A DNA stretch of 64,000 bases from Acidithiobacillus ferrianus. GTDB lineage: Bacteria; Pseudomonadota; Gammaproteobacteria; Acidithiobacillales; Acidithiobacillaceae. Of the stretch, positions 1-64,000 are shown piece by piece (position 1 is the first letter of the stretch; each line of letters opens with the position of its first letter). The notes under the pieces are model-generated. The model had not been told where the DNA came from, did not search any database, and saw nothing but the letters and a program-made list of their open reading frames with translations. The translations under genes were made by a program, and so were the position numbers. The stretch is from NCBI RefSeq assembly GCF_010378095.1, contig NZ_WNJL01000037.1:1-64000 (forward strand). Reading direction: 5' to 3'.

Positions 1-101
1 ATCTATCTTGCCTCGCTCCGGGGATCAGCCGAAGGGTACCAGTACATACTGACTGGCTCCAAGACATAAGGCCTGATGGCCCAGGGCAAATGCAGGTGGA
101 A

Positions 102-644
102 TCAACGCAGGGGAAATGAATAGGTAACCAGGATCTCGTTTTCTCCCGGATTACGCGGGTAGATATCCGCATTGGATAAATGCGCTATTTTTAGTCCTAA
201 CCGCCCGCCGTTATCCATCTGGTAGGCCAGTCCCAACTCCAGCCGGAAGAGAAACGTACTGCCCATTTTTTTGCTGCTACCCGGACTATAGCCGCTAACG
301 GCCGCTTCTGGCGTCAGTATCCAGTGCGGTGTCAACGCAAGGTTGGCATAAAGACCTCCATAACCATCGACACCGCCATCGGTGTTGGCCAGCAGACCCA
401 GTACATAACCGATACCATAAAACCGGAATCCGGACTGGTACTCCGCATTGAATTCGGCCGGGGTATGCTTGTAGCCGCCGTTATTGACTGCACCAACCAG
501 ATTGAAAACGCCGGCACCAACGCTGAGATACGGCGCACCGCTGGGCATCAGGGTAACGGCCCCAGCCGAGGGTGCCGTTAAAAACAAGGTGAGCGAGCAG
601 AGAACCCGTAGCCACCACGGGGCAGTAAAAAACGTGTGATGCAT
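102..644 (-). CDS. pagL: PagL-like lipid A 3-O-deacylase (acyloxyacyl hydrolase)
   Basis: The 180-residue product has an N-terminal signal peptide (hydrophobic stretch about residues 13-29 ending in SAGA) and then a small beta-barrel with alternating aromatic and small residues, ending in the outer-membrane signature YSFPLR. The C-terminal part carries AHLSNADIYPRNPGENE, which matches the PagL catalytic region (His and Ser of HxSN, followed by an acidic residue after the NPG segment). PagL enzymes remove the 3-O acyl chain from lipid A in the outer membrane. The start is supported by a GGGAGGG ribosome-binding site just upstream on the minus strand. The gene is intact and about the usual family length. 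The function is assigned from motif and length; the substrate is inferred from the family. Confidence 0.8.
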   Translation of the reverse strand: MHHTFFTAPWWLRVLCSLTLFLTAPSAGAVTLMPSGAPYLSVGAGVFNLVGAVNNGGYKHTPAEFNAEYQSGFRFYGIGYVLGLLANTDGGVDGYGGLYANLALTPHWILTPEAAVSGYSPGSSKKMGSTFLFRLELGLAYQMDNGGRLGLKIAHLSNADIYPRNPGENEILVTYSFPLR

Positions 645-707
645 GAACCCTCCCTTTGTGCAATAAACGCGTTATGCACCTATGTCGTAAGCTAATTTTT
701 CCTGAAT

Positions 708-1454
708 TCAGCCTGCCAGCCGATAGCCGTCGGCGTCTTTACTCCGGATGCGCCGCCAGATCACCTGCGGAGTGAGGCGATTGGCCACTACGATAAAAAC
801 TTTACGCATATGCCCCGCCGGACACTGAACAGCCTTGACGGCATGCCAGGAGTGATCAGTCTGAGCGAAGAGAAAACTGCGATTCCCCAGCATCTGGGAG
901 GCGCCGACTTCGCGCAAACCGGCATAGTCCGGAGCCGAGTGACGTGGCCATTTGCCCCCATCATCCAGCACCAGGGTCTGTCCACCCCAAGCCTCATCCC
1001 AGTCATCCGGTGTATTGAAATAGAAGATATGAGAACCCATCTTGCGCCGGGCGTCAGTATGCGGAGAAACGGACGCGCCGGGCGGGGTGTAATGCCAGTG
1101 CATGGTGAAAATCACGGGTGTCTTGGGGCTTAAGCCCAGCATCTCTCGCCAGAAAGATTTATAGACATCACTATGCAATTCATGGACAAACTGGCTCCAG
1201 TTCGATGCCAGTATCTTCTCCAGAGCCGGACGATATTGTAATGCGAGGCGATTATGACTTTGCTGCCCATGCGCCCTTTTATAGTCCATTTGGGATTCAA
1301 AAAGAGCGGGATCGGGGAGATCCTTGCAGAGTTGGTCAAACTTTTCCGGATAAAGAAAATCAGAGATGCAGGTCCATGGATAAGGCCGGGTATGCTGAAA
1401 GTTTTGGGCTTGGGTGCACAGTCTGCTTATGGCGGACGTGTCTATAATTTCCAT
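708..1454 (-). CDS. 2-oxoglutarate/Fe(II)-dependent oxygenase family protein
   Basis: The 248-residue soluble protein has the non-heme iron triad expected for the 2OG-Fe(II) oxygenase fold: HTDARRK in the middle (His and Asp ligands) and DHSWHAV near residue 205 (distal His), followed about ten residues later by HMRKVF, whose Arg is the likely 2-oxoglutarate anchor. WHYTPPGASVSPHTD and NTPDDWDEAWGGQTLVL are typical of the SM-20/prolyl-hydroxylase-like branch. I chose the ATG at 1454, which has GGAGGA five bases upstream, over the TTG one codon earlier. The substrate cannot be told from sequence. The neighbours (PagL downstream, sigma-factor fragment upstream on the same strand) give no clear functional link. 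Confidence 0.7.
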   Translation of the reverse strand: MEIIDTSAISRLCTQAQNFQHTRPYPWTCISDFLYPEKFDQLCKDLPDPALFESQMDYKRAHGQQSHNRLALQYRPALEKILASNWSQFVHELHSDVYKSFWREMLGLSPKTPVIFTMHWHYTPPGASVSPHTDARRKMGSHIFYFNTPDDWDEAWGGQTLVLDDGGKWPRHSAPDYAGLREVGASQMLGNRSFLFAQTDHSWHAVKAVQCPAGHMRKVFIVVANRLTPQVIWRRIRSKDADGYRLAG

Positions 1455-1474
1455 CAAAGGTCCTCCTAAGTGAT

Positions 1475-1860
1475 CTACCGTAACTCGGTATGCTGGCGCA
1501 ACAGATCCAATGCTCCCTCTTGTAGCTGTCTGACTCGTTCGCGGCTTACGCCCAACTCTTTGCTGACGGCGGATAATGTCTCTTCTTCCTGGCCGTCCAT
1601 ACCAAAACGACGGATCAGGACGATGCGATGCCGCACGTCCAGACCCATGAGGGATCGATGAATCTGCCTCTGGAGGTCCTGTTCCTCAAGGGATGCCTCC
1701 AGGTCCGGCTGATCCGTGTCTGCCAGCGTTTGGGCCAAAGACGAGCTGCCCTCCCGTCGGGAGGGAGCGTCCAGACTGACCACATGGCGGCCCTGCTGCA
1801 GATAACCCTCCACATAGGCAACGGACTGACCCACCCATGACCTGCGGCACAATGCGCGGC
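1475..1860 (-). pseudogene. C-terminal fragment of a sigma-70 family sigma factor
   Basis: The open frame encodes regions 3-4 of an alternative sigma factor. VVSLDAP resembles the region 3 linker of RpoH/RpoS-type factors. It is followed by an acidic segment and region 4 with RHRIVLIRRFGMDG and a helix-turn-helix GVSRERVRQLQEGAL. Region 2, which binds the -10 element and core polymerase, is missing. Upstream the frame runs into unrelated sequence that overlaps the recD2 fragment on the other strand. The fragment is therefore a decayed remnant, although a region-4-only product could still be translated. The domain call is solid; the original subtype (RpoS-like versus RpoH-like) is uncertain. 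Confidence 0.65.
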
Positions 1861-1997
1861 GTGAACTCTTCTGCAGGATGCCCGGCGGGCACGTCGCACG
1901 CGTAATGGCAGCTGCTGACCCCCCGCTCAGGGCATCGCCCCGAATCATGGGATACATCGTAGCTTCCCGATCAGTATTGCCATTTGCGTGCGACGTG

Positions 1998-2870
1998 CCC
2001 TTGATGCACGCCGTCCTCAAAGCCCCGCCACCCCAGGCGGGACTGCTGATGGTGGAGGATCCCGATCAGTTACCCTCCGTGGGTCCCGGTCAGGTGCTGA
2101 CGGATCTGATCGCCGCCAAAACCATCCCCGAAGTCCATCTGACGGAAGTCTTTCGCCAGGCCGCGCCAAGCCGGATCATTCAGGTTGCTCACCAGATCAA
2201 TGCAGGCCATATGCCGGACCTGAGACACCCGGAGGGACTCAGCGATTTTTATTTCATCGCAGTGGATGATCCAGCAGAAACGGCAGAAAAGCTTGTCAAA
2301 CTGGTCACCACCCACATCCCACGTCGCTTCGGCCTGGACCCGCTGCACGATATCCAGGTGCTGTGTCCCATGAACCGCAGTGCGCTGGGTGGCCCGTGCG
2401 CTCAACGAGGCCCCTACAAGCCCGCCCTCAACGGTGCAAGCACGCCGACCATAGAAAAGTTCGGCCGCCGATTTGCGCCCGGCGACAAGGCTGTGCAGAT
2501 CCAGAACGATTATGAAAAAGAGGTGTTTAACGGCGACATCGGAGTTGTGCAAGGGGGTGGACGTGGAAGAAGGCACCCTGACCGTAGACTTTGAGAGCAG
2601 AGAGGTCAGCATGTTTTTGGGGAACTGGATCTCCTGCAACCAGCCTATGCCATCACCGTGCACAAGAGTCAGTGTTCGGAGTATCCTGCCATGCTCATTC
2701 CCATGAGCACGCAACACTACCCCATGCTGCAACGCAATCCGCTCTATACTGCTGTTACCCGGGGCAAGCGTCTGGTCGTGCTCGTAGGTCAGAAAAAGGC
2801 TGTGGTCATATCGGTGCGGACTGGATCCGGGAAACGGCGATGGTCAAAACTGCGGGAGTGGATGCAGTAA
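1998..2870 (+). pseudogene. recD2: recD2-like helicase remnant (5' truncated, frameshifted)
   Basis: The C-terminal half of an ATP-dependent RecD2/TraA-like 5'-3' helicase is readable in three successive frames. Frame one carries DQLPSVGPGQVLTDLI (motif III region) and LTEVFRQA (motif IV). A shift occurs near the G run at about 2551. A second shift lies near 2608. The last frame carries [14 protein letters not shown] (motif V) and [16 protein letters not shown] (motif VI). The Walker A half of the protein is absent. Motif V also has SQCSEYP where SQGSEYP is usual. At least two frameshifts plus 5' loss mean no functional helicase. The fragment ends just before the IS element that follows. Confidence 0.8.
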
Positions 2871-2905
2871 CTTGGGACGTGTGAGGCGAACGGTCGCAAC
2901 AGACT

Positions 2906-4339
2906 AATTCTGTTGAAAAACTCCCTTTGGAAGACGGGATGAGGCTCACTGACCGGGCCGGTCGAGCTTTTCGGCCCATTCGCACTGCTTTCGACTCCGG
3001 CCCTTCCCTCAGATGGGGACACCTATCCCCCTGCCCGGTAGTGGTTGTGTAATGAACCTGGCCAGGCGTCTGAGATTTTGGGCAGTCGCTGCCAGGGTGA
3101 ACTCATCAGAGGCGCCACTGAGGCCACGCAGTCGAAGCCGATCCAGCCGGAGGATACGCTTGAGGTGTGCGAAGAGCATCTCTACCTTTTTCCGTTCGCA
3201 GCGTGAGCGCTGGTATTCTGGCGTTGTCGAGATCCGTCTGGCGACGTTACGCGCATTTTCATGGATGCTGCGGGCGATCTTGCGCATCGGAGGAGTATTG
3301 GGGCAGCATTGGGTTTTCTTCGGGCAGGTCTTGCAGGTCCTCTGGCTGGATCGATAGATGATGGTGTTCTCCTGGGTAATCCGGGAGCGCGGATTCCGAA
3401 AGGGACGCCAGTCGCTACGCAGGGCATGGCCAGCGGGGCAACGATATTCGTTGGCCTGGGCATCCCGGATAAACTCGCTTTGGGAGAAGGTGCCATCCTC
3501 GCGCACGGAACGGATCTGTCCCAGACAGGCACATGCGGCTCGATACCTTTTTCTGATGATGCCGTGGGCAGTGTCCATCAGGTAGTTCGTGGAGTAGGCA
3601 AAAAAGGCTGGATTTCCCTTCATGGCTATCCAGCGTGACTGCGGGTCGGTCAGAGAAATGCGTTTGGGTGTTGTCTCCACCTCAGTCGCTCCATCCAGAG
3701 CGTCGAGATACTCTCGCACCGCACGGGAATGCCTCCCCGACGATCCATTCCATTCGACCGGTCCGTTCCCTGGCACGCTCTGTCGGCTGTTCGCATCGGC
3801 CGCGATAATACGGGCGTCCACCGCGAACCCTTCGCCCTGAACTGGATCCGCCGCCATGCAACGGCGAACCACCTCATCAAACACCCACGGAAGACGTCGC
3901 TCTCCCGGAACCGTCCGTGACGGTTCCGGGAGAAAGTCGAATGCTCTGGCACCGGGTCCTCCAATCCCAGTCGGCAGAACCAGCGATAGGCCAGATTCAG
4001 GTGTACTTCCTCACACAGCCGCCGCTCCGAGCGAATTCCATAGCAGTATCCGATAATCAGCATCCGGATCATCAGCTCAGGACCTATGGAGGGGCGACCC
4101 GTATGGCTGTAGTAGTCCGCCAGGTGTCGACGCAGCTCGCCAAGGTCAAGCACCCGATCAATAGCCCGGAGGAGGTGATTTCGGGGGATGTGATCTTCGA
4201 GATGAAAGGAATGGAACAACTGGTCCTGCACCACCTTCTGATGCCCCATCATTTCTCACCCTCCCATTCTACTCAATGGGTTGATTATATATCAGGCCCA
4301 CCAGGTCGACTATTTTTAGGGGAGTTTTTCAACAGAATT
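2906..4339. mobile_element. IS1182/IS5-like insertion sequence with 4-bp target duplication
   Basis: Perfect terminal inverted repeats start AATTCTGTTGAAAAACTCCC at both ends (2906-2925 and the reverse complement at 4320-4339). The element is 1,434 bp and is flanked on both sides by the direct repeat GACT (2902-2905 and 4340-4343), a clean target site duplication. It contains one frameshifted transposase gene on the minus strand. The intact ends and duplication show simple transposition into this site rather than rearrangement. The family label comes from the transposase; no IS name is claimed. Confidence 0.85.
3009..4252 (-). pseudogene. IS1182/IS5-like transposase, frameshifted
   Basis: The N-terminal half (start 4252) has the DUF772-type head: FHLEDHIPRNHLLRAID, GRPSIGPELMIRMLIIGYCYGIRSERRL and VPEHSTFSRNR. 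The C-terminal half is in another frame and contains FAVDARIIAADANS (first catalytic Asp region), the Cys-rich insert RTCKTCPKKTQCCP and the terminal CERKKVEMLFAHLKRI block with the catalytic Glu. The two frames meet around 3880-3900, where homology passes from one to the other. Unless programmed frameshifting occurs, the transposase is inactive. It lies wholly inside the inverted repeats of the surrounding element. Confidence 0.8.
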
Positions 4340-4578
4340 GACTGGAAGCGGTCGTTCGCGAACACGTGCAACTTGCCATAAGAACGGTGAAACTGTACCC
4401 AGTCTACCAAGTCCCTCTGCTACATTGGTAACACAAAAATGTAACCATACTAGGATAGTAGACGGCGAGGTGAACATTGACGCAGAAGATCTTTATCATT
4501 TCAGCACGCAGAAAATAGTACCAAATGAGGAATTGCCTCAGAATATGGACGAAGAGTCTCATAAATATGATGCATCTA

Positions 4579-5025
4579 CTATATTCGTGGACCGCCGCGT
4601 CGCTGTTTTATCCGGGACATAAGCATCTTACATTGTATGTTTACGATATCCGGATGACCAAATAGATGTGCATGAGTAAAGGCTTCCAGTGCGCCCATAT
4701 CCTTCACTAAGACGTGCATATGTAAGCTACACATATCACTCATAATATAGAGACTTGAAACATCTTTCAGATTGGCTAGAGTTTCTGCTACGATAACTAT
4801 CGCTTGGGCGGTGACCTGAACATCGAAAAAGGCAGAAACGCTTTTGTCTAATAGCCCAGGATTTACAACTATTGTAAACTTTTCAATAAATCCATTTCCC
4901 ATTAAATTCTGTACACGTTCCCGCGCACTTGCACGGGTTATCCCGATGCTTCTACCGATATCCGCAAAAGACATCCTACCATCCTCTACTAGCAAAGCAA
5001 GGATTTCATGGTCGGTACTATCCAT
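4579..5025 (-). CDS. Lrp/AsnC family transcriptional regulator
   Basis: The 148-residue protein starts with an AsnC-type winged helix: MDSTDHEILALLVEDGRMSF, then IGITRASARERVQNLMGNGFIEKF. A C-terminal RAM/ligand-binding domain follows. Such proteins bind DNA as octamers and usually respond to amino acids. It sits downstream of the truncated TauE gene on the same strand, suggesting that the two once formed an amino-acid or sulfonate-responsive unit. The C-terminus is rich in Arg and Lys (SRIKQRRGGPR). The 235 bases between the IS element and this gene hold no recognisable coding sequence. The effector is unknown. Confidence 0.85.
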   Translation of the reverse strand: MDSTDHEILALLVEDGRMSFADIGRSIGITRASARERVQNLMGNGFIEKFTIVVNPGLLDKSVSAFFDVQVTAQAIVIVAETLANLKDVSSLYIMSDMCSLHMHVLVKDMGALEAFTHAHLFGHPDIVNIQCKMLMSRIKQRRGGPRI

Positions 5026-5102
5026 AACGTATTCTCACAAGTAAAAATTCGGTGGGAAGGCAACAATCAACCAAAAAATTAAGTTATTTCAAGATAACAT
5101 AT

Positions 5103-5490
5103 TCAGATTAAACCAACAACGATGTTGACCGCCAGACATAATAGGAGCAAAGAAAATATACGTTTAAGTCTACGCAAAGGCACGCGATGCGACAAATAAA
5201 CGCCATACGGCGCAAATAGCATTGCCGTACTAGATATGCCAATTAAAGCTGGTAAAGAAATATAACCATAACTGCCAGAAGGCAGACCAGATCGTTCAAG
5301 CCCGGACATAATGAAACCGATAGTGCCAAAAACAGCCAATCCAAAGCCCAAAGTCGTTGACGTAGCAATAGCCCTTCGTAAATCAACATTACACCAATGG
5401 AAAAATGGAACCAAAATCGTACCACCTCCAATACCTAGTAAAGCAGAAAGCGCTCCTGACCTGCCACGGTTCGTCGGACCAGTCATTCCT
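5103..5490 (-). pseudogene. TauE/SafE-type exporter, 5' end removed by IS3 element
   Basis: The reading frame encodes the C-terminal half of a TauE/SafE membrane protein. It begins at the hallmark GIGGGTILVPFF segment, continues through ATSTTLGFGLAVFGTIGF and ends with two more hydrophobic helices. The N-terminal helices are missing because the IS3-family element abuts at about 5483-5490, and no matching 5' part appears on its far side. TauE-type proteins export sulfite or sulfonate-related anions. This copy should be non-functional. Confidence 0.75.
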
Positions 5491-6337
5491 GGACGACGGC
5501 CCCCTGTTTCACAGTTGAACATCCTTGCTGCACGAACTCGTTCGGGGTCCGGTAGCCGAGACTGCTATGCGGCCGGACCTCATTGTAATGCCGTCGCCAT
5601 TGCTCGATGACGACCTTCGCCTCGGTGCGATTCCTGAACCACTCCAGGCTCAGACATTCGTCCCGGAACTTGCCGTTGAAGCTCTCGTCGACGCCGTTCT
5701 GCCAGGGCTTGCCCGGATCGCTTAGCGCCAGGTCGATGTTCTCGGATCGCGCCCAGCGCAGGATGGCCCGCGAGACGAACTCGGGGCCATTGTCCGATCG
5801 AACATACCTCGGCGCGCCGTGGACGCTGACGAGTTGCGACAGGACCTCGACCACGCGGCCGGACCGGATCGACCCGGCGACATCGATCGCCAAGCTGATC
5901 TTGGTGAACTCGTCGATCACGGTCAGGCATTTGATCTTCTGCCCGTTGGCGCAGGCGTCGTGCACGAAGTCGTAGGCCCAGACCTGGCCCGGCCCACGCG
6001 GAATGCATGGCCGTGGCCGGCTTCCAACCACGCGCTTCCTGGGCCGCTTGCGTGGCACCTGAAGGTTGCCCTTGCTCCACAGCCGCCACGCCCGTCCATG
6101 GCCCATCTGGAAGCCCTGGCGTTCCATGAAGACATGCACGCGCCGATACCCGAAGCGCGGGTACTGCGCCGACAGCACGTTCATCGCGCCCAGCGCCGGG
6201 ACATCCTTCTCCAGCATCTTCGACGTGTAGTTCAAAGCCGACCTCGCCACCGACAGCAGCGCGCAAGCCCTTCGCTGCGACAAGCCCCGCCCAACGGCAA
6301 ACCGGACCTGCTCGCGACGCGCCTGCGCGCTCACCAT
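5483..6337 (-). CDS. IS3-family transposase OrfB (DDE integrase)
   Basis: The 284-residue product has the HTH_21-like head (QRRACALLSVARSALNY), a YPRFGYRRVHV block and an rve integrase core with VWAYDFVHDACANGQKIKCL (first Asp), RYVRSDNGPEFVS (second Asp) and a Glu in WQNGVDESFNGKFRDECL, giving the DDE triad. The end RPHSSLGYRTPNEF is typical. The gene overlaps OrfA by 7 bases next to a run of seven A on the coding strand (6338-6344 as T on the plus strand), the usual slippery site for -1 frameshifting that makes the OrfAB fusion. It appears intact. Confidence 0.88.
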   Translation of the reverse strand: MVSAQARREQVRFAVGRGLSQRRACALLSVARSALNYTSKMLEKDVPALGAMNVLSAQYPRFGYRRVHVFMERQGFQMGHGRAWRLWSKGNLQVPRKRPRKRVVGSRPRPCIPRGPGQVWAYDFVHDACANGQKIKCLTVIDEFTKISLAIDVAGSIRSGRVVEVLSQLVSVHGAPRYVRSDNGPEFVSRAILRWARSENIDLALSDPGKPWQNGVDESFNGKFRDECLSLEWFRNRTEAKVVIEQWRRHYNEVRPHSSLGYRTPNEFVQQGCSTVKQGAVVQE

Positions 6338-6624
6338 TTTTTTGCGGCGATCTCCTTCATCACGTCGATCTCCAGGTCCCGATCGGCCAGCATCTTCTTC
6401 AGCCGCGCGTTCTCCTGCTCGAGCTCGCGCAGCTTCTTCACGTCGGCCGTGTCCATCGACCCGAAATGCCGACGCCAGTTGTAGATCGTCTGCTCGCTGA
6501 TCCCGTGCCGCTTGGCCACCTCGCCCACGGGCTCGCGGTCGGCTTCTCGCAGGATCGACACCATCTTCTCTTCGCTGAACCGGCTCTTTCTCACCACTCC
6601 CTCCTTGTCGGCGGGAGCCATCAT
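6331..6624 (-). CDS. IS3-family OrfA (helix-turn-helix protein)
   Basis: The 97-residue product has the HTH_Tnp_1 domain (KSRFSEEKMVSILREADRE, HGISEQTIYNWRRHFG) followed by a leucine-zipper-like coiled coil (LRELEQENARLKKMLADRDL). It supplies sequence-specific binding to the IS ends. It ends in AAKKW over the A7 slippery run shared with OrfB. Length and layout are standard for the family. Confidence 0.85.
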   Translation of the reverse strand: MMAPADKEGVVRKSRFSEEKMVSILREADREPVGEVAKRHGISEQTIYNWRRHFGSMDTADVKKLRELEQENARLKKMLADRDLEIDVMKEIAAKKW

Positions 6625-6657
6625 CTCAAGTTTCAGCTGGTCCGAGAATCCCGAGGC

Positions 6658-7633
6658 AGGTCATAGAGATGTTAAGCTTTCTTCACGAATTAGTTTGATA
6701 ATTGAAGCAATATCCGTGACTGTAATAACCATTCTGGTTTTTACGGTGGTGGGTAAGCACTACTCTCCATCTGTTGTCTATGCTCAGGCGGGAATATCTG
6801 AAGCGCCTTTCAAGGGAATGTTTGAAGGTGTGGTCCTGGCCATCTTTTCTTTCGTGGGTTTCGAGAGCTCTGTCACTCTTGGCAAGGAGACGAGGGATCC
6901 AACAAAAAATATTCCTCGTGCTGTAATGGGAAGCATGTTGTTTTCTGGGATGTTCTTTACTATGATGGCAATTGCAATGATTATTGCATATAAAGGTAAT
7001 GCGGCAGGATTTGGTAGTGACTCTGCTCCACTTGAAACGCTGCTAAATTATCTTAACCTGTCCAAACTGTCTGCTCCTGTTTATGCTATCGCATCATTGA
7101 GTCTCTTCGCTTGTGTATTGGCGTCGATAAATGCAGGCTCCCGTTTGTTGTTCTCTATGGGCAGGTACCAATTTGTTCATAGGTCTATGGGGTTGGTGCA
7201 TACGAAACATCAAACACCACATATGGCTGTCACGATCAGTGCTGTGCTTGCGATACTCGGCCCAGTTGCTCTGCTTGGGCAGGGAGCCATGAACACTTAT
7301 GGTATTACTGGAACGATCGCAACGTTTGGATTCATTTTTGTTTACTTTCTGATTAGCATTTCTGCTCCTATATATCTTGCAAGGAGGAAATCGGGATCCA
7401 TGATTTCAATGTCTTTAGGAGTGGCGGGTGCTATTTTAATGGTGGCCGCATTTTTTGGCAGTGTCTATCCAGTTCCCGAGTACCCTTTTAATCTTTTACC
7501 ATATATATTTCTTGCTTATTTACTTGCTGGTGCGGCTATTCTCATCCGTCTTAAGATGTTTTCTCCATCCATACTGGATCGCGTGGAACTCGATCTTGAG
7601 GGGAGCGAGGGGGCAATTATCGGCAGGAAATAA
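6658..7633 (+). pseudogene. APC-superfamily amine/amino-acid permease, N-terminus lost
   Basis: From about 6658 the frame matches the C-terminal two thirds of the intact permease at 35392-36810. Shared blocks include FSFVGFES, VTLGKET, LFSMGRYQF and AFFGSVYPVP. The first five or so membrane helices are missing. The sequence upstream is the IS3 element, and the ATG at 6512 is inside it, so no native start remains. The codons that remain are open to a natural stop. The gene runs toward the XRE regulator and would have been part of the methylamine region. Transport function is presumably supplied by the intact paralogue, if at all. Confidence 0.8.
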
Positions 7634-7661
7634 CGAGTTGTTGAGACGAAGTTAAAACAGT

Positions 7662-7690
7662 GCGCAATAACAGATGTGGTGTTGTTGCGC
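7662..7690. terminator. Hairpin between convergent genes
   Basis: GCGCAATAACA (7662-7672) can pair with TGTTGTTGCGC (7680-7690) over 11 positions with one G-T wobble and a 7-base loop. It lies between the permease fragment (plus) and the XRE regulator (minus), both of which end here. A bidirectional terminator is the simplest reading, though the T tract is weak. Confidence 0.55.
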
Positions 7691-7726
7691 TATTGTATAA
7701 AATATACGGTCACTAATTTATTAAGT

Positions 7727-8326
7727 TTAACTGTTTGTGTTGCTATTATAGATTATGATTGATAAGAAATTGATTGGTAACTTGATCAATTTTTCTGGTC
7801 CGTGCGGGACGTCTCCACGAAAAGTGAGCGAATCACCCCTTTTCAGGACATATGTGTTTTGACCATGACGGTATTCTATAACACCTTCCAAAATGTGGAT
7901 GAACTCAGTGCCCGGATGTTCAAATGTTGGAAAAACTTCCGATTTGTCATTCATGGTGATCAGGAAAGGTTCAAAAAGCTTGTTGGGTCCTTGATCATAC
8001 GCAAGCAGGTGATATGTATGTCCTCGCTTGGTACCGCGGCGGACCACTTCCATGCCCTCTCCCTGCTTCACCATCTGTGCACTCCCGCTGGGTACGTCAT
8101 AATTGCGGAAGAGGGCAGAGAGAGAGACACCGAGTGTTCTGCTCAGTCGTGATAGTGTGTCGAGACTCATCGCCGTTTGGGCGTTTTCTATTTTTGAAAG
8201 CATGCCTCGGCTGATACCTGTGAGTTCGGAGACGTCCGAGATTGTCAGATCCTGTTTGTTCCTCAGTTCGCGTATGGTGTTGCCAATGTAGCGCTCGAGG
8301 GCATCGGTGCGATCGGTATCATTCAT
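7727..8326 (-). CDS. XRE-family regulator with C-terminal cupin domain
   Basis: The 199-residue protein joins an N-terminal helix-turn-helix (IGNTIRELRNKQDLTISDVS, ELTGISRGMLSKIENAQTAM) to a cupin sensor domain with FEHPGTEFIHILEG and GDSLTFRGDVPHGPE. HTH-cupin proteins regulate amine and amino-acid catabolism genes (PuuR and PauR are of this class). I chose the ATG at 8326 (MNDTDR); the upstream ATG at 8362 would place the start within the intergenic dyad. The gene is divergent from purU and the methylamine operon, and a dyad overlapping the operon promoter lies between them, so it is the likely local regulator. The effector is unknown but could be a C1 or glutamyl intermediate. Confidence 0.85.
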   Translation of the reverse strand: MNDTDRTDALERYIGNTIRELRNKQDLTISDVSELTGISRGMLSKIENAQTAMSLDTLSRLSRTLGVSLSALFRNYDVPSGSAQMVKQGEGMEVVRRGTKRGHTYHLLAYDQGPNKLFEPFLITMNDKSEVFPTFEHPGTEFIHILEGVIEYRHGQNTYVLKRGDSLTFRGDVPHGPEKLIKLPINFLSIIIYNSNTNS

Positions 8327-8357
8327 GGTTGAAAGTGTCACAAGGATAAAAGAAAAA

Positions 8358-8414
8358 TGCAATGTTTTCCCTATAGGAAAAATACTTGCATTATGAGAAA
8401 CGTCCGGCTACAAT
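8358..8414 (+). promoter_or_regulatory. Sigma70-type promoter with overlapping dyad operator, methylamine operon
   Basis: A -35 box TTGCAT (8386-8391) and a -10 box TACAAT (8409-8414) are separated by exactly 17 bases. Overlapping the upstream side of the -35 box is a two-shell dyad: outer TGCAA (8358-8362) with TTGCA (8386-8390), and inner TTTTCC (8365-8370) with GGAAAA (8376-8381). The site lies between the divergent XRE-cupin gene and purU. It fits an operator at which the regulator would block or recruit polymerase. The promoter also argues that purU starts at 8455, not at the ATG at 8386. Confidence 0.6.
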
Positions 8415-8454
8415 TCCAGGACCATGTTTGAATGATGGCGGAGGATGGGGCGGC

Positions 8455-9315
8455 ATGCCTGACAATGGTTGCTTCACTTTAACAGTTTCTTGTCCGGATC
8501 GAGTGGGCATTGTCGCGCGTGTCTCGGAGTTCTTGGCTCGCCATGGGGGTTGGATCGTCGAGGCGAGTCATCATGCGGACCCTGATCTAGCCCGATTTTT
8601 TATGCGACAGCAAATTGCGGTCGACTCTCTTCCTTTTGATGTCCAGACTTTCCGTGCTCGGTTCGCGAAGATTGCGTCAGAATTTCATATGGATTGGCAT
8701 ATCACTGACAGTCGGATAAAAAAGCGAGTGGTTATCATGGTTTCTAACCTGGGACATTGCCTCTACGACTTGCTGGGCAGGTGGCGGTCCGGTGAGCTGA
8801 ACATTGATATTCCCTGCGTTATCTCAAATCACGAGATCTTTCGGTCATTTGTGGAGTGGCATGGGATCCCTTTTCATTTAATCCCGGTTGATCCAGAGCG
8901 AAAGGATATGGCTTTTCAGGAGGTGACAGACCTTTTTGACGAAGCACATGGAGATGTTTTGGTGCTGGCTAGATACATGCAAGTGCTCACGCCAGAGATG
9001 TGTGATCGCTACCCTGGGCAGATCATCAATATTCATCACAGTTTTTTGCCGGGATTTATCGGTGCCAGACCCTACCACCAAGCCTATGACCGTGGGGTAA
9101 AACTTGTCGGTGCCACTTGCCATTATGTCACGTCCGAACTAGACCAGGGCCCGATCATAGAACAGGACGTTATTCGCGTAGACCACTCCGATGGGCCCAC
9201 AGAACTGGTACGCTCAGGACGTGATGTTGAAAAATCTGTTCTTGCACGCGGGCTGCGTTATCATCTGGAGGATCGAGTCATACTTAATGGATCGAAGACC
9301 GTGGTATTTCGATGA
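8455..9315 (+). CDS. purU: Formyltetrahydrofolate deformylase PurU
   Basis: PurU hydrolyses 10-formyltetrahydrofolate to formate and tetrahydrofolate. The 286-residue protein has an N-terminal ACT domain (FTLTVSCPDRVGIVARVSEF) and a C-terminal formyl-transferase-like domain with the catalytic Asn-His-Asp set in IINIHHSFLPGF and ELDQGPIIEQDV. The start at 8455 has GGAGG just upstream. It is the first gene of the methylamine operon, where it would release C1 units from folate as formate and recycle folate. With FolD at the far end of the operon this gives a complete methylene-H4F to formate branch. Length is normal. Confidence 0.9.
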   Translation: MPDNGCFTLTVSCPDRVGIVARVSEFLARHGGWIVEASHHADPDLARFFMRQQIAVDSLPFDVQTFRARFAKIASEFHMDWHITDSRIKKRVVIMVSNLGHCLYDLLGRWRSGELNIDIPCVISNHEIFRSFVEWHGIPFHLIPVDPERKDMAFQEVTDLFDEAHGDVLVLARYMQVLTPEMCDRYPGQIINIHHSFLPGFIGARPYHQAYDRGVKLVGATCHYVTSELDQGPIIEQDVIRVDHSDGPTELVRSGRDVEKSVLARGLRYHLEDRVILNGSKTVVFR

Positions 9316-9336
9316 TTTTGAGATAGGAATGATAAA

Positions 9337-10578
9337 ATGCCTTGGCGACTAATGCGATTCGCGCTTTCCCGGGAGCATCCGGAAGGTCGGATGTTTCGGA
9401 CATATGCGGATCTCAAAGATTCATATGATGTTGTGATTATTGGTGCGGGTGGTCATGGCTTGGCGGCTGCCTATTACCTCGCCCGCGATCACGGTATCAC
9501 CAATGTCTGCGTCCTGGAAAAGGGATATATCGGCGGTGGAAATACCGGACGTAATACCACGATTGTAAGATCAAATTACATTACCCCGGAGGGGGTGCGT
9601 TTTTACGATGCATCGATCAAGCTTTGGGAAGACCTCTCCGAAGATTTTGATTTGAATCTGTTTTATTCCAGACGCGGCCACTACACCCTGGCGCATACGG
9701 ATTCCGCTCTGCGTACCATGCGTTGGCGCGCCGAGGTCAATAAGCATTACGGGGTAGAGTCCGAGCTGGTCGGTCCGGAATTTATCCAGCGCGAATTGCC
9801 CATGATGGATATGTCCTGCGGAGGCCATGCGCCTGTCCTCGGCGCACTGTACCACGCACCCGGAGCCATTGCCCGGCATGATGCGGTAGCCTGGGGTTAC
9901 GGGCGGGGCGCTGACCGACGCGGGGTGGAAATACACCAAAAAACAGAAGTCACCGGAATTTCGGTAAATTCGGGCAAGGTCCATGGGGTCCAGACTTCAC
10001 GCGGATTCATCCATACGGAGAAAATATTGTGTGCCGTAGCGGGTTCCACACCGCGCTTACTGAGTATGGTAGATCTGCAAAGCCCGATCTACATCCATCC
10101 TCTGCAAGCGATGGTGAGTGAGCCGACGAAACCCTGGTTAAATCCTATTATCGTTTCTGGAAGCTTGCACGTTTATATTAGTCAATCTGCTCGGGGAGAA
10201 CTCGTGCTGGGCGCTTCACTGGACCCGTATGAGCTACATTCCACACGATCTACGCTGGATTTTACGGAAGGTCTTTCCGCCCATATTCTGGAGCTTTTCC
10301 CTTTTTTGTCTCACGTAAAAATAGTGCGCCAATGGGCTGGAATGGCCGACATGACGCCAGATTTTGCCCCTATCATGGGGAAAACTCCTGTAGAGGGGTT
10401 TTATCTCGATGCCGGCTGGGGTACCTGGGGATTCAAGGCAACGCCTGTAGCCGGGAAAACCATGGCGCACACCGTAGCCTCTGATTCTATACACCCGCTC
10501 ATCACCAAATTTTCCCTTGAACGTTTCCGCTCTTATGCGCTGACGGGAGAGAAGAGCGCGGCATCAGTAGGGCATTAG
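9337..10578 (+). CDS. mgdA: N-methylglutamate dehydrogenase subunit A (SoxB-like flavoprotein)
   Basis: The 413-residue FAD protein is homologous to the beta subunit of heterotetrameric sarcosine oxidase. It has an N-terminal dinucleotide-binding motif (DVVIIGAGGHGLAAAYYLA), a GNTGRNTTIVRSNY block and GAIARHDAVAWGYGRGA, whose His is in the position of the covalent FMN attachment site of sarcosine oxidase. In this operon, next to gmaS and mgsABC, the complex is best read as N-methylglutamate dehydrogenase, which oxidises N-methylglutamate to glutamate with transfer of the methyl carbon to tetrahydrofolate. True sarcosine oxidase is the main alternative. The start at 9337 matches the family N-terminus, with AGGA about eight bases upstream. 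Confidence 0.82.
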   Translation: MPWRLMRFALSREHPEGRMFRTYADLKDSYDVVIIGAGGHGLAAAYYLARDHGITNVCVLEKGYIGGGNTGRNTTIVRSNYITPEGVRFYDASIKLWEDLSEDFDLNLFYSRRGHYTLAHTDSALRTMRWRAEVNKHYGVESELVGPEFIQRELPMMDMSCGGHAPVLGALYHAPGAIARHDAVAWGYGRGADRRGVEIHQKTEVTGISVNSGKVHGVQTSRGFIHTEKILCAVAGSTPRLLSMVDLQSPIYIHPLQAMVSEPTKPWLNPIIVSGSLHVYISQSARGELVLGASLDPYELHSTRSTLDFTEGLSAHILELFPFLSHVKIVRQWAGMADMTPDFAPIMGKTPVEGFYLDAGWGTWGFKATPVAGKTMAHTVASDSIHPLITKFSLERFRSYALTGEKSAASVGH

Positions 10579-10597
10579 GCAACATGGAGATCGCATT

Positions 10598-10861
10598 ATG
10601 AAGATGATCGCCTGCCCCATTCAGGGATTACGCCCTGTTTCCGAATTTTTCTATTGGGGGGAAGTCCTGGATAGTCCTGATCCTGATACATGCACCGATC
10701 AGGAGTGGGCGGACTATGTGTTCAATCGAAACGGTGTCGCCGGGATAAAAAAAGAATGGTGGTGCCATATACCGAGTAATACCTGGTTTGTTGCTGAGCG
10801 TAATACGGTGACTGATCAAATGGTTAGAACCTACTTCTATGGGGAGGACGGCAGATGTTGA
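10598..10861 (+). CDS. mgdB: N-methylglutamate dehydrogenase subunit B (SoxD-like)
   Basis: The 87-residue protein aligns with the small delta subunit of sarcosine oxidase: CPIQGLRPVSEFFYWGE at the N-terminus, then WADYVFNRNGVAGIKKEWW, HIPSNTWF and RNTVTDQM. In sarcosine oxidase this subunit binds zinc through C6, C9, a His and a Cys four residues later. Here C6 and the His (H57) remain, but position 9 is Gln and the last ligand position is Asn (N61); an extra Cys precedes the His. The zinc site is therefore altered or lost. The gene overlaps mgdC by 7 bases, so translation is coupled. Confidence 0.82.
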   Translation: MKMIACPIQGLRPVSEFFYWGEVLDSPDPDTCTDQEWADYVFNRNGVAGIKKEWWCHIPSNTWFVAERNTVTDQMVRTYFYGEDGRC

Positions 10862-13773
10862 AACCATATCGTCTTCCTCCCATGGAAGGAGAGTGGATCG
10901 ATCGCGATAAGTCGGTCATCTTCAAATTTGAAGGCAAACCGTTCTGTGGTTTTGAGGGAGATACCATGACCAGTGCGCTCTGGGCATCTGGTCAAAGGTT
11001 TCTGGGGCGCAGTTTCAAATATCACCGGCCACGGGGCATATTGTCGCTGGCGAATCATGACGTCAATGTGATGATGCAATGGGGTCAACACTTGAATGTC
11101 CGCGCGGATGTCACAGCGCTTGCATCCCAAATGCAGGTAAACGCGGTGAATACGACGGGTGGGCTTGAAAAAGATCAAAGCAGGATATTCAATCATCTTT
11201 CGTCATTATTGCCGGTCGGATTCTATTATAAAGCGTTCCACAGCAAGAAGCTTTTCCCGTATTGGGAACGGTTGTTCCGCAACATAACGGGCCTGGGGAA
11301 GGTCGACCTTGAAACACCCCGAATATTCACCCCCAAAGATTACGATTTTTGTTCGGTAGCGGTCATCGGCGCGGGTCCATCCGGGCTTGCGGCCGCACTG
11401 GCAGCTGCAGAGCAAGGTGCCGACACATTGCTCATCGATGAGAACCCGCAATGTGGTGGGAGCGGGCATTATCAAAGAGGTGGGGATAATGCTTTGTGGC
11501 ATGCCACAAAGCAGCTTCTAGAAAAGGTCGAAGCACACCCGCTGATTCGCGTTCTTACCAGTACGGTGGCGGCCGGTTATTACGCAGATCACTGGTTGGC
11601 CCTGGTATCTGAACGCAAAATGACCAAGTTGCGGGCGAAGTCTGTGGTGTTTGCAACCGGTGCTTTTGAGCAGCCCGCAGTGTTCGGGAATAATGATCTT
11701 CCGGGAGTCATGCTGGGATCTGCCGCTCAACGTCTGATGTATCGCTTCGCGGTACGACCTGCGCAGAGGGCTGTCGTATTGCTCGCCAACGATGATGGCT
11801 ATCGGCTGGCACTCGATCTTAAGGCCCACGGTGTTGAAGTCGCCGCAATGGTTGACATGCGCCCAGAGGGGGCGGCACAAAATCCTTTTTCCAAGTCGCT
11901 TACCGATCAGGGGATACCGCTATACACCGGTTGCTGTGTCTACGAGGCACTACCTGCCAAGGAGGATCATGTTGTGGGCATGGCCCGTGTAGCATCATTC
12001 TCGGATGGTAAGGCCGATTTGGCCACCGTCCGTGAAATTCAGTGTGACGGAATTATTATGAGTGTGGGTTGGGCCCCCGCCGCCAATCTTCTCTATCAAG
12101 CCAATACGCAGATGCGTTATACGGATGCACTGGAGCAATTTGTTCCAGGGGAGTTGGCTCCCGGCATTTTCGCTTGTGGCCGGGTAAATGGTCTCTATAA
12201 CCCGGATGCCCGATTACGGGATGGCCAGCGCGCCGGCAGTGCCGCAGCAGCTTACCTGGGATTTGGAAAGGCCCTAGAGGTGGATATTGCTCCCGGGGCG
12301 ACGTGCCCAAGCTTTCCCTGGCCTATGGTTTCCCATCCACAAGGCAAAAATTTTGTGGATTTTGACGAAGATCTGCAGCTCAAGGATTTCGAGAACGCCG
12401 TGCAGGAAGGTTTTGACAACATTGAGCTCTTGAAGCGTTTCACAACGAATGGAATGGGACCTAGCCAGGGCAAGCATTCCAATATGAATGCCCTGCGTAT
12501 TTTGGGGCGGTTGACGGGTCAGCGCCCAGACGCTGTAGGTACGACCACCGCCCGTCCATTTTTTCATCCCATACCGTTATCCCATCTCGCGGGACGCGGA
12601 TTTCATCCGGAACGCCGGACCCCTGTGCATCCCCGCCACGTCGCCCTTAACGCATTTTTTATGCGCGCGGGCGAGTGGCTGCGTCCTGAGTATTACGCAC
12701 GGGCCGGTTGCAATCGCAGTGCATGTATTCAAGAGGAAGTGGCAGCAGTCCGAGCCTCTGTAGGCCTGATAGATGTTGGCACATTAGGGAAGCTCGAAGT
12801 ATTCGGGCCGCAGGCAGTAGAGCTGTTGGAGCGCGTCTACGTCTCAAAATACGCCAATTTGAAGGTGGGTATGACACGCTATGCGGTCATGTGTGATGAG
12901 GCGGGAGTGGTCATTGATGATGGTGTGATTGCGCGGTTGGCTGCGGATCACTTTTATTTTACCACGACGACCTCGGGAGCAGCCCAGATTTATCGGGAGT
13001 TGAGCCGTCTCAACGCGATGTGGCGACTGAACTGTGGCATCGTTAACCATACCGGCGCATTCTCTGCCATGAATCTTGCTGGCCCAAAATCGCGAGAGGT
13101 TCTGCAACAACTTACAGCCATAGATCTTTCTGGCGGGTCTTTTCCGTATCTGGCAGTTCGGGAAGGGAGGGTGGCCGGCATCCCCGCGCGTCTGATGCGG
13201 GTGGGTTTTGTGGGGGAATGGGGTTACGAGATTCATATTCCCGCTGAATATGGAATAACCCTTTGGGATGCGATTCTGGATGCGGGACGCCCTTTCAGCA
13301 TTCGACCTTTCGGTGTGGAAGCGCAACGCGTCCTGCGCTTGGAAAAGGGACATGTGATTATCGGACAGGATACGGATGGTCTCACGAATCCCTATGAGGC
13401 AGGTCTCGGATGGGCGATAAAAATGGATAAGCCCTTCTTCATCGGTAAGCGCAGCCTGCATATTCTCTCGAAACAGCCCCTGCGGCAGCAATTGGTTGGG
13501 TTTCAAATGCCGCAGGAATACACGGGGCCTCCCCCGCAGGAAAGCCACCTGATCATCCATGCCGGAGAAATTGCCGGACGAGTAACCAGCATCGCCTATA
13601 GTCAGGCAATCGACGCCCACATTGGTTTGGCGTTGGTTGCTCCGGATTTGGCGTTGTCCGCGACCTCTTTTGAAATCCGTCTGACCAACGGTGGTTTCGT
13701 CACTGCACAGATAACATCGTTACCATTCTACGATCCCGATCAAATGCGCCAGAAGGAGTCCACATGTGCGTAG
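10855..13773 (+). CDS. mgdC: N-methylglutamate dehydrogenase subunit C (SoxA-like)
   Basis: The 972-residue protein has the full alpha-subunit layout of heterotetrameric sarcosine oxidase. The N-terminal ferredoxin-like region includes FCGFEGDTMTSALWASGQ. A nucleotide-binding flavoprotein region at about residues 165-200 has VAVIGAGPSGLAAALAAAEQ. A C-terminal aminomethyltransferase (GcvT-like) folate-binding half starts near residue 590, with SVGLIDVGTLGKLEVFGP and RRVLR-like FGVEAQRVLRLEKGH. The GcvT half is where the C1 unit is passed to tetrahydrofolate to make methylene-H4F. It is intact and in an overlapping gene string with mgdB and mgdD. Assignment to N-methylglutamate rather than sarcosine rests on operon context. 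Confidence 0.83.
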   Translation: MLKPYRLPPMEGEWIDRDKSVIFKFEGKPFCGFEGDTMTSALWASGQRFLGRSFKYHRPRGILSLANHDVNVMMQWGQHLNVRADVTALASQMQVNAVNTTGGLEKDQSRIFNHLSSLLPVGFYYKAFHSKKLFPYWERLFRNITGLGKVDLETPRIFTPKDYDFCSVAVIGAGPSGLAAALAAAEQGADTLLIDENPQCGGSGHYQRGGDNALWHATKQLLEKVEAHPLIRVLTSTVAAGYYADHWLALVSERKMTKLRAKSVVFATGAFEQPAVFGNNDLPGVMLGSAAQRLMYRFAVRPAQRAVVLLANDDGYRLALDLKAHGVEVAAMVDMRPEGAAQNPFSKSLTDQGIPLYTGCCVYEALPAKEDHVVGMARVASFSDGKADLATVREIQCDGIIMSVGWAPAANLLYQANTQMRYTDALEQFVPGELAPGIFACGRVNGLYNPDARLRDGQRAGSAAAAYLGFGKALEVDIAPGATCPSFPWPMVSHPQGKNFVDFDEDLQLKDFENAVQEGFDNIELLKRFTTNGMGPSQGKHSNMNALRILGRLTGQRPDAVGTTTARPFFHPIPLSHLAGRGFHPERRTPVHPRHVALNAFFMRAGEWLRPEYYARAGCNRSACIQEEVAAVRASVGLIDVGTLGKLEVFGPQAVELLERVYVSKYANLKVGMTRYAVMCDEAGVVIDDGVIARLAADHFYFTTTTSGAAQIYRELSRLNAMWRLNCGIVNHTGAFSAMNLAGPKSREVLQQLTAIDLSGGSFPYLAVREGRVAGIPARLMRVGFVGEWGYEIHIPAEYGITLWDAILDAGRPFSIRPFGVEAQRVLRLEKGHVIIGQDTDGLTNPYEAGLGWAIKMDKPFFIGKRSLHILSKQPLRQQLVGFQMPQEYTGPPPQESHLIIHAGEIAGRVTSIAYSQAIDAHIGLALVAPDLALSATSFEIRLTNGGFVTAQITSLPFYDPDQMRQKESTCA

Positions 13774-14378
13774 ATGCTGACCGATGGAGCCCCATTTATA
13801 CCACCGAGACCACCCCGGCGGGGAGTGTCTTGTCCACGATTGACCAGGATGCGGCGATCTGGATCGCCGATCTCTCCCTGCAACCGCGCTTTGGTTGCAA
13901 AGGGCGTGGAGTGGCCGAGTGGCTGGGGGCACAGGATTTCATTGTGCCCGCCAGCGCCAACAGTTGGGTGATGACAGGAGAATCTACGATTTTACGTTTG
14001 GGTGATTCGGAGTTTCTGATTGAAAGTACAGCAGACGTTATTGACAAGATCAAAAGTTTCCCGCGAGAAGCGGCGGTTTATCCTGTTTTGCGCCAGGATT
14101 GTGCGATCGAGTTAGGGGGGACTCAAGTGGAAAACCTACTCAGGCAGGTTTGTAGCATGCACTTCGGGGCTCTGAACCTGTCTGCCCAACCTGTTGTTCT
14201 CACATCAATGATCGGTGTGAGTGTAATTATATTACCCAAACAGAATCAAGGCCGGCCTCATTTTCGGGTGTGGGCAGATAATACCTATGGATTTTACTTG
14301 TGGAACACCTTGCGGGGGATCGGTAACGAACTGGGTGGCTGTCAGGTTTGCCTTGTCAGAGATTCGGGATATCAGTAA
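13764..14378 (+). CDS. mgdD: N-methylglutamate dehydrogenase subunit D (SoxG-like)
   Basis: The 204-residue protein corresponds to the gamma subunit of heterotetrameric sarcosine oxidase. These are weakly conserved GcvT-like folds; visible features are [20 protein letters not shown] in the middle and [19 protein letters not shown] near the C-terminus, typical of SoxG. It overlaps the end of mgdC by 10 bases and ends just before gmaS. The assignment leans on position as the fourth gene after B-, D- and A-type subunits and on these motifs. Confidence 0.78.
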
Positions 14379-14422
14379 ACCGCCAGAAAGAACTTTATCT
14401 ATATCACGGAGGCTTACAGCAC

Positions 14423-15751
14423 ATGAATATTGAAGCTGCACGAAAATTTCTCTCGGAAAATCAGATCAAATATGTGCTTGCGCAGTTCGTTGATATTCAC
14501 GGCACCGCAAAAACCAAATCGGTACCCGTGAAACATTTTGAGACAATCCTCGGCAATGGCGCGGGATTTGCGGGATTTGCGGTGTGGGGTTTAGGCATCG
14601 CGCCGCATGGGCCAGACTTTATGGCGGTTGGAGACCTCTCGACGCTTTCGCTGGTACCCTGGCAGCCGGGTTACGCACGCATCGTCTGTGATGGGCATGT
14701 GCATGGAAAGCCGTGGCCCAATGACACCCGAGTGGCTCTAAAAAAACAGATTGCACGATTAAGTGAGCGAGGGCTTACCTTCTATACCGGGCTAGAGCCG
14801 GAGTTTTCTTTGCTGCGCCGTGGCACAGATGGTGTGATCTCACCTTGTGATCTCAGCGATGCGCTGCCAAAACCCTGTTATGACTACAAAGGGTTATCTC
14901 GCTCCAGAGCATTCCTTGAGAAACTGGTGGACAGCATGATCGCCAGCGGTATTGACGTGTATCAAATCGATCACGAAGATGCGAATGGACAGTTCGAAGT
15001 CAATTATACCTTTACCGACTGTCTTACTTCTTGCGACCAGTTTACTTTTTTCAAAATGGCCGCTGCGGAAATTGCGCATGAAATGGGTCTGATCTGCTCA
15101 TTCATGCCCAAGCCTTTTGCGAATCGGCCCGGAAATGGTATGCACATGCATATGTCCATCGGGGATGGAGAGAGGAATCTCTTCGCCGAGGCCAGCGATC
15201 CCCGGGGTCTTCAGCTCTCCTCCATGGCGTATCATTTTTTAGGGGGCGTACTGGCGCACGCGTCAGCATTGACAGCGATCTGCGCGCCCACGGTGAATTC
15301 TTACAAGCGTTTGGTAGTGGGGCGCTCACTCACCGGTGCGACATGGGCACCCGCCTACATCAGTTATGGAGATAACAACCGATCCTCGATGGTGCGTATT
15401 CCCGGTGGGCGCTTGGAACTCCGTTTGCCCGATGGTGCTTGCAACGCCTATCTCGCCACGGCCGCTGTAATCGCCGCTGGTCTCGACGGTATCGACCGTT
15501 CCCTGGATCCGGGGGAGCCCAAGAACGCTAATTTATATGAGTGGTCATCCGAAGATCTCAAAAGAGAGGGGGTCAACATTTTGCCGCAAAATTTGCATGA
15601 GGCTCTGTTGGCATTCGAGGCAGATGAAATTCTGTTGTCTGCCCTTGGTCCTGTGTCGGGAGAGTTTTTAACCCTAAAGCATATGGAATGGGTGGAGTAT
15701 ATGCGCCATGTTTCCGACTGGGAGCTTTCCACTTATCTGGAATTCTTCTGA
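14423..15751 (+). CDS. gmaS: Gamma-glutamylmethylamide synthetase (glutamine synthetase family)
   Basis: GmaS joins glutamate and methylamine with ATP to give gamma-glutamylmethylamide, the entry step of the N-methylglutamate pathway. The 442-residue protein has the glutamine synthetase fold: [37 protein letters not shown] (metal ligands) and [21 protein letters not shown]. It belongs to the GlnT/type III-like branch that includes characterised GmaS enzymes. The ATG at 14423 is preferred, with GGAGG about ten bases upstream; the longer frame would overlap mgdD. It sits between mgd and mgs genes, as in known methylamine operons. A plain glutamine synthetase is less likely given this context. 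Confidence 0.84.
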
Positions 15752-15801
15752 GTTTATGCTTGTAAACCATTTATCGGATACTTTGTAAGGGGAACACTAT
15801 C

Positions 15802-16710
15802 ATGTGCGGCATTGTCGGATTACTCATAAAGAAAGAGCCACTACGTGTCCATCTAGGTGAGTGGATGGTGCCTATGCTGATCGGTATGACCGAGCGTGGC
15901 CCGGATTCTGCCGGTCTTGCGATCTTCTCCAAGTCACTTCCTGTAGGCCAACACAAAATAAGCCTGTACTCCGGGTTGACGACAGACGGGGCTGATTTTA
16001 ACTGGACCGGCATGCGACATCATGCCGACGAAACTCTGGGTATTTCATCCACCATTCAACACAGTGACAATCATGCCATACTGACGTTTGTAGGGAATCC
16101 TGAGCTGGTTAAGCGTTGGATTCATGAACATTATCCAGCCGTTCATATCTTATCCACCGGCAGTAGCATTGATTTGTTTAAGGATGTGGGGAGTCCAGCA
16201 GCAGTGGCCAGTCGTTACCGTCTAGATCTGCTACAGGGTAGCCATTTGGTTGGTCATACTCGCATGGCTACAGAGTCTGCCGTTACACCGGATCGTGCGC
16301 ATCCTTTCACCGCAGGAGAGGACTTTTGTCTGGTGCACAATGGGTCACTGTCCAATCCATATGGTATTCGTCGGATGCTGGAATCCCATGGCATTCACTT
16401 CGATACTGATAACGATACGGAAGCGGCATGCCGATTTTTGGAATGGCGACTGCGTGAAGGAGACACTCTGGAAGAAGCCATACAAAAAAGTTTCACCGAG
16501 TTGGATGGATTCTTTACTTTTCTCATGGGCACTGCAAATCAGCTTGCCTTGATCCGCGATCCCTTTGCTTGTAAACCTGCTGTTGTGGCAGAGACGGGCG
16601 ATTATGTGGCGATCGCTTCAGAGTTTCGATCATTGGCCCACCTGCCGGATATACAGAATGCGCATATCTTTGAACCAGCCCCAGAGGAGATGTACGTATG
16701 GAGAATATAA
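15802..16710 (+). CDS. mgsA: N-methylglutamate synthase subunit A (class II amidotransferase domain)
   Basis: The 302-residue protein is a stand-alone Ntn amidotransferase. It begins MCGIVGLL, exposing the nucleophilic Cys2 after Met removal, and has HTRMATESAVTPDRAHPF and CLVHNGSLSNPYGIRR, which match the glutaminase pocket of GlxB and glutamate-synthase relatives. In N-methylglutamate synthase this subunit releases methylamine from gamma-glutamylmethylamide, which is then delivered to 2-oxoglutarate. An AAGG site precedes the start. It overlaps mgsB by 13 bases. Confidence 0.84.
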   Translation: MCGIVGLLIKKEPLRVHLGEWMVPMLIGMTERGPDSAGLAIFSKSLPVGQHKISLYSGLTTDGADFNWTGMRHHADETLGISSTIQHSDNHAILTFVGNPELVKRWIHEHYPAVHILSTGSSIDLFKDVGSPAAVASRYRLDLLQGSHLVGHTRMATESAVTPDRAHPFTAGEDFCLVHNGSLSNPYGIRRMLESHGIHFDTDNDTEAACRFLEWRLREGDTLEEAIQKSFTELDGFFTFLMGTANQLALIRDPFACKPAVVAETGDYVAIASEFRSLAHLPDIQNAHIFEPAPEEMYVWRI

Positions 16711-17396
16711 AATTTGATCTGCAGACCACTTCGGTACGGGAGATCAATAAATTTCTTCATCACGAAATTGCGGAAGGTACGGTGCCAAGAATCATCATCG
16801 AGCATCCCGATGGCGCTCATAATATTGCCGCTGGCCTAAATGTCAATTGTGAAGTGGAGATTCGTGGGCATGTGGGATACTACGCTGCAGGAATGAATCA
16901 GCATGCTTCCGTCTTGATCGCTGGCAACGCGGGTACGGGTGTTGCCGAAAATATGATGAATGGTCGGGTACATGTCCGTGGTTTTGCCTCCAACTCCGCA
17001 GGTGCCTCAGCTCATGGTGGGCTTCTCATTGTCGATGGTGACGCGGGTCTGCGTTGCGGTATTTCATTGAAAGGCGGAGATATTGTAGTGGGCGGATCCG
17101 TGGGCAGCTTTTCCGCATTTATGGCCCAGGCCGGTCGCATGGTGATTTGCGGGAATGCAGGGGATGCGCTGGGCGATTCCCTCTATGAAGCCGTAGTGTA
17201 CGTGAAAGGGCATATCAAATCTTTGGGTGCCGATGCGCGCATAGAGGATATGACAGCTGATGATCATCAAGCGCTCGAATCTTTATTGAATCAGGCAGGG
17301 GTGAGTTATAGCATGCACCGGCCCAGCGATTTTAAGCGCATCGCTTCAGCCCGAAACCTGTACCACTGGAACGCCGATGCTAACCAGGAATACTGA
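16698..17396 (+). CDS. mgsB: N-methylglutamate synthase subunit B (GXGXG domain)
   Basis: The 232-residue protein is a GXGXG beta-helix like the C-terminal domain of glutamate synthase. Repeated Gly-rich turns are visible: RGHVGYYAAGMN, IAGNAGTGVAENMMNGRVHV, SAHGGLLIVDGDAGLRCGI and GGDIVVGGSVGSFSAFMAQA. Stand-alone forms (GlxC-like) act as structural partners of the amidotransferase and FMN subunits. The start overlaps the end of mgsA, and mgsC begins 11 bases after the stop, so the three are translated as a unit. Confidence 0.84.
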   Translation: MENIKFDLQTTSVREINKFLHHEIAEGTVPRIIIEHPDGAHNIAAGLNVNCEVEIRGHVGYYAAGMNQHASVLIAGNAGTGVAENMMNGRVHVRGFASNSAGASAHGGLLIVDGDAGLRCGISLKGGDIVVGGSVGSFSAFMAQAGRMVICGNAGDALGDSLYEAVVYVKGHIKSLGADARIEDMTADDHQALESLLNQAGVSYSMHRPSDFKRIASARNLYHWNADANQEY

Positions 17397-17406
17397 GGGA
17401 TACATC

Positions 17407-18774
17407 ATGAACGAAAGTCATAACAGCGATAAAAGAATCTCCAAAGAGGAGTCCTGGGGATATGATCGAAGCACGCTGGATTATATCCAGCGTGCAGCGG
17501 CGCATGGTCTCTATGAGATCCGCGGACTGGGTGCTAAACGTAAGGTACCCCACTTTGATGACCTGGTTTTTCTTGGAGCATCCATGTCCCGTTACCCCTT
17601 GGAGGGATATCGAGAAAAGTGTGCAACAAAAACCATTCTAGGTACTCGGTTTGCCTCCAGGCCTGTGGAATTGGAAATACCAATCACCGTGGCCGGAATG
17701 AGCTTTGGTGCACTCTCCGCGAATGTGAAGGAAGCATTGGGCCGGGCGGCAACCGAAGTGGGCACTTCGACCACCACGGGAGATGGTGGCATGACATCGG
17801 AAGAGCGAAACTCATCAAAAGTCTTGGTCTATCAATGCCTGCCTTCGCGCTATGGTTTCAACCCGGATGATTTACGTAGGGCAGATGCTATTGAGGTCGT
17901 TATCGGACAGGGTGCCAAACCGGGGGGCGGCGGTATGCTCCTAGGGCAAAAGGTGAACCCGCGTGTCGCACAAATGAGAACATTGCCGGCGGGTGTCGAC
18001 CAGCGTTCCGCCTCGCGGCATCCTGACTGGACCGGACCCGATGACCTGATCATAAAAATTCACGAATTACGAGAAATCACGGATTGGGAGAAGCCGATTT
18101 ATGTCAAAGTCGGGGCCACACGCACGTTTCATGACGTAAAGCTTGCCATACACGCGGGTGCGGATGTGATTGTGGTGGATGGCATGCAGGGGGGTACCGC
18201 CGCAACTCAAACCTGCTTTATCGAGCACGTAGGTATACCAACCCTTGCTGCTCTACGGCAAGCAGTAGATGCCCTCGAAGACATGAATATGAAAGGAACC
18301 GTGCAATTGATCATCTCTGGGGGAATCAGAACGGGGGCGGATGTCGCGAAGGCCTTGGCGATGGGTGCAGACGCAGTATCAATTGGTCAAGGCGTGCTTA
18401 TGGCATTGGGCTGCAATAGTGAGAGTTGGATAGATTCGGGCGGGCAGCATATTTCTGCGGCGCAGGATTATTTGAAGATCGGAACAGAAGCTGGTTACTG
18501 CCATCATTGTCATACCGGCCAGTGTCCCGTGGGCATCGCCACTCAGGATGAGCTTCTCGAACAGAGACTCCGCCCGAAGATAGGGGCGAAACGTCTAAAG
18601 AACTACCTAAATACCCTGAACATGGAACTTACGACTATTGCCAGGGCATGCGGAAAGAACAATGTCCATCACCTCGAAAGGGAGGATTTGGTGGCGCTAA
18701 CCATAGAAGCGGCGGCAATGGCCAATATTCCTTTGGCGGGAACCGAATGGATACCTGGAAACGGAATGAAATAA
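17407..18774 (+). CDS. mgsC: N-methylglutamate synthase subunit C (FMN-binding glutamate synthase domain)
   Basis: The 455-residue protein is the FMN/4Fe catalytic subunit (GltB central-domain family). Motifs: PITVAGMSFGALSANVKEAL, GQGAKPGGGGMLLGQKV, DVIVVDGMQGGTAATQ, SGGIRTGADVAKALAMGADAV split over two blocks, and the Cys cluster CHHCHTGQCPVGIAT for the Fe-S centre. It performs reductive coupling of methylamine to 2-oxoglutarate giving N-methylglutamate. I chose ATG 17407 after GAGGGATACATC, not the ATG at 17377 inside mgsB. A decayed second copy of the 3' half of this gene is at 34293-34983. Confidence 0.86.
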   Translation: MNESHNSDKRISKEESWGYDRSTLDYIQRAAAHGLYEIRGLGAKRKVPHFDDLVFLGASMSRYPLEGYREKCATKTILGTRFASRPVELEIPITVAGMSFGALSANVKEALGRAATEVGTSTTTGDGGMTSEERNSSKVLVYQCLPSRYGFNPDDLRRADAIEVVIGQGAKPGGGGMLLGQKVNPRVAQMRTLPAGVDQRSASRHPDWTGPDDLIIKIHELREITDWEKPIYVKVGATRTFHDVKLAIHAGADVIVVDGMQGGTAATQTCFIEHVGIPTLAALRQAVDALEDMNMKGTVQLIISGGIRTGADVAKALAMGADAVSIGQGVLMALGCNSESWIDSGGQHISAAQDYLKIGTEAGYCHHCHTGQCPVGIATQDELLEQRLRPKIGAKRLKNYLNTLNMELTTIARACGKNNVHHLEREDLVALTIEAAAMANIPLAGTEWIPGNGMK

Positions 18775-18830
18775 GAACATGGTGAACGATTACTATCCCG
18801 TTTCTTGGAAATTAGCAAAGGAAGCATGAA

Positions 18831-19694
18831 ATGTCTGCCAGAATGCTTGACGGGCGCGCTCTTTCGAAAGAAATTCGCGCAGGTCTATTTGAAAGATCAC
18901 TGCGCATAAGGAATAAAGGTGTTGTACCTGGTTTGGCCGTTATCTTAGTCGGAAATGACCCCGCGTCAAAAGTATATGTCAGAAACAAATCGAAAGCCTG
19001 CGATGAGTGCGGAGTCATGTCAAAAATTTTTTCTTTCCCAGGTACCGTATCGGAGTATGAGTTGATGGAGTTGATAGCGGAGCTGAATGTTTCCAATGAA
19101 ATAGATGGTATCCTGGTTCAGCTCCCGTTGCCTGGGCATGTAAACGTGCGAAATATCATAGGTTGTATTTCGGTAAATAAAGATGTGGATGGATTCCACT
19201 TGTATAATGTTGGGGGTTTGGTGGTGGGAGGTACGATATTCCCGCCATGTACTCCTTATGGCGTCCAACTATTGCTGGAAGCCGCAAAGATTGAAGTCGC
19301 ATCAAAAAATGTTGTTATTGTTGGCGCTAGTAACATAGTAGGAAAACCTATGGCATTGATGTTGCTTCAGAAAGGCGCCACTGTGAGCATATGCCACATA
19401 AAAACACGTGATTTGTCACTCTATACGAGGATGGCGGATATTCTCATTGTCGCTGCAGGAAAGCCCGGATTAATAACTGCTGATATGGTGAAGAATGATG
19501 TTGTCGTCATTGACGTGGGTATTAATAAGATGTCAGATGGATCAATAACAGGTGATGTGGATTTTGATAGTGTGAAACATATAGCTTCATGGATCACGCC
19601 AGTGCCTGGAGGAGTAGGGCCAATGACCGTGACAATGCTCATTGAAAATACGATAAGATCGGCCGAATTAAGAATGTCCATTAATCAATTGTGA
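18831..19694 (+). CDS. folD: FolD methylene-H4F dehydrogenase/cyclohydrolase
   Basis: FolD interconverts 5,10-methylene-H4F and 10-formyl-H4F. The 287-residue protein has KVYVRNKSKACDECGV (catalytic Lys), GILVQLPLPGH, NKDVDGFHLYNVGG, FPPCTPYGVQLLLEA and the nucleotide-binding VVIVGASNIVGKPMALMLL. Placed right after mgsC, it would oxidise the methylene-H4F produced by the N-methylglutamate dehydrogenase, and PurU at the other end would release formate. Its base composition is more AT-rich than the mgd/mgs genes. It may be an extra, pathway-dedicated copy; this cannot be tested within the window. Confidence 0.88.
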   Translation: MSARMLDGRALSKEIRAGLFERSLRIRNKGVVPGLAVILVGNDPASKVYVRNKSKACDECGVMSKIFSFPGTVSEYELMELIAELNVSNEIDGILVQLPLPGHVNVRNIIGCISVNKDVDGFHLYNVGGLVVGGTIFPPCTPYGVQLLLEAAKIEVASKNVVIVGASNIVGKPMALMLLQKGATVSICHIKTRDLSLYTRMADILIVAAGKPGLITADMVKNDVVVIDVGINKMSDGSITGDVDFDSVKHIASWITPVPGGVGPMTVTMLIENTIRSAELRMSINQL

Positions 19695-19709
19695 TTAAGA
19701 ATATTGAAA

Positions 19710-21449
19710 ATGGAAAATTCCAGCGCTAAAAAGTCTAGGCATGGCTATTGTGAAGACTTTTTCGTGCCGAGTGTTGAGAGCCCAGAGAGTTACTCCGTCT
19801 TGATTTCGAGCTTTACGGGTGATAAGGAGGTTAATGAAGACTACATCTGTTTCCATGTTGGAGAGTTGAAACAACGCAACACACATGGAAGCGTACTTAT
19901 AGTAGCTGATGGGCTTAGTGGTGGGAAAGGGGGGAGGATCGCCGCGGAGTTGTTCTCCAGGTGTTTTCTGGATGGTTATTTTTGTAGTAAAGAGAGCCTT
20001 CCTCCAGAAAAGAACGTGGGTCATCTATTTGATTCTATTAATAAGTGGCTGGTATCCGTGGCGAAAATGGATCAAACCATTGAAGGCATGTCAGCCTCCT
20101 TTTGTGTGGTCATTGTGCGCGCTTGGGAATGTTATATATTTCACGCCGGTGATGTCCGGTGTTATCTGTTGAATGGTGGTCAACTTCAACAGATAACTTC
20201 AGACCACGTGGTTTCGGCTCTATATGGTCAGTACATAACGAGAGCTATTGGCCTTGAGTCAGAATTTATTGGAGAAATGAGCAAGATTGCCATTTCAGAT
20301 AACGACAAGATTATTGTATGCTCCGATGGTCTGCATAGATTTGTTACACGCAACCAGATAAGGGAGTTTCTAGTAGGTACTCAATTCCTGGGATCGTCTA
20401 CAATTGACGAGTTGGTTGATTGTGCACGACTTCATGGTTCTAAGGATGATATTTCTATTGGGATTCTGCAATGTCTGAATATACCAAAAAAAAGTTATAT
20501 GTTTTACGAGAGTCAAATTGATCACCTGCCAATAGGAAAATGCCCACATCCTGGTGATTTGGTAGACGGGTTCACTATTCTTAACCTGATTCACGATGGA
20601 TATTATAATAAAATATTTCTCGTAGAACCTGCCGGTTCTCCTGGCAAAAATTATGTCATGAAATTTCCAAACCATAGAACGTTACGGAATAAAAGTATTT
20701 TAAATACAATTGCACGCGAAAAATGGGTTGCTTCTGTTGTGTCGAGCCCGTGGCTTGCTGAGGGGATAGAGAACTTTATCGCTTCACCGAGCCAGATTTA
20801 TTTGTTGGCGCCATACTATGACGGAATAACGCTAGGAAAAGCCGTTTGTGAAAACAGGCTTTCATTTGCTGAAAGTCTTTCGATTGCCAGGAAGTTGTCA
20901 TATGGGTTATATGAGTTACATCGCCATGGGATTATACACAGAGATATTAAGCCGGACAACATTATGATTGTAAATAATAATGTTGTTAGAATAATGGACT
21001 TCGGATTCGCTCGAATCCCCGGACAAATTGGCAGCGAGTTTGATGTTGATCTAGGAACTCCAGCTTATTCTGCACCTGAATTGGTGGCTGGCAACCTCGC
21101 GGATTCGAGATCTGATGTATATTCATTTGGGGTTACATTATATTATATGTTCTCTGGTGGTAAAAGTCCGTTTGGTATTGATGGATATAAGAGCCTGAAG
21201 CGATGTAATAATACCCCATATTGGCTGGATGAAATGGTGAAAAAAATGCTCTAACGAAACCCTGATGAGAGGTTTTCTGATACTTTGGAAGTTGCTTATG
21301 TGATCGATAAATATGTTGATTTACATCGTTATTCTATGGATGCCGAAACAAAATTTCCGCTTATTATGAAAATTAGCCAAGTAAATAGGTGGCGAATTGT
21401 TTCTTTTGTATTTTTTATGGCAATAATTTTTCTGTTATTTGAGAGGTGA
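19710..21449 (+). pseudogene. PP2C phosphatase-Ser/Thr kinase fusion with in-frame stop (copy 1)
   Basis: The N-terminal half is a PP2C phosphatase (NEDYICF, VADGLSGGKGGRIAAE, HAGDVRCYLL, CSDGLHRFV, HGSKDDISIGI). The C-terminal half is a Hanks-type kinase (GIIHRDIKPDNIMI, IMDFGFA, GTPAYSAPELV, DSRSDVYSFGVTLYYMFSGG). A TAA at 21252-21254 interrupts the frame just before the subdomain XI Arg. Beyond it, homology to the intact copy at 36910 continues in frame (NPDERFSDTLEV) to a tail helix and TGA at 21449. The stop removes the last kinase segment and the membrane anchor. It starts 15 bases after folD; ATG 19710 is preferred over the TTG at 19704. A shortened soluble product is possible. Confidence 0.8.
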
Positions 21450-21587
21450 CTACAAAATATATTAATACATTCACCGGCTGGCTGATGTTTTTGCCCTGGA
21501 AGCAAGGGCTTTTGTTCCCGTGGGTGGGCTCAATCAATCCATGTGTCACACATTCCGCAGCAGGGCGGGACGGGACAAACCAAATCT

Positions 21588-21820
21588 CCGGCCGCGCGCG
21601 ACCGATCCTTACACAAGCCAAGGCCAATACACGCCTCACGTTGCAAACGATGGCGGCGCTCTCCGACCACGGGCCGGTAGCCTCCTCGATACTGGGTGAT
21701 CGCGTGGACTATGTATCAGCGCTGATTGATGGAAGAGCCGTCCTTGAGACAGCTAGATCAGGGATTGCAGCACAAGAGGTAATGGACTTATGGGCCGGAC
21801 TAAAGGAGCGACTTAGCGAA
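21588..21820 (+). pseudogene. ParA-like partition ATPase C-terminal remnant
   Basis: The translated stretch from about GRARPILTQAKANTRLTLQT through GDRVDYVSALIDGRAVLET to AAQEVMDLWAGLKERL resembles the last third of plasmid-type ParA ATPases, where these helices follow the switch regions. No Walker A motif is present upstream; instead the kinase pseudogene ends 140 bases earlier. It is a truncated remnant of a plasmid or integrative-element partition gene. Confidence 0.55.
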
Positions 21821-21821
21821 A

Positions 21822-21992
21822 ATGCTAAAGGGCGAAATAGCACAAAAGGTGCCAGATGGTTTCCGCAGGAAGTTCAAGATACGGGCGGCAGAGGAGGGCA
21901 TCACTGGAGTTGAGCTGTTGCGCAGATGTAATGGATGCCTCCCCCTACACAGGACCGGCAGCGGGGAGTTTCTTGAGAGAGTCCTCGCTTGA
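21822..21992 (+). pseudogene. Small ribbon-helix-helix protein, tail altered by IS110-like insertion
   Basis: A 56-codon frame starts MLKGEIAQKVPDGFRRKFKI and continues RAAEEGITGVELLRR, which looks like a short ribbon-helix-helix DNA-binding protein of the kind encoded next to parA. After ELLRR the sequence becomes low in similarity, close to where the IS110-like element begins, so the C-terminus is probably replaced by IS sequence. The ATG has a fair upstream GGAGCG. Its place directly after the ParA remnant supports a parA-RHH partition pair. Confidence 0.45.
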
Positions 21993-22055
21993 ACCGGACG
22001 GCATCAAGGTGCCAAGGTGGAAATTTATCCACGAGAAGGACAAGGAGGACTCATC

Positions 22056-23071
22056 ATGCAGGTTACAACATATGGATTAGATTTGGCAAAATCAGTCATG
22101 CAGTTGCACTGGGTAAACATGGAGACCGGAGAGATTCATCGCAAACAGTTGAAGCGCCGAGCGCTTCTGGAGTTTTTCGCCAACCGCCAACCGGGTATCG
22201 TGGCGATGGAAGCGTGTGGTAGTGCCCATTATTGGGCTCGGGAATTGCGTAAACTGGGGCATGAGGTTCGCTTGATCGCCGCCCAGTTTGTGCGTCCCTT
22301 CGTGAAGACCAACAAGAACGATGCGGCGGATGCGGCAGCGATCTGGGAAGCCGTACAGCGGCCTGATATGCGCTTCGTGGCCGTCAAGAGCGAGGAACAG
22401 CAATCCATCCTGTCACTACACCGTATTCGGGAGCAACTGATCAAAATGCGTACGATGCAGGTGAACCAGATCCGGGGGCTACTCTATGAATTTGGTGCCG
22501 ATCTTCCGCAAGGTCGCCAGAGGGGACTGAAAGAAGTTCCTGATGCTTTGGCTGATCTGGAAAAATCCATATCGCCCATGCTGCTGGACACCGTTCACCA
22601 GCAATTAAAGCGCCTTGAAGGGATGGACAAGGATATTGCGGATATCGAAAAGCGTTTGATGCTGTGGAAGAAAGACCAGGTGGCGGTGACTCGATTGATG
22701 GCTATTCCCGGCGTGGGGCTTCTTACGGCCACCGCCATTATCGCCACCGTGGGAGAGATGAAGTCCTTTTGTTCAGGGCGCGAGTTTGCGGCCTTTCTGG
22801 GATTGGTTCCCCGCCAGAGTGGGACGGGTGGCAAGGTCCGGTTACTGGGCATCAGCAAGCGCGGAGATACCTATCTCCGAACGCTGCTCACCCACGGGGA
22901 GCGCGGGCAGTCGTGAATCGCCAGATCAAGAAACGGAATCCTTGGATCGACAAACTGCTCAGCCGACGGCTTTACAGTGTGGCTGTGGTGGCATTGGCCA
23001 ACAAGATGGCCAGAATGATTTGGGCACTACTGGTAAAAATACAGAATATGACGCCCATCACGCTGCGGTAA
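22056..23071 (+). pseudogene. IS110/IS1111-family transposase, one frameshift
   Basis: The N-terminal DEDD RuvC-like domain is clear: TTYGLDLAKSVMQLHWVN (first Asp), VAMEACGSAHYWARELRKLG (Glu) and TNKNDAADAAAIWEA (Asp pair). The C-terminal transposase_20 domain has MAIPGVGLLTATAIIATVG and GREFAAFLGLVPRQSGTGGK. After YLRTLLTHG an extra base near 22903 shifts the frame to an early stop; in the next frame ARAVVNRQIKKRNPWIDKLL continues normally to 23071. One base change would restore it. An ATG preceded by GGAGGA at 22056 is the likely start. Confidence 0.85.
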
Positions 23072-23640
23072 AAGCCGCTGCGTAGTACTGGATAACAAAA
23101 TTGTTGAACTTCAACAAAAGGAGTTGCGCAAGCTGATGCACGATTGATGGCAGAACAGGTCAGACCGCGGGAGAGAGAGCCTGGATCAGCCTAGTCCTTA
23201 AAGGACGATGTGGAGATGAGGACTCTTCCGGCGGATTTCATCAGGGTCAGCAGGAATAAACCTGCATTGAAGACCGGATATAAGGCAGCAACCAGACCTC
23301 AACATGCCAGAAGTCGAAAATCATCTTGCGAACATGGAAGCATCCATATAAGGCGTTTGCGAGCACTTAACGACAACCCGGCAATGTATGACGGCTTTGG
23401 TTTTGTAGAGGAGTAACTCCACCGATTGCTCAGGCAATCATGACGTGATGGCAAGACAGGTAAGACCGTGGTCGATTCAACCTGATAGCAGCCTTGCGCT
23501 TCGAGCGCGTCCGACTGATGAGGCATCGACCAGCGAATTCCATCAGGGACAGAGGTCAAGCCTCACGAAAAGTCCGAATGTATGGCTGCAATCTTTACCC
23601 TTCTTACCGTTATCAATTGAGTGCTTGGCAAACAGGGGCG
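23072..23640 (+). ncRNA. Candidate bridge-RNA region downstream of the transposase, with two related blocks
   Basis: This non-coding segment contains two diverged copies of a roughly 100-base block: 23146-23246 and 23447-23548. Each starts GATGGCA, shares an ACAGGT-AGACCG string and ends with CATCAGGG. In the IS1111 branch the RNA that guides recombination is encoded downstream of the transposase, so this is where it would be. Two related blocks could be the ends of two elements or a duplicated guide. Structure was not computed; the RNA call is inference. Confidence 0.35.
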
Positions 23641-24191
23641 ACCATGTAAGGCTGCTAGGATCTTCGCCAACCTGCATTTTGGTCTACAACAAGCGCAGCC
23701 GGCTGGCTGGAGAAGAAAGACGTGCTCAATACGAGGACGCTCAAGGAGTTGCGGTCCCTACTGGCGGCGGCCATGAGCAGCTAGACCGGGGCATGCGGGG
23801 GCCTGTTGCACCGTCTTATCACATCGGCGGCTCCGGTCGGCATTACACCCGGCGGGTCCAACCTTACTCCATTTCAGAGCGGCGACAACCACCCTGCCAC
23901 CGGGAGCCACTTGGTGCGCTACTGCACGAGAAAACAGCAGAGGCATTCGAGGACCGGGTGCAGAAATTACTCACGCCTGCACCATTACAGCAACATGTTT
24001 AGACTATGCGCCCCAAGACCGTGCGAGGGAACCGAAACAGCCAAATAGCCAAAACAGTTTCTTGCGGTATTTCAAAATGTTACCAGATGTTTGTCTTGCT
24101 GAAAAACTGGCATGAATCGTGCTTTTATGATGTTGTAAAAACATTGAAACCTTAATGTTTTCCTTAAGCAACTTCATACAGGAGCTGTAAC
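23641..24191. other. Intergenic, no supported gene
   Basis: Possible open frames here are short or have unusual composition. A short plus-strand stretch ending WLEKKDVLNTRTLKELRSL before a stop near 23783 could be the tail of a disrupted gene, but I cannot assign it. The last 100 bases are AT-rich and contain the ribosome-binding site AGGAG for the porin at 24192. Confidence 0.4.
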
Positions 24192-25358
24192 ATGCCAAAA
24201 CAACTTAAACCCGTTGTATTAGCAATTGGTCTGCTAACTGGATTCACCGGCATAACCCACGCGGATGGATTTTCCATTCCACCTCCCATTAAATTCAATG
24301 CCGGACCCCTTGGGGAGCTGGACGTGCAGGGTGTTCTGTCCGGGATGGGTTTCGCACAAACCAATCCTTCTGGATCCGGATTGAATGGGAAAAATTTTGG
24401 CACGGCTATTTCTAATGGGCTGATATCGGTCAGCAAACCTAGCGGACTAGTTCAGTTCTACCTGACGGCCGGCGCCTATAACTTCCCCAACTTAGGACAA
24501 CCATTCCATTCTGCGAGTACCGCTATACAGGACTTCACCGCTCTACCCTCTGCCTATCTCACAATCGCGCCCATGAGTGACTTCTCGATAAGCATCGGAC
24601 AACTACCCACATTGATAGGGTATACCGGCACATTCGATTATAATCGTATGAACATTGAAGGCGGGTTTCCCTGGACTATTCAACCCTCTTTTAGTCGGGG
24701 CGTACAAGCCAATTACTCATATGGTCCGATTTCCGCCTCGGTTTCATGGAATGACGGCTACTTTTCAAATAGATATAACGTGATTTCTGGACTACTCACT
24801 TATACTATCAATTCTGAGAATTCTGTTTCTTTATATGCAGCAGGGAATACCGGGCACACGGGCATTGTCAGTGATACATCATCGCTCGTATTCTCAAAGA
24901 ATGGATATGTCGACAGTTCACTCGTATATGACAACAGCGATATTTACGGGCTCTACTACACTTATAGCGGTTCAGACTTCACTATTACACCGGAGGTACA
25001 GTATATGTATACACCGGTTAATCAAGCATTCGGCACAACGCAAAGCTCCAGCGATATTAGCGCCATGATTCACGCGGATTACTACATCAACAAGAATTGG
25101 TCGATTGCGGCGGGTGTGGACTACGAAAAGTCTAGCAGCACAGGAGAAGGATCTACGGCTACCGGGGGCTACTTCGGTTATGGGCCAGGCTCCAGCGCCT
25201 TTGGACTCATGATCACTCCCACCTATGTGGATGACGGATACTTCATCCGCGATGAGCTATCTTATGTACGCCTGACCAATTTCAGCAGCGGATTCGGACA
25301 GAATGCAACCTCACCCGACCAGATCCGCGACATTGTCGAAACCGGATTCTGGTTCTAA
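24192..25358 (+). CDS. Outer-membrane beta-barrel porin (BBP2/OmpL-like)
   Basis: The 388-residue protein begins with a signal peptide (MPKQLKPVVLAIGLLTGFTG, cleavage near THADG) and continues as alternating hydrophobic-polar strands ending in the outer-membrane signature ETGFWF (terminal Phe). LDVQGVLSGMGFAQTN near the mature N-terminus and the FDYNRMNIEGGFPWTIQPSF segment are typical of the beta-barrel porin-2 family. It probably lets small solutes through the outer membrane. GGAG lies ten bases upstream of the ATG. It stands alone, flanked by IS debris and a hairpin, with no operon partner. The substrate is unknown; proximity to amine genes is only suggestive. Confidence 0.78.
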   Translation: MPKQLKPVVLAIGLLTGFTGITHADGFSIPPPIKFNAGPLGELDVQGVLSGMGFAQTNPSGSGLNGKNFGTAISNGLISVSKPSGLVQFYLTAGAYNFPNLGQPFHSASTAIQDFTALPSAYLTIAPMSDFSISIGQLPTLIGYTGTFDYNRMNIEGGFPWTIQPSFSRGVQANYSYGPISASVSWNDGYFSNRYNVISGLLTYTINSENSVSLYAAGNTGHTGIVSDTSSLVFSKNGYVDSSLVYDNSDIYGLYYTYSGSDFTITPEVQYMYTPVNQAFGTTQSSSDISAMIHADYYINKNWSIAAGVDYEKSSSTGEGSTATGGYFGYGPGSSAFGLMITPTYVDDGYFIRDELSYVRLTNFSSGFGQNATSPDQIRDIVETGFWF

Positions 25359-25380
25359 GCATTCGCGACAAAGCAACATA

Positions 25381-25402
25381 GGACTCCGTTTCTACGGAGT
25401 CC
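25381..25402 (+). terminator. Hairpin after porin gene
   Basis: GGACTCCG and CGGAGTCC form a perfect 8-bp stem with a 6-base loop, 22 bases after the porin stop. No good T tract follows, so it may be a weak terminator or an mRNA-stabilising hairpin. Confidence 0.5.
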
Positions 25403-25634
25403 ACCTACATCGCTAATGCAGATGATCAACAGCAACTAACGTCACACAATCCGATCCAGCCCCTCCTCCAGTCTTCAAAGTACTGATAGCTGCCAACGAT
25501 TGGCCGACAGTCCAACTATATAAGTTCTCGTCATCGGTCTGCATGGCAAATTCTGAGACTCGACAAATCATCTTATGACACTCCCAGATCAGTTACTGTC
25601 CCTGCAACTGACCAAGCAGGATGAGCTTGATTGA

Positions 25635-25781
25635 CCCCTGCCGACCTGCACGACTTGTGGCTTTGAATATGAAAAGAAGGATATGGCATGCTGTCCGGCA
25701 CATGACGTACCAATCTGTTCACTGTGTTGTTCGCTGGATAGTGAGTGTCACGATATGTGTAAAGATGTATGGGTAACTTGA
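25635..25781 (+). pseudogene. Cysteine-rich peptide remnant
   Basis: The frame encodes TCTTCGFEYEKKDMACCPAH then PICSLCCSLDSECHDMCK and a stop; an in-frame stop lies just upstream at 25632 and no start codon is available. The spaced Cys pairs suggest a metal- or Fe-S-binding tail of a larger protein. I recall similar C-terminal Cys motifs in some transporter-sensor fusion proteins, but this is not certain. The surrounding 600 bases (25359-25966) hold no other recognisable gene. Confidence 0.35.
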
Positions 25782-25966
25782 AGAATATTCCTGTCAAGTG
25801 TGCCCGTTTATACTTTATACTTTATGGTTTTGAGGGAATGAGGTTTTTATTCCTGCCATTGAGACAAGATTTATATCAGATATAAATATCAGGACTTCAT
25901 CGGACATATTGGATCCTCAAACACATAAATATGCTTTTGTTCTGAGTCTGCACTATAGAATTCAGT

Positions 25967-27265
25967 CTAAGAAAATACAGTTCTAACAGCCGATTGAGCT
26001 TGATCAATAAGAAAATTCGTATCCTCGTTAGTGTATATAAGTAGCGGGCGAATCTTGAGAGTATTGCCCGAGACACCGCTGGTGCTAATAATTACACCAC
26101 GTTGTTTCATTGCTTCGACTATACGAATGGCTCCGTCAGCGTTTGGCGCTCCGTCATTTGTCACAACATCAACCGCTATTGACATTCCTGAACCCCGTAC
26201 TGACGATATATTTACACAGGACTCCTTCAGTTGTTCAAGTTCAGAAAGAATTTTTTCCCCTTGGATGTGCGCATTTTCAAGAAGATTCCGCTCCTCAATT
26301 TCATCCAATACGGCGTGACCTACAGCGACTGCCACGTTGTTGCCACCAAAGGTGTTAAAATAGCTATCCATTATGTAGTCATCTAATAAAGCCTTAAACA
26401 TAATGGCTGCCATAGGGTAGCCATTGCCCATCGGCTTACCCATAGTAATAATATCCGGATCAGCGCCATGGGTCTGGAACCCCCAGAAATATGAACCAGA
26501 CCTGGCGAACCCGGGTTGTACCTCATCAGCGATATACAAGGCACCATTGTCATGAAGTAGTCTGACCGCGTCATCTAGAAAGCCTTTCGGTGTTAATCCC
26601 AGACCATCGCTAGTAAAAAACGAATCAAAGATACCTGCGGCAAGCCGTATACCCCGACTGTGCATGTCGTTTATCGCTGTCTGCAGGCCATCGATGAAGG
26701 AATTTCCTTCGTTCTTGCCAACTGGGGAGGGAATAGTCGCGATCTCTAGTCCAAGTCGGTTGGACAATTCGAGGTAGCCCGTCATGGATGTCGTGATGGC
26801 TTGGGTCAGTGCCGTTAGGCCGTGATAGGCGTGGTCGGTGACGATAAATCCGTTCCCTCCAGTGAACTGCATGGCCACACGCATCGCGAGGTCATTAGCC
26901 TCGCTCCCACTACAGGTAAATATAGATCTCCACTCATTGTTTCCTTCGTTTTTGCCTGTCAAGCGTTCCGATAATCGACACAGTTCATCATTGACATAGC
27001 GGGTATGTGTACAAATCATTTTCGCTTGATTCGTCATGGCATCAATGACTCGCCGATTGCCATGCCCTACGGATACCACGTTGTTATAAGCATCGAGATA
27101 TTTCCTGCCGCTAGCGTCTGTTATCCAAGCGTCTTGCGCTTGTACCGGATTTAGTGGGTCACGGTAAAAAAGCTCATATTTATGGCTAAGCGTAGCTCTC
27201 CTGCGCATTACTTGAGTCGGATGTGTTTTTTCATCGGTGACTGTAAAACTATTTAGTTTAAGCAT
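25967..27265 (-). CDS. Class III aminotransferase-fold PLP enzyme, phospho-lyase-like
   Basis: The 432-residue protein is a fold-type I PLP enzyme: CSGSEANDLAMRVA, TDHAYHGLTALTQA, YIADEVQPGFARSGSYFWGF and the PLP-Lys motif ITMGKPMGNGYPMAAI. GKPMGNG together with FWGFQTHG resembles ethanolamine-phosphate and phosphohydroxylysine phospho-lyases (AGXT2L type) more than ordinary transaminases. ATG 27265 is chosen, with AGAGGA six bases upstream. The gene directly follows a phosphotransferase gene (22 bases apart), the pairing expected for kinase plus phospho-lyase: the kinase phosphorylates an amino alcohol and this enzyme eliminates phosphate and ammonia to leave an aldehyde. An omega-transaminase role remains possible. 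Confidence 0.7.
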   Translation of the reverse strand: MLKLNSFTVTDEKTHPTQVMRRRATLSHKYELFYRDPLNPVQAQDAWITDASGRKYLDAYNNVVSVGHGNRRVIDAMTNQAKMICTHTRYVNDELCRLSERLTGKNEGNNEWRSIFTCSGSEANDLAMRVAMQFTGGNGFIVTDHAYHGLTALTQAITTSMTGYLELSNRLGLEIATIPSPVGKNEGNSFIDGLQTAINDMHSRGIRLAAGIFDSFFTSDGLGLTPKGFLDDAVRLLHDNGALYIADEVQPGFARSGSYFWGFQTHGADPDIITMGKPMGNGYPMAAIMFKALLDDYIMDSYFNTFGGNNVAVAVGHAVLDEIEERNLLENAHIQGEKILSELEQLKESCVNISSVRGSGMSIAVDVVTNDGAPNADGAIRIVEAMKQRGVIISTSGVSGNTLKIRPLLIYTNEDTNFLIDQAQSAVRTVFS

Positions 27266-27287
27266 TATTGTCCTCTGATAGTGGCAA

Positions 27288-28265
27288 TTAAAGTGAGAGG
27301 TTGAACTCGCCTTGTAATATTCGTTCGATAACATTATATGAACACTCGAACCACTCATGACCAAGTGTTTTGGCAAAATCACTATTTATGTGAGAGAAGT
27401 ACCATGCCATGAGCTGTATCCTTCGCATAGCAATAAAATATGGTAAAATATCTAAATCATCTTGGTTGAGCTTGCGAACTGTTAAATAGTTATGGAGTAA
27501 CTCATTTAGCCAATCAGTTACTTTATAATCGTGTTCCAAGAAACTTGCTGACGCTGCAATATCAAACATATACCACGAGTGGCAGCAATCATCAAAATCA
27601 ATAATTACCAATTCGTTATTTCTGACGATAATATTGGTAGGACGCATGTCGGCATGAATTAATCCATATATTTTCTCACCATGGTATTCATGCAGTCTTT
27701 TCTGTATTTCACAAATAGAGCGCTTAACAAGATTTTCTTGCGGCCGGCTAACGTAATTGGATTGATACCAGCTACCCCAAACACTGTTGTCCCCAATTAT
27801 TCTGTCAAAATTCCAAGATGGTCTTTTATCATAAAAAAATGGCGTAATTGACTCTGATATATTGTGCATAGTGCCCATCACCAACCCAAGCTGGCCATAG
27901 ACCTCTAAATTTTTCTCAGGTGTAGGATGCTCTCCATCTATCCACTCAAATATTGAAACGAGAATATCACCGCCTGGTGCGGAGACAATACTCACATTTT
28001 CTCCCGATGACGTAGATACTGGACGTGCTGTCTTGATATTCCGATCGTTGAGGATCTCAACAAAGCGCAATTCCGCCTGGATCTCCTCCCGAGAATGATA
28101 TCCTGGCCTTTGTAGTCTCAAAGAATATTTATTTTCTCCGCAATTCAGTCTGTAAGTATGATTTTCAGAGCTCGTTATAAAGGATATATCTAAAAGATTG
28201 CGCCCTATTTCTGGATATTCGCATCTAACGTGTCTGGTGATCAAGCTCATTAAGTTTTCCATCAT
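27288..28265 (-). CDS. Aminoglycoside phosphotransferase-family small-molecule kinase
   Basis: The APH/homoserine-kinase-like fold is visible: FITSSENHTYRLNCGENKYS and SLRLQRPGYHS at the ATP-binding lobe, then YGLIHADMRPTNIIVRNNEL (catalytic loop HxDxxxxN) and VIIDFDDCCHSWYMFDIA (metal-binding DFD). Bacterial kinases next to AGXT2L-like lyases phosphorylate amino alcohols such as hydroxylysine or ethanolamine. The exact start is uncertain; ATG 28265 or 28262 is preferred, because the longer frame runs into the remnant of a substrate-binding protein. It is likely co-transcribed with the PLP enzyme downstream. Confidence 0.7.
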   Translation of the reverse strand: MMENLMSLITRHVRCEYPEIGRNLLDISFITSSENHTYRLNCGENKYSLRLQRPGYHSREEIQAELRFVEILNDRNIKTARPVSTSSGENVSIVSAPGGDILVSIFEWIDGEHPTPEKNLEVYGQLGLVMGTMHNISESITPFFYDKRPSWNFDRIIGDNSVWGSWYQSNYVSRPQENLVKRSICEIQKRLHEYHGEKIYGLIHADMRPTNIIVRNNELVIIDFDDCCHSWYMFDIAASASFLEHDYKVTDWLNELLHNYLTVRKLNQDDLDILPYFIAMRRIQLMAWYFSHINSDFAKTLGHEWFECSYNVIERILQGEFNLSL

Positions 28266-28341
28266 AAAGTCATCCAGGATAGATATGGGATCATGCAGGC
28301 GCCTAGATTGTCCATCTAAGATCAGAATAAATTCAACAATA

Positions 28342-28524
28342 TCATAGTCTATATATACCGAACAAATCAAGCTTTTCAGAAACATAAAGTGGACCATAAT
28401 CAATCCATCTGGCGACCCCTATTTTTATGAGGGGACTGGCATTAGTGGTCGCAGAAAAACCAATTATTGCAAACGGTAACGCGACCAGTGCATGGAGAAC
28501 GCGTGCTCTGACAATGATGCCCAT
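28342..28524 (-). pseudogene. N-terminal fragment of an SsuA/TauA-type ABC substrate-binding protein
   Basis: The 60-codon frame has a signal peptide (RARVLHALVALPFAIIGFSA) followed by SPLIKIGVARWIDYGPLYVS and EKLDLF, which is the start of the mature domain of nitrate/sulfonate-type binding proteins. It then stops and fuses to unrelated sequence ahead of the kinase gene. GAGAAGG lies upstream of the ATG. The rest of the protein and the ABC partners are absent. Confidence 0.6.
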
Positions 28525-29184
28525 GACAATATCCTTCTCTTTAAGTGAAGCTAATTATATTAAGCAATAATCAGGCCATGTGGAATAATACTGCAACCTT
28601 GCCTATCCGGTTTGCTGTCAATTATGCTATCGAGTGAATCCGTTAAGCGCGCTGCAGAGCATTTCTGCAGATAGCGCAAACAAACACATCGGCCACTTAT
28701 TGATGGATTGCGATATGTTTCGGTCGGATCTGTAGTACGCACTATTATAGGGCAACTACCGGCCATATAGAGCACCACAATGGGGCTAGGAGCATTCAGC
28801 GACTGATTCCATGCGGATCCGACAACACACTGAGGGTCTCGGGGTGTTGGAAGCCATGCCGCAGCGATCGCCATCCGTTCCCACGTCACGTCATACCGCC
28901 TTTCTGACTGCGCCGTCGAAGCGTGCACCGCCACTCATACACACCGGTAGCAGGCCCCCTTGCCAAACCCCCTCGAATGGCTTGAGGCGATAGTGGTTAT
29001 CGCCCATTTCCATACCTGCCATTACGAAACGCAGCGACACCGCTACCCCGGGACTACAAACCGTAACAGGTTTGAGAGAGTGCTCGGCCCAAGTATTGTA
29101 GCCAGTAACAGCACAGGACAGCCGCACCAATTAAACCCCCATCACACCCTGTCCAAACCCTTTTATTGCCACCGCCGAACGAAT
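28525..29184. other. Intergenic, nothing recognised
   Basis: The longest frames here (28560-28934 and 28891-29130, minus strand) overlap each other in different phases and match no family I know. No RNA gene or clear repeat was seen. An imperfect hairpin around GCGCTGCAGA near 28650 is the only visible structure. Confidence 0.4.
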
Positions 29185-29880
29185 CTAGAGTATCCAGAAC
29201 ACATGGGTCACATTCAGAATGCCGAGACCAATCACCACCACTCCAGCACCCGCTCTTAGCCATGGGTGCTGGAGAGATGCAGCCAAGCCGCCTCCCACCA
29301 GCCCCATAAGGGCGAGGTTCGGCAGAGTGCCAAGACCGAAAACCATCATCAGGACCGCGCCGCGGTCAGCGCCACCGGCGGCCATGGCCCAGATGAGAAC
29401 ACTGTAGACCAACCCGCAGGGCATCCACCCCCAAAGGGTTCCCAAAGCTATGGCCTGGGGAAAGGAATGCACCGGTACGAAGCGGCGCCCCAAAGGCGCG
29501 AGTCGCTTCTAGAAACCTTCCCCGAGCCGTTCCACCATCACCAACCCCTGCCACCAACCGGCCAGATAAAGCCCTAAGACCAGCATGAAAAGGGCGGCCA
29601 GCACCGCCAGGGCGAGTTGGGCGTAGCGGGCATTCACCAGGTTGGTTGCGAAACTGCCCACCCCTCCGGCTATGGCCCCGGCGAAACTGTAGCTGCCGAT
29701 CCGACCTATGTTGTAGCCGAGCACCAAGGACCAAGCCGTAGACGGCCTGCGGCGGACCGGGCTCTGGCTGAGGCTAAAGGCTCCGACCAGACCGCCACAC
29801 ATACCGACGCAGTGGACTCCACCCAGCAGTCCCACCAGGAAGGCCGCAGAAAGACTCGGTCCGGTTATGCTCAGGTTCAC
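29185..29880 (-). pseudogene. SafE/UreH-like membrane protein with a single amber codon
   Basis: The sequence encodes a six-helix protein of the UreH-like/SafE family, often found beside cytochrome-oxidase copper genes: FLVGLLGGVHCVGMCGGLVG at the N-terminus and LGTLWGWMPCGLVYSVLIWA in the second half, both with conserved Cys in membrane segments. The first half stops at TAG (29509-29511) after RLGEGF, and the same frame continues with KRLAPLGRRFVPVHSFPQA. The position is one where relatives usually carry Trp, so TGG to TAG is the likely event. Everything else is intact. It lies downstream of the small metal-binding gene and the copper amine oxidase. Confidence 0.78.
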
Positions 29881-29959
29881 TCTCTATCGCCCCTGCGGCA
29901 AAAAGCCAACGATCCTGTTTGAGAATCCCGCGAGACCACGCCCCACCGTACCGGCTCGG

Positions 29960-30178
29960 CTAATTTCGAGCCTTGCCCGCGTTGCCGGGCGGTTGCCCCC
30001 GTTCCGTCAATAACTGAATCAAGTAATACGTACTTGCACACCCCAAACAGCAGAACCTGTTCTCCGCACCGCCAATGCTATGGATAACCGACCGCTTTCC
30101 CAGGGGCAACCGGCAGACCCGGCAACGAGCGATGGCCGTGTCCATGGAGGAGTCCACCGCACCACCGCTGCTGTCCAC
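29960..30178 (-). CDS. Small protein with P-type ATPase metal-binding domain (FixI/CcoI N-terminal type)
   Basis: The 72-residue protein contains CRVCRLPLG and, after a short loop, RFCCLGCASTYYLIQLLTE. This matches the Cys-rich domain normally at the N-terminus of copper-exporting CcoI/FixI ATPases. No ATPase follows; the frame ends and the next gene is the SafE-like protein. It may be a free-standing copper carrier or a truncated ATPase. The GTG at 30178 directly follows the TGA of the amine oxidase, suggesting coupled translation; an ATG at 30145 is an alternative start. Confidence 0.6.
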   Translation of the reverse strand: MDSSGGAVDSSMDTAIARCRVCRLPLGKRSVIHSIGGAENRFCCLGCASTYYLIQLLTERGQPPGNAGKARN

Positions 30179-32143
30179 TCACTGCACCTCGCAGCTCGCC
30201 CTCAGTTCGGGCGGCGGCGTATCCATCGCGGGGTTGGCGTCGAAGAATCCGACCGGCCTCAGGATGAAGCCTATGTAAGCCACAGGCATAACTGGCCAGT
30301 CCTCCGGTCGTGGTATATGGTGATGGCCGCATGTGTACCAGACCACGACATCGCTGTTCTCCAGCGGCCTATCCTTAGCCACGTAGGCAGGGAGTCCATC
30401 GCCACCCGGGTGTTGATTGATATAATCGCCGGAGGCGTACATTTCGGACGGGTCATAGGCCGTCACCCACAGGTGGCTACGCATGAACCCGGCGCGCTTC
30501 ATCACGCTGGAATCCGGGCTAGCAAACGGTAGCACGTTCTCGCCATGCACGATTTTATAGCCGACCGGCTGTCCCACATTGTTGCGCACATTGGGATTGA
30601 TCACCTTCCAGTAACGCCCCGCCAGGGGATTGATTACCCGCTGTGCCTCGGCCTCGCTACGCAACAGGGTCGTCTGAGGGTGGCAGCCATTGCCGAGCGG
30701 ATTGTGCGGTCCCTGGGTTTCGGGCACAGTATCCACCTCGTAAACCGAGTTGCCTTCGCCCTCGATCATGAAATGCAGGCGGAAGTTGAAGAAATGCTGG
30801 TGAATCGGCGCGTAGAGTTGTGGCGACACCATGACACCGTATTTCGGCTGGACATCCGGCGGCAGTGCACCGACCGACAGACACCCCGTCAACTTGACCT
30901 CAAGCTGGATATCTCCGCTCTGATAGAAGTACCAGAAAAACCCGTAATCGTAGTTACCAACAGTGGCGAAGGACGACACCACGAGGCGCCTCGAACGCCT
31001 TACCTCGGTGTGATTGGTACGCCAATCGGTATGCTTCCACAACGTGCCATAGTCTTCCTCGTGCATGCACACTGCCTTGGGGATGACCACCACGCCACCC
31101 CGACTGTCCGTCATGATCGCATCAAAATACTTGATGTTGCCGAGACAGTCACACCCCAACTCTAAACTGTTCACGAGCCGGCCAATGCCGTATTCGCCCA
31201 CGTCAAAGGCGTTTTTCTTGCTGTGAATGGGCCCAGGGTCACCGTATGGGACCACCATCTCCGAGAGCGACACACGGTACAGGATCGGGCGCTCACGACC
31301 CCGGTCCGCGTAACCGACGCAATACAGCACCAAGCCCTCGCGTGGCGTGAAACCAATTCTGAACTTCCATTTCTGCCAGCTCACGGCATACCCGTCGACC
31401 GAAAAGCTTGGCCCGTCCAACTGCACGATATCCAGAGGCTTCAAGTCATCGCGGATAGACCCCACCGCCGCCGCCGTATAATTTCCGGAGGGCGGCGGGA
31501 GGGGAACGACACCATGGTCCTCCACCTTCAGCACCGTCATGGTGTTGAGGTCCACGATGGCTACCACGCCATCCACCGGCCGGCCGTATCCCACGTCATC
31601 GTGACTGGTACGCATCCATGTGTAGCCCCTAGCAAGCCGATGGCCCGGAAACTGTTCGTCTCCGAAATTGCCAGCCGACCAAGGATCCACAATCGCATTC
31701 TCGAAGTTCGTGATGCCACGCCTGCGTAATGCTGTTTGCCATTCCGGGTGGGCTTTAACCGTATTTTCGCACTCGACGAATTCATCGACATGAATCGGGG
31801 GCTGAACCCCCGGCATGTGGGACCAGGACTTGACGCACCGCTCCGTCAAGGACACCACCGCCTCGTAAACCTGACCGTCCCCGTTGTCGAGCAGGATGAA
31901 ATGGGCCTCTCTCGCCTGGGGCTGGCCGGATGCATAGGCGCACACCTCCGCCTTGGTCGGCTCCCGGAGGGCAGCGGACATAAAACGGACCCTGCCGGAA
32001 AGCTGTCGTCCATCTCGCAGTATCTGCACCGCTTCCCGCATCTCCTCAACGCTCAGCGGATCGAGAGGATGCACACTGTTCATTCCGTCATTGACGAATG
32101 CCATATTTTCATTGGTCATCAGAGTTTTCTTCTTCGTGGTCAA
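30179..32143 (-). CDS. Copper-containing primary amine oxidase
   Basis: Copper amine oxidases convert primary amines and O2 to aldehyde, ammonia and H2O2. The 654-residue protein has the cofactor motif NYDY near residue 397, in which Tyr398 becomes topaquinone; the catalytic Asp in AFDVGEYGIG (about 314); NSLELGCDCLGNIKYFD; the HxH copper pair in PIHQHFFNFRLH (448 and 450); and the third His in CGHHHIPRPEDWPVMP (609). There is no signal peptide, so it is probably cytoplasmic, like the histamine/phenylethylamine oxidases of soil bacteria. It starts a minus-strand unit with a copper-binding small protein and a SafE-like protein. Length is normal for the family. Confidence 0.9.
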   Translation of the reverse strand: MTTKKKTLMTNENMAFVNDGMNSVHPLDPLSVEEMREAVQILRDGRQLSGRVRFMSAALREPTKAEVCAYASGQPQAREAHFILLDNGDGQVYEAVVSLTERCVKSWSHMPGVQPPIHVDEFVECENTVKAHPEWQTALRRRGITNFENAIVDPWSAGNFGDEQFPGHRLARGYTWMRTSHDDVGYGRPVDGVVAIVDLNTMTVLKVEDHGVVPLPPPSGNYTAAAVGSIRDDLKPLDIVQLDGPSFSVDGYAVSWQKWKFRIGFTPREGLVLYCVGYADRGRERPILYRVSLSEMVVPYGDPGPIHSKKNAFDVGEYGIGRLVNSLELGCDCLGNIKYFDAIMTDSRGGVVVIPKAVCMHEEDYGTLWKHTDWRTNHTEVRRSRRLVVSSFATVGNYDYGFFWYFYQSGDIQLEVKLTGCLSVGALPPDVQPKYGVMVSPQLYAPIHQHFFNFRLHFMIEGEGNSVYEVDTVPETQGPHNPLGNGCHPQTTLLRSEAEAQRVINPLAGRYWKVINPNVRNNVGQPVGYKIVHGENVLPFASPDSSVMKRAGFMRSHLWVTAYDPSEMYASGDYINQHPGGDGLPAYVAKDRPLENSDVVVWYTCGHHHIPRPEDWPVMPVAYIGFILRPVGFFDANPAMDTPPPELRASCEVQ

Positions 32144-32783
32144 GGCGGTGAAAACGAGTGGCTACACCTGCCCCATAAAAATTAGCTCGTAATAAATCGA
32201 AGTGTACACATCGAGATGCGTGGCATATCAAGCAAGCTTTATACCACACAGGATGCGACATAAAGGCGAGCGCACAAAAGATATCTATAACTAGATGAAT
32301 TTATTGCAAATAAGTATGTTTCACGCGAATAAACAGCTACTGTCTGTCAGAGAATAGCCAACAATGACCAACATAGTCATCTAACTTTACAAGAATGTCG
32401 CACCAATCAGGTGCGGACTGCACAAAAACAAGGCGCGCTGGAAGCGTATGCCACCTCCGGTGTCAGATACCGCCTCTATGAAATGGAATCGGACGTAGGG
32501 TGGGGTGGAGGCCCCTTGGATTTTTCTCAATAGGGCAATTGTAAGTACGATTTTGGTGCCCTTGTCACATTCTTGCCCCATGATAGTGCAAAAATAAATG
32601 TAACCACGGTCGCAAGTGTCGCAAGTACTGCCTTGGTGAAAGATTGAAAATATTTACTAGCTAAGCGAATAGCTTGACTCACGAGATGATCTACAGGCAC
32701 ATTCTGGGCACCAGCTAAAATTGGCATGATAATTGCTTTGGTTACTTGAAGCGCTAGCTAGCTTCTTGGGAGAATGAAAAATT
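32144..32783. other. Divergent intergenic region, no supported gene
   Basis: Between the divergent amine oxidase and SDR genes. A near-palindrome GAAGCGCTAGCTAGCTTC (32748-32765) sits 20 bases upstream of the SDR start and could be an operator. A small minus-strand frame (32527-32727) encodes one hydrophobic segment but has no family match and is not called. Confidence 0.4.
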
Positions 32784-33554
32784 ATGGCTCGACGACGCTC
32801 GGTTCTAATTACCGGTGGCAGCAAGGGTATAGGCAAAGGTCTGGCGGCTGGCTTTTTTAAGAGTGGATATGATGTGGCCATATGTGGAAGAAGCGTCGAT
32901 GATGGCCAAAATACTATTAGGGAGTTGCAGGGTGTCGGACCTGGGAAGTTAATTTTTCTCAAAGGAAATGTAGCTGAAAAAAATTCTATAGGAAAGGTCG
33001 TTGACGCTATTCAGCAGAGTTTTATGGGGTTGGATGTGGTATGTGCCAATGCTGGTATATTTCCATCGGCCTACATCCGGGATATGACCAACATAGCCTT
33101 GGACGAGATTCTTGATACCAACGTCAAGGGTACCATTTATACGGTTCAGGCTGCGTTACCACTTCTCAGGCAGAGCACGGCCGGCCGTATCGTGATCACG
33201 TCTTCTATTACGGGTCCGATTACGGGATTTCCCGGTTGGTCTCATTACGGCGCTTCTAAGGCGGCTCAGCTAGGATTCATGCGGACCGCAGCGTTAGAAT
33301 TTGCGGCGGATGGGATTACCGTAAATGCGGTGCTACCAGGTAATATTTTCACCGAGGGCTTGGAGGGGATGGGCAAAGAATATCTTGGTGCGATGGTGGC
33401 GAGTATACCTCTGGGACGTCTTGGTGATGTGAAAGATATAGCAAATGCCGCACTATTTTTGGCTGATGAAGCATCCGGCTACATTACGGGACAGTCTATC
33501 ATCGTTGATGGTGGCCAAATTCTGCCTGAGAGTGGACAGGCCGCGGGGGCATAA
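32784..33554 (+). CDS. SDR-family oxidoreductase (FabG-like)
   Basis: The 256-residue classical short-chain dehydrogenase has the cofactor motif LITGGSKGIGKGLA, the NAG motif (VCANAGIFP), catalytic Ser (VITSSITG) and YGASKAAQLG (Tyr-x-x-x-Lys), and ends GYITGQSIIVDGGQ. The substrate is unknown. Its stop overlaps the start of the cysteine hydrolase by one base, so the two act as a pair. GGGAGA precedes the ATG. FabG itself is less likely because fatty-acid genes are absent here. Confidence 0.82.
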   Translation: MARRRSVLITGGSKGIGKGLAAGFFKSGYDVAICGRSVDDGQNTIRELQGVGPGKLIFLKGNVAEKNSIGKVVDAIQQSFMGLDVVCANAGIFPSAYIRDMTNIALDEILDTNVKGTIYTVQAALPLLRQSTAGRIVITSSITGPITGFPGWSHYGASKAAQLGFMRTAALEFAADGITVNAVLPGNIFTEGLEGMGKEYLGAMVASIPLGRLGDVKDIANAALFLADEASGYITGQSIIVDGGQILPESGQAAGA

Positions 33555-34243
33555 TGGATCAGCCCGGCAGTCACTGGAAACAGAGGTATCGTTCTTTTTA
33601 TTATACGCACGCGGAGGTGCCTGATCTTACGCTGGATTTGGAAAGAACAGGTCTATTAGTCATTGATGTGCAAAATATTTATTTCTCACGTTCTGACGAT
33701 CCTGGCGAGTCGGGTGAATGGGCATTTTTCCGATCACGGATGAAAAACGTAGTAGTACCGAATATCGTAAGGCTCACAGACTTCTTTCGGGAGCGGAGAA
33801 TGCCTGTGTTCTTCGCGCGCATAGCTTGTCTGACGGCTGATGGCAGTGATCGTTCTCTTAGTCAAAAGAGAGCGGGCTTCAATAACATCCTCCTACCACA
33901 TAATCAGGAGGCATCGCACATTATAGAGAACATAAAACCACTAGAAAACGAAGTGGTCGTAACAAAGACCACGGACTCGGCACTTACTGGAACTAACCTT
34001 CGCCTTATTTTACAGAATATGGGCATTCACCACGTCGTCGTGTGCGGAATTTTCACGGATCAGTGTGTGTCTTCTACGGTACGTAGTCTCGCCGATGAAA
34101 GTTTTGATACGGTGGTCATTGAAGACGCGTGTGCGGCTGGGACTGAGGAGTTGCATAATCATGAGTTAGAGATTATCAATAATATATATTGTCAGGTTTT
34201 GAATGTTGAAGAGCTTCTGGAAGTTTTGGAAATGGAATTATAG
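33554..34243 (+). CDS. Isochorismatase-family cysteine hydrolase
   Basis: The 229-residue protein has the family triad: Asp in TGLLVIDVQNIYFS, Lys in VVTKTTDSALTGTNL and the nucleophilic Cys in VVCGIFTDQCVSSTVRSLAD. Relatives hydrolyse amides such as N-carbamoylsarcosine, biuret, nicotinamide or ureidoacrylate, all related to amine or urea metabolism. Translation is coupled to the preceding SDR. The exact substrate cannot be read from sequence. It lies directly upstream of a decayed mgsC copy, which hints at an earlier link with methylamine or methylated-nitrogen degradation. Confidence 0.8.
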   Translation: MDQPGSHWKQRYRSFYYTHAEVPDLTLDLERTGLLVIDVQNIYFSRSDDPGESGEWAFFRSRMKNVVVPNIVRLTDFFRERRMPVFFARIACLTADGSDRSLSQKRAGFNNILLPHNQEASHIIENIKPLENEVVVTKTTDSALTGTNLRLILQNMGIHHVVVCGIFTDQCVSSTVRSLADESFDTVVIEDACAAGTEELHNHELEIINNIYCQVLNVEELLEVLEMEL

Positions 34244-34292
34244 CACCATGATGGTAGATTTAGCCTGAAATGCTGTGCGTATGATGATTTAG

Positions 34293-34983
34293 GAACTTCG
34301 GAGACTGGGAGAAACCAATATACGTTAAAATCGATGTGTCCCGCACCTTTTATGATGTCAAACTCGCGATCATGCCGGGCGGATGTGATTGTCATTGATG
34401 GAATGCAGGGGGGCGACAAGCCAAAGTTGCTCTGTTGAGCATGTTGGTATTCCGACTCTGGCAGCGTTGCGACAAGCCGTGGATGCTTTGGAAGACATGG
34501 ATATGAAAAGGGGAACGGTTCAGCGCTCATTATATCGGGAGGCATATGCACTGGTGCAGATGTTAAGACCTTGGCACTGGGCGCTGGCGCCGTATCCATT
34601 GGTCAGGGCGTACTGATAGCGCTAGGGTGTAATGGTGATGGCTGGGTCAACGAAAGCAGTGTGCATATTGCTGCCGAGGAGGATTGCCTTGCCTTAGACA
34701 CCGCACCTGGCTATTGCAATCACTGGCCATGCTGGCAATACCCGGTTGGAATCACTACCCAGGATATTGTTTTGGAACGTCACCTCATATCTAAAGTAGC
34801 GCCAAGAGGGTAAAAATTACCTGAACACGCTGGTCATGGAACTGACAACCATCGCTAGGGCTTGCGGTAAAATAATGTACACCACCTCGATCTGGAAGAT
34901 CTGGCTGCATTGACAGTGGAGGTCGCAGCCATGGCGAGGGTTCCCCTGGCTGGTACGCAGTGAGTGCCGGGATGAACAAATGG
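34293..34983 (+). pseudogene. mgsC: Decayed 3' half of a second mgsC
   Basis: Read in shifting frames, the sequence follows the 3' half of the intact mgsC (17407-18774): DWEKPIYVK, then DVIVIDGMQGG, VEHVGIPTLAALRQAVDALE, AVSIGQGVLIALGCN, GYCNHW in place of GYCHHC, and MELTTIARACGK. Several frameshifts are present, Cys residues of the Fe-S cluster are lost, and the last Trp codon is TGA. The 5' half and the other mgs genes are absent. It is a relic of a second methylamine operon. Confidence 0.85.
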
Positions 34984-35391
34984 GGCTACTTGAATACCGA
35001 TCGAGATCGGGCTTATGAATGGGATTATTTCCGATAATTATTACTTTATTTACCTGATGTACCGGAAGTTTAAAAGGTAATAAAAGGTTGCTTTACATGA
35101 TTCTTTGATGACGCTTCACATTTTGGTGTAAGTTTATATTTTGTTGTCCCATATCAGGGCATATGGTAGCTCAAAACGAGTCTTATGGCTTGTATACCAA
35201 CAGGTTTCAGAAGTGTTGATTATGGTTATTTTGACACATTTTATGCATATGACAAGTGGCCATGATTTAGTATGTGTCTTAGTTGTGTCTGACATAAAGT
35301 TTTATAAATAATGTGTTAATAAAGACTTATGTAAATTTACGATTATTTGCCAAGTGGATTTATATTGTGATATTTTTTGGGGGTGCATGAT
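34984..35391. other. AT-rich leader upstream of permease
   Basis: No frame of note is present. The region is AT-rich and presumably carries the promoter of the permease; candidate boxes are weak and none is called. Confidence 0.35.
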
Positions 35392-36810
35392 ATGTCAACA
35401 GAGATTTTTGAAGGTAGTAATTTAAAGGAATCTAATCTTGGTTTTTCTGAAGCGATTGGTCAGTCACTGGCTAATATTTCGCCAACATTTACACCTGCGT
35501 TAAATGTTGTTGCCGTAGTGGCTCTTGCTGGTCTGGGAAGTTGGCTTGTATATGGTCTAGCCGCACTAGCGCTATTATTTGTTGGTTTAAATATAGCAAC
35601 ACTTGCGGGCCGATTCTCGGCGGCTGGCTCTTTCTTTGTATTCATATCCCGTTCATTAGGTCCCATGCTAGGCGGTGTTGCTGGTTTTGCATTGGTTGCC
35701 GCATATATTTTGTGCGCAATGGCAGTTCTTGCGGGCTCAGAGATATTTGTGAAGGTGAGTCTTTTGTCAGTAGGGGTTTCCGTCGAAAATTGGATTGTTT
35801 ATATTATCATTGGATTGATTGCAGGTTACCTGTGTTACAAAGATATTAAGTTTTCATCTCGCCTAAGTGTGGGAATAGAATTTTTATCTGTCGCGATAAT
35901 ATCGGTCATGTTGATCATCTCCTGTGTTAGACATCCAGCAATGATATTCGATGCATCACAGCTCATGATGCATGGCGCGACATCCAAGGGTATGATGGAA
36001 GCCAGCGTGCTTGCTATTTTTTCCTTTGTCGGTTTTGAGAGCGCCGTAACGTTAGGTAAAGAAACAAAATCCCCTCTCACAACCATTCCGCGTGCAGTTA
36101 TTACTTCGATGTTAGTTGCTGGTGCATTTTTCATGTTTGTAGCTTATACAATGGTTATTGCTTATGCGAATAAAACAACAGAATTAGGCAACGATACTGC
36201 TCCACTTAAGACATTGGTAAATGGCCTTGGTGGTGGCACAGATGCCGTTTTCCTGATTTATCTGCTTGCATCACTAAGTGCCTTTGCTTGCGTGATAGCT
36301 AGTATAAATGCGGGAGCAAGATTGCTCTTTTCCATGGGACGTTATCAGTTTATTCATCGGTCCATGGGTTTGGTTCATGCTAAACACCAGACCCCCCACG
36401 CGGCAATTCTCATTTCGACTGCGCTTACTATTATCGTGCCCCTGCTGATGTTGTCTCAGGGTGCGATGAATACGTATGACATTGCCGGGACCGTTTCTAC
36501 GTTTGGCTTCATTACTGCCTACGTACTAATCAGTATCGCAGCACCTGTCTACCTTGCGAAGCAAAAGCAGCTCAAGGTACGTAACGTTATTTATGCAGTA
36601 ATTGGTATAGTGGCGATGCTTGGTGCGTTCTTCGGATCCGTGTATCCTGTGCCATCGTATCCGTACAATGTGCTACCCTATATTTACTTGGCGTATCTTA
36701 TAGTTGGCTTGCTTTGGCTTGCCAAGATCAAGTATTCTGCACCACAGATCCTTCAAAAGATGAGTGAGGATTTGGAATCTCAATCTTCCTATGTATTTGG
36801 GAGAAAATAG
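35392..36810 (+). CDS. APC-superfamily amine/amino-acid permease
   Basis: The 472-residue protein has about 12 hydrophobic helices and the APC family pattern: GFSEAIGQSLANISPTFTPA in helix 1, FSFVGFESAVTLGKETKSPL in helix 6, and LFSMGRYQFIHRSMGLVHAK in the central loop. The ATG at 35392 (MSTEIFEG) follows GGGGGTG and is favoured over 35377. A truncated paralogue lies upstream of the methylamine operon (6658-7633) and shares these motifs, so a methylamine or small-amine substrate is a reasonable inference. The next gene is a PP2C-kinase, as in the first locus where a paralogous kinase ends the operon. Confidence 0.85.
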   Translation: MSTEIFEGSNLKESNLGFSEAIGQSLANISPTFTPALNVVAVVALAGLGSWLVYGLAALALLFVGLNIATLAGRFSAAGSFFVFISRSLGPMLGGVAGFALVAAYILCAMAVLAGSEIFVKVSLLSVGVSVENWIVYIIIGLIAGYLCYKDIKFSSRLSVGIEFLSVAIISVMLIISCVRHPAMIFDASQLMMHGATSKGMMEASVLAIFSFVGFESAVTLGKETKSPLTTIPRAVITSMLVAGAFFMFVAYTMVIAYANKTTELGNDTAPLKTLVNGLGGGTDAVFLIYLLASLSAFACVIASINAGARLLFSMGRYQFIHRSMGLVHAKHQTPHAAILISTALTIIVPLLMLSQGAMNTYDIAGTVSTFGFITAYVLISIAAPVYLAKQKQLKVRNVIYAVIGIVAMLGAFFGSVYPVPSYPYNVLPYIYLAYLIVGLLWLAKIKYSAPQILQKMSEDLESQSSYVFGRK

Positions 36811-36852
36811 ACTATTTAAAATCTAATTTATTTTAACCTAAAGAAGAGTCTT

Positions 36853-36878
36853 GGCCTTCAGAAGAACCGCTGAAGGCC
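36853..36878 (+). terminator. Hairpin between permease and kinase genes
   Basis: GGCCTTCAG and CTGAAGGCC form a 9-bp perfect stem with an 8-base loop, followed by TTTA. It lies 42 bases after the permease stop and 31 before the kinase start. It may attenuate read-through into the kinase gene. Confidence 0.6.
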
Positions 36879-36909
36879 TTTAATAGTTCAATGGGTATGT
36901 GGATACGTG

Positions 36910-38628
36910 ATGGAAAATGATATCAATCATTTCAGTGATGAATTTGAGGTGATTCTAGAAGGCTCGGTACCGGCGTATAGGGTATCACTTTGGTCTCACG
37001 TTGGTCTAAAGTCGACTATAAATGAGGATTATGTTGCTTTTTTGTCTTCTGAGGAGGCGCAGCGAGCTAGCCGTGGTAATACTTTAATTGTAGCGGATGG
37101 TGTTGGGGGCGGCAAGGGAGGGCGAGTTGCGGCTGAAGTTTTGGTCAGGCAGCTTTTATCTGGATATTATGAAACACCTAAGTCTCTGCCGGTAGAGGCT
37201 GCTCTTGGAAGAAGTTTGGCTTCTGTAAATGAATGGCTTCACTATTATGGTAGAAATATATCTGATCTAGAGAATATGTCGGCAGTATTTTGCGCCGTAA
37301 TAATACGGGGATGGGAATGCTATGTTGTATTTTCCGGTGACGTAAGATGTTATCATATTAGAGGTAATTCCATAGAAAAAATTACGACAGATCACCTCAT
37401 TAATACTGGGACAGGAAGATTTATTGCAAGGGCCGCTGGCCTGGACGTTACGCTGAATGCGGAGATCGTAAGGTTAAACATAGATGATGATGACAAGCTA
37501 GTCATCATGTCCGATGGCTGTTATCGGTATGTGACTCCAGAAACCATAAAACTTCTCACTACGGAGTTGGAGGAGGGACGGAGTGTAGCAGAAAAAATGG
37601 GTAGTTTGGCACAACGAAATGGATCTAAGGATGATATTTCTGTAGCGCTTATCGATTTTCAGAATTTACCGAAAAAAACGTTAACGTACTTTGAAAGTGC
37701 TTCGCGTACTCTTCCAATGGGTCGGGTACCAACGGTTGGCATAGTGGTTGATGGTTATCTCATTGATCGAAAGCTATATGAGGGTCATTTTAGTGTGCTT
37801 TTTCTGGCTCGGGATAGCGGTAGCGATAGCTCCTCTTATGTCGTACTCAAATTTCCGAAATTGAGAGCGCTTGAAGATGAAAACTTGCGCCGGTCTTTCG
37901 CGAGAGAGGATTGGGTTCTTTCTGCAGTATCCAGCCCTTGGCTGTCGAAGTCGGCTAATGATGAGAGGCCCAAAAGTCAGCTTTATCTGGTGACGCCATT
38001 TTATCATGGTAAAACGCTTAAAGAGTCTTTGAGCAGTGCTGACATATCTTTTAGTGCAGGTCTCGATATTGCGCGGAAAATGGCAAAGGGGCTGTACGAA
38101 TTACATCGGTTGCGGATTATCCACCGAGATATAAAACTGGATAATGTTATTTTGTTGGAAGATGGAGGATTGAAAATAATTGATTATGGCTTTGCTTATG
38201 TGGCTGGATTATTGGATCCCGCGCCTGAAGAGCCACCAGGTACCCCTTTATATATGGCACCAGAGTTAGTTAAGGGTGTTCCCGGCGACAGCCGCTCGGA
38301 TGTATACGCATTTGGAGTAACCTTGTATATGATCTTTTCCAGAGGAAAAACTCCGACTGGAATTTATGGCTACAGGAAGTTGCGTACGATCAATCCAAAC
38401 TATCCAGTGTGGTTAGACCGCATTATTGAAAAAATGATCAGAGCCGACCCTGCAGAGAGGTATTCTGATACTTTGGAGGTTTTGTATGACTTGGATAAGT
38501 ATACAGAGCTTGCGGAGTGGCCAGTAGATTCAGAAACCCGCGTGCACATCAGAGTCAAGGAGGTGGTATTGTTGCGTTGGCTTGTAGTAGCACTTGTTTT
38601 TGTTTTGCTCGTTATGCAATCAAAATAA
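36910..38628 (+). CDS. Bifunctional PP2C phosphatase-Ser/Thr protein kinase (copy 2)
   Basis: The 572-residue protein joins a PP2C phosphatase (TINEDYVAF, VADGVGGGKGGRVAAE, FSGDVRCYHI, MSDGCYRYV, GSKDDISVALI) to a Hanks-type kinase (ASSPWLSKSA region of the N-lobe, RIIHRDIKLDNVILLEDGGL, IIDYGFAYV, GTPLYMAPELV, DSRSDVYAFGVTLY) and ends with one hydrophobic helix (WLVVALVFVLLVMQSK) that would anchor it to the membrane with both domains in the cytoplasm. ATG 36910 is used; the GTG one codon before is possible. Similar fusions occur beside nitrate-assimilation genes in other Proteobacteria. Here it follows an amine permease, suggesting control of transport or nitrogen use. Confidence 0.88.
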   Translation: MENDINHFSDEFEVILEGSVPAYRVSLWSHVGLKSTINEDYVAFLSSEEAQRASRGNTLIVADGVGGGKGGRVAAEVLVRQLLSGYYETPKSLPVEAALGRSLASVNEWLHYYGRNISDLENMSAVFCAVIIRGWECYVVFSGDVRCYHIRGNSIEKITTDHLINTGTGRFIARAAGLDVTLNAEIVRLNIDDDDKLVIMSDGCYRYVTPETIKLLTTELEEGRSVAEKMGSLAQRNGSKDDISVALIDFQNLPKKTLTYFESASRTLPMGRVPTVGIVVDGYLIDRKLYEGHFSVLFLARDSGSDSSSYVVLKFPKLRALEDENLRRSFAREDWVLSAVSSPWLSKSANDERPKSQLYLVTPFYHGKTLKESLSSADISFSAGLDIARKMAKGLYELHRLRIIHRDIKLDNVILLEDGGLKIIDYGFAYVAGLLDPAPEEPPGTPLYMAPELVKGVPGDSRSDVYAFGVTLYMIFSRGKTPTGIYGYRKLRTINPNYPVWLDRIIEKMIRADPAERYSDTLEVLYDLDKYTELAEWPVDSETRVHIRVKEVVLLRWLVVALVFVLLVMQSK

Positions 38629-38655
38629 GTTCCAATGTTCAGCCTTCGCTCAAGA

Positions 38656-39242
38656 TTAAAAAGTCGGCGGACTATTAGCACTAATGATCTCACAAATACC
38701 ATCACTATTATTCACAAACAGATGCGGTAACTGGCTGTTAAAATAATAGCCATCACCCACTGATAATGTTTCTACCTTGTCGCCGACGGTGAGTTGTATG
38801 GTCCCGCGAACAACTACTCCACCTTCCTCGCCATCATGACGAAGCATGGACTCTCCGGTATCAGCACCGGGTTCGTAGTATTCATGTAGCATCTGCATCT
38901 CCCGGCCCTTGGTCTGGTGGCCCAGTAGCTTCATAGTGATTTTAGGATCCACCGCTATGTCGGGTAACTCATGGTCGCGAAAGAACACTTCCCCGGATGG
39001 AATCAGGTCTAGAGTAAAAAATTCCGAGATGGACATGGGGATTCCATCCAGTATTCTTTCAGGGAACTAATGGATGGACTTACCCGGTTTTGTTCAATCA
39101 GCGAAATGGCCTCATTGGTTACTCCGGCACGCCGGGATAATGCACGTTGAGTAAGGTCATAAATCTTTCTGACGAGTTGCAGGCGCTGACCGATGTCTTC
39201 GTTATTGCTCATGGAAATATCTGCAGGGTAGGGGTTAGACAT
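38656..39242 (-). pseudogene. puuR: PuuR-like XRE-cupin regulator, frameshifted
   Basis: The N-terminal helix-turn-helix (DIGQRLQLVRKIYDLTQRAL, RRAGVTNEAISLIEQNRVSP) and the C-terminal cupin (MLHEYYEPGADTGESMLRHD, GEEGGVVVRGTIQLTVGD) are typical of PuuR, the putrescine-operon repressor. They lie in different frames: after SISSLK the first frame ends in a few codons, while the second continues LDGIPMSISEFFTLD. One missing base near 39050 accounts for this. It is the last gene of the minus-strand polyamine locus, convergent with the kinase. If the shift is real, the regulator is inactive and the locus may be expressed constitutively. The start is ATG 39212 or 39242. Confidence 0.82.
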
Positions 39243-39278
39243 TATAGGGAACCTTGCGGATCTTGCAAAAAATTTTCG

Positions 39279-40796
39279 TCAGATTTTCAAGGGGTCGATA
39301 TGTATCCAGGTAGTTTTTAGGTCGGTGTACTTGTCAATCGCGTGTAAGGATTTATCCCGCCCGAATCCTGATTGTTTGAATCCGCCGAAAGGTACAGTAG
39401 CGTCACCTTCTTCGTAAGCGTTTATCCACACGGTTCCTGCCCGCAGGCGTTTGGCCACGCGATGCGCGCGGCTGATGTTGCCGGTCCATACGGCAGCGCC
39501 CAGACCATAGGTGCTATCGTTGGCGATACGCAGCGCTTCGTCTTCGCTGTCAAATCCCAGAACCGCGAGTACCGGTCCGAAGATTTCCTCTTGGGCGATG
39601 GTCATGTGACTTTGCACGTTATCAAAAATGGTCGGCGCGAGATAATAACCGCCGCTTTCCAGGCTTACGCGCTCTCCACCCAAACGGACACGCGCGCCTT
39701 GTTCACGACCAGCCTCAATGTAACCCATAACCCGGGTCAGTTGTTCGTTGCTGATGATGGCACCAATCTTGGTATCCGGATCAAGGGGATCCCCGGGCTT
39801 TAAAAAGGCTCCTGCTGCAATGACCTTTTCAATAAAGCTTTCGCGAATACTGTTTTCGACCAGCAAGCGTGATCCGGCGCTGCAAACTTCGCCCTGATTG
39901 AAAAATATCGCCATGGCCGCCGCTTGTGCGGCCGCATCCAGATCATCACAATCGGCAAAAATGATATTTGGGCTTTTCCCCCCGCATTCCAGCCAGACCC
40001 TTTTCATGTTGGATTGTCCGGAGTATTGCAAAAACAGTTTTCCAACCTCCGTCGATCCGGTGAAAGCCAGGCAATCCACATCAGGATGCAAGCCCAGCGC
40101 TTTACCTGCGGTGGGGCCGTAACCCGGCAAAACATTAAGCACCCCGGCGGGAATGCCGGCCTCCAGTGCCAACTCAGCCAGTCGCAGGGCGGTCAGCGGA
40201 GATTGTTCTGCCGGTTTCAATATCACGCTGTTTCCGGCGGCCAAGGCGGGTGCCACTTTCCACGCCGCCATTTCGAGAGGAAAATTCCAGGGCACCACCG
40301 CCGCTACAATGCCCAACGGTTCACGGGTAATCATACCGATGGAGCCTGCTTCCGTAGGCGCGATTTCGTCGTAAACCTTATCGGTCGCTTCACCATGCCA
40401 GGCGAAAGTGCGGATAATTCCGGCCATATCAATATGGTAACTGTCATGAATGGGCTTTCCCACGTCCAGCGTTTCCATGAGGGCAAGCTCTTCACGATGC
40501 CTTTCGATAATCTCTGCGAGCCGAATCAGCCGGCGCCCGCGTTCGCGTGGAGGGAGTTGTGACCAGCGCCCATCCTCACAAGCTTCGCGGGCATTGGCGA
40601 CGGCGATGTTCACGTCGGCAAAATCTGCTTCGGCGACCTCAGTCAACAAAGCACCCGTAGCCGGATTCACACTGGGAAAGCGCTTCCCGGATATGGCATC
40701 CTGCCATTTTCCGTCAATAAATAGTTGGGTCGGGAATTCCATCTGCGCAGCCTTTGCGCTCCAATAGGCTTTGTCTGGGAAAGTTTCCATCGTCAT
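39279..40796 (-). CDS. puuC: Gamma-glutamyl-gamma-aminobutyraldehyde dehydrogenase (PuuC-like)
   Basis: The 505-residue NAD(P)-dependent aldehyde dehydrogenase has [20 protein letters not shown], the cofactor-binding [15 protein letters not shown], catalytic Glu in [10 protein letters not shown] and catalytic Cys in [14 protein letters not shown]. The N-terminus [20 protein letters not shown] and the [20 protein letters not shown] end are as in PuuC. It oxidises aldehydes from gamma-glutamylputrescine or from diamine transamination. Its ATG overlaps the ald stop in an ATGA arrangement, so it depends on upstream translation, which is affected by the ald frameshift. Broad aldehyde activity is likely. 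Confidence 0.85.
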
Positions 40797-41915
40797 TCTC
40801 CTTGCAACAATATTTCTGCGAGTGGTAACTCAACGCCCAGCGCTTCGGCGACAGCGGGGCAGGTGATGTGACCATTGGCGACATTTAGACCATTGCGGAA
40901 ATTGGTGTCGGCTTTCAGTGCTTCTTTCCAGCCCAGATTGGCCAGACGCAGGGTATAGGGTAGTGTTGCGTTGGTCAGTGCGAAAGTCGAGATGCGCGCC
41001 ACTGCGCCGGGCATGTTGGCAACGCAATAATGCACAATATCGTCGACGATATAAGCGGGTTCGGCATGGGCGGTGGCATAACCGGTTTCGAAGCAGCCCC
41101 CCCTGATCAATGGCTACGTCTACCAGCACGCTGCCCGCTTTCATGTGCTGGAGCATATCTTTGGTTACCAACTTGGATGCACTGGCGCCCGGCACCAGAA
41201 CGGCACCGATGGTCAGATCTGCAGCAAACACGCTCTCCTCAATAGACTCTGTCGTGGCATACAGGGTTTTCAGTTGTGGGCCATATAGCCCGTCGATTTC
41301 GGCCAGACGGGGGAGGGATTTGTCGAGAATGGTGATGTCGGCCCCCAGTCCCATCGCGAGGCGTGCAGCGTTGAGCCCTACTACACCCTCTCCGAGCACG
41401 GCTACTTTTGCGGCAGCCACACCCGGCACGCCAGCCAGAAGAATACCGGCACCACCTGCGGCCTTCTCCAAAGCATGGGCACCCACCTGAACCGCCATTC
41501 TTCCCGCGGCCTCGCTCATGGGAGCGAGCAGGGGCAGGCGGCCCATTGTATCGGTAACGGTTTCATAGGCGATGGCAATGGCACCGGAGCGCATGAGCAA
41601 TTCAGCCTGCATCGGGTCGGGAGCAAGATGAAGGTAGGTAAACAGAATTTGTCCGGGGCGCAGACGTGCGCATGCTTGCGGCAAGGGTTCTTTTACCTTG
41701 ACGATCATATCCGCCTGTGCAAACACCGCCTCGGCAGTTGTCAGAATTTCTGCTCCGGCGCGGCGGTAGTCGTCATCGCTTTTGCCAATGCCGATACCGG
41801 CGTTCTGTTCTATGAGTACCTGATGGCCGTGAGCGCAGACCTCGCGGACTCCGGCAGGAGTCATGCCGACCCGATATTCATTATTTTTGATTTCTTCAGG
41901 AATACCAATTTTCAT
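40793..41915 (-). pseudogene. ald: Alanine dehydrogenase with homopolymer frameshift
   Basis: Ald oxidises L-alanine to pyruvate and ammonium. The N-terminal frame (ATG 41915, GAGG upstream) has [40 protein letters not shown] and the Rossmann motif VAVLGEGVVGLNAARLAMGL. At VDVAIDQGG the sequence has seven G on the coding strand (41097-41103); six would keep the frame [15 protein letters not shown], which continues to the normal end [11 protein letters not shown] at 40793. One extra G separates the halves. It could be a real slippage mutation, phase variation or a base-call error. In the pathway it would recycle alanine made by the upstream transaminases. Confidence 0.83.
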
Positions 41916-41925
41916 GGTGTGCGCC

Positions 41926-43236
41926 TCAGGAGATAGTGCGCAGTACTTCGCGCAGGGTTTGGAAAAGTCGGTCGAGATGGGACATTTCAATAATCAGTGG
42001 CGGAGAGAGGGCGATGGTATCCCCGGTGGCCCGGACCAGAAGACCAAGTTCCAGGGATTTGAGCAGAACTTCGTAACCACGCGCCCCGGGTTCTCCGACC
42101 TTCGGTTCCAGTTCGATGGCGGCCATCAGGCCGAGGTTGCGAATATCTGCCACATGGGGCAAATCGCGCAGGCTATGTATCATCTCCGCAAAGGAGGGCG
42201 CTATCAGGCTACCGCGATGGAGCAAATCTTCTTTTTCGTAGATATCCAGGGCGGCCAGACCGGCGGCACAAGCCAAGGGGTGTCCCGAGTAGGTGTAACC
42301 GTGAAAAAATTCGATTTGCTCTGTCGGGCCACTCATAAATGCATCGTGCACGGTATCGCTGCTGAACACCGCCCCCATAGGTACCGCCGCGTTGGTCAGA
42401 CCTTTGGCCGTGGTCATGATATCCGGGGTGACACCGAAGTAATCGGCGGCAAAGGGCGTGCCGAGACGACCGAAACCCGTAATCACTTCATCAAAAATCA
42501 GCAAAATGCCGTGTTCCGTGCAGGTATCGCGCAAGCGTTGCAGATAACCTGCGGGTGGAACAATAACGCCTGCAGAACCGGCTACGGGTTCAACGATAAC
42601 GGCGGCAATGTGCTCTGCGCCATGTTTATGAATGAGTTCCTCTAAGGCATCCGCCTTTTCTACGCCATAAAGAGGTAGTCCCTGGCTGAACCGGTTGCGC
42701 TCCTGATCCAGTGTGTGGGGGAGATGGTCTACCGTCAGGAGGTTACCGAAAGCGCGCCGGTTATTGGGGAGTCCACCCACGGAGATGCCCCCGAAGCCAA
42801 CCCCGTGATAAGCCTTTTCACGGCCGATCAATAACGTGCGTTGCGGTTCACCGCGCACAAAATGATAGGCCAGTGCCATTTTCAATGCGGTGTCGGCGGA
42901 CTCAGATCCAGAGTTGGTGAAAAAAACGTGATTCAGACCCTTGGATGTGTGTTTTATTAAACGATCTGCAAACAGGAAGGGCAGGCTGTGACCCATCTGA
43001 AAAGTGGGAGCAAAGTCCATTCTGCGCGTCTGTGCAGTAATGGCATCGCTGATTTCGCTGCGACCGTGTCCGGCGTTGACGCACCACAGACCTGCGGTGG
43101 AATCCAGTATCTCCTTGCCTTCGGCATCCCAATAAAACATGCCCTCAGCACGTTCAAGCAGTCGGGGGGCTGACTTGAACTGGCGGTTCGCCGTGAAGGG
43201 CATCCAGAAAGCATTGAGATCGGAATGCGGGCTCAT
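41926..43236 (-). CDS. Omega-amino acid:pyruvate transaminase
   Basis: The 436-residue class III aminotransferase starts LNAFWMPFTANRQFKSAPRL and has GTAGLWCVNAGHGR-like STAGLWCVNAGHGRSEI, FFTNSGSESADTALKMALAY, IFDEVITGFGRLGTPFAADY and the PLP Lys in MTTAKGLTNAAVPMG. This pattern is that of beta-alanine/omega-amino acid:pyruvate transaminases. It would transfer amino groups from beta-alanine, GABA or diamine products to pyruvate, giving alanine for the next gene, alanine dehydrogenase, whose ATG follows the stop by eight bases. The gene is intact. Confidence 0.85.
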   Translation of the reverse strand: MSPHSDLNAFWMPFTANRQFKSAPRLLERAEGMFYWDAEGKEILDSTAGLWCVNAGHGRSEISDAITAQTRRMDFAPTFQMGHSLPFLFADRLIKHTSKGLNHVFFTNSGSESADTALKMALAYHFVRGEPQRTLLIGREKAYHGVGFGGISVGGLPNNRRAFGNLLTVDHLPHTLDQERNRFSQGLPLYGVEKADALEELIHKHGAEHIAAVIVEPVAGSAGVIVPPAGYLQRLRDTCTEHGILLIFDEVITGFGRLGTPFAADYFGVTPDIMTTAKGLTNAAVPMGAVFSSDTVHDAFMSGPTEQIEFFHGYTYSGHPLACAAGLAALDIYEKEDLLHRGSLIAPSFAEMIHSLRDLPHVADIRNLGLMAAIELEPKVGEPGARGYEVLLKSLELGLLVRATGDTIALSPPLIIEMSHLDRLFQTLREVLRTIS

Positions 43237-43261
43237 AAATAACTCCTGCGTGCAGATAAAT

Positions 43262-43277
43262 GTTTAGTTTAATTAAC
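43262..43277. promoter_or_regulatory. Palindrome-like site upstream of omega-transaminase gene
   Basis: GTTTAGTTTAATTAAC matches the perfect palindrome at 48696-48711 at 13 of 16 positions. It lies 26 bases upstream of the transaminase start within the polyamine locus. A PuuR-type operator is the suggested role; binding is not shown. Confidence 0.4.
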
Positions 43278-43306
43278 GGACATAAAGTTATCAATGTAAA
43301 ATCGGG

Positions 43307-44578
43307 TCATAAAAAATCACGTAATCGAAAATATGCAGTCGCCAGAATCAAGGCAGGGGTACGAAAAGCCTGTCCACCGGGGAATTTTTGGTGAGGAATA
43401 CGCGCAAATACATCAAAATCTGCGGCCTGTTTGTCCACCAGATCAGCCAGTAGCGTTCCGGCCAGTCCGGTCAGGGCGATGCCGTGTCCGGAAAAGCCAT
43501 GGGCAAAATAGACGTTGTCTGTTAAGCGTCCGAAATGTGGGGCGCGATTGCGGGTTATGGCGACATTCCCCCCCCAGACATATTCGCCACGGACATCCGC
43601 AAGTTGGGGAAACACCTGCCGCATACGGCGCAGCATGGATTCCCCGAGGTTTGTCGGGGTAATAGCGGAGTAGCTGACTCTTCCGCCAAAAAGCAGGCGG
43701 GTATCCGCCGATAGGCGAAAGTAGTCCAGTACAAAATTCAAATCCGCTACGGCAGCATTGTGGCCGATGAGGCAAGTTGCACGGTCGGTACCCAGCGCTT
43801 CAGTGGCAATAATGTAGGTGCCTACCGGCATCACATAGGGCGAGATGGCAGGCATCAAGCCGCCGAGATAGGCATTTCCGCAGAGCAGCAGAAACTTCGC
43901 AGATATGCTACCGGTAGCGGTTTTGATCTGTGCCCGCTGCCCTGGTGTGACTTGTGTTACCGGACTGCGGGTATAGAGCCGTGCTCCTGCATTCTGCGCG
44001 GCTTTGGCGAGCCCCAGGGTATAATTGAGAGGGTGAAGGTGTCCCCCTTTGGGGTCAAGGAGAGCGGCCTGGTAACGGGGGCTGTTGAGTTCCGCAAGTA
44101 GAGCGTCTTTGCTGAGGAGGCGGGTTTCACTGTGTCCCAGTTCCGCAAGTTGGGTCTGCCATTCCTGCAGTTCACGAACTTGACGCGGCTTGACTGCCGC
44201 ATGGAGATAGCCCCATCGCAGATCACATTCGATCTGATGCTTCGCCACTCGGTCGGCGATGGTATCGATAGCTCGTAATGAAAAGTCCCAGAGTGCTCTG
44301 GCGTCTTCGCGGCCCACGAGTTTTTCCAGAGCAATTTGGTCAATAGCCAGACCGGGTACAATCTGCCCGCCATTTCGTCCCGATGCACCCCAGCCGATTT
44401 CCTGGGCTTCGAGGAGCACTACCGAATGCCCTCTCTCTGCGAGATTCAAGGCTGCAGAAATTCCGGTCAGACCGCCGCCGATGACGGCAACATCTGCAGT
44501 TTCGTCTTCCTGCAAAGACGGGCAGGTAATCTGCTGATTTTGTGTGGCTTGATAATAGTTGTGGTTGAGCACTGCCAT
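43307..44578 (-). CDS. puuB: Gamma-glutamylputrescine oxidase (PuuB-like flavoprotein)
   Basis: The 423-residue FAD-dependent oxidoreductase of the DAO/OrdL family begins NHNYYQATQNQ, has the dinucleotide motif VAVIGGGLTGISAALNLAER and GWGASGRNGGQIVPGL, and a C-terminal FAD contact in YFAHGFSGHGIALTG. PuuB oxidises gamma-glutamylputrescine to the aldehyde, making ammonia and H2O2. The ATG at 44578 lies eight bases after the upstream ligase stop, with GGAG upstream, and is preferred to the ATG at 44668 inside that gene. Context of two PuuA-type ligases and PuuC/PuuD supports the assignment. Confidence 0.85.
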   Translation of the reverse strand: MAVLNHNYYQATQNQQITCPSLQEDETADVAVIGGGLTGISAALNLAERGHSVVLLEAQEIGWGASGRNGGQIVPGLAIDQIALEKLVGREDARALWDFSLRAIDTIADRVAKHQIECDLRWGYLHAAVKPRQVRELQEWQTQLAELGHSETRLLSKDALLAELNSPRYQAALLDPKGGHLHPLNYTLGLAKAAQNAGARLYTRSPVTQVTPGQRAQIKTATGSISAKFLLLCGNAYLGGLMPAISPYVMPVGTYIIATEALGTDRATCLIGHNAAVADLNFVLDYFRLSADTRLLFGGRVSYSAITPTNLGESMLRRMRQVFPQLADVRGEYVWGGNVAITRNRAPHFGRLTDNVYFAHGFSGHGIALTGLAGTLLADLVDKQAADFDVFARIPHQKFPGGQAFRTPALILATAYFRLRDFL

Positions 44579-44585
44579 TTTTTCT

Positions 44586-45926
44586 CTAGCTCCGCTCGAA
44601 ATACCAGGCGTATTCCAGAGGATGGTAAGTATTCTGGAGCTTATTGAACTCATGTTGTTTGACGGCACTAAAAAGTTTGACGAACGGAGTTCCGAGCAGC
44701 GGAGCCAGGCACTGACCCTGACTCAGAGCCGATAAGGCTTGATCCCATCTGCTGGGTAATACGATTTGCGAGACGTTCTCTCCCTTGTGTAGCGCATAGG
44801 CATTGCCGGCGATGGCTGGCGGTGCCGAAACTCTATTCTGAAAGCCATACAACATGCCGCCGAGTACCGCAGCCAGTACCAGATAGGGATTGGCGTCGGC
44901 GCCTGCGAAGCGGTGTTCAATCCGCCTCGCTTCGGGCTCCGAGCGCGGGATGCGTAGCGCTGCGGTCCGGTTATTCTCACCCCAACAGGCGACCGTCGGG
45001 GCGTAAGAGCCGACCTGAAAGCGTCGGTAGGAATTGGCGTGTGGTGCCAGCAATGCCACCGCCTCAGGCATGGTAACGAGCATTCCCCCGAGGGCCTGCT
45101 CCAACAATTCTGGCTGTTTGGTGAAGGCATTATGGCCTTCGCGGTCCACGAGGCTGACATGTACGTGCATCCCTGACCCCGCTTCTTCGGGATACGGTTT
45201 TGCCATGAACGAGGCTGTATAGCCGCAGGCGCCGGCCACGCCTTTGATTAGCCTTTTTAAGGCCCAGGCATCATCCGCAGCGCGCAGAGCATCACGGCGA
45301 TAGTGTAAATTTACTTCAAACTGACCGTGGGCATTTTCGGAAACCATGGCCTCCAGGGGCAGATCATAGGTCGCAGCCGCTGCACTCAATTCCGAGAAAA
45401 ACTGTTCGTGAGCATCAATGCTGTCGAGACCATAAACCTGGATATCTCCGTTGTTACTTGGGAATGCTGCTTGCGCAGTCTCCTCCGGTCGGGGGAGGAG
45501 ATAAAATTCCAGCTCAAAGGCTACCTGCGGGAAGAAGCCTAGCGCCGCCAGATCGGCAATCAAGCGTTTGGCCAGGGCGCGCGGTTCGCCGTAAAAACCC
45601 GCATTCTCCGGCCCCTGCATGGTCAGCATCAGATCTGCTGCGGAGGCACGTCGCCAAAGAGCCGGCCTTAGCATATGTTCCAGGCAGAAACAGGGATAGT
45701 CGGCATCTCCACATTCCCAGACCAGACCGGTAGCCTCCACGGTGTCTCCGGTAATATCCGCCGCAAAAATGGAAGCAGGGAGGCTGATACCATTGCTCAG
45801 CACCTTTTCCAGCATAGCGATGGGGATGCGTTTACCTCTGGCAATACCATTGATATCGGGAAGGATGAGATCCACCGATTGTGGCATTGTCCCCACAATG
45901 GCGAGGTTCTCAAGCGGACTGGACAT
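44586..45926 (-). CDS. puuA: PuuA-type glutamate-polyamine ligase (second copy)
   Basis: The 446-residue glutamine-synthetase family protein has VDLILPDINGIARGKRIPIA, VAFELEFYLLPRP, ENAHGQFEVNLHY, GSGMHVHVSLVDREGHNAF and RTAALRIPRSEPEARRIEHR. PuuA enzymes attach polyamines to the gamma-carboxyl of glutamate. The start at 45926 (MSSPLEN) overlaps the end of the SpuC-type gene by 17 bases. The locus has two such ligases flanking the transaminase, as in Pseudomonas spu/pau clusters where paralogues differ in polyamine preference. Which substrate each takes cannot be told here. Confidence 0.84.
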   Translation of the reverse strand: MSSPLENLAIVGTMPQSVDLILPDINGIARGKRIPIAMLEKVLSNGISLPASIFAADITGDTVEATGLVWECGDADYPCFCLEHMLRPALWRRASAADLMLTMQGPENAGFYGEPRALAKRLIADLAALGFFPQVAFELEFYLLPRPEETAQAAFPSNNGDIQVYGLDSIDAHEQFFSELSAAAATYDLPLEAMVSENAHGQFEVNLHYRRDALRAADDAWALKRLIKGVAGACGYTASFMAKPYPEEAGSGMHVHVSLVDREGHNAFTKQPELLEQALGGMLVTMPEAVALLAPHANSYRRFQVGSYAPTVACWGENNRTAALRIPRSEPEARRIEHRFAGADANPYLVLAAVLGGMLYGFQNRVSAPPAIAGNAYALHKGENVSQIVLPSRWDQALSALSQGQCLAPLLGTPFVKLFSAVKQHEFNKLQNTYHPLEYAWYFERS

Positions 45927-47307
45927 GTCTGATTCCTTCAATTTTATTAGCACAGAGATCGGCCCAGGTGCTGTCCAGCGCCTTGCGGGCTTTTTCCAGT
46001 AATTCGTCCACATGGGCTTTGCTGAACATCAGGGGCGGGGAAATGATCATGGTGTCGCGCACCGCACGCATTACCAGGCTGTTGGCGAAGCAGTGGTCGC
46101 GGCAGCGCGTACCCACTTCGCCTTTCGTTTCAAAAAAGCGGCGGGGAGATTTACTCTGGACCAGTTCAATGGCGCCCAGTAGGCCGATGCCGCGTACCTC
46201 TCCGACCAGAGGATGATCCTTCAGATCGCGCAGGCGGGTTTGCAGATAGTCGCCGACCGTAGCCGCATTTTCGACCAGACCCTCATCCGCAATAATCCGG
46301 ATATTCTCGAGGGCCACGGCACAGGAGACGGGGTGTCCGGAATAGGTAAAACCATGCACAAATTCACTGCCCTTGTGGATGATAGTATTGGCCACGCGGT
46401 CGCCTACTATGACCGCAGAGATAGGCAGATATCCCGAAGACAGTCCCTTGGCCAGGGTCATGAGGTCCGGTTTGATATCATAAAGTTCTGAGGCGAACCA
46501 CTTGCCGGTGCGCCCGAAGCCGGTGATGACTTCATCGGCAATCAGCAAAACCCCGTATTTTTTGCAGATGCGCTGGATTTTTCCCCAATAGCTGGCGGGC
46601 GGAACAATCATGCCGCCGGAACCCTGGACCGGTTCACCGATAAAAGCTGCCACCTTATCGGCCCCCAGTTCGAGAATGCGTTCCTCCAGAGCTTGAGCGG
46701 CCTGAATACCGAAAGCCTCGGCGTCTAGCTCAGTATCTGCTCCGAATAGATAGGGCGCGGCAATGTGGGAAAAACCGGGCAGCGGAACGCCGCCCTGTCC
46801 GTGCATATGCGGGCCGGAAAGACTGGCGGTGACGCTGGTGCTCCCATGGTAACCATGATTGCGACCAATAATGATCTGGCGCTGCGCTTCCCCCTCCAGT
46901 TCCCAGTAATAACGCACCATGCGGACAATGGTGTCATTGGCTTCGGATCCAGAGTTAGCATAAAAAACATGGTTCAGCCCGGCTGGTGTCCGCGCGGCGA
47001 GTTGCTCCGCCAGTTCAATACTCGGAACGGTGGCCGTCTTAAAAAAACTGTTGTAGTAGGGCAGTGTGTTCATCTGGCGGGCGGCGGCATCGGCAAGCTC
47101 TTTCCGCCCGTAGCCGATATTGACGCACCACAGCCCGGCCATTCCGTCGAGAATTTTATTGCCGCTGATATCCCAGATATGGGCACCTTCTGCCCGGGTA
47201 ATAATGCGTGCGCCACCTTCCTTCCCCAATGCCTCCGTATCGGTAAAAGGGTGCATATAATGGGCCAAATCTGACTGTCGTAAATTCTGAGCGTTATCGT
47301 TCATCAT
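45910..47307 (-). CDS. spuC: Putrescine-pyruvate aminotransferase (SpuC-like)
   Basis: The 465-residue class III aminotransferase has HYMHPFTDTEALGKEGGARI, MAGLWCVNIGYGRKELADAA, YANSGSEANDTIVRMVRYYW, LIADEVITGFGRTGKWFASE and the PLP Lys in LMTLAKGLSSGYLPI. It is close in pattern to SpuC, which transaminates putrescine (and related diamines) with pyruvate to give 4-aminobutyraldehyde and alanine. It lies between the two PuuA-type ligases. Together with PuuA/PuuB it gives the cell two ways to open putrescine. It is intact. Confidence 0.85.
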   Translation of the reverse strand: MMNDNAQNLRQSDLAHYMHPFTDTEALGKEGGARIITRAEGAHIWDISGNKILDGMAGLWCVNIGYGRKELADAAARQMNTLPYYNSFFKTATVPSIELAEQLAARTPAGLNHVFYANSGSEANDTIVRMVRYYWELEGEAQRQIIIGRNHGYHGSTSVTASLSGPHMHGQGGVPLPGFSHIAAPYLFGADTELDAEAFGIQAAQALEERILELGADKVAAFIGEPVQGSGGMIVPPASYWGKIQRICKKYGVLLIADEVITGFGRTGKWFASELYDIKPDLMTLAKGLSSGYLPISAVIVGDRVANTIIHKGSEFVHGFTYSGHPVSCAVALENIRIIADEGLVENAATVGDYLQTRLRDLKDHPLVGEVRGIGLLGAIELVQSKSPRRFFETKGEVGTRCRDHCFANSLVMRAVRDTMIISPPLMFSKAHVDELLEKARKALDSTWADLCANKIEGIRHVQSA

Positions 47308-47333
47308 GATGGTCCTCTTCCGATGTTATCCCC

Positions 47334-48677
47334 TTAGACATTGAGAAGCAGGTGTTCCCGCTCCCAGGAGCTGATAACCCGCAGATAGGTTTCATATTCC
47401 AGACGTTTTACTGCGGCAAATACCCGCACGAATCTTTCCCCCAGCAAGTTTTGCAGATCGCTACTGTGTTCCATCAGCTTCAGGGCGTGGGAAAGCTCCC
47501 GGGGTAGTGCATAAGGCAGGTCGTAGGCGGAACCCCGGTAGGGCGGCGAAGGCTCCAGGTGTTCGACCATGCCCAAATACCCGCACGCCAATGCGGCGGC
47601 AATAGCCAGGTAGGGATTGGCATCGGCACCGGGCACCCGATTTTCCACGCGAATATTGGCCGCATCGGCGTAAGGCACGCGCAGTCCGCAGGTGCGATTG
47701 TCGTAGCCCCACTGAAAATTGATGGGTGCATCGGAGTGTCGGGTCAGTCTCCGGTAGGAGTTCACGTTAGGGGCAAAAATGGCCATGACTGCGGGCAAGG
47801 ACTTTTGTTGGCCAGCGATAAAAGATAAAAATAAAGGGCTGCCGTCGCCGTTGGTATCCGCAAAGAGGTTCTGACCCGTGTTCATATCGAGCACGCTCTG
47901 ATGCAAGTGCATGGAGCTGCCGGGTTGCCCTTCCATGGGTTTCGCCATGAAGGTGGCGTAGATGTCATGGCGCAGAGCTACTTCCCGTACCGTCCGCTTG
48001 AACAGAAAAACCTGGTCGGCGAGATTGAGCGGTTCTCCATGCAGAAAGTTGATTTCGACTTGCCCCGCGCCTTCTTCGTGAATCAAGGTGTCTGTATCAA
48101 GCTTCTGGATTTCGCAAAAGTCATACATTTCTTCAAAAAGTGGGTCAAATTCATTGACCGCGTCGATACTGTAAGACTGCCGGCCCGACTCCTGGCGTCC
48201 GGAGCGCCCTATCGGGGAAGCGAGAGGATAATCAGGGTCGGTATTTCGGGCTACCAGAAAAAATTCCAGTTCGGGTGCGATGACAGGCGCCCAGCCTCTC
48301 TCTTTGTAGAGGTCAAGAACCGCCCGCAATACGGCGCGGGGCGCAATGGAGACTTTATCTCCGTTGATATAGTGGCAATCGTGAATGACCTGTGCAGTCG
48401 GTTCCTTGGCCCAGGGCACCAGACGCAGGGTGTTTTCGTCGGGTATCAGTTGCATGTCGATGATCGCCGGATCTGAGCCGGTTTCATCATCCTCGGGATA
48501 CTCTCCGGTTACTGTTTGCGTGAAGATGGATTCGGGAAGGCGCAGGGTTCCGCCCTTTAGGTACTTGTTGGCGGGGACGATCTTTCCGCGAGGAATGCCG
48601 GTGAGATCGGGGACCAGGCATTCTACCTCCGTGATGCCGTGCTCGGTAAACCAGGATTTAAAAGTGTCTGTAACCAT
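47334..48677 (-). CDS. puuA: PuuA-type glutamate-putrescine ligase (first copy)
   Basis: The 447-residue glutamine-synthetase family protein starts with ECLVPDLTGIPRGKIVPANK, has APELEFFLVARNTDPDYPL, EEGAGQVEINFLHGEPL, GSSMHLHQSVLDMNTGQNLF and NRTCGLRVPYADAANIRVEN. This is the SpuI/PuuA pattern. It is the first gene downstream of the 48696 palindrome and is followed after 26 bases by the SpuC-like gene. It would form gamma-glutamylputrescine for PuuB. It appears full length and intact. Confidence 0.87.
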   Translation of the reverse strand: MVTDTFKSWFTEHGITEVECLVPDLTGIPRGKIVPANKYLKGGTLRLPESIFTQTVTGEYPEDDETGSDPAIIDMQLIPDENTLRLVPWAKEPTAQVIHDCHYINGDKVSIAPRAVLRAVLDLYKERGWAPVIAPELEFFLVARNTDPDYPLASPIGRSGRQESGRQSYSIDAVNEFDPLFEEMYDFCEIQKLDTDTLIHEEGAGQVEINFLHGEPLNLADQVFLFKRTVREVALRHDIYATFMAKPMEGQPGSSMHLHQSVLDMNTGQNLFADTNGDGSPLFLSFIAGQQKSLPAVMAIFAPNVNSYRRLTRHSDAPINFQWGYDNRTCGLRVPYADAANIRVENRVPGADANPYLAIAAALACGYLGMVEHLEPSPPYRGSAYDLPYALPRELSHALKLMEHSSDLQNLLGERFVRVFAAVKRLEYETYLRVISSWEREHLLLNV

Positions 48678-48695
48678 GAGTAATCACCATTGAAT

Positions 48696-48711
48696 GTTTA
48701 TTATAATAAAC
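48696..48711. promoter_or_regulatory. Perfect 16-bp palindrome upstream of puuA
   Basis: GTTTATTATAATAAAC is a perfect palindrome 19 bases upstream of the puuA start; its core TATAAT could also serve as a -10 box, so a bound repressor would cover the promoter. A related half-site (GTTTATTTTG) is at about 48758. A similar 16-mer is at 43262. It is a candidate PuuR-type operator. Confidence 0.5.
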
Positions 48712-48748
48712 GTTATGTGTGTTTTTATGGAAAATAACAAATATTTTA

Positions 48749-49462
48749 CTAAAAATGTTTATTTTGTGATGAACCGATAAAGTCTTTCCAGAGGGCTTCC
48801 TGTCTGGAACTGTCCGCGCCAACAATCTCCGGATGCCACTGCACGCCGATGCACCAGGGATGGGCGCCTAATTCGACCGCTTCTATGGTTCCATCGCTGG
48901 CCTCAGCGCTGATGCGTAAACCACTGCCCAAGTACCGGATGGACTGGTGGTGCCATGAAGCAACGGTGAGGGGTTGATCTCCCAGAAGCACTGAGAGCGC
49001 GCTGTCGGGCCTGAGTTGAACAGCATGTGGAATCGGGCCACTCGGTTCTGCCCGGTGGGGTAGGGTGTCGCCTACCACATCCGGCAAGTGCTCGTGGAGA
49101 CTGCCGCCGAGCACAATATTCAAGATCTGCATTCCACGACAAATAGCCAGTACCGGGATAGAAGAATGGATGAGTGCTTTAGTCAGAGCAAACTCGAAAC
49201 GATCACGCGTCTCACTGAGTCCATAAAGTTGAGCATGCTGAGTATCGCCATCATAAATAGCCGGATTTATATCACCGCCACCAGTCAGTACGACACCATC
49301 GAGACGCTGCAGTAACGCGGGAATCGGCGTTCCTCCAGGAGGCAGAAGAATAGGGATGCCGCCGGCAGTCTCCACAGCGCGCACATATTCGAAGGGCAGC
49401 ATATAGCGTCCTTTGTCATCTATTGCGTAGGTAGTCAGTCCGATCCATGGTGGGTTTTGCAT
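48749..49462 (-). CDS. puuD: Gamma-glutamyl-GABA hydrolase (PuuD-like)
   Basis: The 237-residue class I glutamine-amidotransferase-like hydrolase has the nucleophile Cys in VLAICRGMQILNIVLGGSLH and the His-Glu of the triad in CIGVQWHPEIV, with GVVLTGGGDINPAIY near the N-terminus. PuuD cleaves gamma-glutamyl-GABA to GABA and glutamate, closing the gamma-glutamyl cycle. It starts 11 bases after the SDR stop and is in the order SDR-puuD-puuA. It is intact and of usual length. Confidence 0.88.
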   Translation of the reverse strand: MQNPPWIGLTTYAIDDKGRYMLPFEYVRAVETAGGIPILLPPGGTPIPALLQRLDGVVLTGGGDINPAIYDGDTQHAQLYGLSETRDRFEFALTKALIHSSIPVLAICRGMQILNIVLGGSLHEHLPDVVGDTLPHRAEPSGPIPHAVQLRPDSALSVLLGDQPLTVASWHHQSIRYLGSGLRISAEASDGTIEAVELGAHPWCIGVQWHPEIVGADSSRQEALWKDFIGSSQNKHF

Positions 49463-49473
49463 GAGCTTCTCTT

Positions 49474-50214
49474 TTAGCGGCGGAAAACCTTATCAACGCG
49501 GGCCTGATCCAAAGGGCGAATGACCATACTGTCGATATTCACATGAGCTGGGCGCGTAACCGCCCATCTTATGGCATCGGCGATATCAGCAGCGCTCAGC
49601 GGCTCCATGCCCGCATAAACGCTGTTCGCACGAGCGGCATCGCCACCGAAGCGGGTTAAGCTGAATTCTGTCTCCACGAAACCGGGATCAATTTCAGTAA
49701 CACGAATGGGTTTGCCCAGCCACTCCAGCCGCATGGTTTCGCTGATGGCACGGACGGCATGTTTACAGGCGGTGTATCCTGCCCCCCCTACGTAAGTCTC
49801 AAAACCTGCGACACTGCCAATGTTGACGACGTGAGACACCTGGCTGCTATCTGCCAGCAGGCGCGGATAAAGCGCCTTGCTCATGCGGGCTAATCCAAGA
49901 ACATTGGATTGATACATATTCAGCCACTGATTTTCGTCCATGCCGACAATAGGCTCCAATCCCAGTGCGCCTCCGGCGTTGTTGATCAGAACCTGAACGC
50001 TATCGGGTAGTTCATTGACGAATTGCTGCACGGAATAGGTCTGGGTGACATCCAGAGGAAGAGCAATGGCGCCATATTTTTCAGCCAGGACGTTGAGGTG
50101 GCTCATGCGACGGGCACCCATGTAGACGCTGAAATCTGCTTCTACCAAGGCCCGTACGGTTTCCGCCCCAATTCCCGACGAGGCACCGGTGATTGCTGCA
50201 ACCTTTTTAGTCAT
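49474..50214 (-). CDS. SDR-family oxidoreductase (YdfG-like)
   Basis: The 246-residue short-chain dehydrogenase has AAITGASSGIGAETVRALVE, VLINNAGGALGLEP, NIGSVAGFETYVGGAGYTAC with Tyr-x-x-x-Lys in YTACKHA, and ITEIDPG-like VTEIDPGFVETEFS. The pattern is that of YdfG, an NADP-dependent 3-hydroxy acid or serine dehydrogenase. A role in reducing or oxidising aldehyde or hydroxy acid intermediates of polyamine breakdown is possible. ATG 50214 follows AAGGAG; the ATG at 50256 lacks support. Confidence 0.8.
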   Translation of the reverse strand: MTKKVAAITGASSGIGAETVRALVEADFSVYMGARRMSHLNVLAEKYGAIALPLDVTQTYSVQQFVNELPDSVQVLINNAGGALGLEPIVGMDENQWLNMYQSNVLGLARMSKALYPRLLADSSQVSHVVNIGSVAGFETYVGGAGYTACKHAVRAISETMRLEWLGKPIRVTEIDPGFVETEFSLTRFGGDAARANSVYAGMEPLSAADIADAIRWAVTRPAHVNIDSMVIRPLDQARVDKVFRR

Positions 50215-50311
50215 AAATGTAAACTCCTTGTGGTAATGAAAGTCCGGATACGGCAATTAGTGCTGCTCCATATCCGGAGTAAAATTGAACGGGGCTTCAA
50301 CAAACCTTTTA

Positions 50312-51700
50312 TTAAATACTTTCTGTGACCAGCGCCGGTTGTGCGGGTGCGGTATCCTTGGTCTGGTTTCTGAAGAAAACCAGTCCCACCAGTAATCCGC
50401 CGAGCCCTACCAGATTGGTAATCATTCCGAAGGTAGTTACCGCATAACCGGCCATGATGAACAGAAAGATGCCGCTGGCGCCTGGGAAAATGCAGAAGCT
50501 CAGCCCGCGCAGAAAGGATTGCTTGAAACTGTCTCGCATCATCCATGCCGCAGCCAGACCCGCCAGGCCATAGTAATAAGCTACCTGAATGCCGATGGCA
50601 TTGACCGAGTCGTTGATGATGGCGCTTATGGAGGGCATGAACGATGATGCCCAGATAGAGGCTACCCCGAGTATGATGAGCACATACATCGCCTTCACGG
50701 GCGTTTGCGTGCGCGCATCGACATCCCCCAGTTGCCGGCTGAACAAGCCGTCTCTACCCATAGCGAACAGCGTCCGGGAGAACTGCAGCATGGTGGTTTC
50801 TAAAGTCGCAATGGAGGAGAGGATCACCGCGACCGTAGCCATCAGGGCTCCACTGCGTCCCAGCCCTGAGGTAACCGCAATATTATAAACGATATTGTCA
50901 CTGAGACCGGAGGCGTCTTTCACCGAAAACAAAAACAATGCGGCCAGAGTAAAAGTAATGTAAAAAGTAATGGTTACGAAAACACTTCCAAAGCCACCGT
51001 TTCCGGCATTTTTCTCCGTATTTTTGGTTTCCTCACTGAGATTGGAGGTTACATCCCAACCCCAGTAAAAGAAAATAACGACTAGGGCGGATTCCGCAAA
51101 GGTTTTCGGGCTGTAGTCAAAACCGAACCAGGACCAGGAAAAAGTATTCACAGCACCATGTATCCCGATGTGCACGAAAGCTGCAATACCCACAATGCTC
51201 AGAATGATGAGTTCTATGGTACTCATGATCATCTGTAGCTTACTCGTCAGCTTGATGCCGACGATGAGTACCACAGCAATAGCCAGAAACCACAAGGTTG
51301 CCACGGAGGTGGTGGCTACCACACTGCTGGTGAGATGGGGGGCCACATAATCAAGGGTAGAGGTGGCAATGGGCATGCTCCCCGTAACCATGAATACCAG
51401 CGAAGCGACAAGTAGCGCCCACCCCGAAAGAAAGCCGGGTAGTTTCCCGAAGAGCTTTGACGTCCACGCATAGGCAGCGCCCGCACTGGGCATACGGCTG
51501 TTCAGTAATTTGTAGGCGAGTGCGATTCCTAGCATGGGAATCGCAAATATGAGCAAACTACCGGGGGCGAGAACGCCTGCGGTACCAATGAGCGCTGCAG
51601 TGGTCGCCGCGATAGTGAATGCAGGCGCGCTGCCAGCGATGCCCATCACAATGGATTCAATAAAAGATAAACTATCTCTGCGCAACTGGTTAGATTTCAT
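50312..51700 (-). CDS. puuP: APC-family putrescine/amino-acid permease (PuuP-like)
   Basis: The 462-residue membrane protein has about 12 hydrophobic helices. The first is SIVMGIAGSAPAFTIAATTA; the sixth-helix region has ESALVVIFFYWGWDVTSNLS; LFAMGRDGLFSRQLGDVDAR lies after helix 8. This is the pattern of polyamine and amine APC transporters. The start is ATG 51700 (MKSNQLRRDS), since the 51754 ATG extends a non-conserved head. Its place between PuuD/SDR and the PotF-type binding protein supports putrescine uptake. It is not a close relative of the 35392 permease. Confidence 0.8.
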   Translation of the reverse strand: MKSNQLRRDSLSFIESIVMGIAGSAPAFTIAATTAALIGTAGVLAPGSLLIFAIPMLGIALAYKLLNSRMPSAGAAYAWTSKLFGKLPGFLSGWALLVASLVFMVTGSMPIATSTLDYVAPHLTSSVVATTSVATLWFLAIAVVLIVGIKLTSKLQMIMSTIELIILSIVGIAAFVHIGIHGAVNTFSWSWFGFDYSPKTFAESALVVIFFYWGWDVTSNLSEETKNTEKNAGNGGFGSVFVTITFYITFTLAALFLFSVKDASGLSDNIVYNIAVTSGLGRSGALMATVAVILSSIATLETTMLQFSRTLFAMGRDGLFSRQLGDVDARTQTPVKAMYVLIILGVASIWASSFMPSISAIINDSVNAIGIQVAYYYGLAGLAAAWMMRDSFKQSFLRGLSFCIFPGASGIFLFIMAGYAVTTFGMITNLVGLGGLLVGLVFFRNQTKDTAPAQPALVTESI

Positions 51701-51821
51701 GACTATTCTCCAAAAAATATCGTACCGGAAGCCTAGGCTTCCGTGACACTGCATTAATGGGAAAAACTAGATCTAAAGACACCACCAATAAATAGACTGC
51801 ATTATCGTACTTACTGGGTGA

Positions 51822-52901
51822 TCACTGACTTCGAACTTCTGTCCATATCTGGTTATATTCGGTCAGCTCCTTGCCAGAGAGCTGGGGCAAATATTTCAGC
51901 TGTGCCAGAGTCTCCTTGTCCGGCAAGAAATAAGGAGTTTTTAACAACGGTTTCAAATATATTACCGACGCTGCATTGGGTGAAGAATAGTTGTTGTAAT
52001 TGGAGAGTTCCGCACCTATTTTCGGATTGAGAATGAAATTGATGAAATCATAAGCCAGAGTCTTGTCCGGTGCATTTTTGGGAATGCACATATTGTCGAC
52101 CCATATTTCGGCCCCGGATTTCGGCAGAATATAGTGAATATGTCCGAATTTTCTAGGATGCTTGAGGATGTCATAGGAAATCGTACCGCTGAACATGATT
52201 CCGGCAGCAATGACTCCTTTCGTTAAAGCATGGCGGGCCGGGGTACCATCCATAAAGCCCACAAAATTATGACGTTTTTCGGTGGCTACTATGAGTTTTG
52301 CCGCTTTCATCCAGTCTGCCGTTCCTTTGCAGTTAAAGCCGTAGCCGAGATACGCACAGGCCGCACCAATCGTATCCTGACCACTGCCTCCCATCAGCGC
52401 AAACGGATATTTCTCATTCAACTTGGGATCGAACAGCAAAGCCCAACCATCGGTATTATCTGGAAGCTTGACTTTACTACTGTCATAGCCGATACCGGTC
52501 ATACCCCATTGATAAGGCACGCTGTAGGTATTATGGGGATCATATTCCGGATTCTGGAATTGTGGCATAATATTTTTCATGTTGGGAATGAGTTTGGGAT
52601 CCAGTTTGGTCAATAGGCCGGCATCTACCATCCGTTTGATGTAATAATTGGAGGGTACGACAATATCGTATTGTGAGTCACCGCCAGCTTCGAGTTTTGC
52701 GGACATCTCTCCAAGAGAATTGTAATAGTTCTGTACCACCTTGCAGTGGTATTTTTCCTCAAATTTCTTGATGATGTTGGGCGACATATAGTCGGTCCAG
52801 TTGTATAAATATAAAGTAGGCATGGCCTCGGCAAGCAGCGGCGTGCAGGCCAGAGCGAGCGCGATGCTGGTTTTTGCTAGAATTTTAAACGGTTTTCTCA
52901 T
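51822..52901 (-). CDS. potF: Polyamine ABC transporter substrate-binding protein (PotF-like)
   Basis: The 359-residue protein has a signal peptide (FKILAKTSIALALACTPLLA) and the family start LYLYNWTDYMSPNIIKKFEE, with YDIVVPSNYYIKRMVDAGLL and VPYQWGMTGIGYDSSKV in the first lobe and WVDNMCIPKNAPDKTLAYDF in the second. Polyamine-binding residues of the PotF/SpuD type fall in the NWTDY and WGMTG segments. The ATG at 52901 is preferred. It would deliver putrescine or other diamines to the PotGHI importer encoded upstream; a 200-base palindromic insert separates it from potI. Confidence 0.88.
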   Translation of the reverse strand: MRKPFKILAKTSIALALACTPLLAEAMPTLYLYNWTDYMSPNIIKKFEEKYHCKVVQNYYNSLGEMSAKLEAGGDSQYDIVVPSNYYIKRMVDAGLLTKLDPKLIPNMKNIMPQFQNPEYDPHNTYSVPYQWGMTGIGYDSSKVKLPDNTDGWALLFDPKLNEKYPFALMGGSGQDTIGAACAYLGYGFNCKGTADWMKAAKLIVATEKRHNFVGFMDGTPARHALTKGVIAAGIMFSGTISYDILKHPRKFGHIHYILPKSGAEIWVDNMCIPKNAPDKTLAYDFINFILNPKIGAELSNYNNYSSPNAASVIYLKPLLKTPYFLPDKETLAQLKYLPQLSGKELTEYNQIWTEVRSQ

Positions 52902-52939
52902 GTTGTCTTTGCTCCTGCATTGGTAGTTGTTAAAAAACA

Positions 52940-53095
52940 CGTGGACGTCCTCCCCGCCCTCAGCCTACGGCTGCCGCTCTCAAGAACGGGAAGGACGGGA
53001 CTTCACACCGCAAAGCATTGGCTTTTTCGCCTATTTGGGGGCTCAAAAGCCAAGCACTGCTTTATCTCCCCCTTGAAAGGGGGGATAGCTTGATG
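52940..53095. repeat. Palindromic insert resembling an IS200/IS605 right end
   Basis: An outer stem CGTCCTCCCCG (52946-52956) with CGGGAAGGACG (52987-52997) encloses an inner CAGCC-TAC-GGCTG hairpin (52961-52973). A second hairpin CCCCCTT/AAGGGGG is at 53068-53083. The block lies between potI and potF. On the minus strand the layout resembles the palindromic right end seen after tnpB genes. No transposase is present. It is probably a solo end or MITE-like element. Confidence 0.45.
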
Positions 53096-53118
53096 GCGCA
53101 TTGATAAAAAACGGTTGG

Positions 53119-53913
53119 TTACTTAACCTCCTTACGCATGACTGTTCCGGCCAGAGCAATGGCGATACTCGCGAGCACCAGTATGGAAGCAATCGCATTT
53201 ATTTCGGGCGTCACGCCTTTTTTGGCAATGGCGCCGTAGATATAAATGGGCACCGTAACGCTGGAGGGTCCCGCTGTAAAAAAACTGATAACCAGATCGT
53301 CCAGGGAAAGGGTGAATACCAACAGAAAGCCTCCCAGGAGCGTCGGGCTGAGGACCGGCAAGAGAAGATGACGCAGGACTTTTCCCTGGTTACCGTACAG
53401 GTCATGTATTGCATCAATGAGTTGTGGATCAATGGTGCGTAATTTTGCATATACTAGCAAGGCAACATAAGGTAGCTCGAAGGTGATATGAGCAAGGATC
53501 ATCGTCGGAAGCCCAGCTTGGAGCAGCCCGGTATAGCGATTGATATAATTAAAAAATATCATGTCCGCGATGCCGAAAATGATGCTTGGTGTAATAATCG
53601 GCAGATAAATCAGGTAACTGGCAGCGCTTCTCTGGCGGGTCCGCATAGCCGACAGACCGTAAGCCAGAAACGTACCTAGTATTGTCGCCGGAATCGCGGA
53701 TAATCCTGCCAGCAGAATCGATGTGACAAAGGCTTGACGGATATCTGCAGAAGACAATAGATCGGCATACCATTGTGTGGTAAGCCCCGCGCTGAGCCCC
53801 TCACCCAGTTGTGCGAAGGAATATAGAAATACCAGAAGTAGCGGTACGTATAAAAACAGGTAGGCACACCCAGTGAACGCCTGACTCATAGTTCTGTATA
53901 TATTGCTTTTCAT
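53119..53913 (-). CDS. potI: Polyamine ABC transporter permease (PotI-like)
   Basis: The 264-residue membrane protein has six hydrophobic segments, starting CAYLFLYVPLLLVFLYSFAQ, and the ABC permease EAA-type loop around EAA-equivalent IDAIHDLYGNQGKVLRHLLL. Its ATG at 53913 overlaps the potH stop as ATGA; the longer frame to 54024 is inside potH. Together with PotH it forms the membrane channel of the polyamine importer. It is intact. Confidence 0.87.
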   Translation of the reverse strand: MKSNIYRTMSQAFTGCAYLFLYVPLLLVFLYSFAQLGEGLSAGLTTQWYADLLSSADIRQAFVTSILLAGLSAIPATILGTFLAYGLSAMRTRQRSAASYLIYLPIITPSIIFGIADMIFFNYINRYTGLLQAGLPTMILAHITFELPYVALLVYAKLRTIDPQLIDAIHDLYGNQGKVLRHLLLPVLSPTLLGGFLLVFTLSLDDLVISFFTAGPSSVTVPIYIYGAIAKKGVTPEINAIASILVLASIAIALAGTVMRKEVK

Positions 53914-54800
53914 AGCATCGCTCCTTCCTGACTCCCCGTCAGGCGGGTCAATAGCTTCAGGATCAGGAGCAGTATGAAGGAAATTCCTATCAGGACGACG
54001 GAGAGGGCTGCGCCATAAGGCCAATCTGGTGTGGAAGAAAACTGGTTGGCGATCAGATTTCCGAGCATCAGAGATTTATTGCCTCCCATGAGCTCTGGAA
54101 TGATGTAGTTACTGAAAGATGGAACTAGTACTAAGATTGTACCAACAATGATGCCACCCATGGTTTGTGGCAAAATGACCCGGGAAAATACGGCGATGGG
54201 GCTGGCATAAAGGTCCTGAGCCGCTTCGCACAAGGACCACTCCATTCCTTCCATGGCGGCATATATGGGAATAACCATATAGGGCAGGTAGCTGTAAACC
54301 AGACCGATGAGGACGGCAACGCCGCTGGGATACAAACTCATATCGGGTCGAATCCACCCGATGGCAGCTGCAAGCTGGGACAGCATAGTGTTGGGGCCTA
54401 GCAATTCCATCCAGGCGTAGGCGCGGACTACCTGATTGGTCCAGGATGGAATAATAATTAGGACTAAAAGCAACGGCTTGAGATAACTTCTGGATTGGCT
54501 GATGAAATAGGCTACCGGGAAAGCAACAATCAGACTTGCGATGGTGGTAATAAGGCCCTGGAGGATGGAGCGAATCACGATCATGATATTCGCTGGAGTC
54601 CAGCCAAAAAACATGAATCCGACGACTTCCTTGAATGTGTCCAGGGTGATTGGTAGTGCTGGTAATCCGTAGGGATTAGCGCTTGCGAAAGCAATCGGCA
54701 GGAACAGCAAGGTGGGTAGAACCAAAAAAAGACCGATCCAGAGTAATCCGGGTGCAGAAAAGAGTGCTTTTCGAAAGCTGCGTGTGGAGTCGGTACTCAT
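53910..54800 (-). CDS. potH: Polyamine ABC transporter permease (PotH-like)
   Basis: The 296-residue membrane protein has an N-terminal helix FSAPGLLWIGLFLVLPTLLF, a periplasmic loop, and the motif CEAAQDLYASPIAVFSRVIL (EAA loop, contact with the ATPase). It pairs with PotI (overlapping genes) and follows potG by 37 bases. It is intact and of family length. Confidence 0.87.
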   Translation of the reverse strand: MSTDSTRSFRKALFSAPGLLWIGLFLVLPTLLFLPIAFASANPYGLPALPITLDTFKEVVGFMFFGWTPANIMIVIRSILQGLITTIASLIVAFPVAYFISQSRSYLKPLLLVLIIIPSWTNQVVRAYAWMELLGPNTMLSQLAAAIGWIRPDMSLYPSGVAVLIGLVYSYLPYMVIPIYAAMEGMEWSLCEAAQDLYASPIAVFSRVILPQTMGGIIVGTILVLVPSFSNYIIPELMGGNKSLMLGNLIANQFSSTPDWPYGAALSVVLIGISFILLLILKLLTRLTGSQEGAML

Positions 54801-54837
54801 TTAAGCAATTCCACATTCATTGAGCCAGTCATCTCTA

Positions 54838-55983
54838 TCATCCTTCCAGTGGGATAATGTCAGAGGCTTCAATAGCGGCGGTCACTTCGGAGCCAGCGCG
54901 CCAGCGGGTCTCGCCATGAGTACCTGTCGATGCTAGTAATTCCACTCCATTAATATCGATGATATATTCAATTTTCGCACCCATATAAAGAACATCTTTA
55001 ATGGTTGCCTTCAGTATATTGGTATCGGATGGGACTGTTGTGCCCGTCGGCGCCAAAAGTGTAATATCTTCGGGATGAACAGTGACATGCTGGATGCTGG
55101 CGTTAAGTGTCGGAACATGGCGGAGTTCGCCGATGGGTGTAGTGAAAGCATTATGTGGTAGCGCTTGGGTCAGCCTGATGATGTTGGGGATACCGAGGAA
55201 GCGGGCCACGAATGTGTTGCGCGGATGTTCGTAGATGTCTGAGACCCGGCCAACCTGCTGTAGCCGACCATGATTCATAATGCCAATATGATCGCCCATG
55301 ATCATGGCTTCTTCCTGATCATGGGTCACAAAAATAAAGGTCATGCCTACTTTTTTTTGCAAACGCAGCAGTTCCAGTTGCAACTCCCGACGCAGTTTGG
55401 CATCGAGAGCAGAAAGTGGTTCATCCAGTAAAACGACATCCGGCTCGTTGATCAGTGCGCGTGCCAAGGCTACCCGCTGCTTTTGTCCTCCTGAGAGTTG
55501 GTTGGGCTTACGTTCTGCGTGTTCACCGATCTGCATGGATTCAATCATCCGCAGCACGCGTTGATTGCGCTCTGGTCGCGGAATTCGACGCATTTTCAAA
55601 CCAAATTCGATGTTTTCCCGTACGGTCATGTGGGGAAAAAGGGCGTAAGACTGGAATACGGTATTTACTTGTCTTTCGTGAGCGGGCACGCCAACGACGG
55701 AACGTCCACTAATGGCAATATCACCATCGACAATCGTCTCGAAGCCACCGATCATTCTCAATAATGTCGTTTTGCCACAGCCGGATGGCCCCAATAGAGT
55801 AAAAAAGCTTCCCGAAGAAATTTTCAGGCTGATATCCTCTAGTGCGACTACCCCGTTAGCAAAACGCTTGCGGATATTGGTAATGTCCACACTTCCCCTC
55901 TGCTGCACAGGTGCCAGAACGGAACCGGTGCTGTAAGTCCCGGAACCGATGGCGTCAGCCTGGGCATAGCTGAATTCCGGCAT
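54838..55983 (-). CDS. potG: Polyamine ABC transporter ATP-binding protein (PotG-like)
   Basis: The 381-residue ATPase has Walker A GPSGCGKTTLLRMIGGF, signature LSGGQKQRVALARAL, Walker B VVLLDEPLSALDAKLRREL and the switch His in FVTHDQEEAMIMGD. A C-terminal TOBE-like domain of about 100 residues follows, as in PotA/PotG. It is the first gene of the minus-strand polyamine unit, which runs potG-potH-potI-potF-puuP-SDR-puuD and onward. ATP hydrolysis here drives polyamine import. Confidence 0.9.
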   Translation of the reverse strand: MPEFSYAQADAIGSGTYSTGSVLAPVQQRGSVDITNIRKRFANGVVALEDISLKISSGSFFTLLGPSGCGKTTLLRMIGGFETIVDGDIAISGRSVVGVPAHERQVNTVFQSYALFPHMTVRENIEFGLKMRRIPRPERNQRVLRMIESMQIGEHAERKPNQLSGGQKQRVALARALINEPDVVLLDEPLSALDAKLRRELQLELLRLQKKVGMTFIFVTHDQEEAMIMGDHIGIMNHGRLQQVGRVSDIYEHPRNTFVARFLGIPNIIRLTQALPHNAFTTPIGELRHVPTLNASIQHVTVHPEDITLLAPTGTTVPSDTNILKATIKDVLYMGAKIEYIIDINGVELLASTGTHGETRWRAGSEVTAAIEASDIIPLEG

Positions 55984-56655
55984 GCTATCTTTAATCCTTC
56001 TTCAGGTGTCTATAATACTAAGCAGGTTATATGCCAATGCCTAGCCCGAATGGTGAATATTTATACTTGGGTAGGCGCGTCACTTGGAAAGTCTATGTAT
56101 ATTTTGAGGTTCGTAGTCGCGCAAGGTCATGAGGAAGGTGTGCAGTCGGCGCCTGTTCTTTACCGTTTCTGGGCTGTTCTGAAAGTCTATCAATGGATTT
56201 TTTGCACTAAAGTCGTGCACATTGTGTCTGCTAGGATCTTTTTGGTGCAGACCGTGACCTGTGCAAAGTGGGTGGCGGTTTGCTTTTTGCACATAGGTGG
56301 TGGTGCTGGTTAGACTGTCGCGGTTATTAACATGGCCCTTAAATACCCGGCTATAGCGTGGAATAATATGACGCATGGAAAGAATGCGATGTGCGCAAGC
56401 TGACGTAAGCAATGGGATGGATGTCCCCACCCTTTGCTTACACGTTCACGATTTCGATGCAGGTGGCCGTGCTAGTCGCTCATCACTGAGGGTTTGACGC
56501 CCTCATTTGGCCAACCATCCGGCCCTTAAGGCTTTTATATTGGGCGCTTTTCGCTCTTGCAGGAAGCATTCACAAATTCAGAGCGCCACACCGGCCAACT
56601 CAGGGCTTTGAAGCTTTTGCTCTGGTCACCCGAGGTGAGAAAGGGAACCCACAAA
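55984..56655. other. Intergenic, no supported gene
   Basis: Contains the presumed promoter of potG. A hairpin TGAGGG-TTTGACG-CCCTCA (56487-56505) is visible. The two overlapping frames near 56050-56430 are on opposite strands, biased in composition and unlike known proteins, so neither is called. Confidence 0.4.
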
Positions 56656-56689
56656 GCCAAGTCTATCGCTTAAGGTGTTGATAGTGACC

Positions 56690-56880
56690 GCATACAATCC
56701 GGCAACGGTGGTGAAGCTACTAGACATCTTCCGAGTGGCTTACAACTTATATGTGGCCGGGTCAGGACGGGCAAACTCCCGCCATGCGCCTGGGGCTGGG
56801 GACACTGCGGACGTTCCGGAAGGAGTTACTACGGCATCGCGGACAGGATCTCACCGCTGTTTCAACTAAATAATTCTTTA
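56690..56880 (+). pseudogene. Possible transposase C-terminal remnant
   Basis: In shifting frames the sequence gives FRVAYNLY and then GQDGQTPAMRLGLGTLRTF, similar to the end of DDE transposases (aromatic-rich helix followed by a TPAxxLG motif). It lies just inside the left inverted-repeat arm. It is frameshifted and too short to name a family. Confidence 0.35.
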
Positions 56881-56911
56881 TTAAATTAAGAAAAACATGT
56901 GGAATGATTGA

Positions 56912-57816
56912 ATGGCGCGACCGAAACGAAGCGAAGCAACAAAGTTGGCCTTGGCACTGGAAGAGCTACACGCCCAGATCGGGCCAAACCAAGGCGTCGT
57001 TCGCGGCCAACAGATCAAGAATGCCACGCGGGTCTTTCTCCTGGAGAAGGGTTTTCTGCGGGAAATCCTCTCAAGGGGTGGTACTTCGTTTCAGACCCAG
57101 GTGCTCACCAGGGCGACAGCACGCTGTTTTACGCTAACTTCTGGGAATATCTGGCGTATTATCTGGAAGATCGATTTGGTGCTCAATATTGCTTATCGGC
57201 GGAATCCTCCTTGCTACGGCATTCCCAATGCAATGTTATCCCACGGCAGATCCAAGCGCTTCTGGATGTCAACCAAAGTCAGATCCAGGATCTGGTAGTT
57301 GGGCATAGCCTGATAACGTATCCCGGAAAAAAATCCATGCCCCCTGAAGATCAGGTTGTCCTGATCGATGGTCTGCGATGCATGTCCCTGCCTTACTGCC
57401 TGATCAGGCTTCCCCCTAGGCTTTACCAAACCTGGCAAAAAGAAATTCAGATAGTGCTCGGTACTCTTGCAGATCCAGGGGCGGTCGCAGTGTTGGTAGC
57501 AGCCAGTGAGTTGGGGACAAGCCGCGTGGTGGCGTCGTTTCGACAAGTCGGCCGCAAGGAGTTCGCAGATCGTATAGAACGCGAACTAGCTGGATCAGGG
57601 TCTCATCTCCCCCAGGTCAGGGACCCATTCGAACCGGAAACCGTTTACCAACTTCAGGCCATAGGAAGGGCGCCTCTATACGCACGGGTCAAACTGCTCT
57701 GGAAAGAACATCGTGAGGAGGTTTTGGCGATGCGAGCTGCACCTCCTCTGGCCTGGAAAGTGCCAGCGTTCAGCAGAACATCGGCGACTTCGCCAGATTC
57801 ATTGCCCGGAAGGTGA
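56912..57816 (+). pseudogene. Fic-family protein remnant (AbiEi-like head, Fic domain missing)
   Basis: The head MARPKRSEATKLALALEELH is in one frame; a shift near 57080 leads to GWYFVSDPGAHQGDSTLFYA, then YYLEDRFGAQYCLSAESSLL and later VRDPFEPETVYQLQAI. This order matches plasmid-type Fic proteins that have a winged-helix AbiEi-like N-terminus followed by a linker and a Fic AMP-transferase domain. The Fic domain (HPFxxGNGR) is not found downstream. The remnant is inside the long inverted repeat. Confidence 0.55.
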
Positions 57817-58288
57817 AAAAGGCCGCCGCCAATCTGGAGCTTCGTTCGTTTCCAGATAAGTAACACGCCAGAAAGTTGATTCGGCTAATCCCTTAAAAAT
57901 CCAGCCAAGAAAACGGGTTGGCAATTTTTGTGAAAACCACTTATTAACACCTTAAGCGATGGGCTTGCCATAAAGCCAGAATTTATGCCAGGGATCAATG
58001 CCACCAATATTGATAACCCCGCATCGTCCCTGATACCTTTGCGGCATGGAACTGTATCTGTAGCTAAGTACCGTAACTATCCAGGTTATGGAATTTCAAC
58101 TCATTGAAATTATAGTGAAATATTTAATCTTTGGAAGAATCCCACCCTCCGCCAATTTGCGAAAAAACCGGTTCTCTGAAATTGATTCTTGTCTTCGAAC
58201 CCCGCCATTTAGAGGCTTTTCGGCCGATCAAGCCCGGCAGCAAATGGGGTATAACTGGATGTATTAATGGGCGTAGTATCGGTTCGCG

Positions 58289-58470
58289 TTGCGAACCGGC
58301 GCCCTCCAGATCACCCTGGATATCCTGAGCCTCATCACCAGGGTCGACGAATTCAAAGGCGTCTGGCGTGCCTTGGGCACGCTTGCGTCCGATCGCCTAT
58401 CGGTCCTGCGGTGGGTCGCCACCATCGAGAACATCGGTCCCTCCACCCGCATCGAGGGCAGTACAAGAAT
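58289..58470 (+). pseudogene. Second Fic/DOC N-terminal fragment
   Basis: The frame reads LDILSLITRVDEFKGVWRAL then LRWVATIENIGPSTRIEGS, which is the conserved N-terminal helix and inhibitory-like segment before the Fic domain in Fic/DOC proteins (VATIESIGSSTRIEG type). The frame then becomes unrelated and stops. The region 58471-58897 holds no other recognisable gene; its end is very AT-rich and leads into the next gene. Confidence 0.6.
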
Positions 58471-58897
58471 CTGGTATAAGACGGAATGCGCGGGACGAGG
58501 AGAACACGATGCCCGCCCTGCCCGATAACCGTTACAAGACCTTCCACGGATTTACCTTCCGCATCGTCGTCCCGGAATCGCTTGGTGGAGACCCCCGTTT
58601 CCCCGTTTGTCCGCAATGAATACCGCAACGAATCATGCCGGAAATATGATGAAGAGAAGTCTTGGCGATTACGCGGCCGGCTGATTGGTGACCCCTAAAA
58701 TCGTGTCATATAATCCTAATAGATAGAAGAATCATGGGGTATTTCCTATAAGAAGTAGCCGCGCCAAACGGTTTACAAATTAGTAATTAATAAAAATATT
58801 TCATATATTATATAATTTATTCAAGCACTTTAAATTTTTTGATGTTTCCAGAAAGCATGATACAATAATGCATATTGTTTGCAACTGGAGGTGCCTT

Positions 58898-59686
58898 ATG
58901 AGACATGCCGCCTGGATTGCCTGTGCAGTGCTTGTGTTCCCGACGATTGCTTGCGCGAACACGTTATACCGGAGTTTGAATGCTATCGGAATTTACGGTG
59001 AGGCTGTTGGTACTCCGAATTCCTATCATTCCTTTAATACGCAGGGTTTGGCGAACTCGTTTCGTACCATGAAGCCTGCGTCGGGTGGAAATACATCCGG
59101 AGGCGTCGGTGTATATCTCTCCGGGATGAGCCAGGATGATTTCTTTATGCACCTTGGCTTCAATTACGGTTTCAGTCCAATTATTGGAAACAGTAATGGG
59201 AATGCGAGTTCCAGTGGCCACTCAATGGCATTCAATGCCCGTCTGGGTAAAGGATTTCAGTTTGGGCCAGACTTGCTTATCGGACCATACATCGGTTACC
59301 AATATGCGCGGTTTCAGATAGGTGTCGGCAATAACGGGGCCTTTGGCACGGCGACATACAATAATAATGCGCTTGGTGGTGGTTTATTCATGGCGATGGC
59401 ACCTGCACAAGATCTGACGTTGACCGCTCATGCAGGATACCTGGTGGGTCTCTCTGCGAACGAGCGGGTCAAATTTGGTGCGTTTTCCTTACAACCGGGC
59501 GGTACTCCGGATGCCGATGTTTTTCAGGCGGGTGCGAAGCTGAGTTACCGATTTCTACCGGATCTCAGCGGGTTCGTGGGCGTAAATTACGATCATTACA
59601 TGGCGTCTGGTCATGCGGGTCCCGTCACCGAAAGGACTCGGGTGAATGTGTTGCGCGGTCTGGCGGGTGTGGCGTACAACTTCTGA
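58898..59686 (+). CDS. Outer-membrane beta-barrel protein
   Basis: The 262-residue protein has a signal peptide (MRHAAWIACAVLVFPTIACA) and a series of amphipathic strands rich in Gly, Asn and aromatics, ending VNVLRGLAGVAYNF with terminal Phe. It resembles small autotransporter-like or OmpW-like barrels but no family can be named. ATG 58898 has GGAGG six bases upstream and is chosen over 58868. The gene is monocistronic; upstream DNA is markedly AT-rich. Confidence 0.6.
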   Translation: MRHAAWIACAVLVFPTIACANTLYRSLNAIGIYGEAVGTPNSYHSFNTQGLANSFRTMKPASGGNTSGGVGVYLSGMSQDDFFMHLGFNYGFSPIIGNSNGNASSSGHSMAFNARLGKGFQFGPDLLIGPYIGYQYARFQIGVGNNGAFGTATYNNNALGGGLFMAMAPAQDLTLTAHAGYLVGLSANERVKFGAFSLQPGGTPDADVFQAGAKLSYRFLPDLSGFVGVNYDHYMASGHAGPVTERTRVNVLRGLAGVAYNF

Positions 59687-59706
59687 TGGGGGCGCGGAAG
59701 GGCAAG

Positions 59707-60924
59707 TCACCAATCCTTCAACAGTCCGCGCAAGGCGTCCGGTTCCACTCGCCTCTTGGCGGCGATGAGGGTACGGGCGGCTTTCACCTTTCCCCAGACA
59801 TTCCAGAGCAGCACGCCACGTAGTTGATGATCCCGCAGGTAATAGACGATCGCCTGATCACCGTCGGGAGAACATTCCGTGTGACCAACCATGTCGCTAC
59901 GGCACTCTCCCACCGCTTCAAAACCGAATTCGTAGATGTCGCTGTAAAACATGGATTGATGCCGGAAGGCGACGGTTTCTCCAGCCATATTGAGGCCCGC
60001 GATGCGGCCGGTGGCCTCCGCATTATCCCAGTGCTCCAGCCGTAGCGGCGATCCCCACACCGGGTCGGGATAGGTTGCCAAGTCGCCCGCGACCCAGATG
60101 TGGGGGTCGCTGCTGCGCATTTGCGCATCCACCGCTACAGCCCCTTGCCCTTTTTGTAAACCGGCGGTGTCGGCAAGCGCATTGTTGGGCTCCATGCCGA
60201 TGCCGTAAACCATCCAGTCGCAGACCACGGGGTGACCGTCGGCAAAAACGGCCGCGAGTCTACCATCCTGGGCACGAATTTCCATGAGCTTCCGCTGCTT
60301 CTCCATGTCGACGCCCGCGCTACGGTAGCGGGCACTGACTTTTTCCACCAGCATCGGTGGCAGCATCTGCGCCAGGGGGCCGTCGCCAGATACGCAATAG
60401 TGGATTTTCAGGGCGCCCTGCTGGGAAAGCGTTGCCGCCAGTTCCGCGCCGAGAAAACCCCCGCCCACGACCAAGACCTCTCCTCCTTCTGCGGCACGGG
60501 CCCGCAAGCGCCGATAATCTGCCAAAGAGCGCAGCGAAAGCACCCGGTCCCGCAGCAGCTCTGGCACCGCGGCCAAAGGCTTGGGCCGACCGCCCATGGC
60601 AAGGAGCGCTTTACCGTAGTCATAGCGCTTGCCTGCAAGCGTTTTGACCTCCCGGTGTTGCGGGTCGAGGGTGATGACCGGGTCGCCCAGCGCCATTTCC
60701 ACGCCCAGAGAAGCCCAGTCGGAGGCGGATTTCAGGGGCAGATCCGATTCTGCATCCTTGCCCAGCCACAACCCTTTGGACAGGGGCGGGCGCTGATAGG
60801 GCGTTTCGGGTTCCGCGCCCAGCATCAGAATCTGTCCTTGCGTGTCTTTCTCGCGGATGGCGCTGGCCGCCGCCGCCGCGGCGGGACCCGCACCCACCAG
60901 CAGGTAGTCATAATACGTGTTCAT
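59707..60924 (-). CDS. AIF-type FAD/NAD-dependent oxidoreductase
   Basis: The 405-residue protein has two nucleotide-binding motifs (YLLVGAGPAAAAAASAIRE and EVLVVGGGFLGAELAATLSQ), the FAD motif DPHIWVAGDLATYPDPVWG and a C-terminal dimer/AIF-like domain (FYSDIYEFGFEAVGECRSDM). These fit ferredoxin-reductase-like apoptosis-inducing-factor homologues. ATG 60924 is chosen. It transfers electrons between NAD(P)H and an unknown acceptor. It is convergent with the outer-membrane protein gene and divergent from the phosphate porin, so its pathway is not clear from context. Confidence 0.78.
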   Translation of the reverse strand: MNTYYDYLLVGAGPAAAAAASAIREKDTQGQILMLGAEPETPYQRPPLSKGLWLGKDAESDLPLKSASDWASLGVEMALGDPVITLDPQHREVKTLAGKRYDYGKALLAMGGRPKPLAAVPELLRDRVLSLRSLADYRRLRARAAEGGEVLVVGGGFLGAELAATLSQQGALKIHYCVSGDGPLAQMLPPMLVEKVSARYRSAGVDMEKQRKLMEIRAQDGRLAAVFADGHPVVCDWMVYGIGMEPNNALADTAGLQKGQGAVAVDAQMRSSDPHIWVAGDLATYPDPVWGSPLRLEHWDNAEATGRIAGLNMAGETVAFRHQSMFYSDIYEFGFEAVGECRSDMVGHTECSPDGDQAIVYYLRDHQLRGVLLWNVWGKVKAARTLIAAKRRVEPDALRGLLKDW

Positions 60925-61241
60925 GGGCTTCTCCAATGCCTTTACCCTTTCAGTCTAGTTCGTCTAGTTCAGTTGCGGATGGCGGCAAACATCGGCAGGG
61001 CGCTGACGTTCCCGCTTTGCGCAACCGCCATGGGCGGCTGGCGGATTTACTTTGCAAGGAGGGCTTCATGGGGCGCCCGCCGCCAGGCGTCACCCCGTGG
61101 CATCGTTCCTTGCCATCGCGGAGATAGAGCGAGATCGCTTGTTGCACGATATTCAAAATTGGTTGTATAATAACCACAGGGAGGCGGCCTTCATGTCGCG
61201 TCTCGTAGTTTCATTCCGATTTGAGTTGAGGAGGAGTACCC

Positions 61242-62552
61242 ATGAAAAAGAATCTTTTGGTCGCTGCCATTGCAGCCGCGGTCATTCTTCCCGCCAGCGC
61301 TTTTGCCGCTGACAGCAATACCAACAATGCCGATACGGGTCCTGTCGTGTACGGATACGCCCAGATCACTGGCGCCAGCCAGTTTGGAACCTCCACCAAT
61401 GGTTCTCCTGCGGGCAGCAGTGGTCTTATATTCGGTGCGAACCGAATCCGTCTAGGGCTCAAGGGCGAGGCGGTTCCCGGCGTGACCTACAACATCATGG
61501 CCGGCTGGGATAACGCAGCAATCGGCGGTAATAATCCTGCTCTTAATGGTCTAGGTTTGAGCAGCAATATGTTGAACAACGGTCTCGGGAATGGTGGCAA
61601 TGCTTCTATCCTTGACGCATGGTTGAACTATGCGCCCGTGCCTTTTGCTCAGCTTGAGGTCGGCAAGTTCAAGCTTCCCGTTGGTAACGAGTATGTGAAC
61701 ACGGAAGGCAATGAGTTGCCCTTCGTGTTCCGCAGCATGGCCCAGTCTCTGGTTCCAGGCCGCTCTGCGGGTGCCATGATTCACGGAAAGGACGTGCTGG
61801 ATGATGTGACGGGTACCGGTGTGGGTTACGCCGTGGGTATTGCCGATGACAGCTCTCTGGATGCCTACAACGCGTATAACTGGAGCCAGAATGGTGCCAT
61901 GCCTTTTGGTTCCGGTCAGGGTGGTTACCTCAACGGCAGCGGCAATTACATTGCCTTTGCCCGCTTGAACTACGACTTCATGGGTCCTTTGCTGAAGGCT
62001 GAAGTGAGTGGATCACGCATGAGTTTGGGGTCCACGCCTAATGGCAATCCGGTTGCTCCAAATGGCTTGTCACGATCATCCATCTACACATGGAACGTAG
62101 GCATGCACGGTGGCATGATGGGCATTCACTACGCGGCCTCTTACACCAACATGACCACAGGGCGTAGCTTCGCTGCCGGACCTACCGGAGCAATGAATTC
62201 CAACGGTATGCTGGCCACTGATTGGAATGTGGGCTTGGGCGCGAACCTGCATCAGATGATGCTGACTCCGTCCTGGCTGGATATCGAACCTGCGGTGCGT
62301 TTCGACTCTTTCAGCATCAACAACCACAACGGTTATGATGCGAAACTCGATAACACTACGGTTGGTCTGAATTACTACGTCAACCCCAACAATCCCCATG
62401 CCGCAGAGGTGCAGTTGAACTACATCATCCCCTCTGCGCGTCAGGGCAAGTTTGGTACAGGGACCATGGGCGGTGTATTCGGTGCGACGGGTGCTCCCAT
62501 CAACGGTATGGCGTATAACACGCTGATGGTGCAGTTCCAGGCTGGCTTCTAA
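61242..62552 (+). CDS. Phosphate-selective-type porin (OprO/OprP family)
   Basis: The 436-residue protein has a signal peptide (MKKNLLVAAIAAAVILPASA) and an OprO/P-like barrel. The region VGKFKLPVGNEYVNTEGNEL and FVFRSMAQSLVPGRSAGAM is the family signature, and the end NTLMVQFQAGF has terminal Phe. OprO/P porins favour anions such as phosphate, but many relatives are general. GAGGAG lies seven bases before the ATG, with a rho-independent terminator after the stop. The 300 bases upstream have no gene and presumably hold the promoter. Confidence 0.82.
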   Translation: MKKNLLVAAIAAAVILPASAFAADSNTNNADTGPVVYGYAQITGASQFGTSTNGSPAGSSGLIFGANRIRLGLKGEAVPGVTYNIMAGWDNAAIGGNNPALNGLGLSSNMLNNGLGNGGNASILDAWLNYAPVPFAQLEVGKFKLPVGNEYVNTEGNELPFVFRSMAQSLVPGRSAGAMIHGKDVLDDVTGTGVGYAVGIADDSSLDAYNAYNWSQNGAMPFGSGQGGYLNGSGNYIAFARLNYDFMGPLLKAEVSGSRMSLGSTPNGNPVAPNGLSRSSIYTWNVGMHGGMMGIHYAASYTNMTTGRSFAAGPTGAMNSNGMLATDWNVGLGANLHQMMLTPSWLDIEPAVRFDSFSINNHNGYDAKLDNTTVGLNYYVNPNNPHAAEVQLNYIIPSARQGKFGTGTMGGVFGATGAPINGMAYNTLMVQFQAGF

Positions 62553-62582
62553 TCACCAACCAGCCAGTACGCAGGAAAAAGG

Positions 62583-62612
62583 AACCGCTGCCGCAAGGTG
62601 GCGGTTTTTTTA
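62583..62612 (+). terminator. Rho-independent terminator of the porin gene
   Basis: AACCGCTGCC pairs with GGTGGCGGTT with two internal mismatches, a GCAA loop, and a run of T ending at 62611 (TTTTTTT). It lies 31 bases after the porin stop. Confidence 0.8.
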
Positions 62613-62623
62613 TACCGGCGCGT

Positions 62624-63070
62624 CTAGTCCGAGCAACGCATACACTGCACATCGTAACGATCGATCCAGGCGCTCAATGCTTCGATGGCGTCCGGGCCGG
62701 TCTTGACGTTATCCAGGGCATGTCGGGGGTCATCGGGTTTCACCCGTGCGATCCAGGCGTCTCCATAGGGGTCGACATTGATCAAATGCGGGTTGTCCAG
62801 GAGCGCTTCATTGCGCGCCACGATCTCGCCTGCGCAAGGCACCGGTACGCCGCCGGCCCATTTGCCGCTCTCGAGGGTGGCGACATGACGTCCCGCCTCC
62901 AGATGCGTGCCGAGTTTTCGGATGCGCGCTTTCTGCAGGCGTCCGGACATGGTCTGGGCGGGATCAGTGACGCCGATGGTCAGGATGCCATCCTCCTCGG
63001 GACGCACCCAAACGTAGTCGAGGTCATAGAACAGATCTTCGGGCAGTTCACAACCGCGGTACTCGCTCAC
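62624..63070 (-). CDS. GcvH-like lipoyl-domain protein
   Basis: The 148-residue protein resembles glycine-cleavage H protein: LDYVWVRPEEDGILTIGVTD, then ATLESGKWAGGVPVPCAGEI with the candidate lipoylated Lys70, and LDNPHLINVDPYGDAWIARV. No gcvT or gcvP is near. Similar stand-alone H-like proteins (LbpA type) bind lipoate for sulfur oxidation in chemolithotrophs. The C-terminus has Cys pairs (QCMRCSD). It overlaps the hemerythrin gene by 4 bases, so the two are translated together. Confidence 0.8.
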   Translation of the reverse strand: MSEYRGCELPEDLFYDLDYVWVRPEEDGILTIGVTDPAQTMSGRLQKARIRKLGTHLEAGRHVATLESGKWAGGVPVPCAGEIVARNEALLDNPHLINVDPYGDAWIARVKPDDPRHALDNVKTGPDAIEALSAWIDRYDVQCMRCSD

Positions 63071-63525
63071 GCCCGTTCCCCTGCTGCGAAGGTCAGAATC
63101 TCCTGGCCGACCGCCTGCCCATGATCGGGCAACGCCTCCGCCAGATATGGATAGAGTTCGGTTTCTTCCTTGGCATCGTGCTGCTTGAGGATGGTTTGCA
63201 CGGTACTGAGGAGATCGGCAAACTCTTCCGCATCTTCCGCACTGATGGCTTCAGCCATCTCCTGAAAGAATACGCGCAGATCCTGATGTCCCTTGCGCAG
63301 GAGCGCCGTCAGCGGATGTTCGGTGCCTCCCTCCCGCGCCTCGAAGGCGGGGAACAGGGTCGTTTCCTCCACAACCATATGGCCATCGGCGATGCCATGA
63401 CGGAATTGCTCCAGATGCCGGGCAGCGTCCTGCCAGCGACCTTCCCGCACGGCCCGTGCGCTGATATCGAGAAGCGCGTCCAAGCGTACGTGATCCTGCT
63501 GCATGATCTGATCTATGCGGGTCAT
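63067..63525 (-). CDS. Hemerythrin-domain protein
   Basis: The 152-residue four-helix protein has the diiron ligand set: H12 (QDHVRLD), His and Glu in HMVVEETTLFP, a central His in KGHQDLRVFF and HDAKEETELYP near residue 118. Such proteins bind O2 or sense NO/oxygen or iron. Its translation is coupled to the GcvH-like gene. A 144-base gap separates it from the upstream reductase gene on the same strand. Confidence 0.85.
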   Translation of the reverse strand: MTRIDQIMQQDHVRLDALLDISARAVREGRWQDAARHLEQFRHGIADGHMVVEETTLFPAFEAREGGTEHPLTALLRKGHQDLRVFFQEMAEAISAEDAEEFADLLSTVQTILKQHDAKEETELYPYLAEALPDHGQAVGQEILTFAAGERA

Positions 63526-63669
63526 AAGTAGCCTCCCTTTGATGGTGGAACTGGATGATGGCGGCCTCCTCCGCTCAACGTCATGGACCTGGAAATTCTG
63601 GAGGCCGTCGCACGGAATGGCCGCGAGATGGCGAAACCGATCGGCACCTGACGCCGATGCGGCGGTTTT

Positions 63670-64000
63670 TCAGCCATTGGGCGAGAAAGCGTCAAAATGG
63701 ATCTGTTCATGCGGTGTCCCATGGGAGAGCAGCAGATCGATAGCGGCCTCGATCATGCCGGGACTCCCGCAAAGGTAGATTTCATGATCTTTCCACGGCC
63801 CATGAGAAGCCACCGTGGGCAATAGCCGGCGCGCGCCCGTCCAGCCGGCGTCGGTCATATCGGACAGGGTGGGGGTGACCTGCAGGTGCGGGTAATGCCG
63901 CGACCATCCTGCCAGTTTTTCCGAATGATAGAAATCTTCCCGTTTTTTGGCACCGTAAAAAAGGTGAATGGGCCGTTTCCAGCCCAGATCGAAGCTCTCC
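63670..64000 (-). CDS. Ferredoxin-NADP reductase-type oxidoreductase, C-terminal part (runs off window)
   Basis: The frame is open to the window end and shows the NAD-binding half of an FNR-type reductase: IHLFYGAKKREDFYH, then HEIYLCGSPGMIEAAIDLLL and HEQIHFDAFSPNG before the stop. The GSP motif (CGSPGM) contacts NAD(P). The FAD half lies beyond 64000. Its position upstream of hemerythrin and GcvH-like genes suggests one redox unit. Confidence 0.75.
   Translation of the reverse strand, partial: ESFDLGWKRPIHLFYGAKKREDFYHSEKLAGWSRHYPHLQVTPTLSDMTDAGWTGARRLLPTVASHGPWKDHEIYLCGSPGMIEAAIDLLLSHGTPHEQIHFDAFSPNG

Follow-up and report, generated by a model that had tools for sequence, protein, structure and literature searches.

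Ten genes of an Acidithiobacillus genome as a probable N-methylglutamate-pathway operon for use of methylamine nitrogen

We propose that ten genes on the + strand, at 8455-19694 of the 64,000-nucleotide stretch of DNA analysed here (the window), constitute an N-methylglutamate-pathway operon. Judged from the gene sequences, Acidithiobacillus very probably uses it to obtain nitrogen from methylamine. Each gene is a single open frame and the order is purU-mgdABCD-gmaS-mgsABC-folD (Table 1), so that the locus is a fresh instance of an already known operon type. The order on one strand, as given by the first-pass annotation, is borne out by HMM matches and open frames. The gene set it called complete is indeed so: GmaS, MgsABC and MgdABCD are all present, MgdD being recognised by profile, fold and position. 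Its description of overlaps at most joints was too strong, however. Overlaps exist at three of nine joints (mgdB/C, mgdC/D and mgsA/B) and the remaining ones are gaps of about 10-56 nt, with 14423 taken as the start of gmaS and 17407 as that of mgsC; the longest-ORF starts (14348 and 17377, respectively) lead to two extra overlaps. For mgsC, the longer start at 17377 is a possible alternative. Features linked to the operon beyond its borders are a regulator, a palindrome, a permease remnant and a PP2C/kinase gene.

Table 1. Features of the operon and its surroundings (positions in the window)
Feature	Position	Strand	Details
IS3-type transposase ORFs, adjoining permease remnant	5483-6337, 6331-6624	-	rve, rve_3 in 5483-6337; second from ORF list
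APC-family permease gene, 3' remnant	6662..7633	+	without first ~150-160 residues
XRE-cupin (PuuR-like) regulator, divergent	7727-8362	-	HTH_3 54.9, Cupin_2 42.8 bits
Operator-like palindrome TTTCC-N5-GGAAA	8366..8380		89 nt upstream of purU
purU, formyltetrahydrofolate deformylase	8455..9315	+	286 aa; NF004684 421.5 bits (cut-off 223), TIGR00655 353.2 (285.95)
mgdA, N-methylglutamate dehydrogenase subunit (SoxB-like)	9337..10578	+	413 aa; TIGR01373 480.2 bits
mgdB (SoxD-like)	10598..10861	+	87 aa; PF04267 93.0 bits, TIGR01374 66.1
mgdC (SoxA-like, folate-binding GCV_T domain)	10855..13773	+	972 aa; TIGR01372 816.7, GCV_T 254.3 bits
mgdD (SoxG-like)	13764..14378	+	204 aa; profile, fold, position
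gmaS, gamma-glutamylmethylamide synthetase	14423..15751	+	442 aa; TIGR03105 632.2 bits (cut-off 469.6)
mgsA, glutamine-amidotransferase-type subunit	15802..16710	+	302 aa; GATase_6 61.4 bits, GATase_7
mgsB, GXGXG subunit	16698..17396	+	232 aa; PF01493 33.8 bits (cut-off 32.5)
mgsC, glutamate-synthase-like subunit	17407..18774	+	455 aa; PF01645 315.6 bits
folD	18831..19694	+	287 aa; PF02882 222.5 bits
PP2C-phosphatase/Ser-Thr-kinase hybrid gene	19704..21254	+	PP2C_2, Pkinase; in-frame stop relative to relatives
Intact APC permease paralogue	35377..36810	+	477 aa; AA_permease 90.9 bits
Intact PP2C/kinase hybrid paralogue	36907..38628	+	573 aa; Pkinase, PP2C_2

We infer the substrate, the direction of the reactions, induction, transport and the release of formate from this gene set. 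GmaS would join methylamine and glutamate with ATP, and MgsABC would turn the product, together with 2-oxoglutarate, into N-methylglutamate and glutamate. The methyl group would then be oxidised by MgdABCD onto tetrahydrofolate, yielding methylene-THF, with the nitrogen staying on glutamate. FolD would oxidise methylene-THF to 10-formyl-THF, which PurU would hydrolyse to formate; the carbon would thereby be discarded and the folate freed. Uptake probably depends on the operon-linked APC permease, possibly with Amt proteins, and the XRE-cupin protein probably controls the operon via the palindrome in the shared intergenic region.

By its sequence, GmaS is of the methylamine type, unlike GlnA. 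It scores 735.7 bits against PDB chain 9qur (named glutamate--methylamine ligase), 356.5 bits against RhGmaS (7cql) and at most 259.5 bits against chains named glutamine synthetase. All 16 of the 16 positions mapped from RhGmaS are retained, including all seven of the methylamine pocket. At the two places that separate RhGmaS from glutamine synthetase according to the available part of PMC7948447, the protein has the RhGmaS residues, namely Ala at the place of Asp50' of glutamine synthetase and Trp at that of the Glu of the Glu-flap. Against the type I GlnA model TIGR00653 it reaches 335 bits, under the cut-off of 429.15. The grouping with GlnA/GlnT, which the first-pass annotation had named as the outcome that would speak against the pathway, is thus contradicted by PDB scores and by the residues at both telling places.

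In MgsABC, the GATase, GXGXG and Glu_synthase domains are split over three adjoining genes; MgsA begins Met-Cys and MgsC has a CHxxxCPVG region that aligns with glutamate synthase. In MgdA, a His aligns with residue 173 of 2gag_B. HMM scans give no sensible family match for MgdD. A profile of seven sequences from the MgdD position finds sarcosine oxidase gamma as its best PDB match (E 0.0028). The AlphaFold model of MgdD, of middling confidence (pLDDT 69.4), gives full-length Foldseek matches to the gamma chains 1vrq_C and 2gag_C (1.4e-6 and 4.9e-6, ranks 11 and 17); sarcosine oxidase alpha and GcvT-type chains rank higher (best 1.2e-8), the fold being common to both. By profile, the predicted protein resembles sarcosine oxidase gamma; its fold points the same way, though less specifically.

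The library models matched by MgdA-C bear the name of sarcosine oxidase, and MgdABCD might be taken for such an enzyme, active in breakdown of sarcosine or glycine betaine, with GmaS as ordinary glutamine synthetase. We regard this as very improbable. All three scored subunits fall below the curated cut-offs for sarcosine oxidase (TIGR01373 480.2 against 529.45, TIGR01374 66.1 against 116.5, TIGR01372 816.7 against 1164 bits). The soxBDAG operons share the four-subunit make-up of MgdABCD, but gmaS and mgs are absent from all five soxBDAG regions (~20.8 kb each), which were chosen, together with Kovacikia, among 40 of 892 records, with rows at 43-49% from pathogen plasmids left out. In a tree of 51 MgdC-like rows, which leaves out six duplicate loci and includes no functionally proven N-methylglutamate dehydrogenase from alphaproteobacteria, the protein of the window groups with 45 further rows, all of gmaS/mgs-type loci, in which A. 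caldus is represented twice (L109 and L127), and the five soxBDAG-type rows stand apart. Three of the five soxBDAG regions carry purU and folD as well, which favours the sarcosine reading and means that these two genes alone are no proof of the pathway. However, gmaS and mgsABC lie inside the operon, and its order is recurrent. The first-pass annotation had asked whether MgdABCD would fall in with sarcosine oxidases that co-occur with glyA or serine genes; the genes next to it are gmaS and mgs, with no glyA among them, and we reject the sarcosine oxidase reading because of the scores, the MgdC tree and these neighbours. It is also conceivable that the operon handles other small amines or a wider range of them; GmaS would then glutamylate several, and the operon would be one branch of a general region for scavenging organic amines. 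A cluster of Puu-type and polyamine-transport genes occupies 39.3-56 kb of the window, and a primary-amine oxidase is encoded at 30179-32143. In genomes G017 and G026, too, the operon has much of the Puu-type cluster nearby, and GMAS is able to join ethylamine to glutamate (PMC7677707, available part). We consider this quite unlikely, since MgsABC-MgdABCD-FolD-PurU suit an N-methyl group and the methylamine pocket of GmaS is retained in full.

If the methyl group were oxidised through formate to CO2, feeding respiration and the Calvin cycle, the pathway would serve energy and not nitrogen. A. ferrooxidans is reported as a formate oxidiser and SAR11 gains energy from methyl-group oxidation (available parts of PMC2621215 and PMC3160333, respectively). 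We find this unlikely, because no genome match exceeds the Fdh-alpha cut-off for formate dehydrogenase (12 matches in six proteins, all scanned) and no C1-assimilation gene is found among the scanned neighbouring ORFs. The strongest Fdh-alpha match (532.5 bits, cut-off 666.25) lies near nirB and narK and is probably an assimilatory nitrate reductase, although Fdh-alpha is still its best-scoring model. The others are one member of the FdhF/YdeP family (871.5 bits, cut-off 582.15), two NuoG-like proteins and two that are nearest PhsA, with low score. The single FdhD of the genome is on a contig different from those of the six proteins. The lack of a match above the Fdh-alpha cut-off counts against our own reading as well, as far as the disposal of formate is concerned. 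One could also suppose an operon in decay in this strain, with enzymes that no longer matter, as the permease is truncated, the hybrid gene has an in-frame stop and transposase genes are nearby. Such decay is decidedly unlikely: all ten core frames are open, mgdABC, gmaS and mgsABC are 92-97% identical to those of A. ferrivorans and A. ferruginosus (the values are lower for purU, 81-82%, mgdD, 77-86%, and folD, 89%), and an intact permease-hybrid pair is present 14 kb further on.

Within the methylamine-nitrogen reading, the dedicated folate exit to formate, proposed by the first-pass annotation, is supported, with a qualification. PurU and FolD are in the operon and PurU is confined to the four GmaS carriers among 18 close genomes, but neither is specific to the pathway, given the soxBDAG regions. 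The genome holds no other strong PurU match and none to formate-THF ligase, which agrees with a folate route that runs outwards, to formate. FolD has two copies, the second at G000:C29:262764-263240; two strong copies occur in G000 (this genome), G009 and G017 and one in G013, whose operon contig stops within mgsC. For acidophiles, low pH makes formate toxic.

Of 29 Acidithiobacillaceae genomes, 7 carry a GmaS orthologue; these orthologues are spread over four genera, and one lies on the A. caldus megaplasmid mpAca1.1. GmaS, full-length MgdC and PurU are each found in the same four of 18 close genomes (17 of the genus and G017). The search for the same order in related genomes, suggested earlier, shows that it recurs: of the 48 named GmaS loci whose flanks are long enough, 28 have purU-mgdABCD-gmaS-mgsABC (39 of 80 overall; the 32 of the 80 with too little flank were dropped before the named count), and in 16 of the 28, folD follows mgsC within 2 kb. 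We count against our reading that 18 of the 48 loci have gmaS-mgsABC without an mgdA/mgdC orthologue at the locus. The genes for this probable capacity, initially called unexpected, are present in Acidithiobacillus; the surprise is weakened, however, by the same gene order in MAGs titled Thiobacillus, Gallionella and Hydrogenophilales and by GmaS in four genera of the family. A recent one-off transfer into the strain is rejected, as the seven Acidithiobacillaceae GmaS sequences form a single clade (support 98/97, L015 left out). In the midpoint-rooted MgdC tree, Acidithiobacillaceae are not monophyletic and form a grade beside the root, so that exchange with betaproteobacteria may have gone either way.

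According to the available parts of PMC4543880, PMC5023228 and PMC3160333, the pathway of Methyloversatilis, Methylocella, Methylobacterium and Paracoccus has the same eight subunits. Here, purU and folD flank these genes on the same strand and the host is Acidithiobacillus, not a methylotroph. In P. aminophilus, by contrast, mgsABC-gmaS and mgdABCD form one putative operon each, and folD-purU occurs at three separate two-gene loci (PMC4543880, same part). In Rhodobacteraceae, the pathway genes are repeatedly accompanied by folD, purU and XRE-family regulators, and Donghicola strain KarMa uses methylamine as nitrogen source and not as carbon source (PMC7574528, available part). The present locus is alike in having folD, purU and an XRE-type regulator, but has no TMA/DMA enzyme among the scanned neighbouring ORFs. 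The same order, often with the same divergent regulator and palindrome, is found in betaproteobacteria (Zoogloea, Thiobacillus, Gallionella, Paraburkholderia), whose GmaS is 73-78% identical to ours; permease and PP2C/kinase companions are rare in their operons, unlike in Acidithiobacillaceae.

The divergent regulator scores 45.4 bits against the PuuR model, under the cut-off of 211, and 19 of the 28 full-order loci with sufficient flank have a divergent homologue immediately before purU. Palindromes with at least 8 of 10 matches are present in 23 of 36 purU-first operons, versus 1.23 in mononucleotide shuffles; the 36 are those of the 41 purU-mgdA operons, including that of the window, which had 160 nt upstream, and the rows are not independent (four Paraburkholderia sites share an identical core). 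A matrix of 15 distinct sites from the 23 rows (window, L005, L033, L035 and repeats left out) ranks the site of the window first in 64 kb. The two closest relatives have only 7 of 10 matches, which we count against our reading. In an earlier, cruder search, 6 of 60 regions had a TTCC-GGAA match; under looser conditions 24 of 84 reached 9 or more matches, some upstream stretches being mis-cut. The bare palindrome with one mismatch shows no excess over chance in the 64-kb window (4 versus 2.42), and the matrix scan of 64 kb found no second strong site at the intact permease-hybrid pair.

The permease remnant is 84% identical to residues 163-485 of the 485-aa permease at locus L106 (genome G013, A. 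ferrivorans DSM 22755 contig); residues 1-162 of the latter have no match beside the IS, and terminal repeats of the IS were looked for and not found. The hybrid match, G000:C31:19749-21425, holds one TAA, with stops at codon 517 and then 582. As the operon-side permease is cut and the PP2C/kinase gene stopped, uptake must rest on other genes. The intact permease is 57% identical to the L106 operon permease and 77% to the G026 permease immediately after mgsC, which is followed by a hybrid homologue (50%). Hybrid (E 1e-20) and permease (at least 46% identity) are confined to the four GmaS carriers among the 18 close genomes. All seven carriers of the family have the permease near the operon (in this genome as remnant and intact paralogue), and in six of them the hybrid shares a contig with the operon (G025 with only 32% identity; in G013 it is on another contig). 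Outside Acidithiobacillaceae, the permease occurs in 4 and the hybrid in 3 of 76 loci, many of them short on one side. We tentatively suggest, as a possible but doubtful model, that in Acidithiobacillaceae the pair represents an uptake-control device, in which the hybrid (de)phosphorylates permease or GmaS and so turns amine uptake on and off; the device would belong to a multi-amine nitrogen region conserved among acidophilic chemolithoautotrophs. The literature matches listed for PP2C/kinase hybrids contain nothing bacterial of use. The amine-gene region that holds the intact pair is partly conserved in two other genera.

Nitrogen supply of A. ferrooxidans is described as N2 fixation and ammonia assimilation in the available part of its genome account (PMC2621215). 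The present genome has nitrate-assimilation genes and four Amt genes as well, which we count against our reading, since the need for methylamine is then less evident. A methylamine route in four genera of the family, including the A. caldus megaplasmid, would provide these bioleaching and acid-drainage bacteria with an added organic nitrogen source, and it would also be an internal source of formate. Among publications naming both Acidithiobacillus and methylamine, none is about such an operon by its title or the start of its abstract. The gene set, of a known kind and common to other bacteria, seems to be little noticed in the Acidithiobacillus group. In the public annotation of A. caldus, GmaS is named "glnT" and MgdC is a generic iron-sulfur protein, and these names may be why those publications pass over it.

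The first-pass annotation had claimed a complete N-methylglutamate (NMG) route for methylamine, and its gene content is right: all ten genes are found as open frames, in the claimed order on a single strand from purU to folD (host assembly 3.17 Mb in 90 contigs), nine of them fitted by Pfam and NCBIfam models. Judged by sequence, the functional meaning appears right too. For MgdD, Pfam and NCBIfam searches gave no sensible family match. An MgdD profile built from seven sequences matches sarcosine oxidase gamma (E 0.0028), and the MgdD structure model (pLDDT 69.4) fits gamma chains over their length, though chains of sarcosine oxidase alpha and of GcvT, with the same fold, score better. MgdA keeps the histidine that corresponds in alignment to beta-chain residue 173 of sarcosine oxidase, presumably the covalent FMN site, and MgsC retains the cysteine region aligning with glutamate synthase.

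Features of the N-methylglutamate operon and its surroundings
Feature	Position	Strand	Remark
palindrome TTTCCCTATAGGAAA	8366-8380		between XRE-cupin gene and purU
purU	8455-9315	+	open frame
mgdA	9337-10578	+	open frame
mgdB	10598-10861	+	open frame
mgdC	10855-13773	+	open frame
mgdD	13764-14378	+	open frame
gmaS	14423-15751	+	open frame
mgsA	15802-16710	+	open frame
mgsB	16698-17396	+	open frame
mgsC	17407-18774	+	open frame
folD	18831-19694	+	open frame
copper primary-amine oxidase	30179-32143	-	NF008559, 951.3 bits
intact permease-hybrid pair	35377-38628
Puu-type and polyamine-transport cluster	39279-55983	-

If gmaS encoded an ordinary GlnA and mgdABCD a sarcosine oxidase, the reading would fall; neither grouping is what was found. 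With PDB 9qur, a chain that carries the name glutamate--methylamine ligase, GmaS scores 735.7 bits, and with RhGmaS (7cql) 356.5 bits, versus at most 259.5 bits against PDB chains named glutamine synthetase (GS). Sixteen RhGmaS positions, taken from the accessible part of PMC7948447, were transferred via the 7cql alignment (native number equals chain number minus 20); all 16 are identical in GmaS, including both that tell RhGmaS from GS. The host genome holds four further GS-like matches, of which the one on contig C23 is probably GlnA. MgdA, MgdB and MgdC all score below curated sarcosine oxidase cut-offs. In a FastTree of 51 MgdC-like rows, alphaproteobacterial N-methylglutamate dehydrogenases of proven function not among them, the window and 45 other rows (A. 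caldus entered twice, and one cyanobacterium with mgs in which no gmaS was found) separate from five of soxBDAG type, all from alphaproteobacterial plasmids. Of these five regions, three have purU and folD in common with the NMG operon; gmaS and mgs were found in none of them. PurU and FolD thus accompany folate-linked demethylation generally, and gmaS-mgs would fix the substrate. On the cyanobacterial Kovacikia minuta plasmid pA (L157), mgdA, mgdC, mgsA, mgsC and XRE-cupin homologues occur at 61-81%; gmaS was not found in this 21 kb region at E 1e-20.

GmaS proteins from named organisms put the host within Acidithiobacillus, the closest being A. ferrivorans DSM 22755 at 97% and A. ferruginosus CF3 at 96%, with A. 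sulfuriphilus next at 85%; a 16S gene was looked for in the assembly without a match. All seven Acidithiobacillaceae sequences fall in one clade of the GmaS tree (support 98/97). Across the family, orthologues of at least 76% occur in 7 of 29 genomes, from four genera, some of the 29 being 61-85% complete. In 18 close genomes (17 of the genus, plus A. sulfuriphilus from a sister genus), full-length MgdC and PurU each occur in the four that have a GmaS orthologue, namely the host and the three species just named. The chance of hitting the same four is 1/3060 per additional gene, which overstates the case because three of the four carriers are closely related. The other 14 yield just partial PurU matches (at most 35%), taken as PurN and Fmt. 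Farther out in the class, G032 and G037 carry PurU-like genes at 39-48% and no GmaS orthologue. Two strong FolD copies are present in each of the host, A. ferruginosus and A. sulfuriphilus, and one in A. ferrivorans, whose operon contig stops within mgsC.

The suggested search for the same order covered 80 named GmaS loci, in 48 of which gmaS has 6.5 kb or more of sequence upstream and 4.5 kb or more downstream. The order purU-mgdABCD-gmaS-mgsABC occurs in 28 of these 48 (39 of 80 overall), with folD at most 2 kb beyond mgsC in 16 of the 28 and a divergent XRE-cupin gene at 19. Among its carriers are Zoogloea, Paraburkholderia and MAGs whose titles name Thiobacillus, Gallionella and Hydrogenophilales. 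In A. caldus ATCC 51756 the set sits on megaplasmid mpAca1.1, accompanied by genes for an APC permease and for a 'bifunctional protein-serine/threonine kinase/phosphatase'. Of the 48 loci, 18 (L023, L029, L058, L065 and 14 others) have gmaS-mgsABC and no mgdA or mgdC orthologue within the locus, and 17 of these 18 have an XRE-cupin homologue; these may use a different route from N-methylglutamate.

According to the accessible parts of the sources, NMG genes in Rhodobacteraceae repeatedly stand alongside folD, purU and XRE regulators, with methylamine as nitrogen source only (PMC7574528); those of P. aminophilus are split into two putative operons (PMC4543880), and PMC5023228 treats NMG distribution among methylotrophs. 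By title or abstract start, we found no paper on the pathway in Acidithiobacillus among the matches listed, in a search with subscription literature mostly outside its reach. The operon belongs to a known family, in a host group without earlier report in the literature searched.

The linked permease and PP2C-phosphatase/Ser-Thr-kinase hybrid are the less expected part of the finding. Past the regulator, an APC permease gene, complete in A. ferrivorans and A. ferruginosus, has lost its first 150-160 codons and adjoins an IS3-type transposase; after folD, a hybrid gene has a stop at codon 517, its A. ferruginosus counterpart being open (frame of 582). Homologues of the window's intact pair lie directly behind mgsC in G026 (permease 77%, hybrid 50%), as does a similar pair at three further loci (L021, L063, L075). 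Among the 18 close genomes, the four GmaS carriers are also the ones with the hybrid (E 1e-20) and the permease (at least 46%). Of the remaining 14, 10 have weaker permease matches (28-38%), and weaker relatives of the hybrid turn up in three genomes from other families (G029, G031, G032). We infer the permease substrate and any phosphorylation. Three types of transposase gene (DDE, IS3-type, IS110-type) flank the operon, at 3009-3884 (-), 5483-6337 (-) and 22017-22916 (+).

The XRE-cupin protein would bind the palindrome. Taking the best TTTCC-N5-GGAAA match within the 60-160 nt preceding purU in 36 purU-first operons, at least 8/10 positions agree in 23 (versus 1.23 in mononucleotide shuffles) and at least 9/10 in 17 (versus 0.09). 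With a matrix of 15 sites from relatives, window excluded, the site tops the 64 kb scan at 18.4 bits; the runner-up, 13.1, is about the maximum of three shuffles (12.1-13.0). The two closest relatives have 7/10, and therefore the palindrome is common, not universal.

Because formate-THF ligase has no match in the host genome at E 0.001, PurU is, on sequence grounds, the visible route by which formyl-THF would yield formate; accessible parts of the literature argue for PurU as dissimilatory exit (PMC5023230) and report formate use by A. ferrooxidans (PMC2621215). None of the host matches to the Fdh-alpha model is above cut-off; one FdhF/YdeP-family protein and one FdhD are present.

The window's Puu-type cluster contains PotD/A-like, PuuC-like, two GS-like, aminotransferase, permease, alanine-dehydrogenase-like and C26 amidohydrolase genes, and the primary-amine oxidase gene has SDR and isochorismatase-family genes close by. 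A. sulfuriphilus and G026 have most Puu-type cluster genes, an aminotransferase/APH pair and an SDR/isochorismatase pair no farther than about 50 kb from gmaS, and no match to the primary-amine oxidase there. Elsewhere in the host, a second TIGR03105 gene (524.3 bits, above cut-off, 40% to GmaS) at the start of contig C29 (L113, 873-4747) adjoins genes for a creatininase-family protein and for a permease that reaches 641.9 bits with the TMAO permease model (cut-off 690). One region of contig C49 (L115, 3752-14349) unites nirB, uroporphyrinogen methyltransferase and narK genes with a nitrate reductase candidate, a probable assimilatory enzyme.
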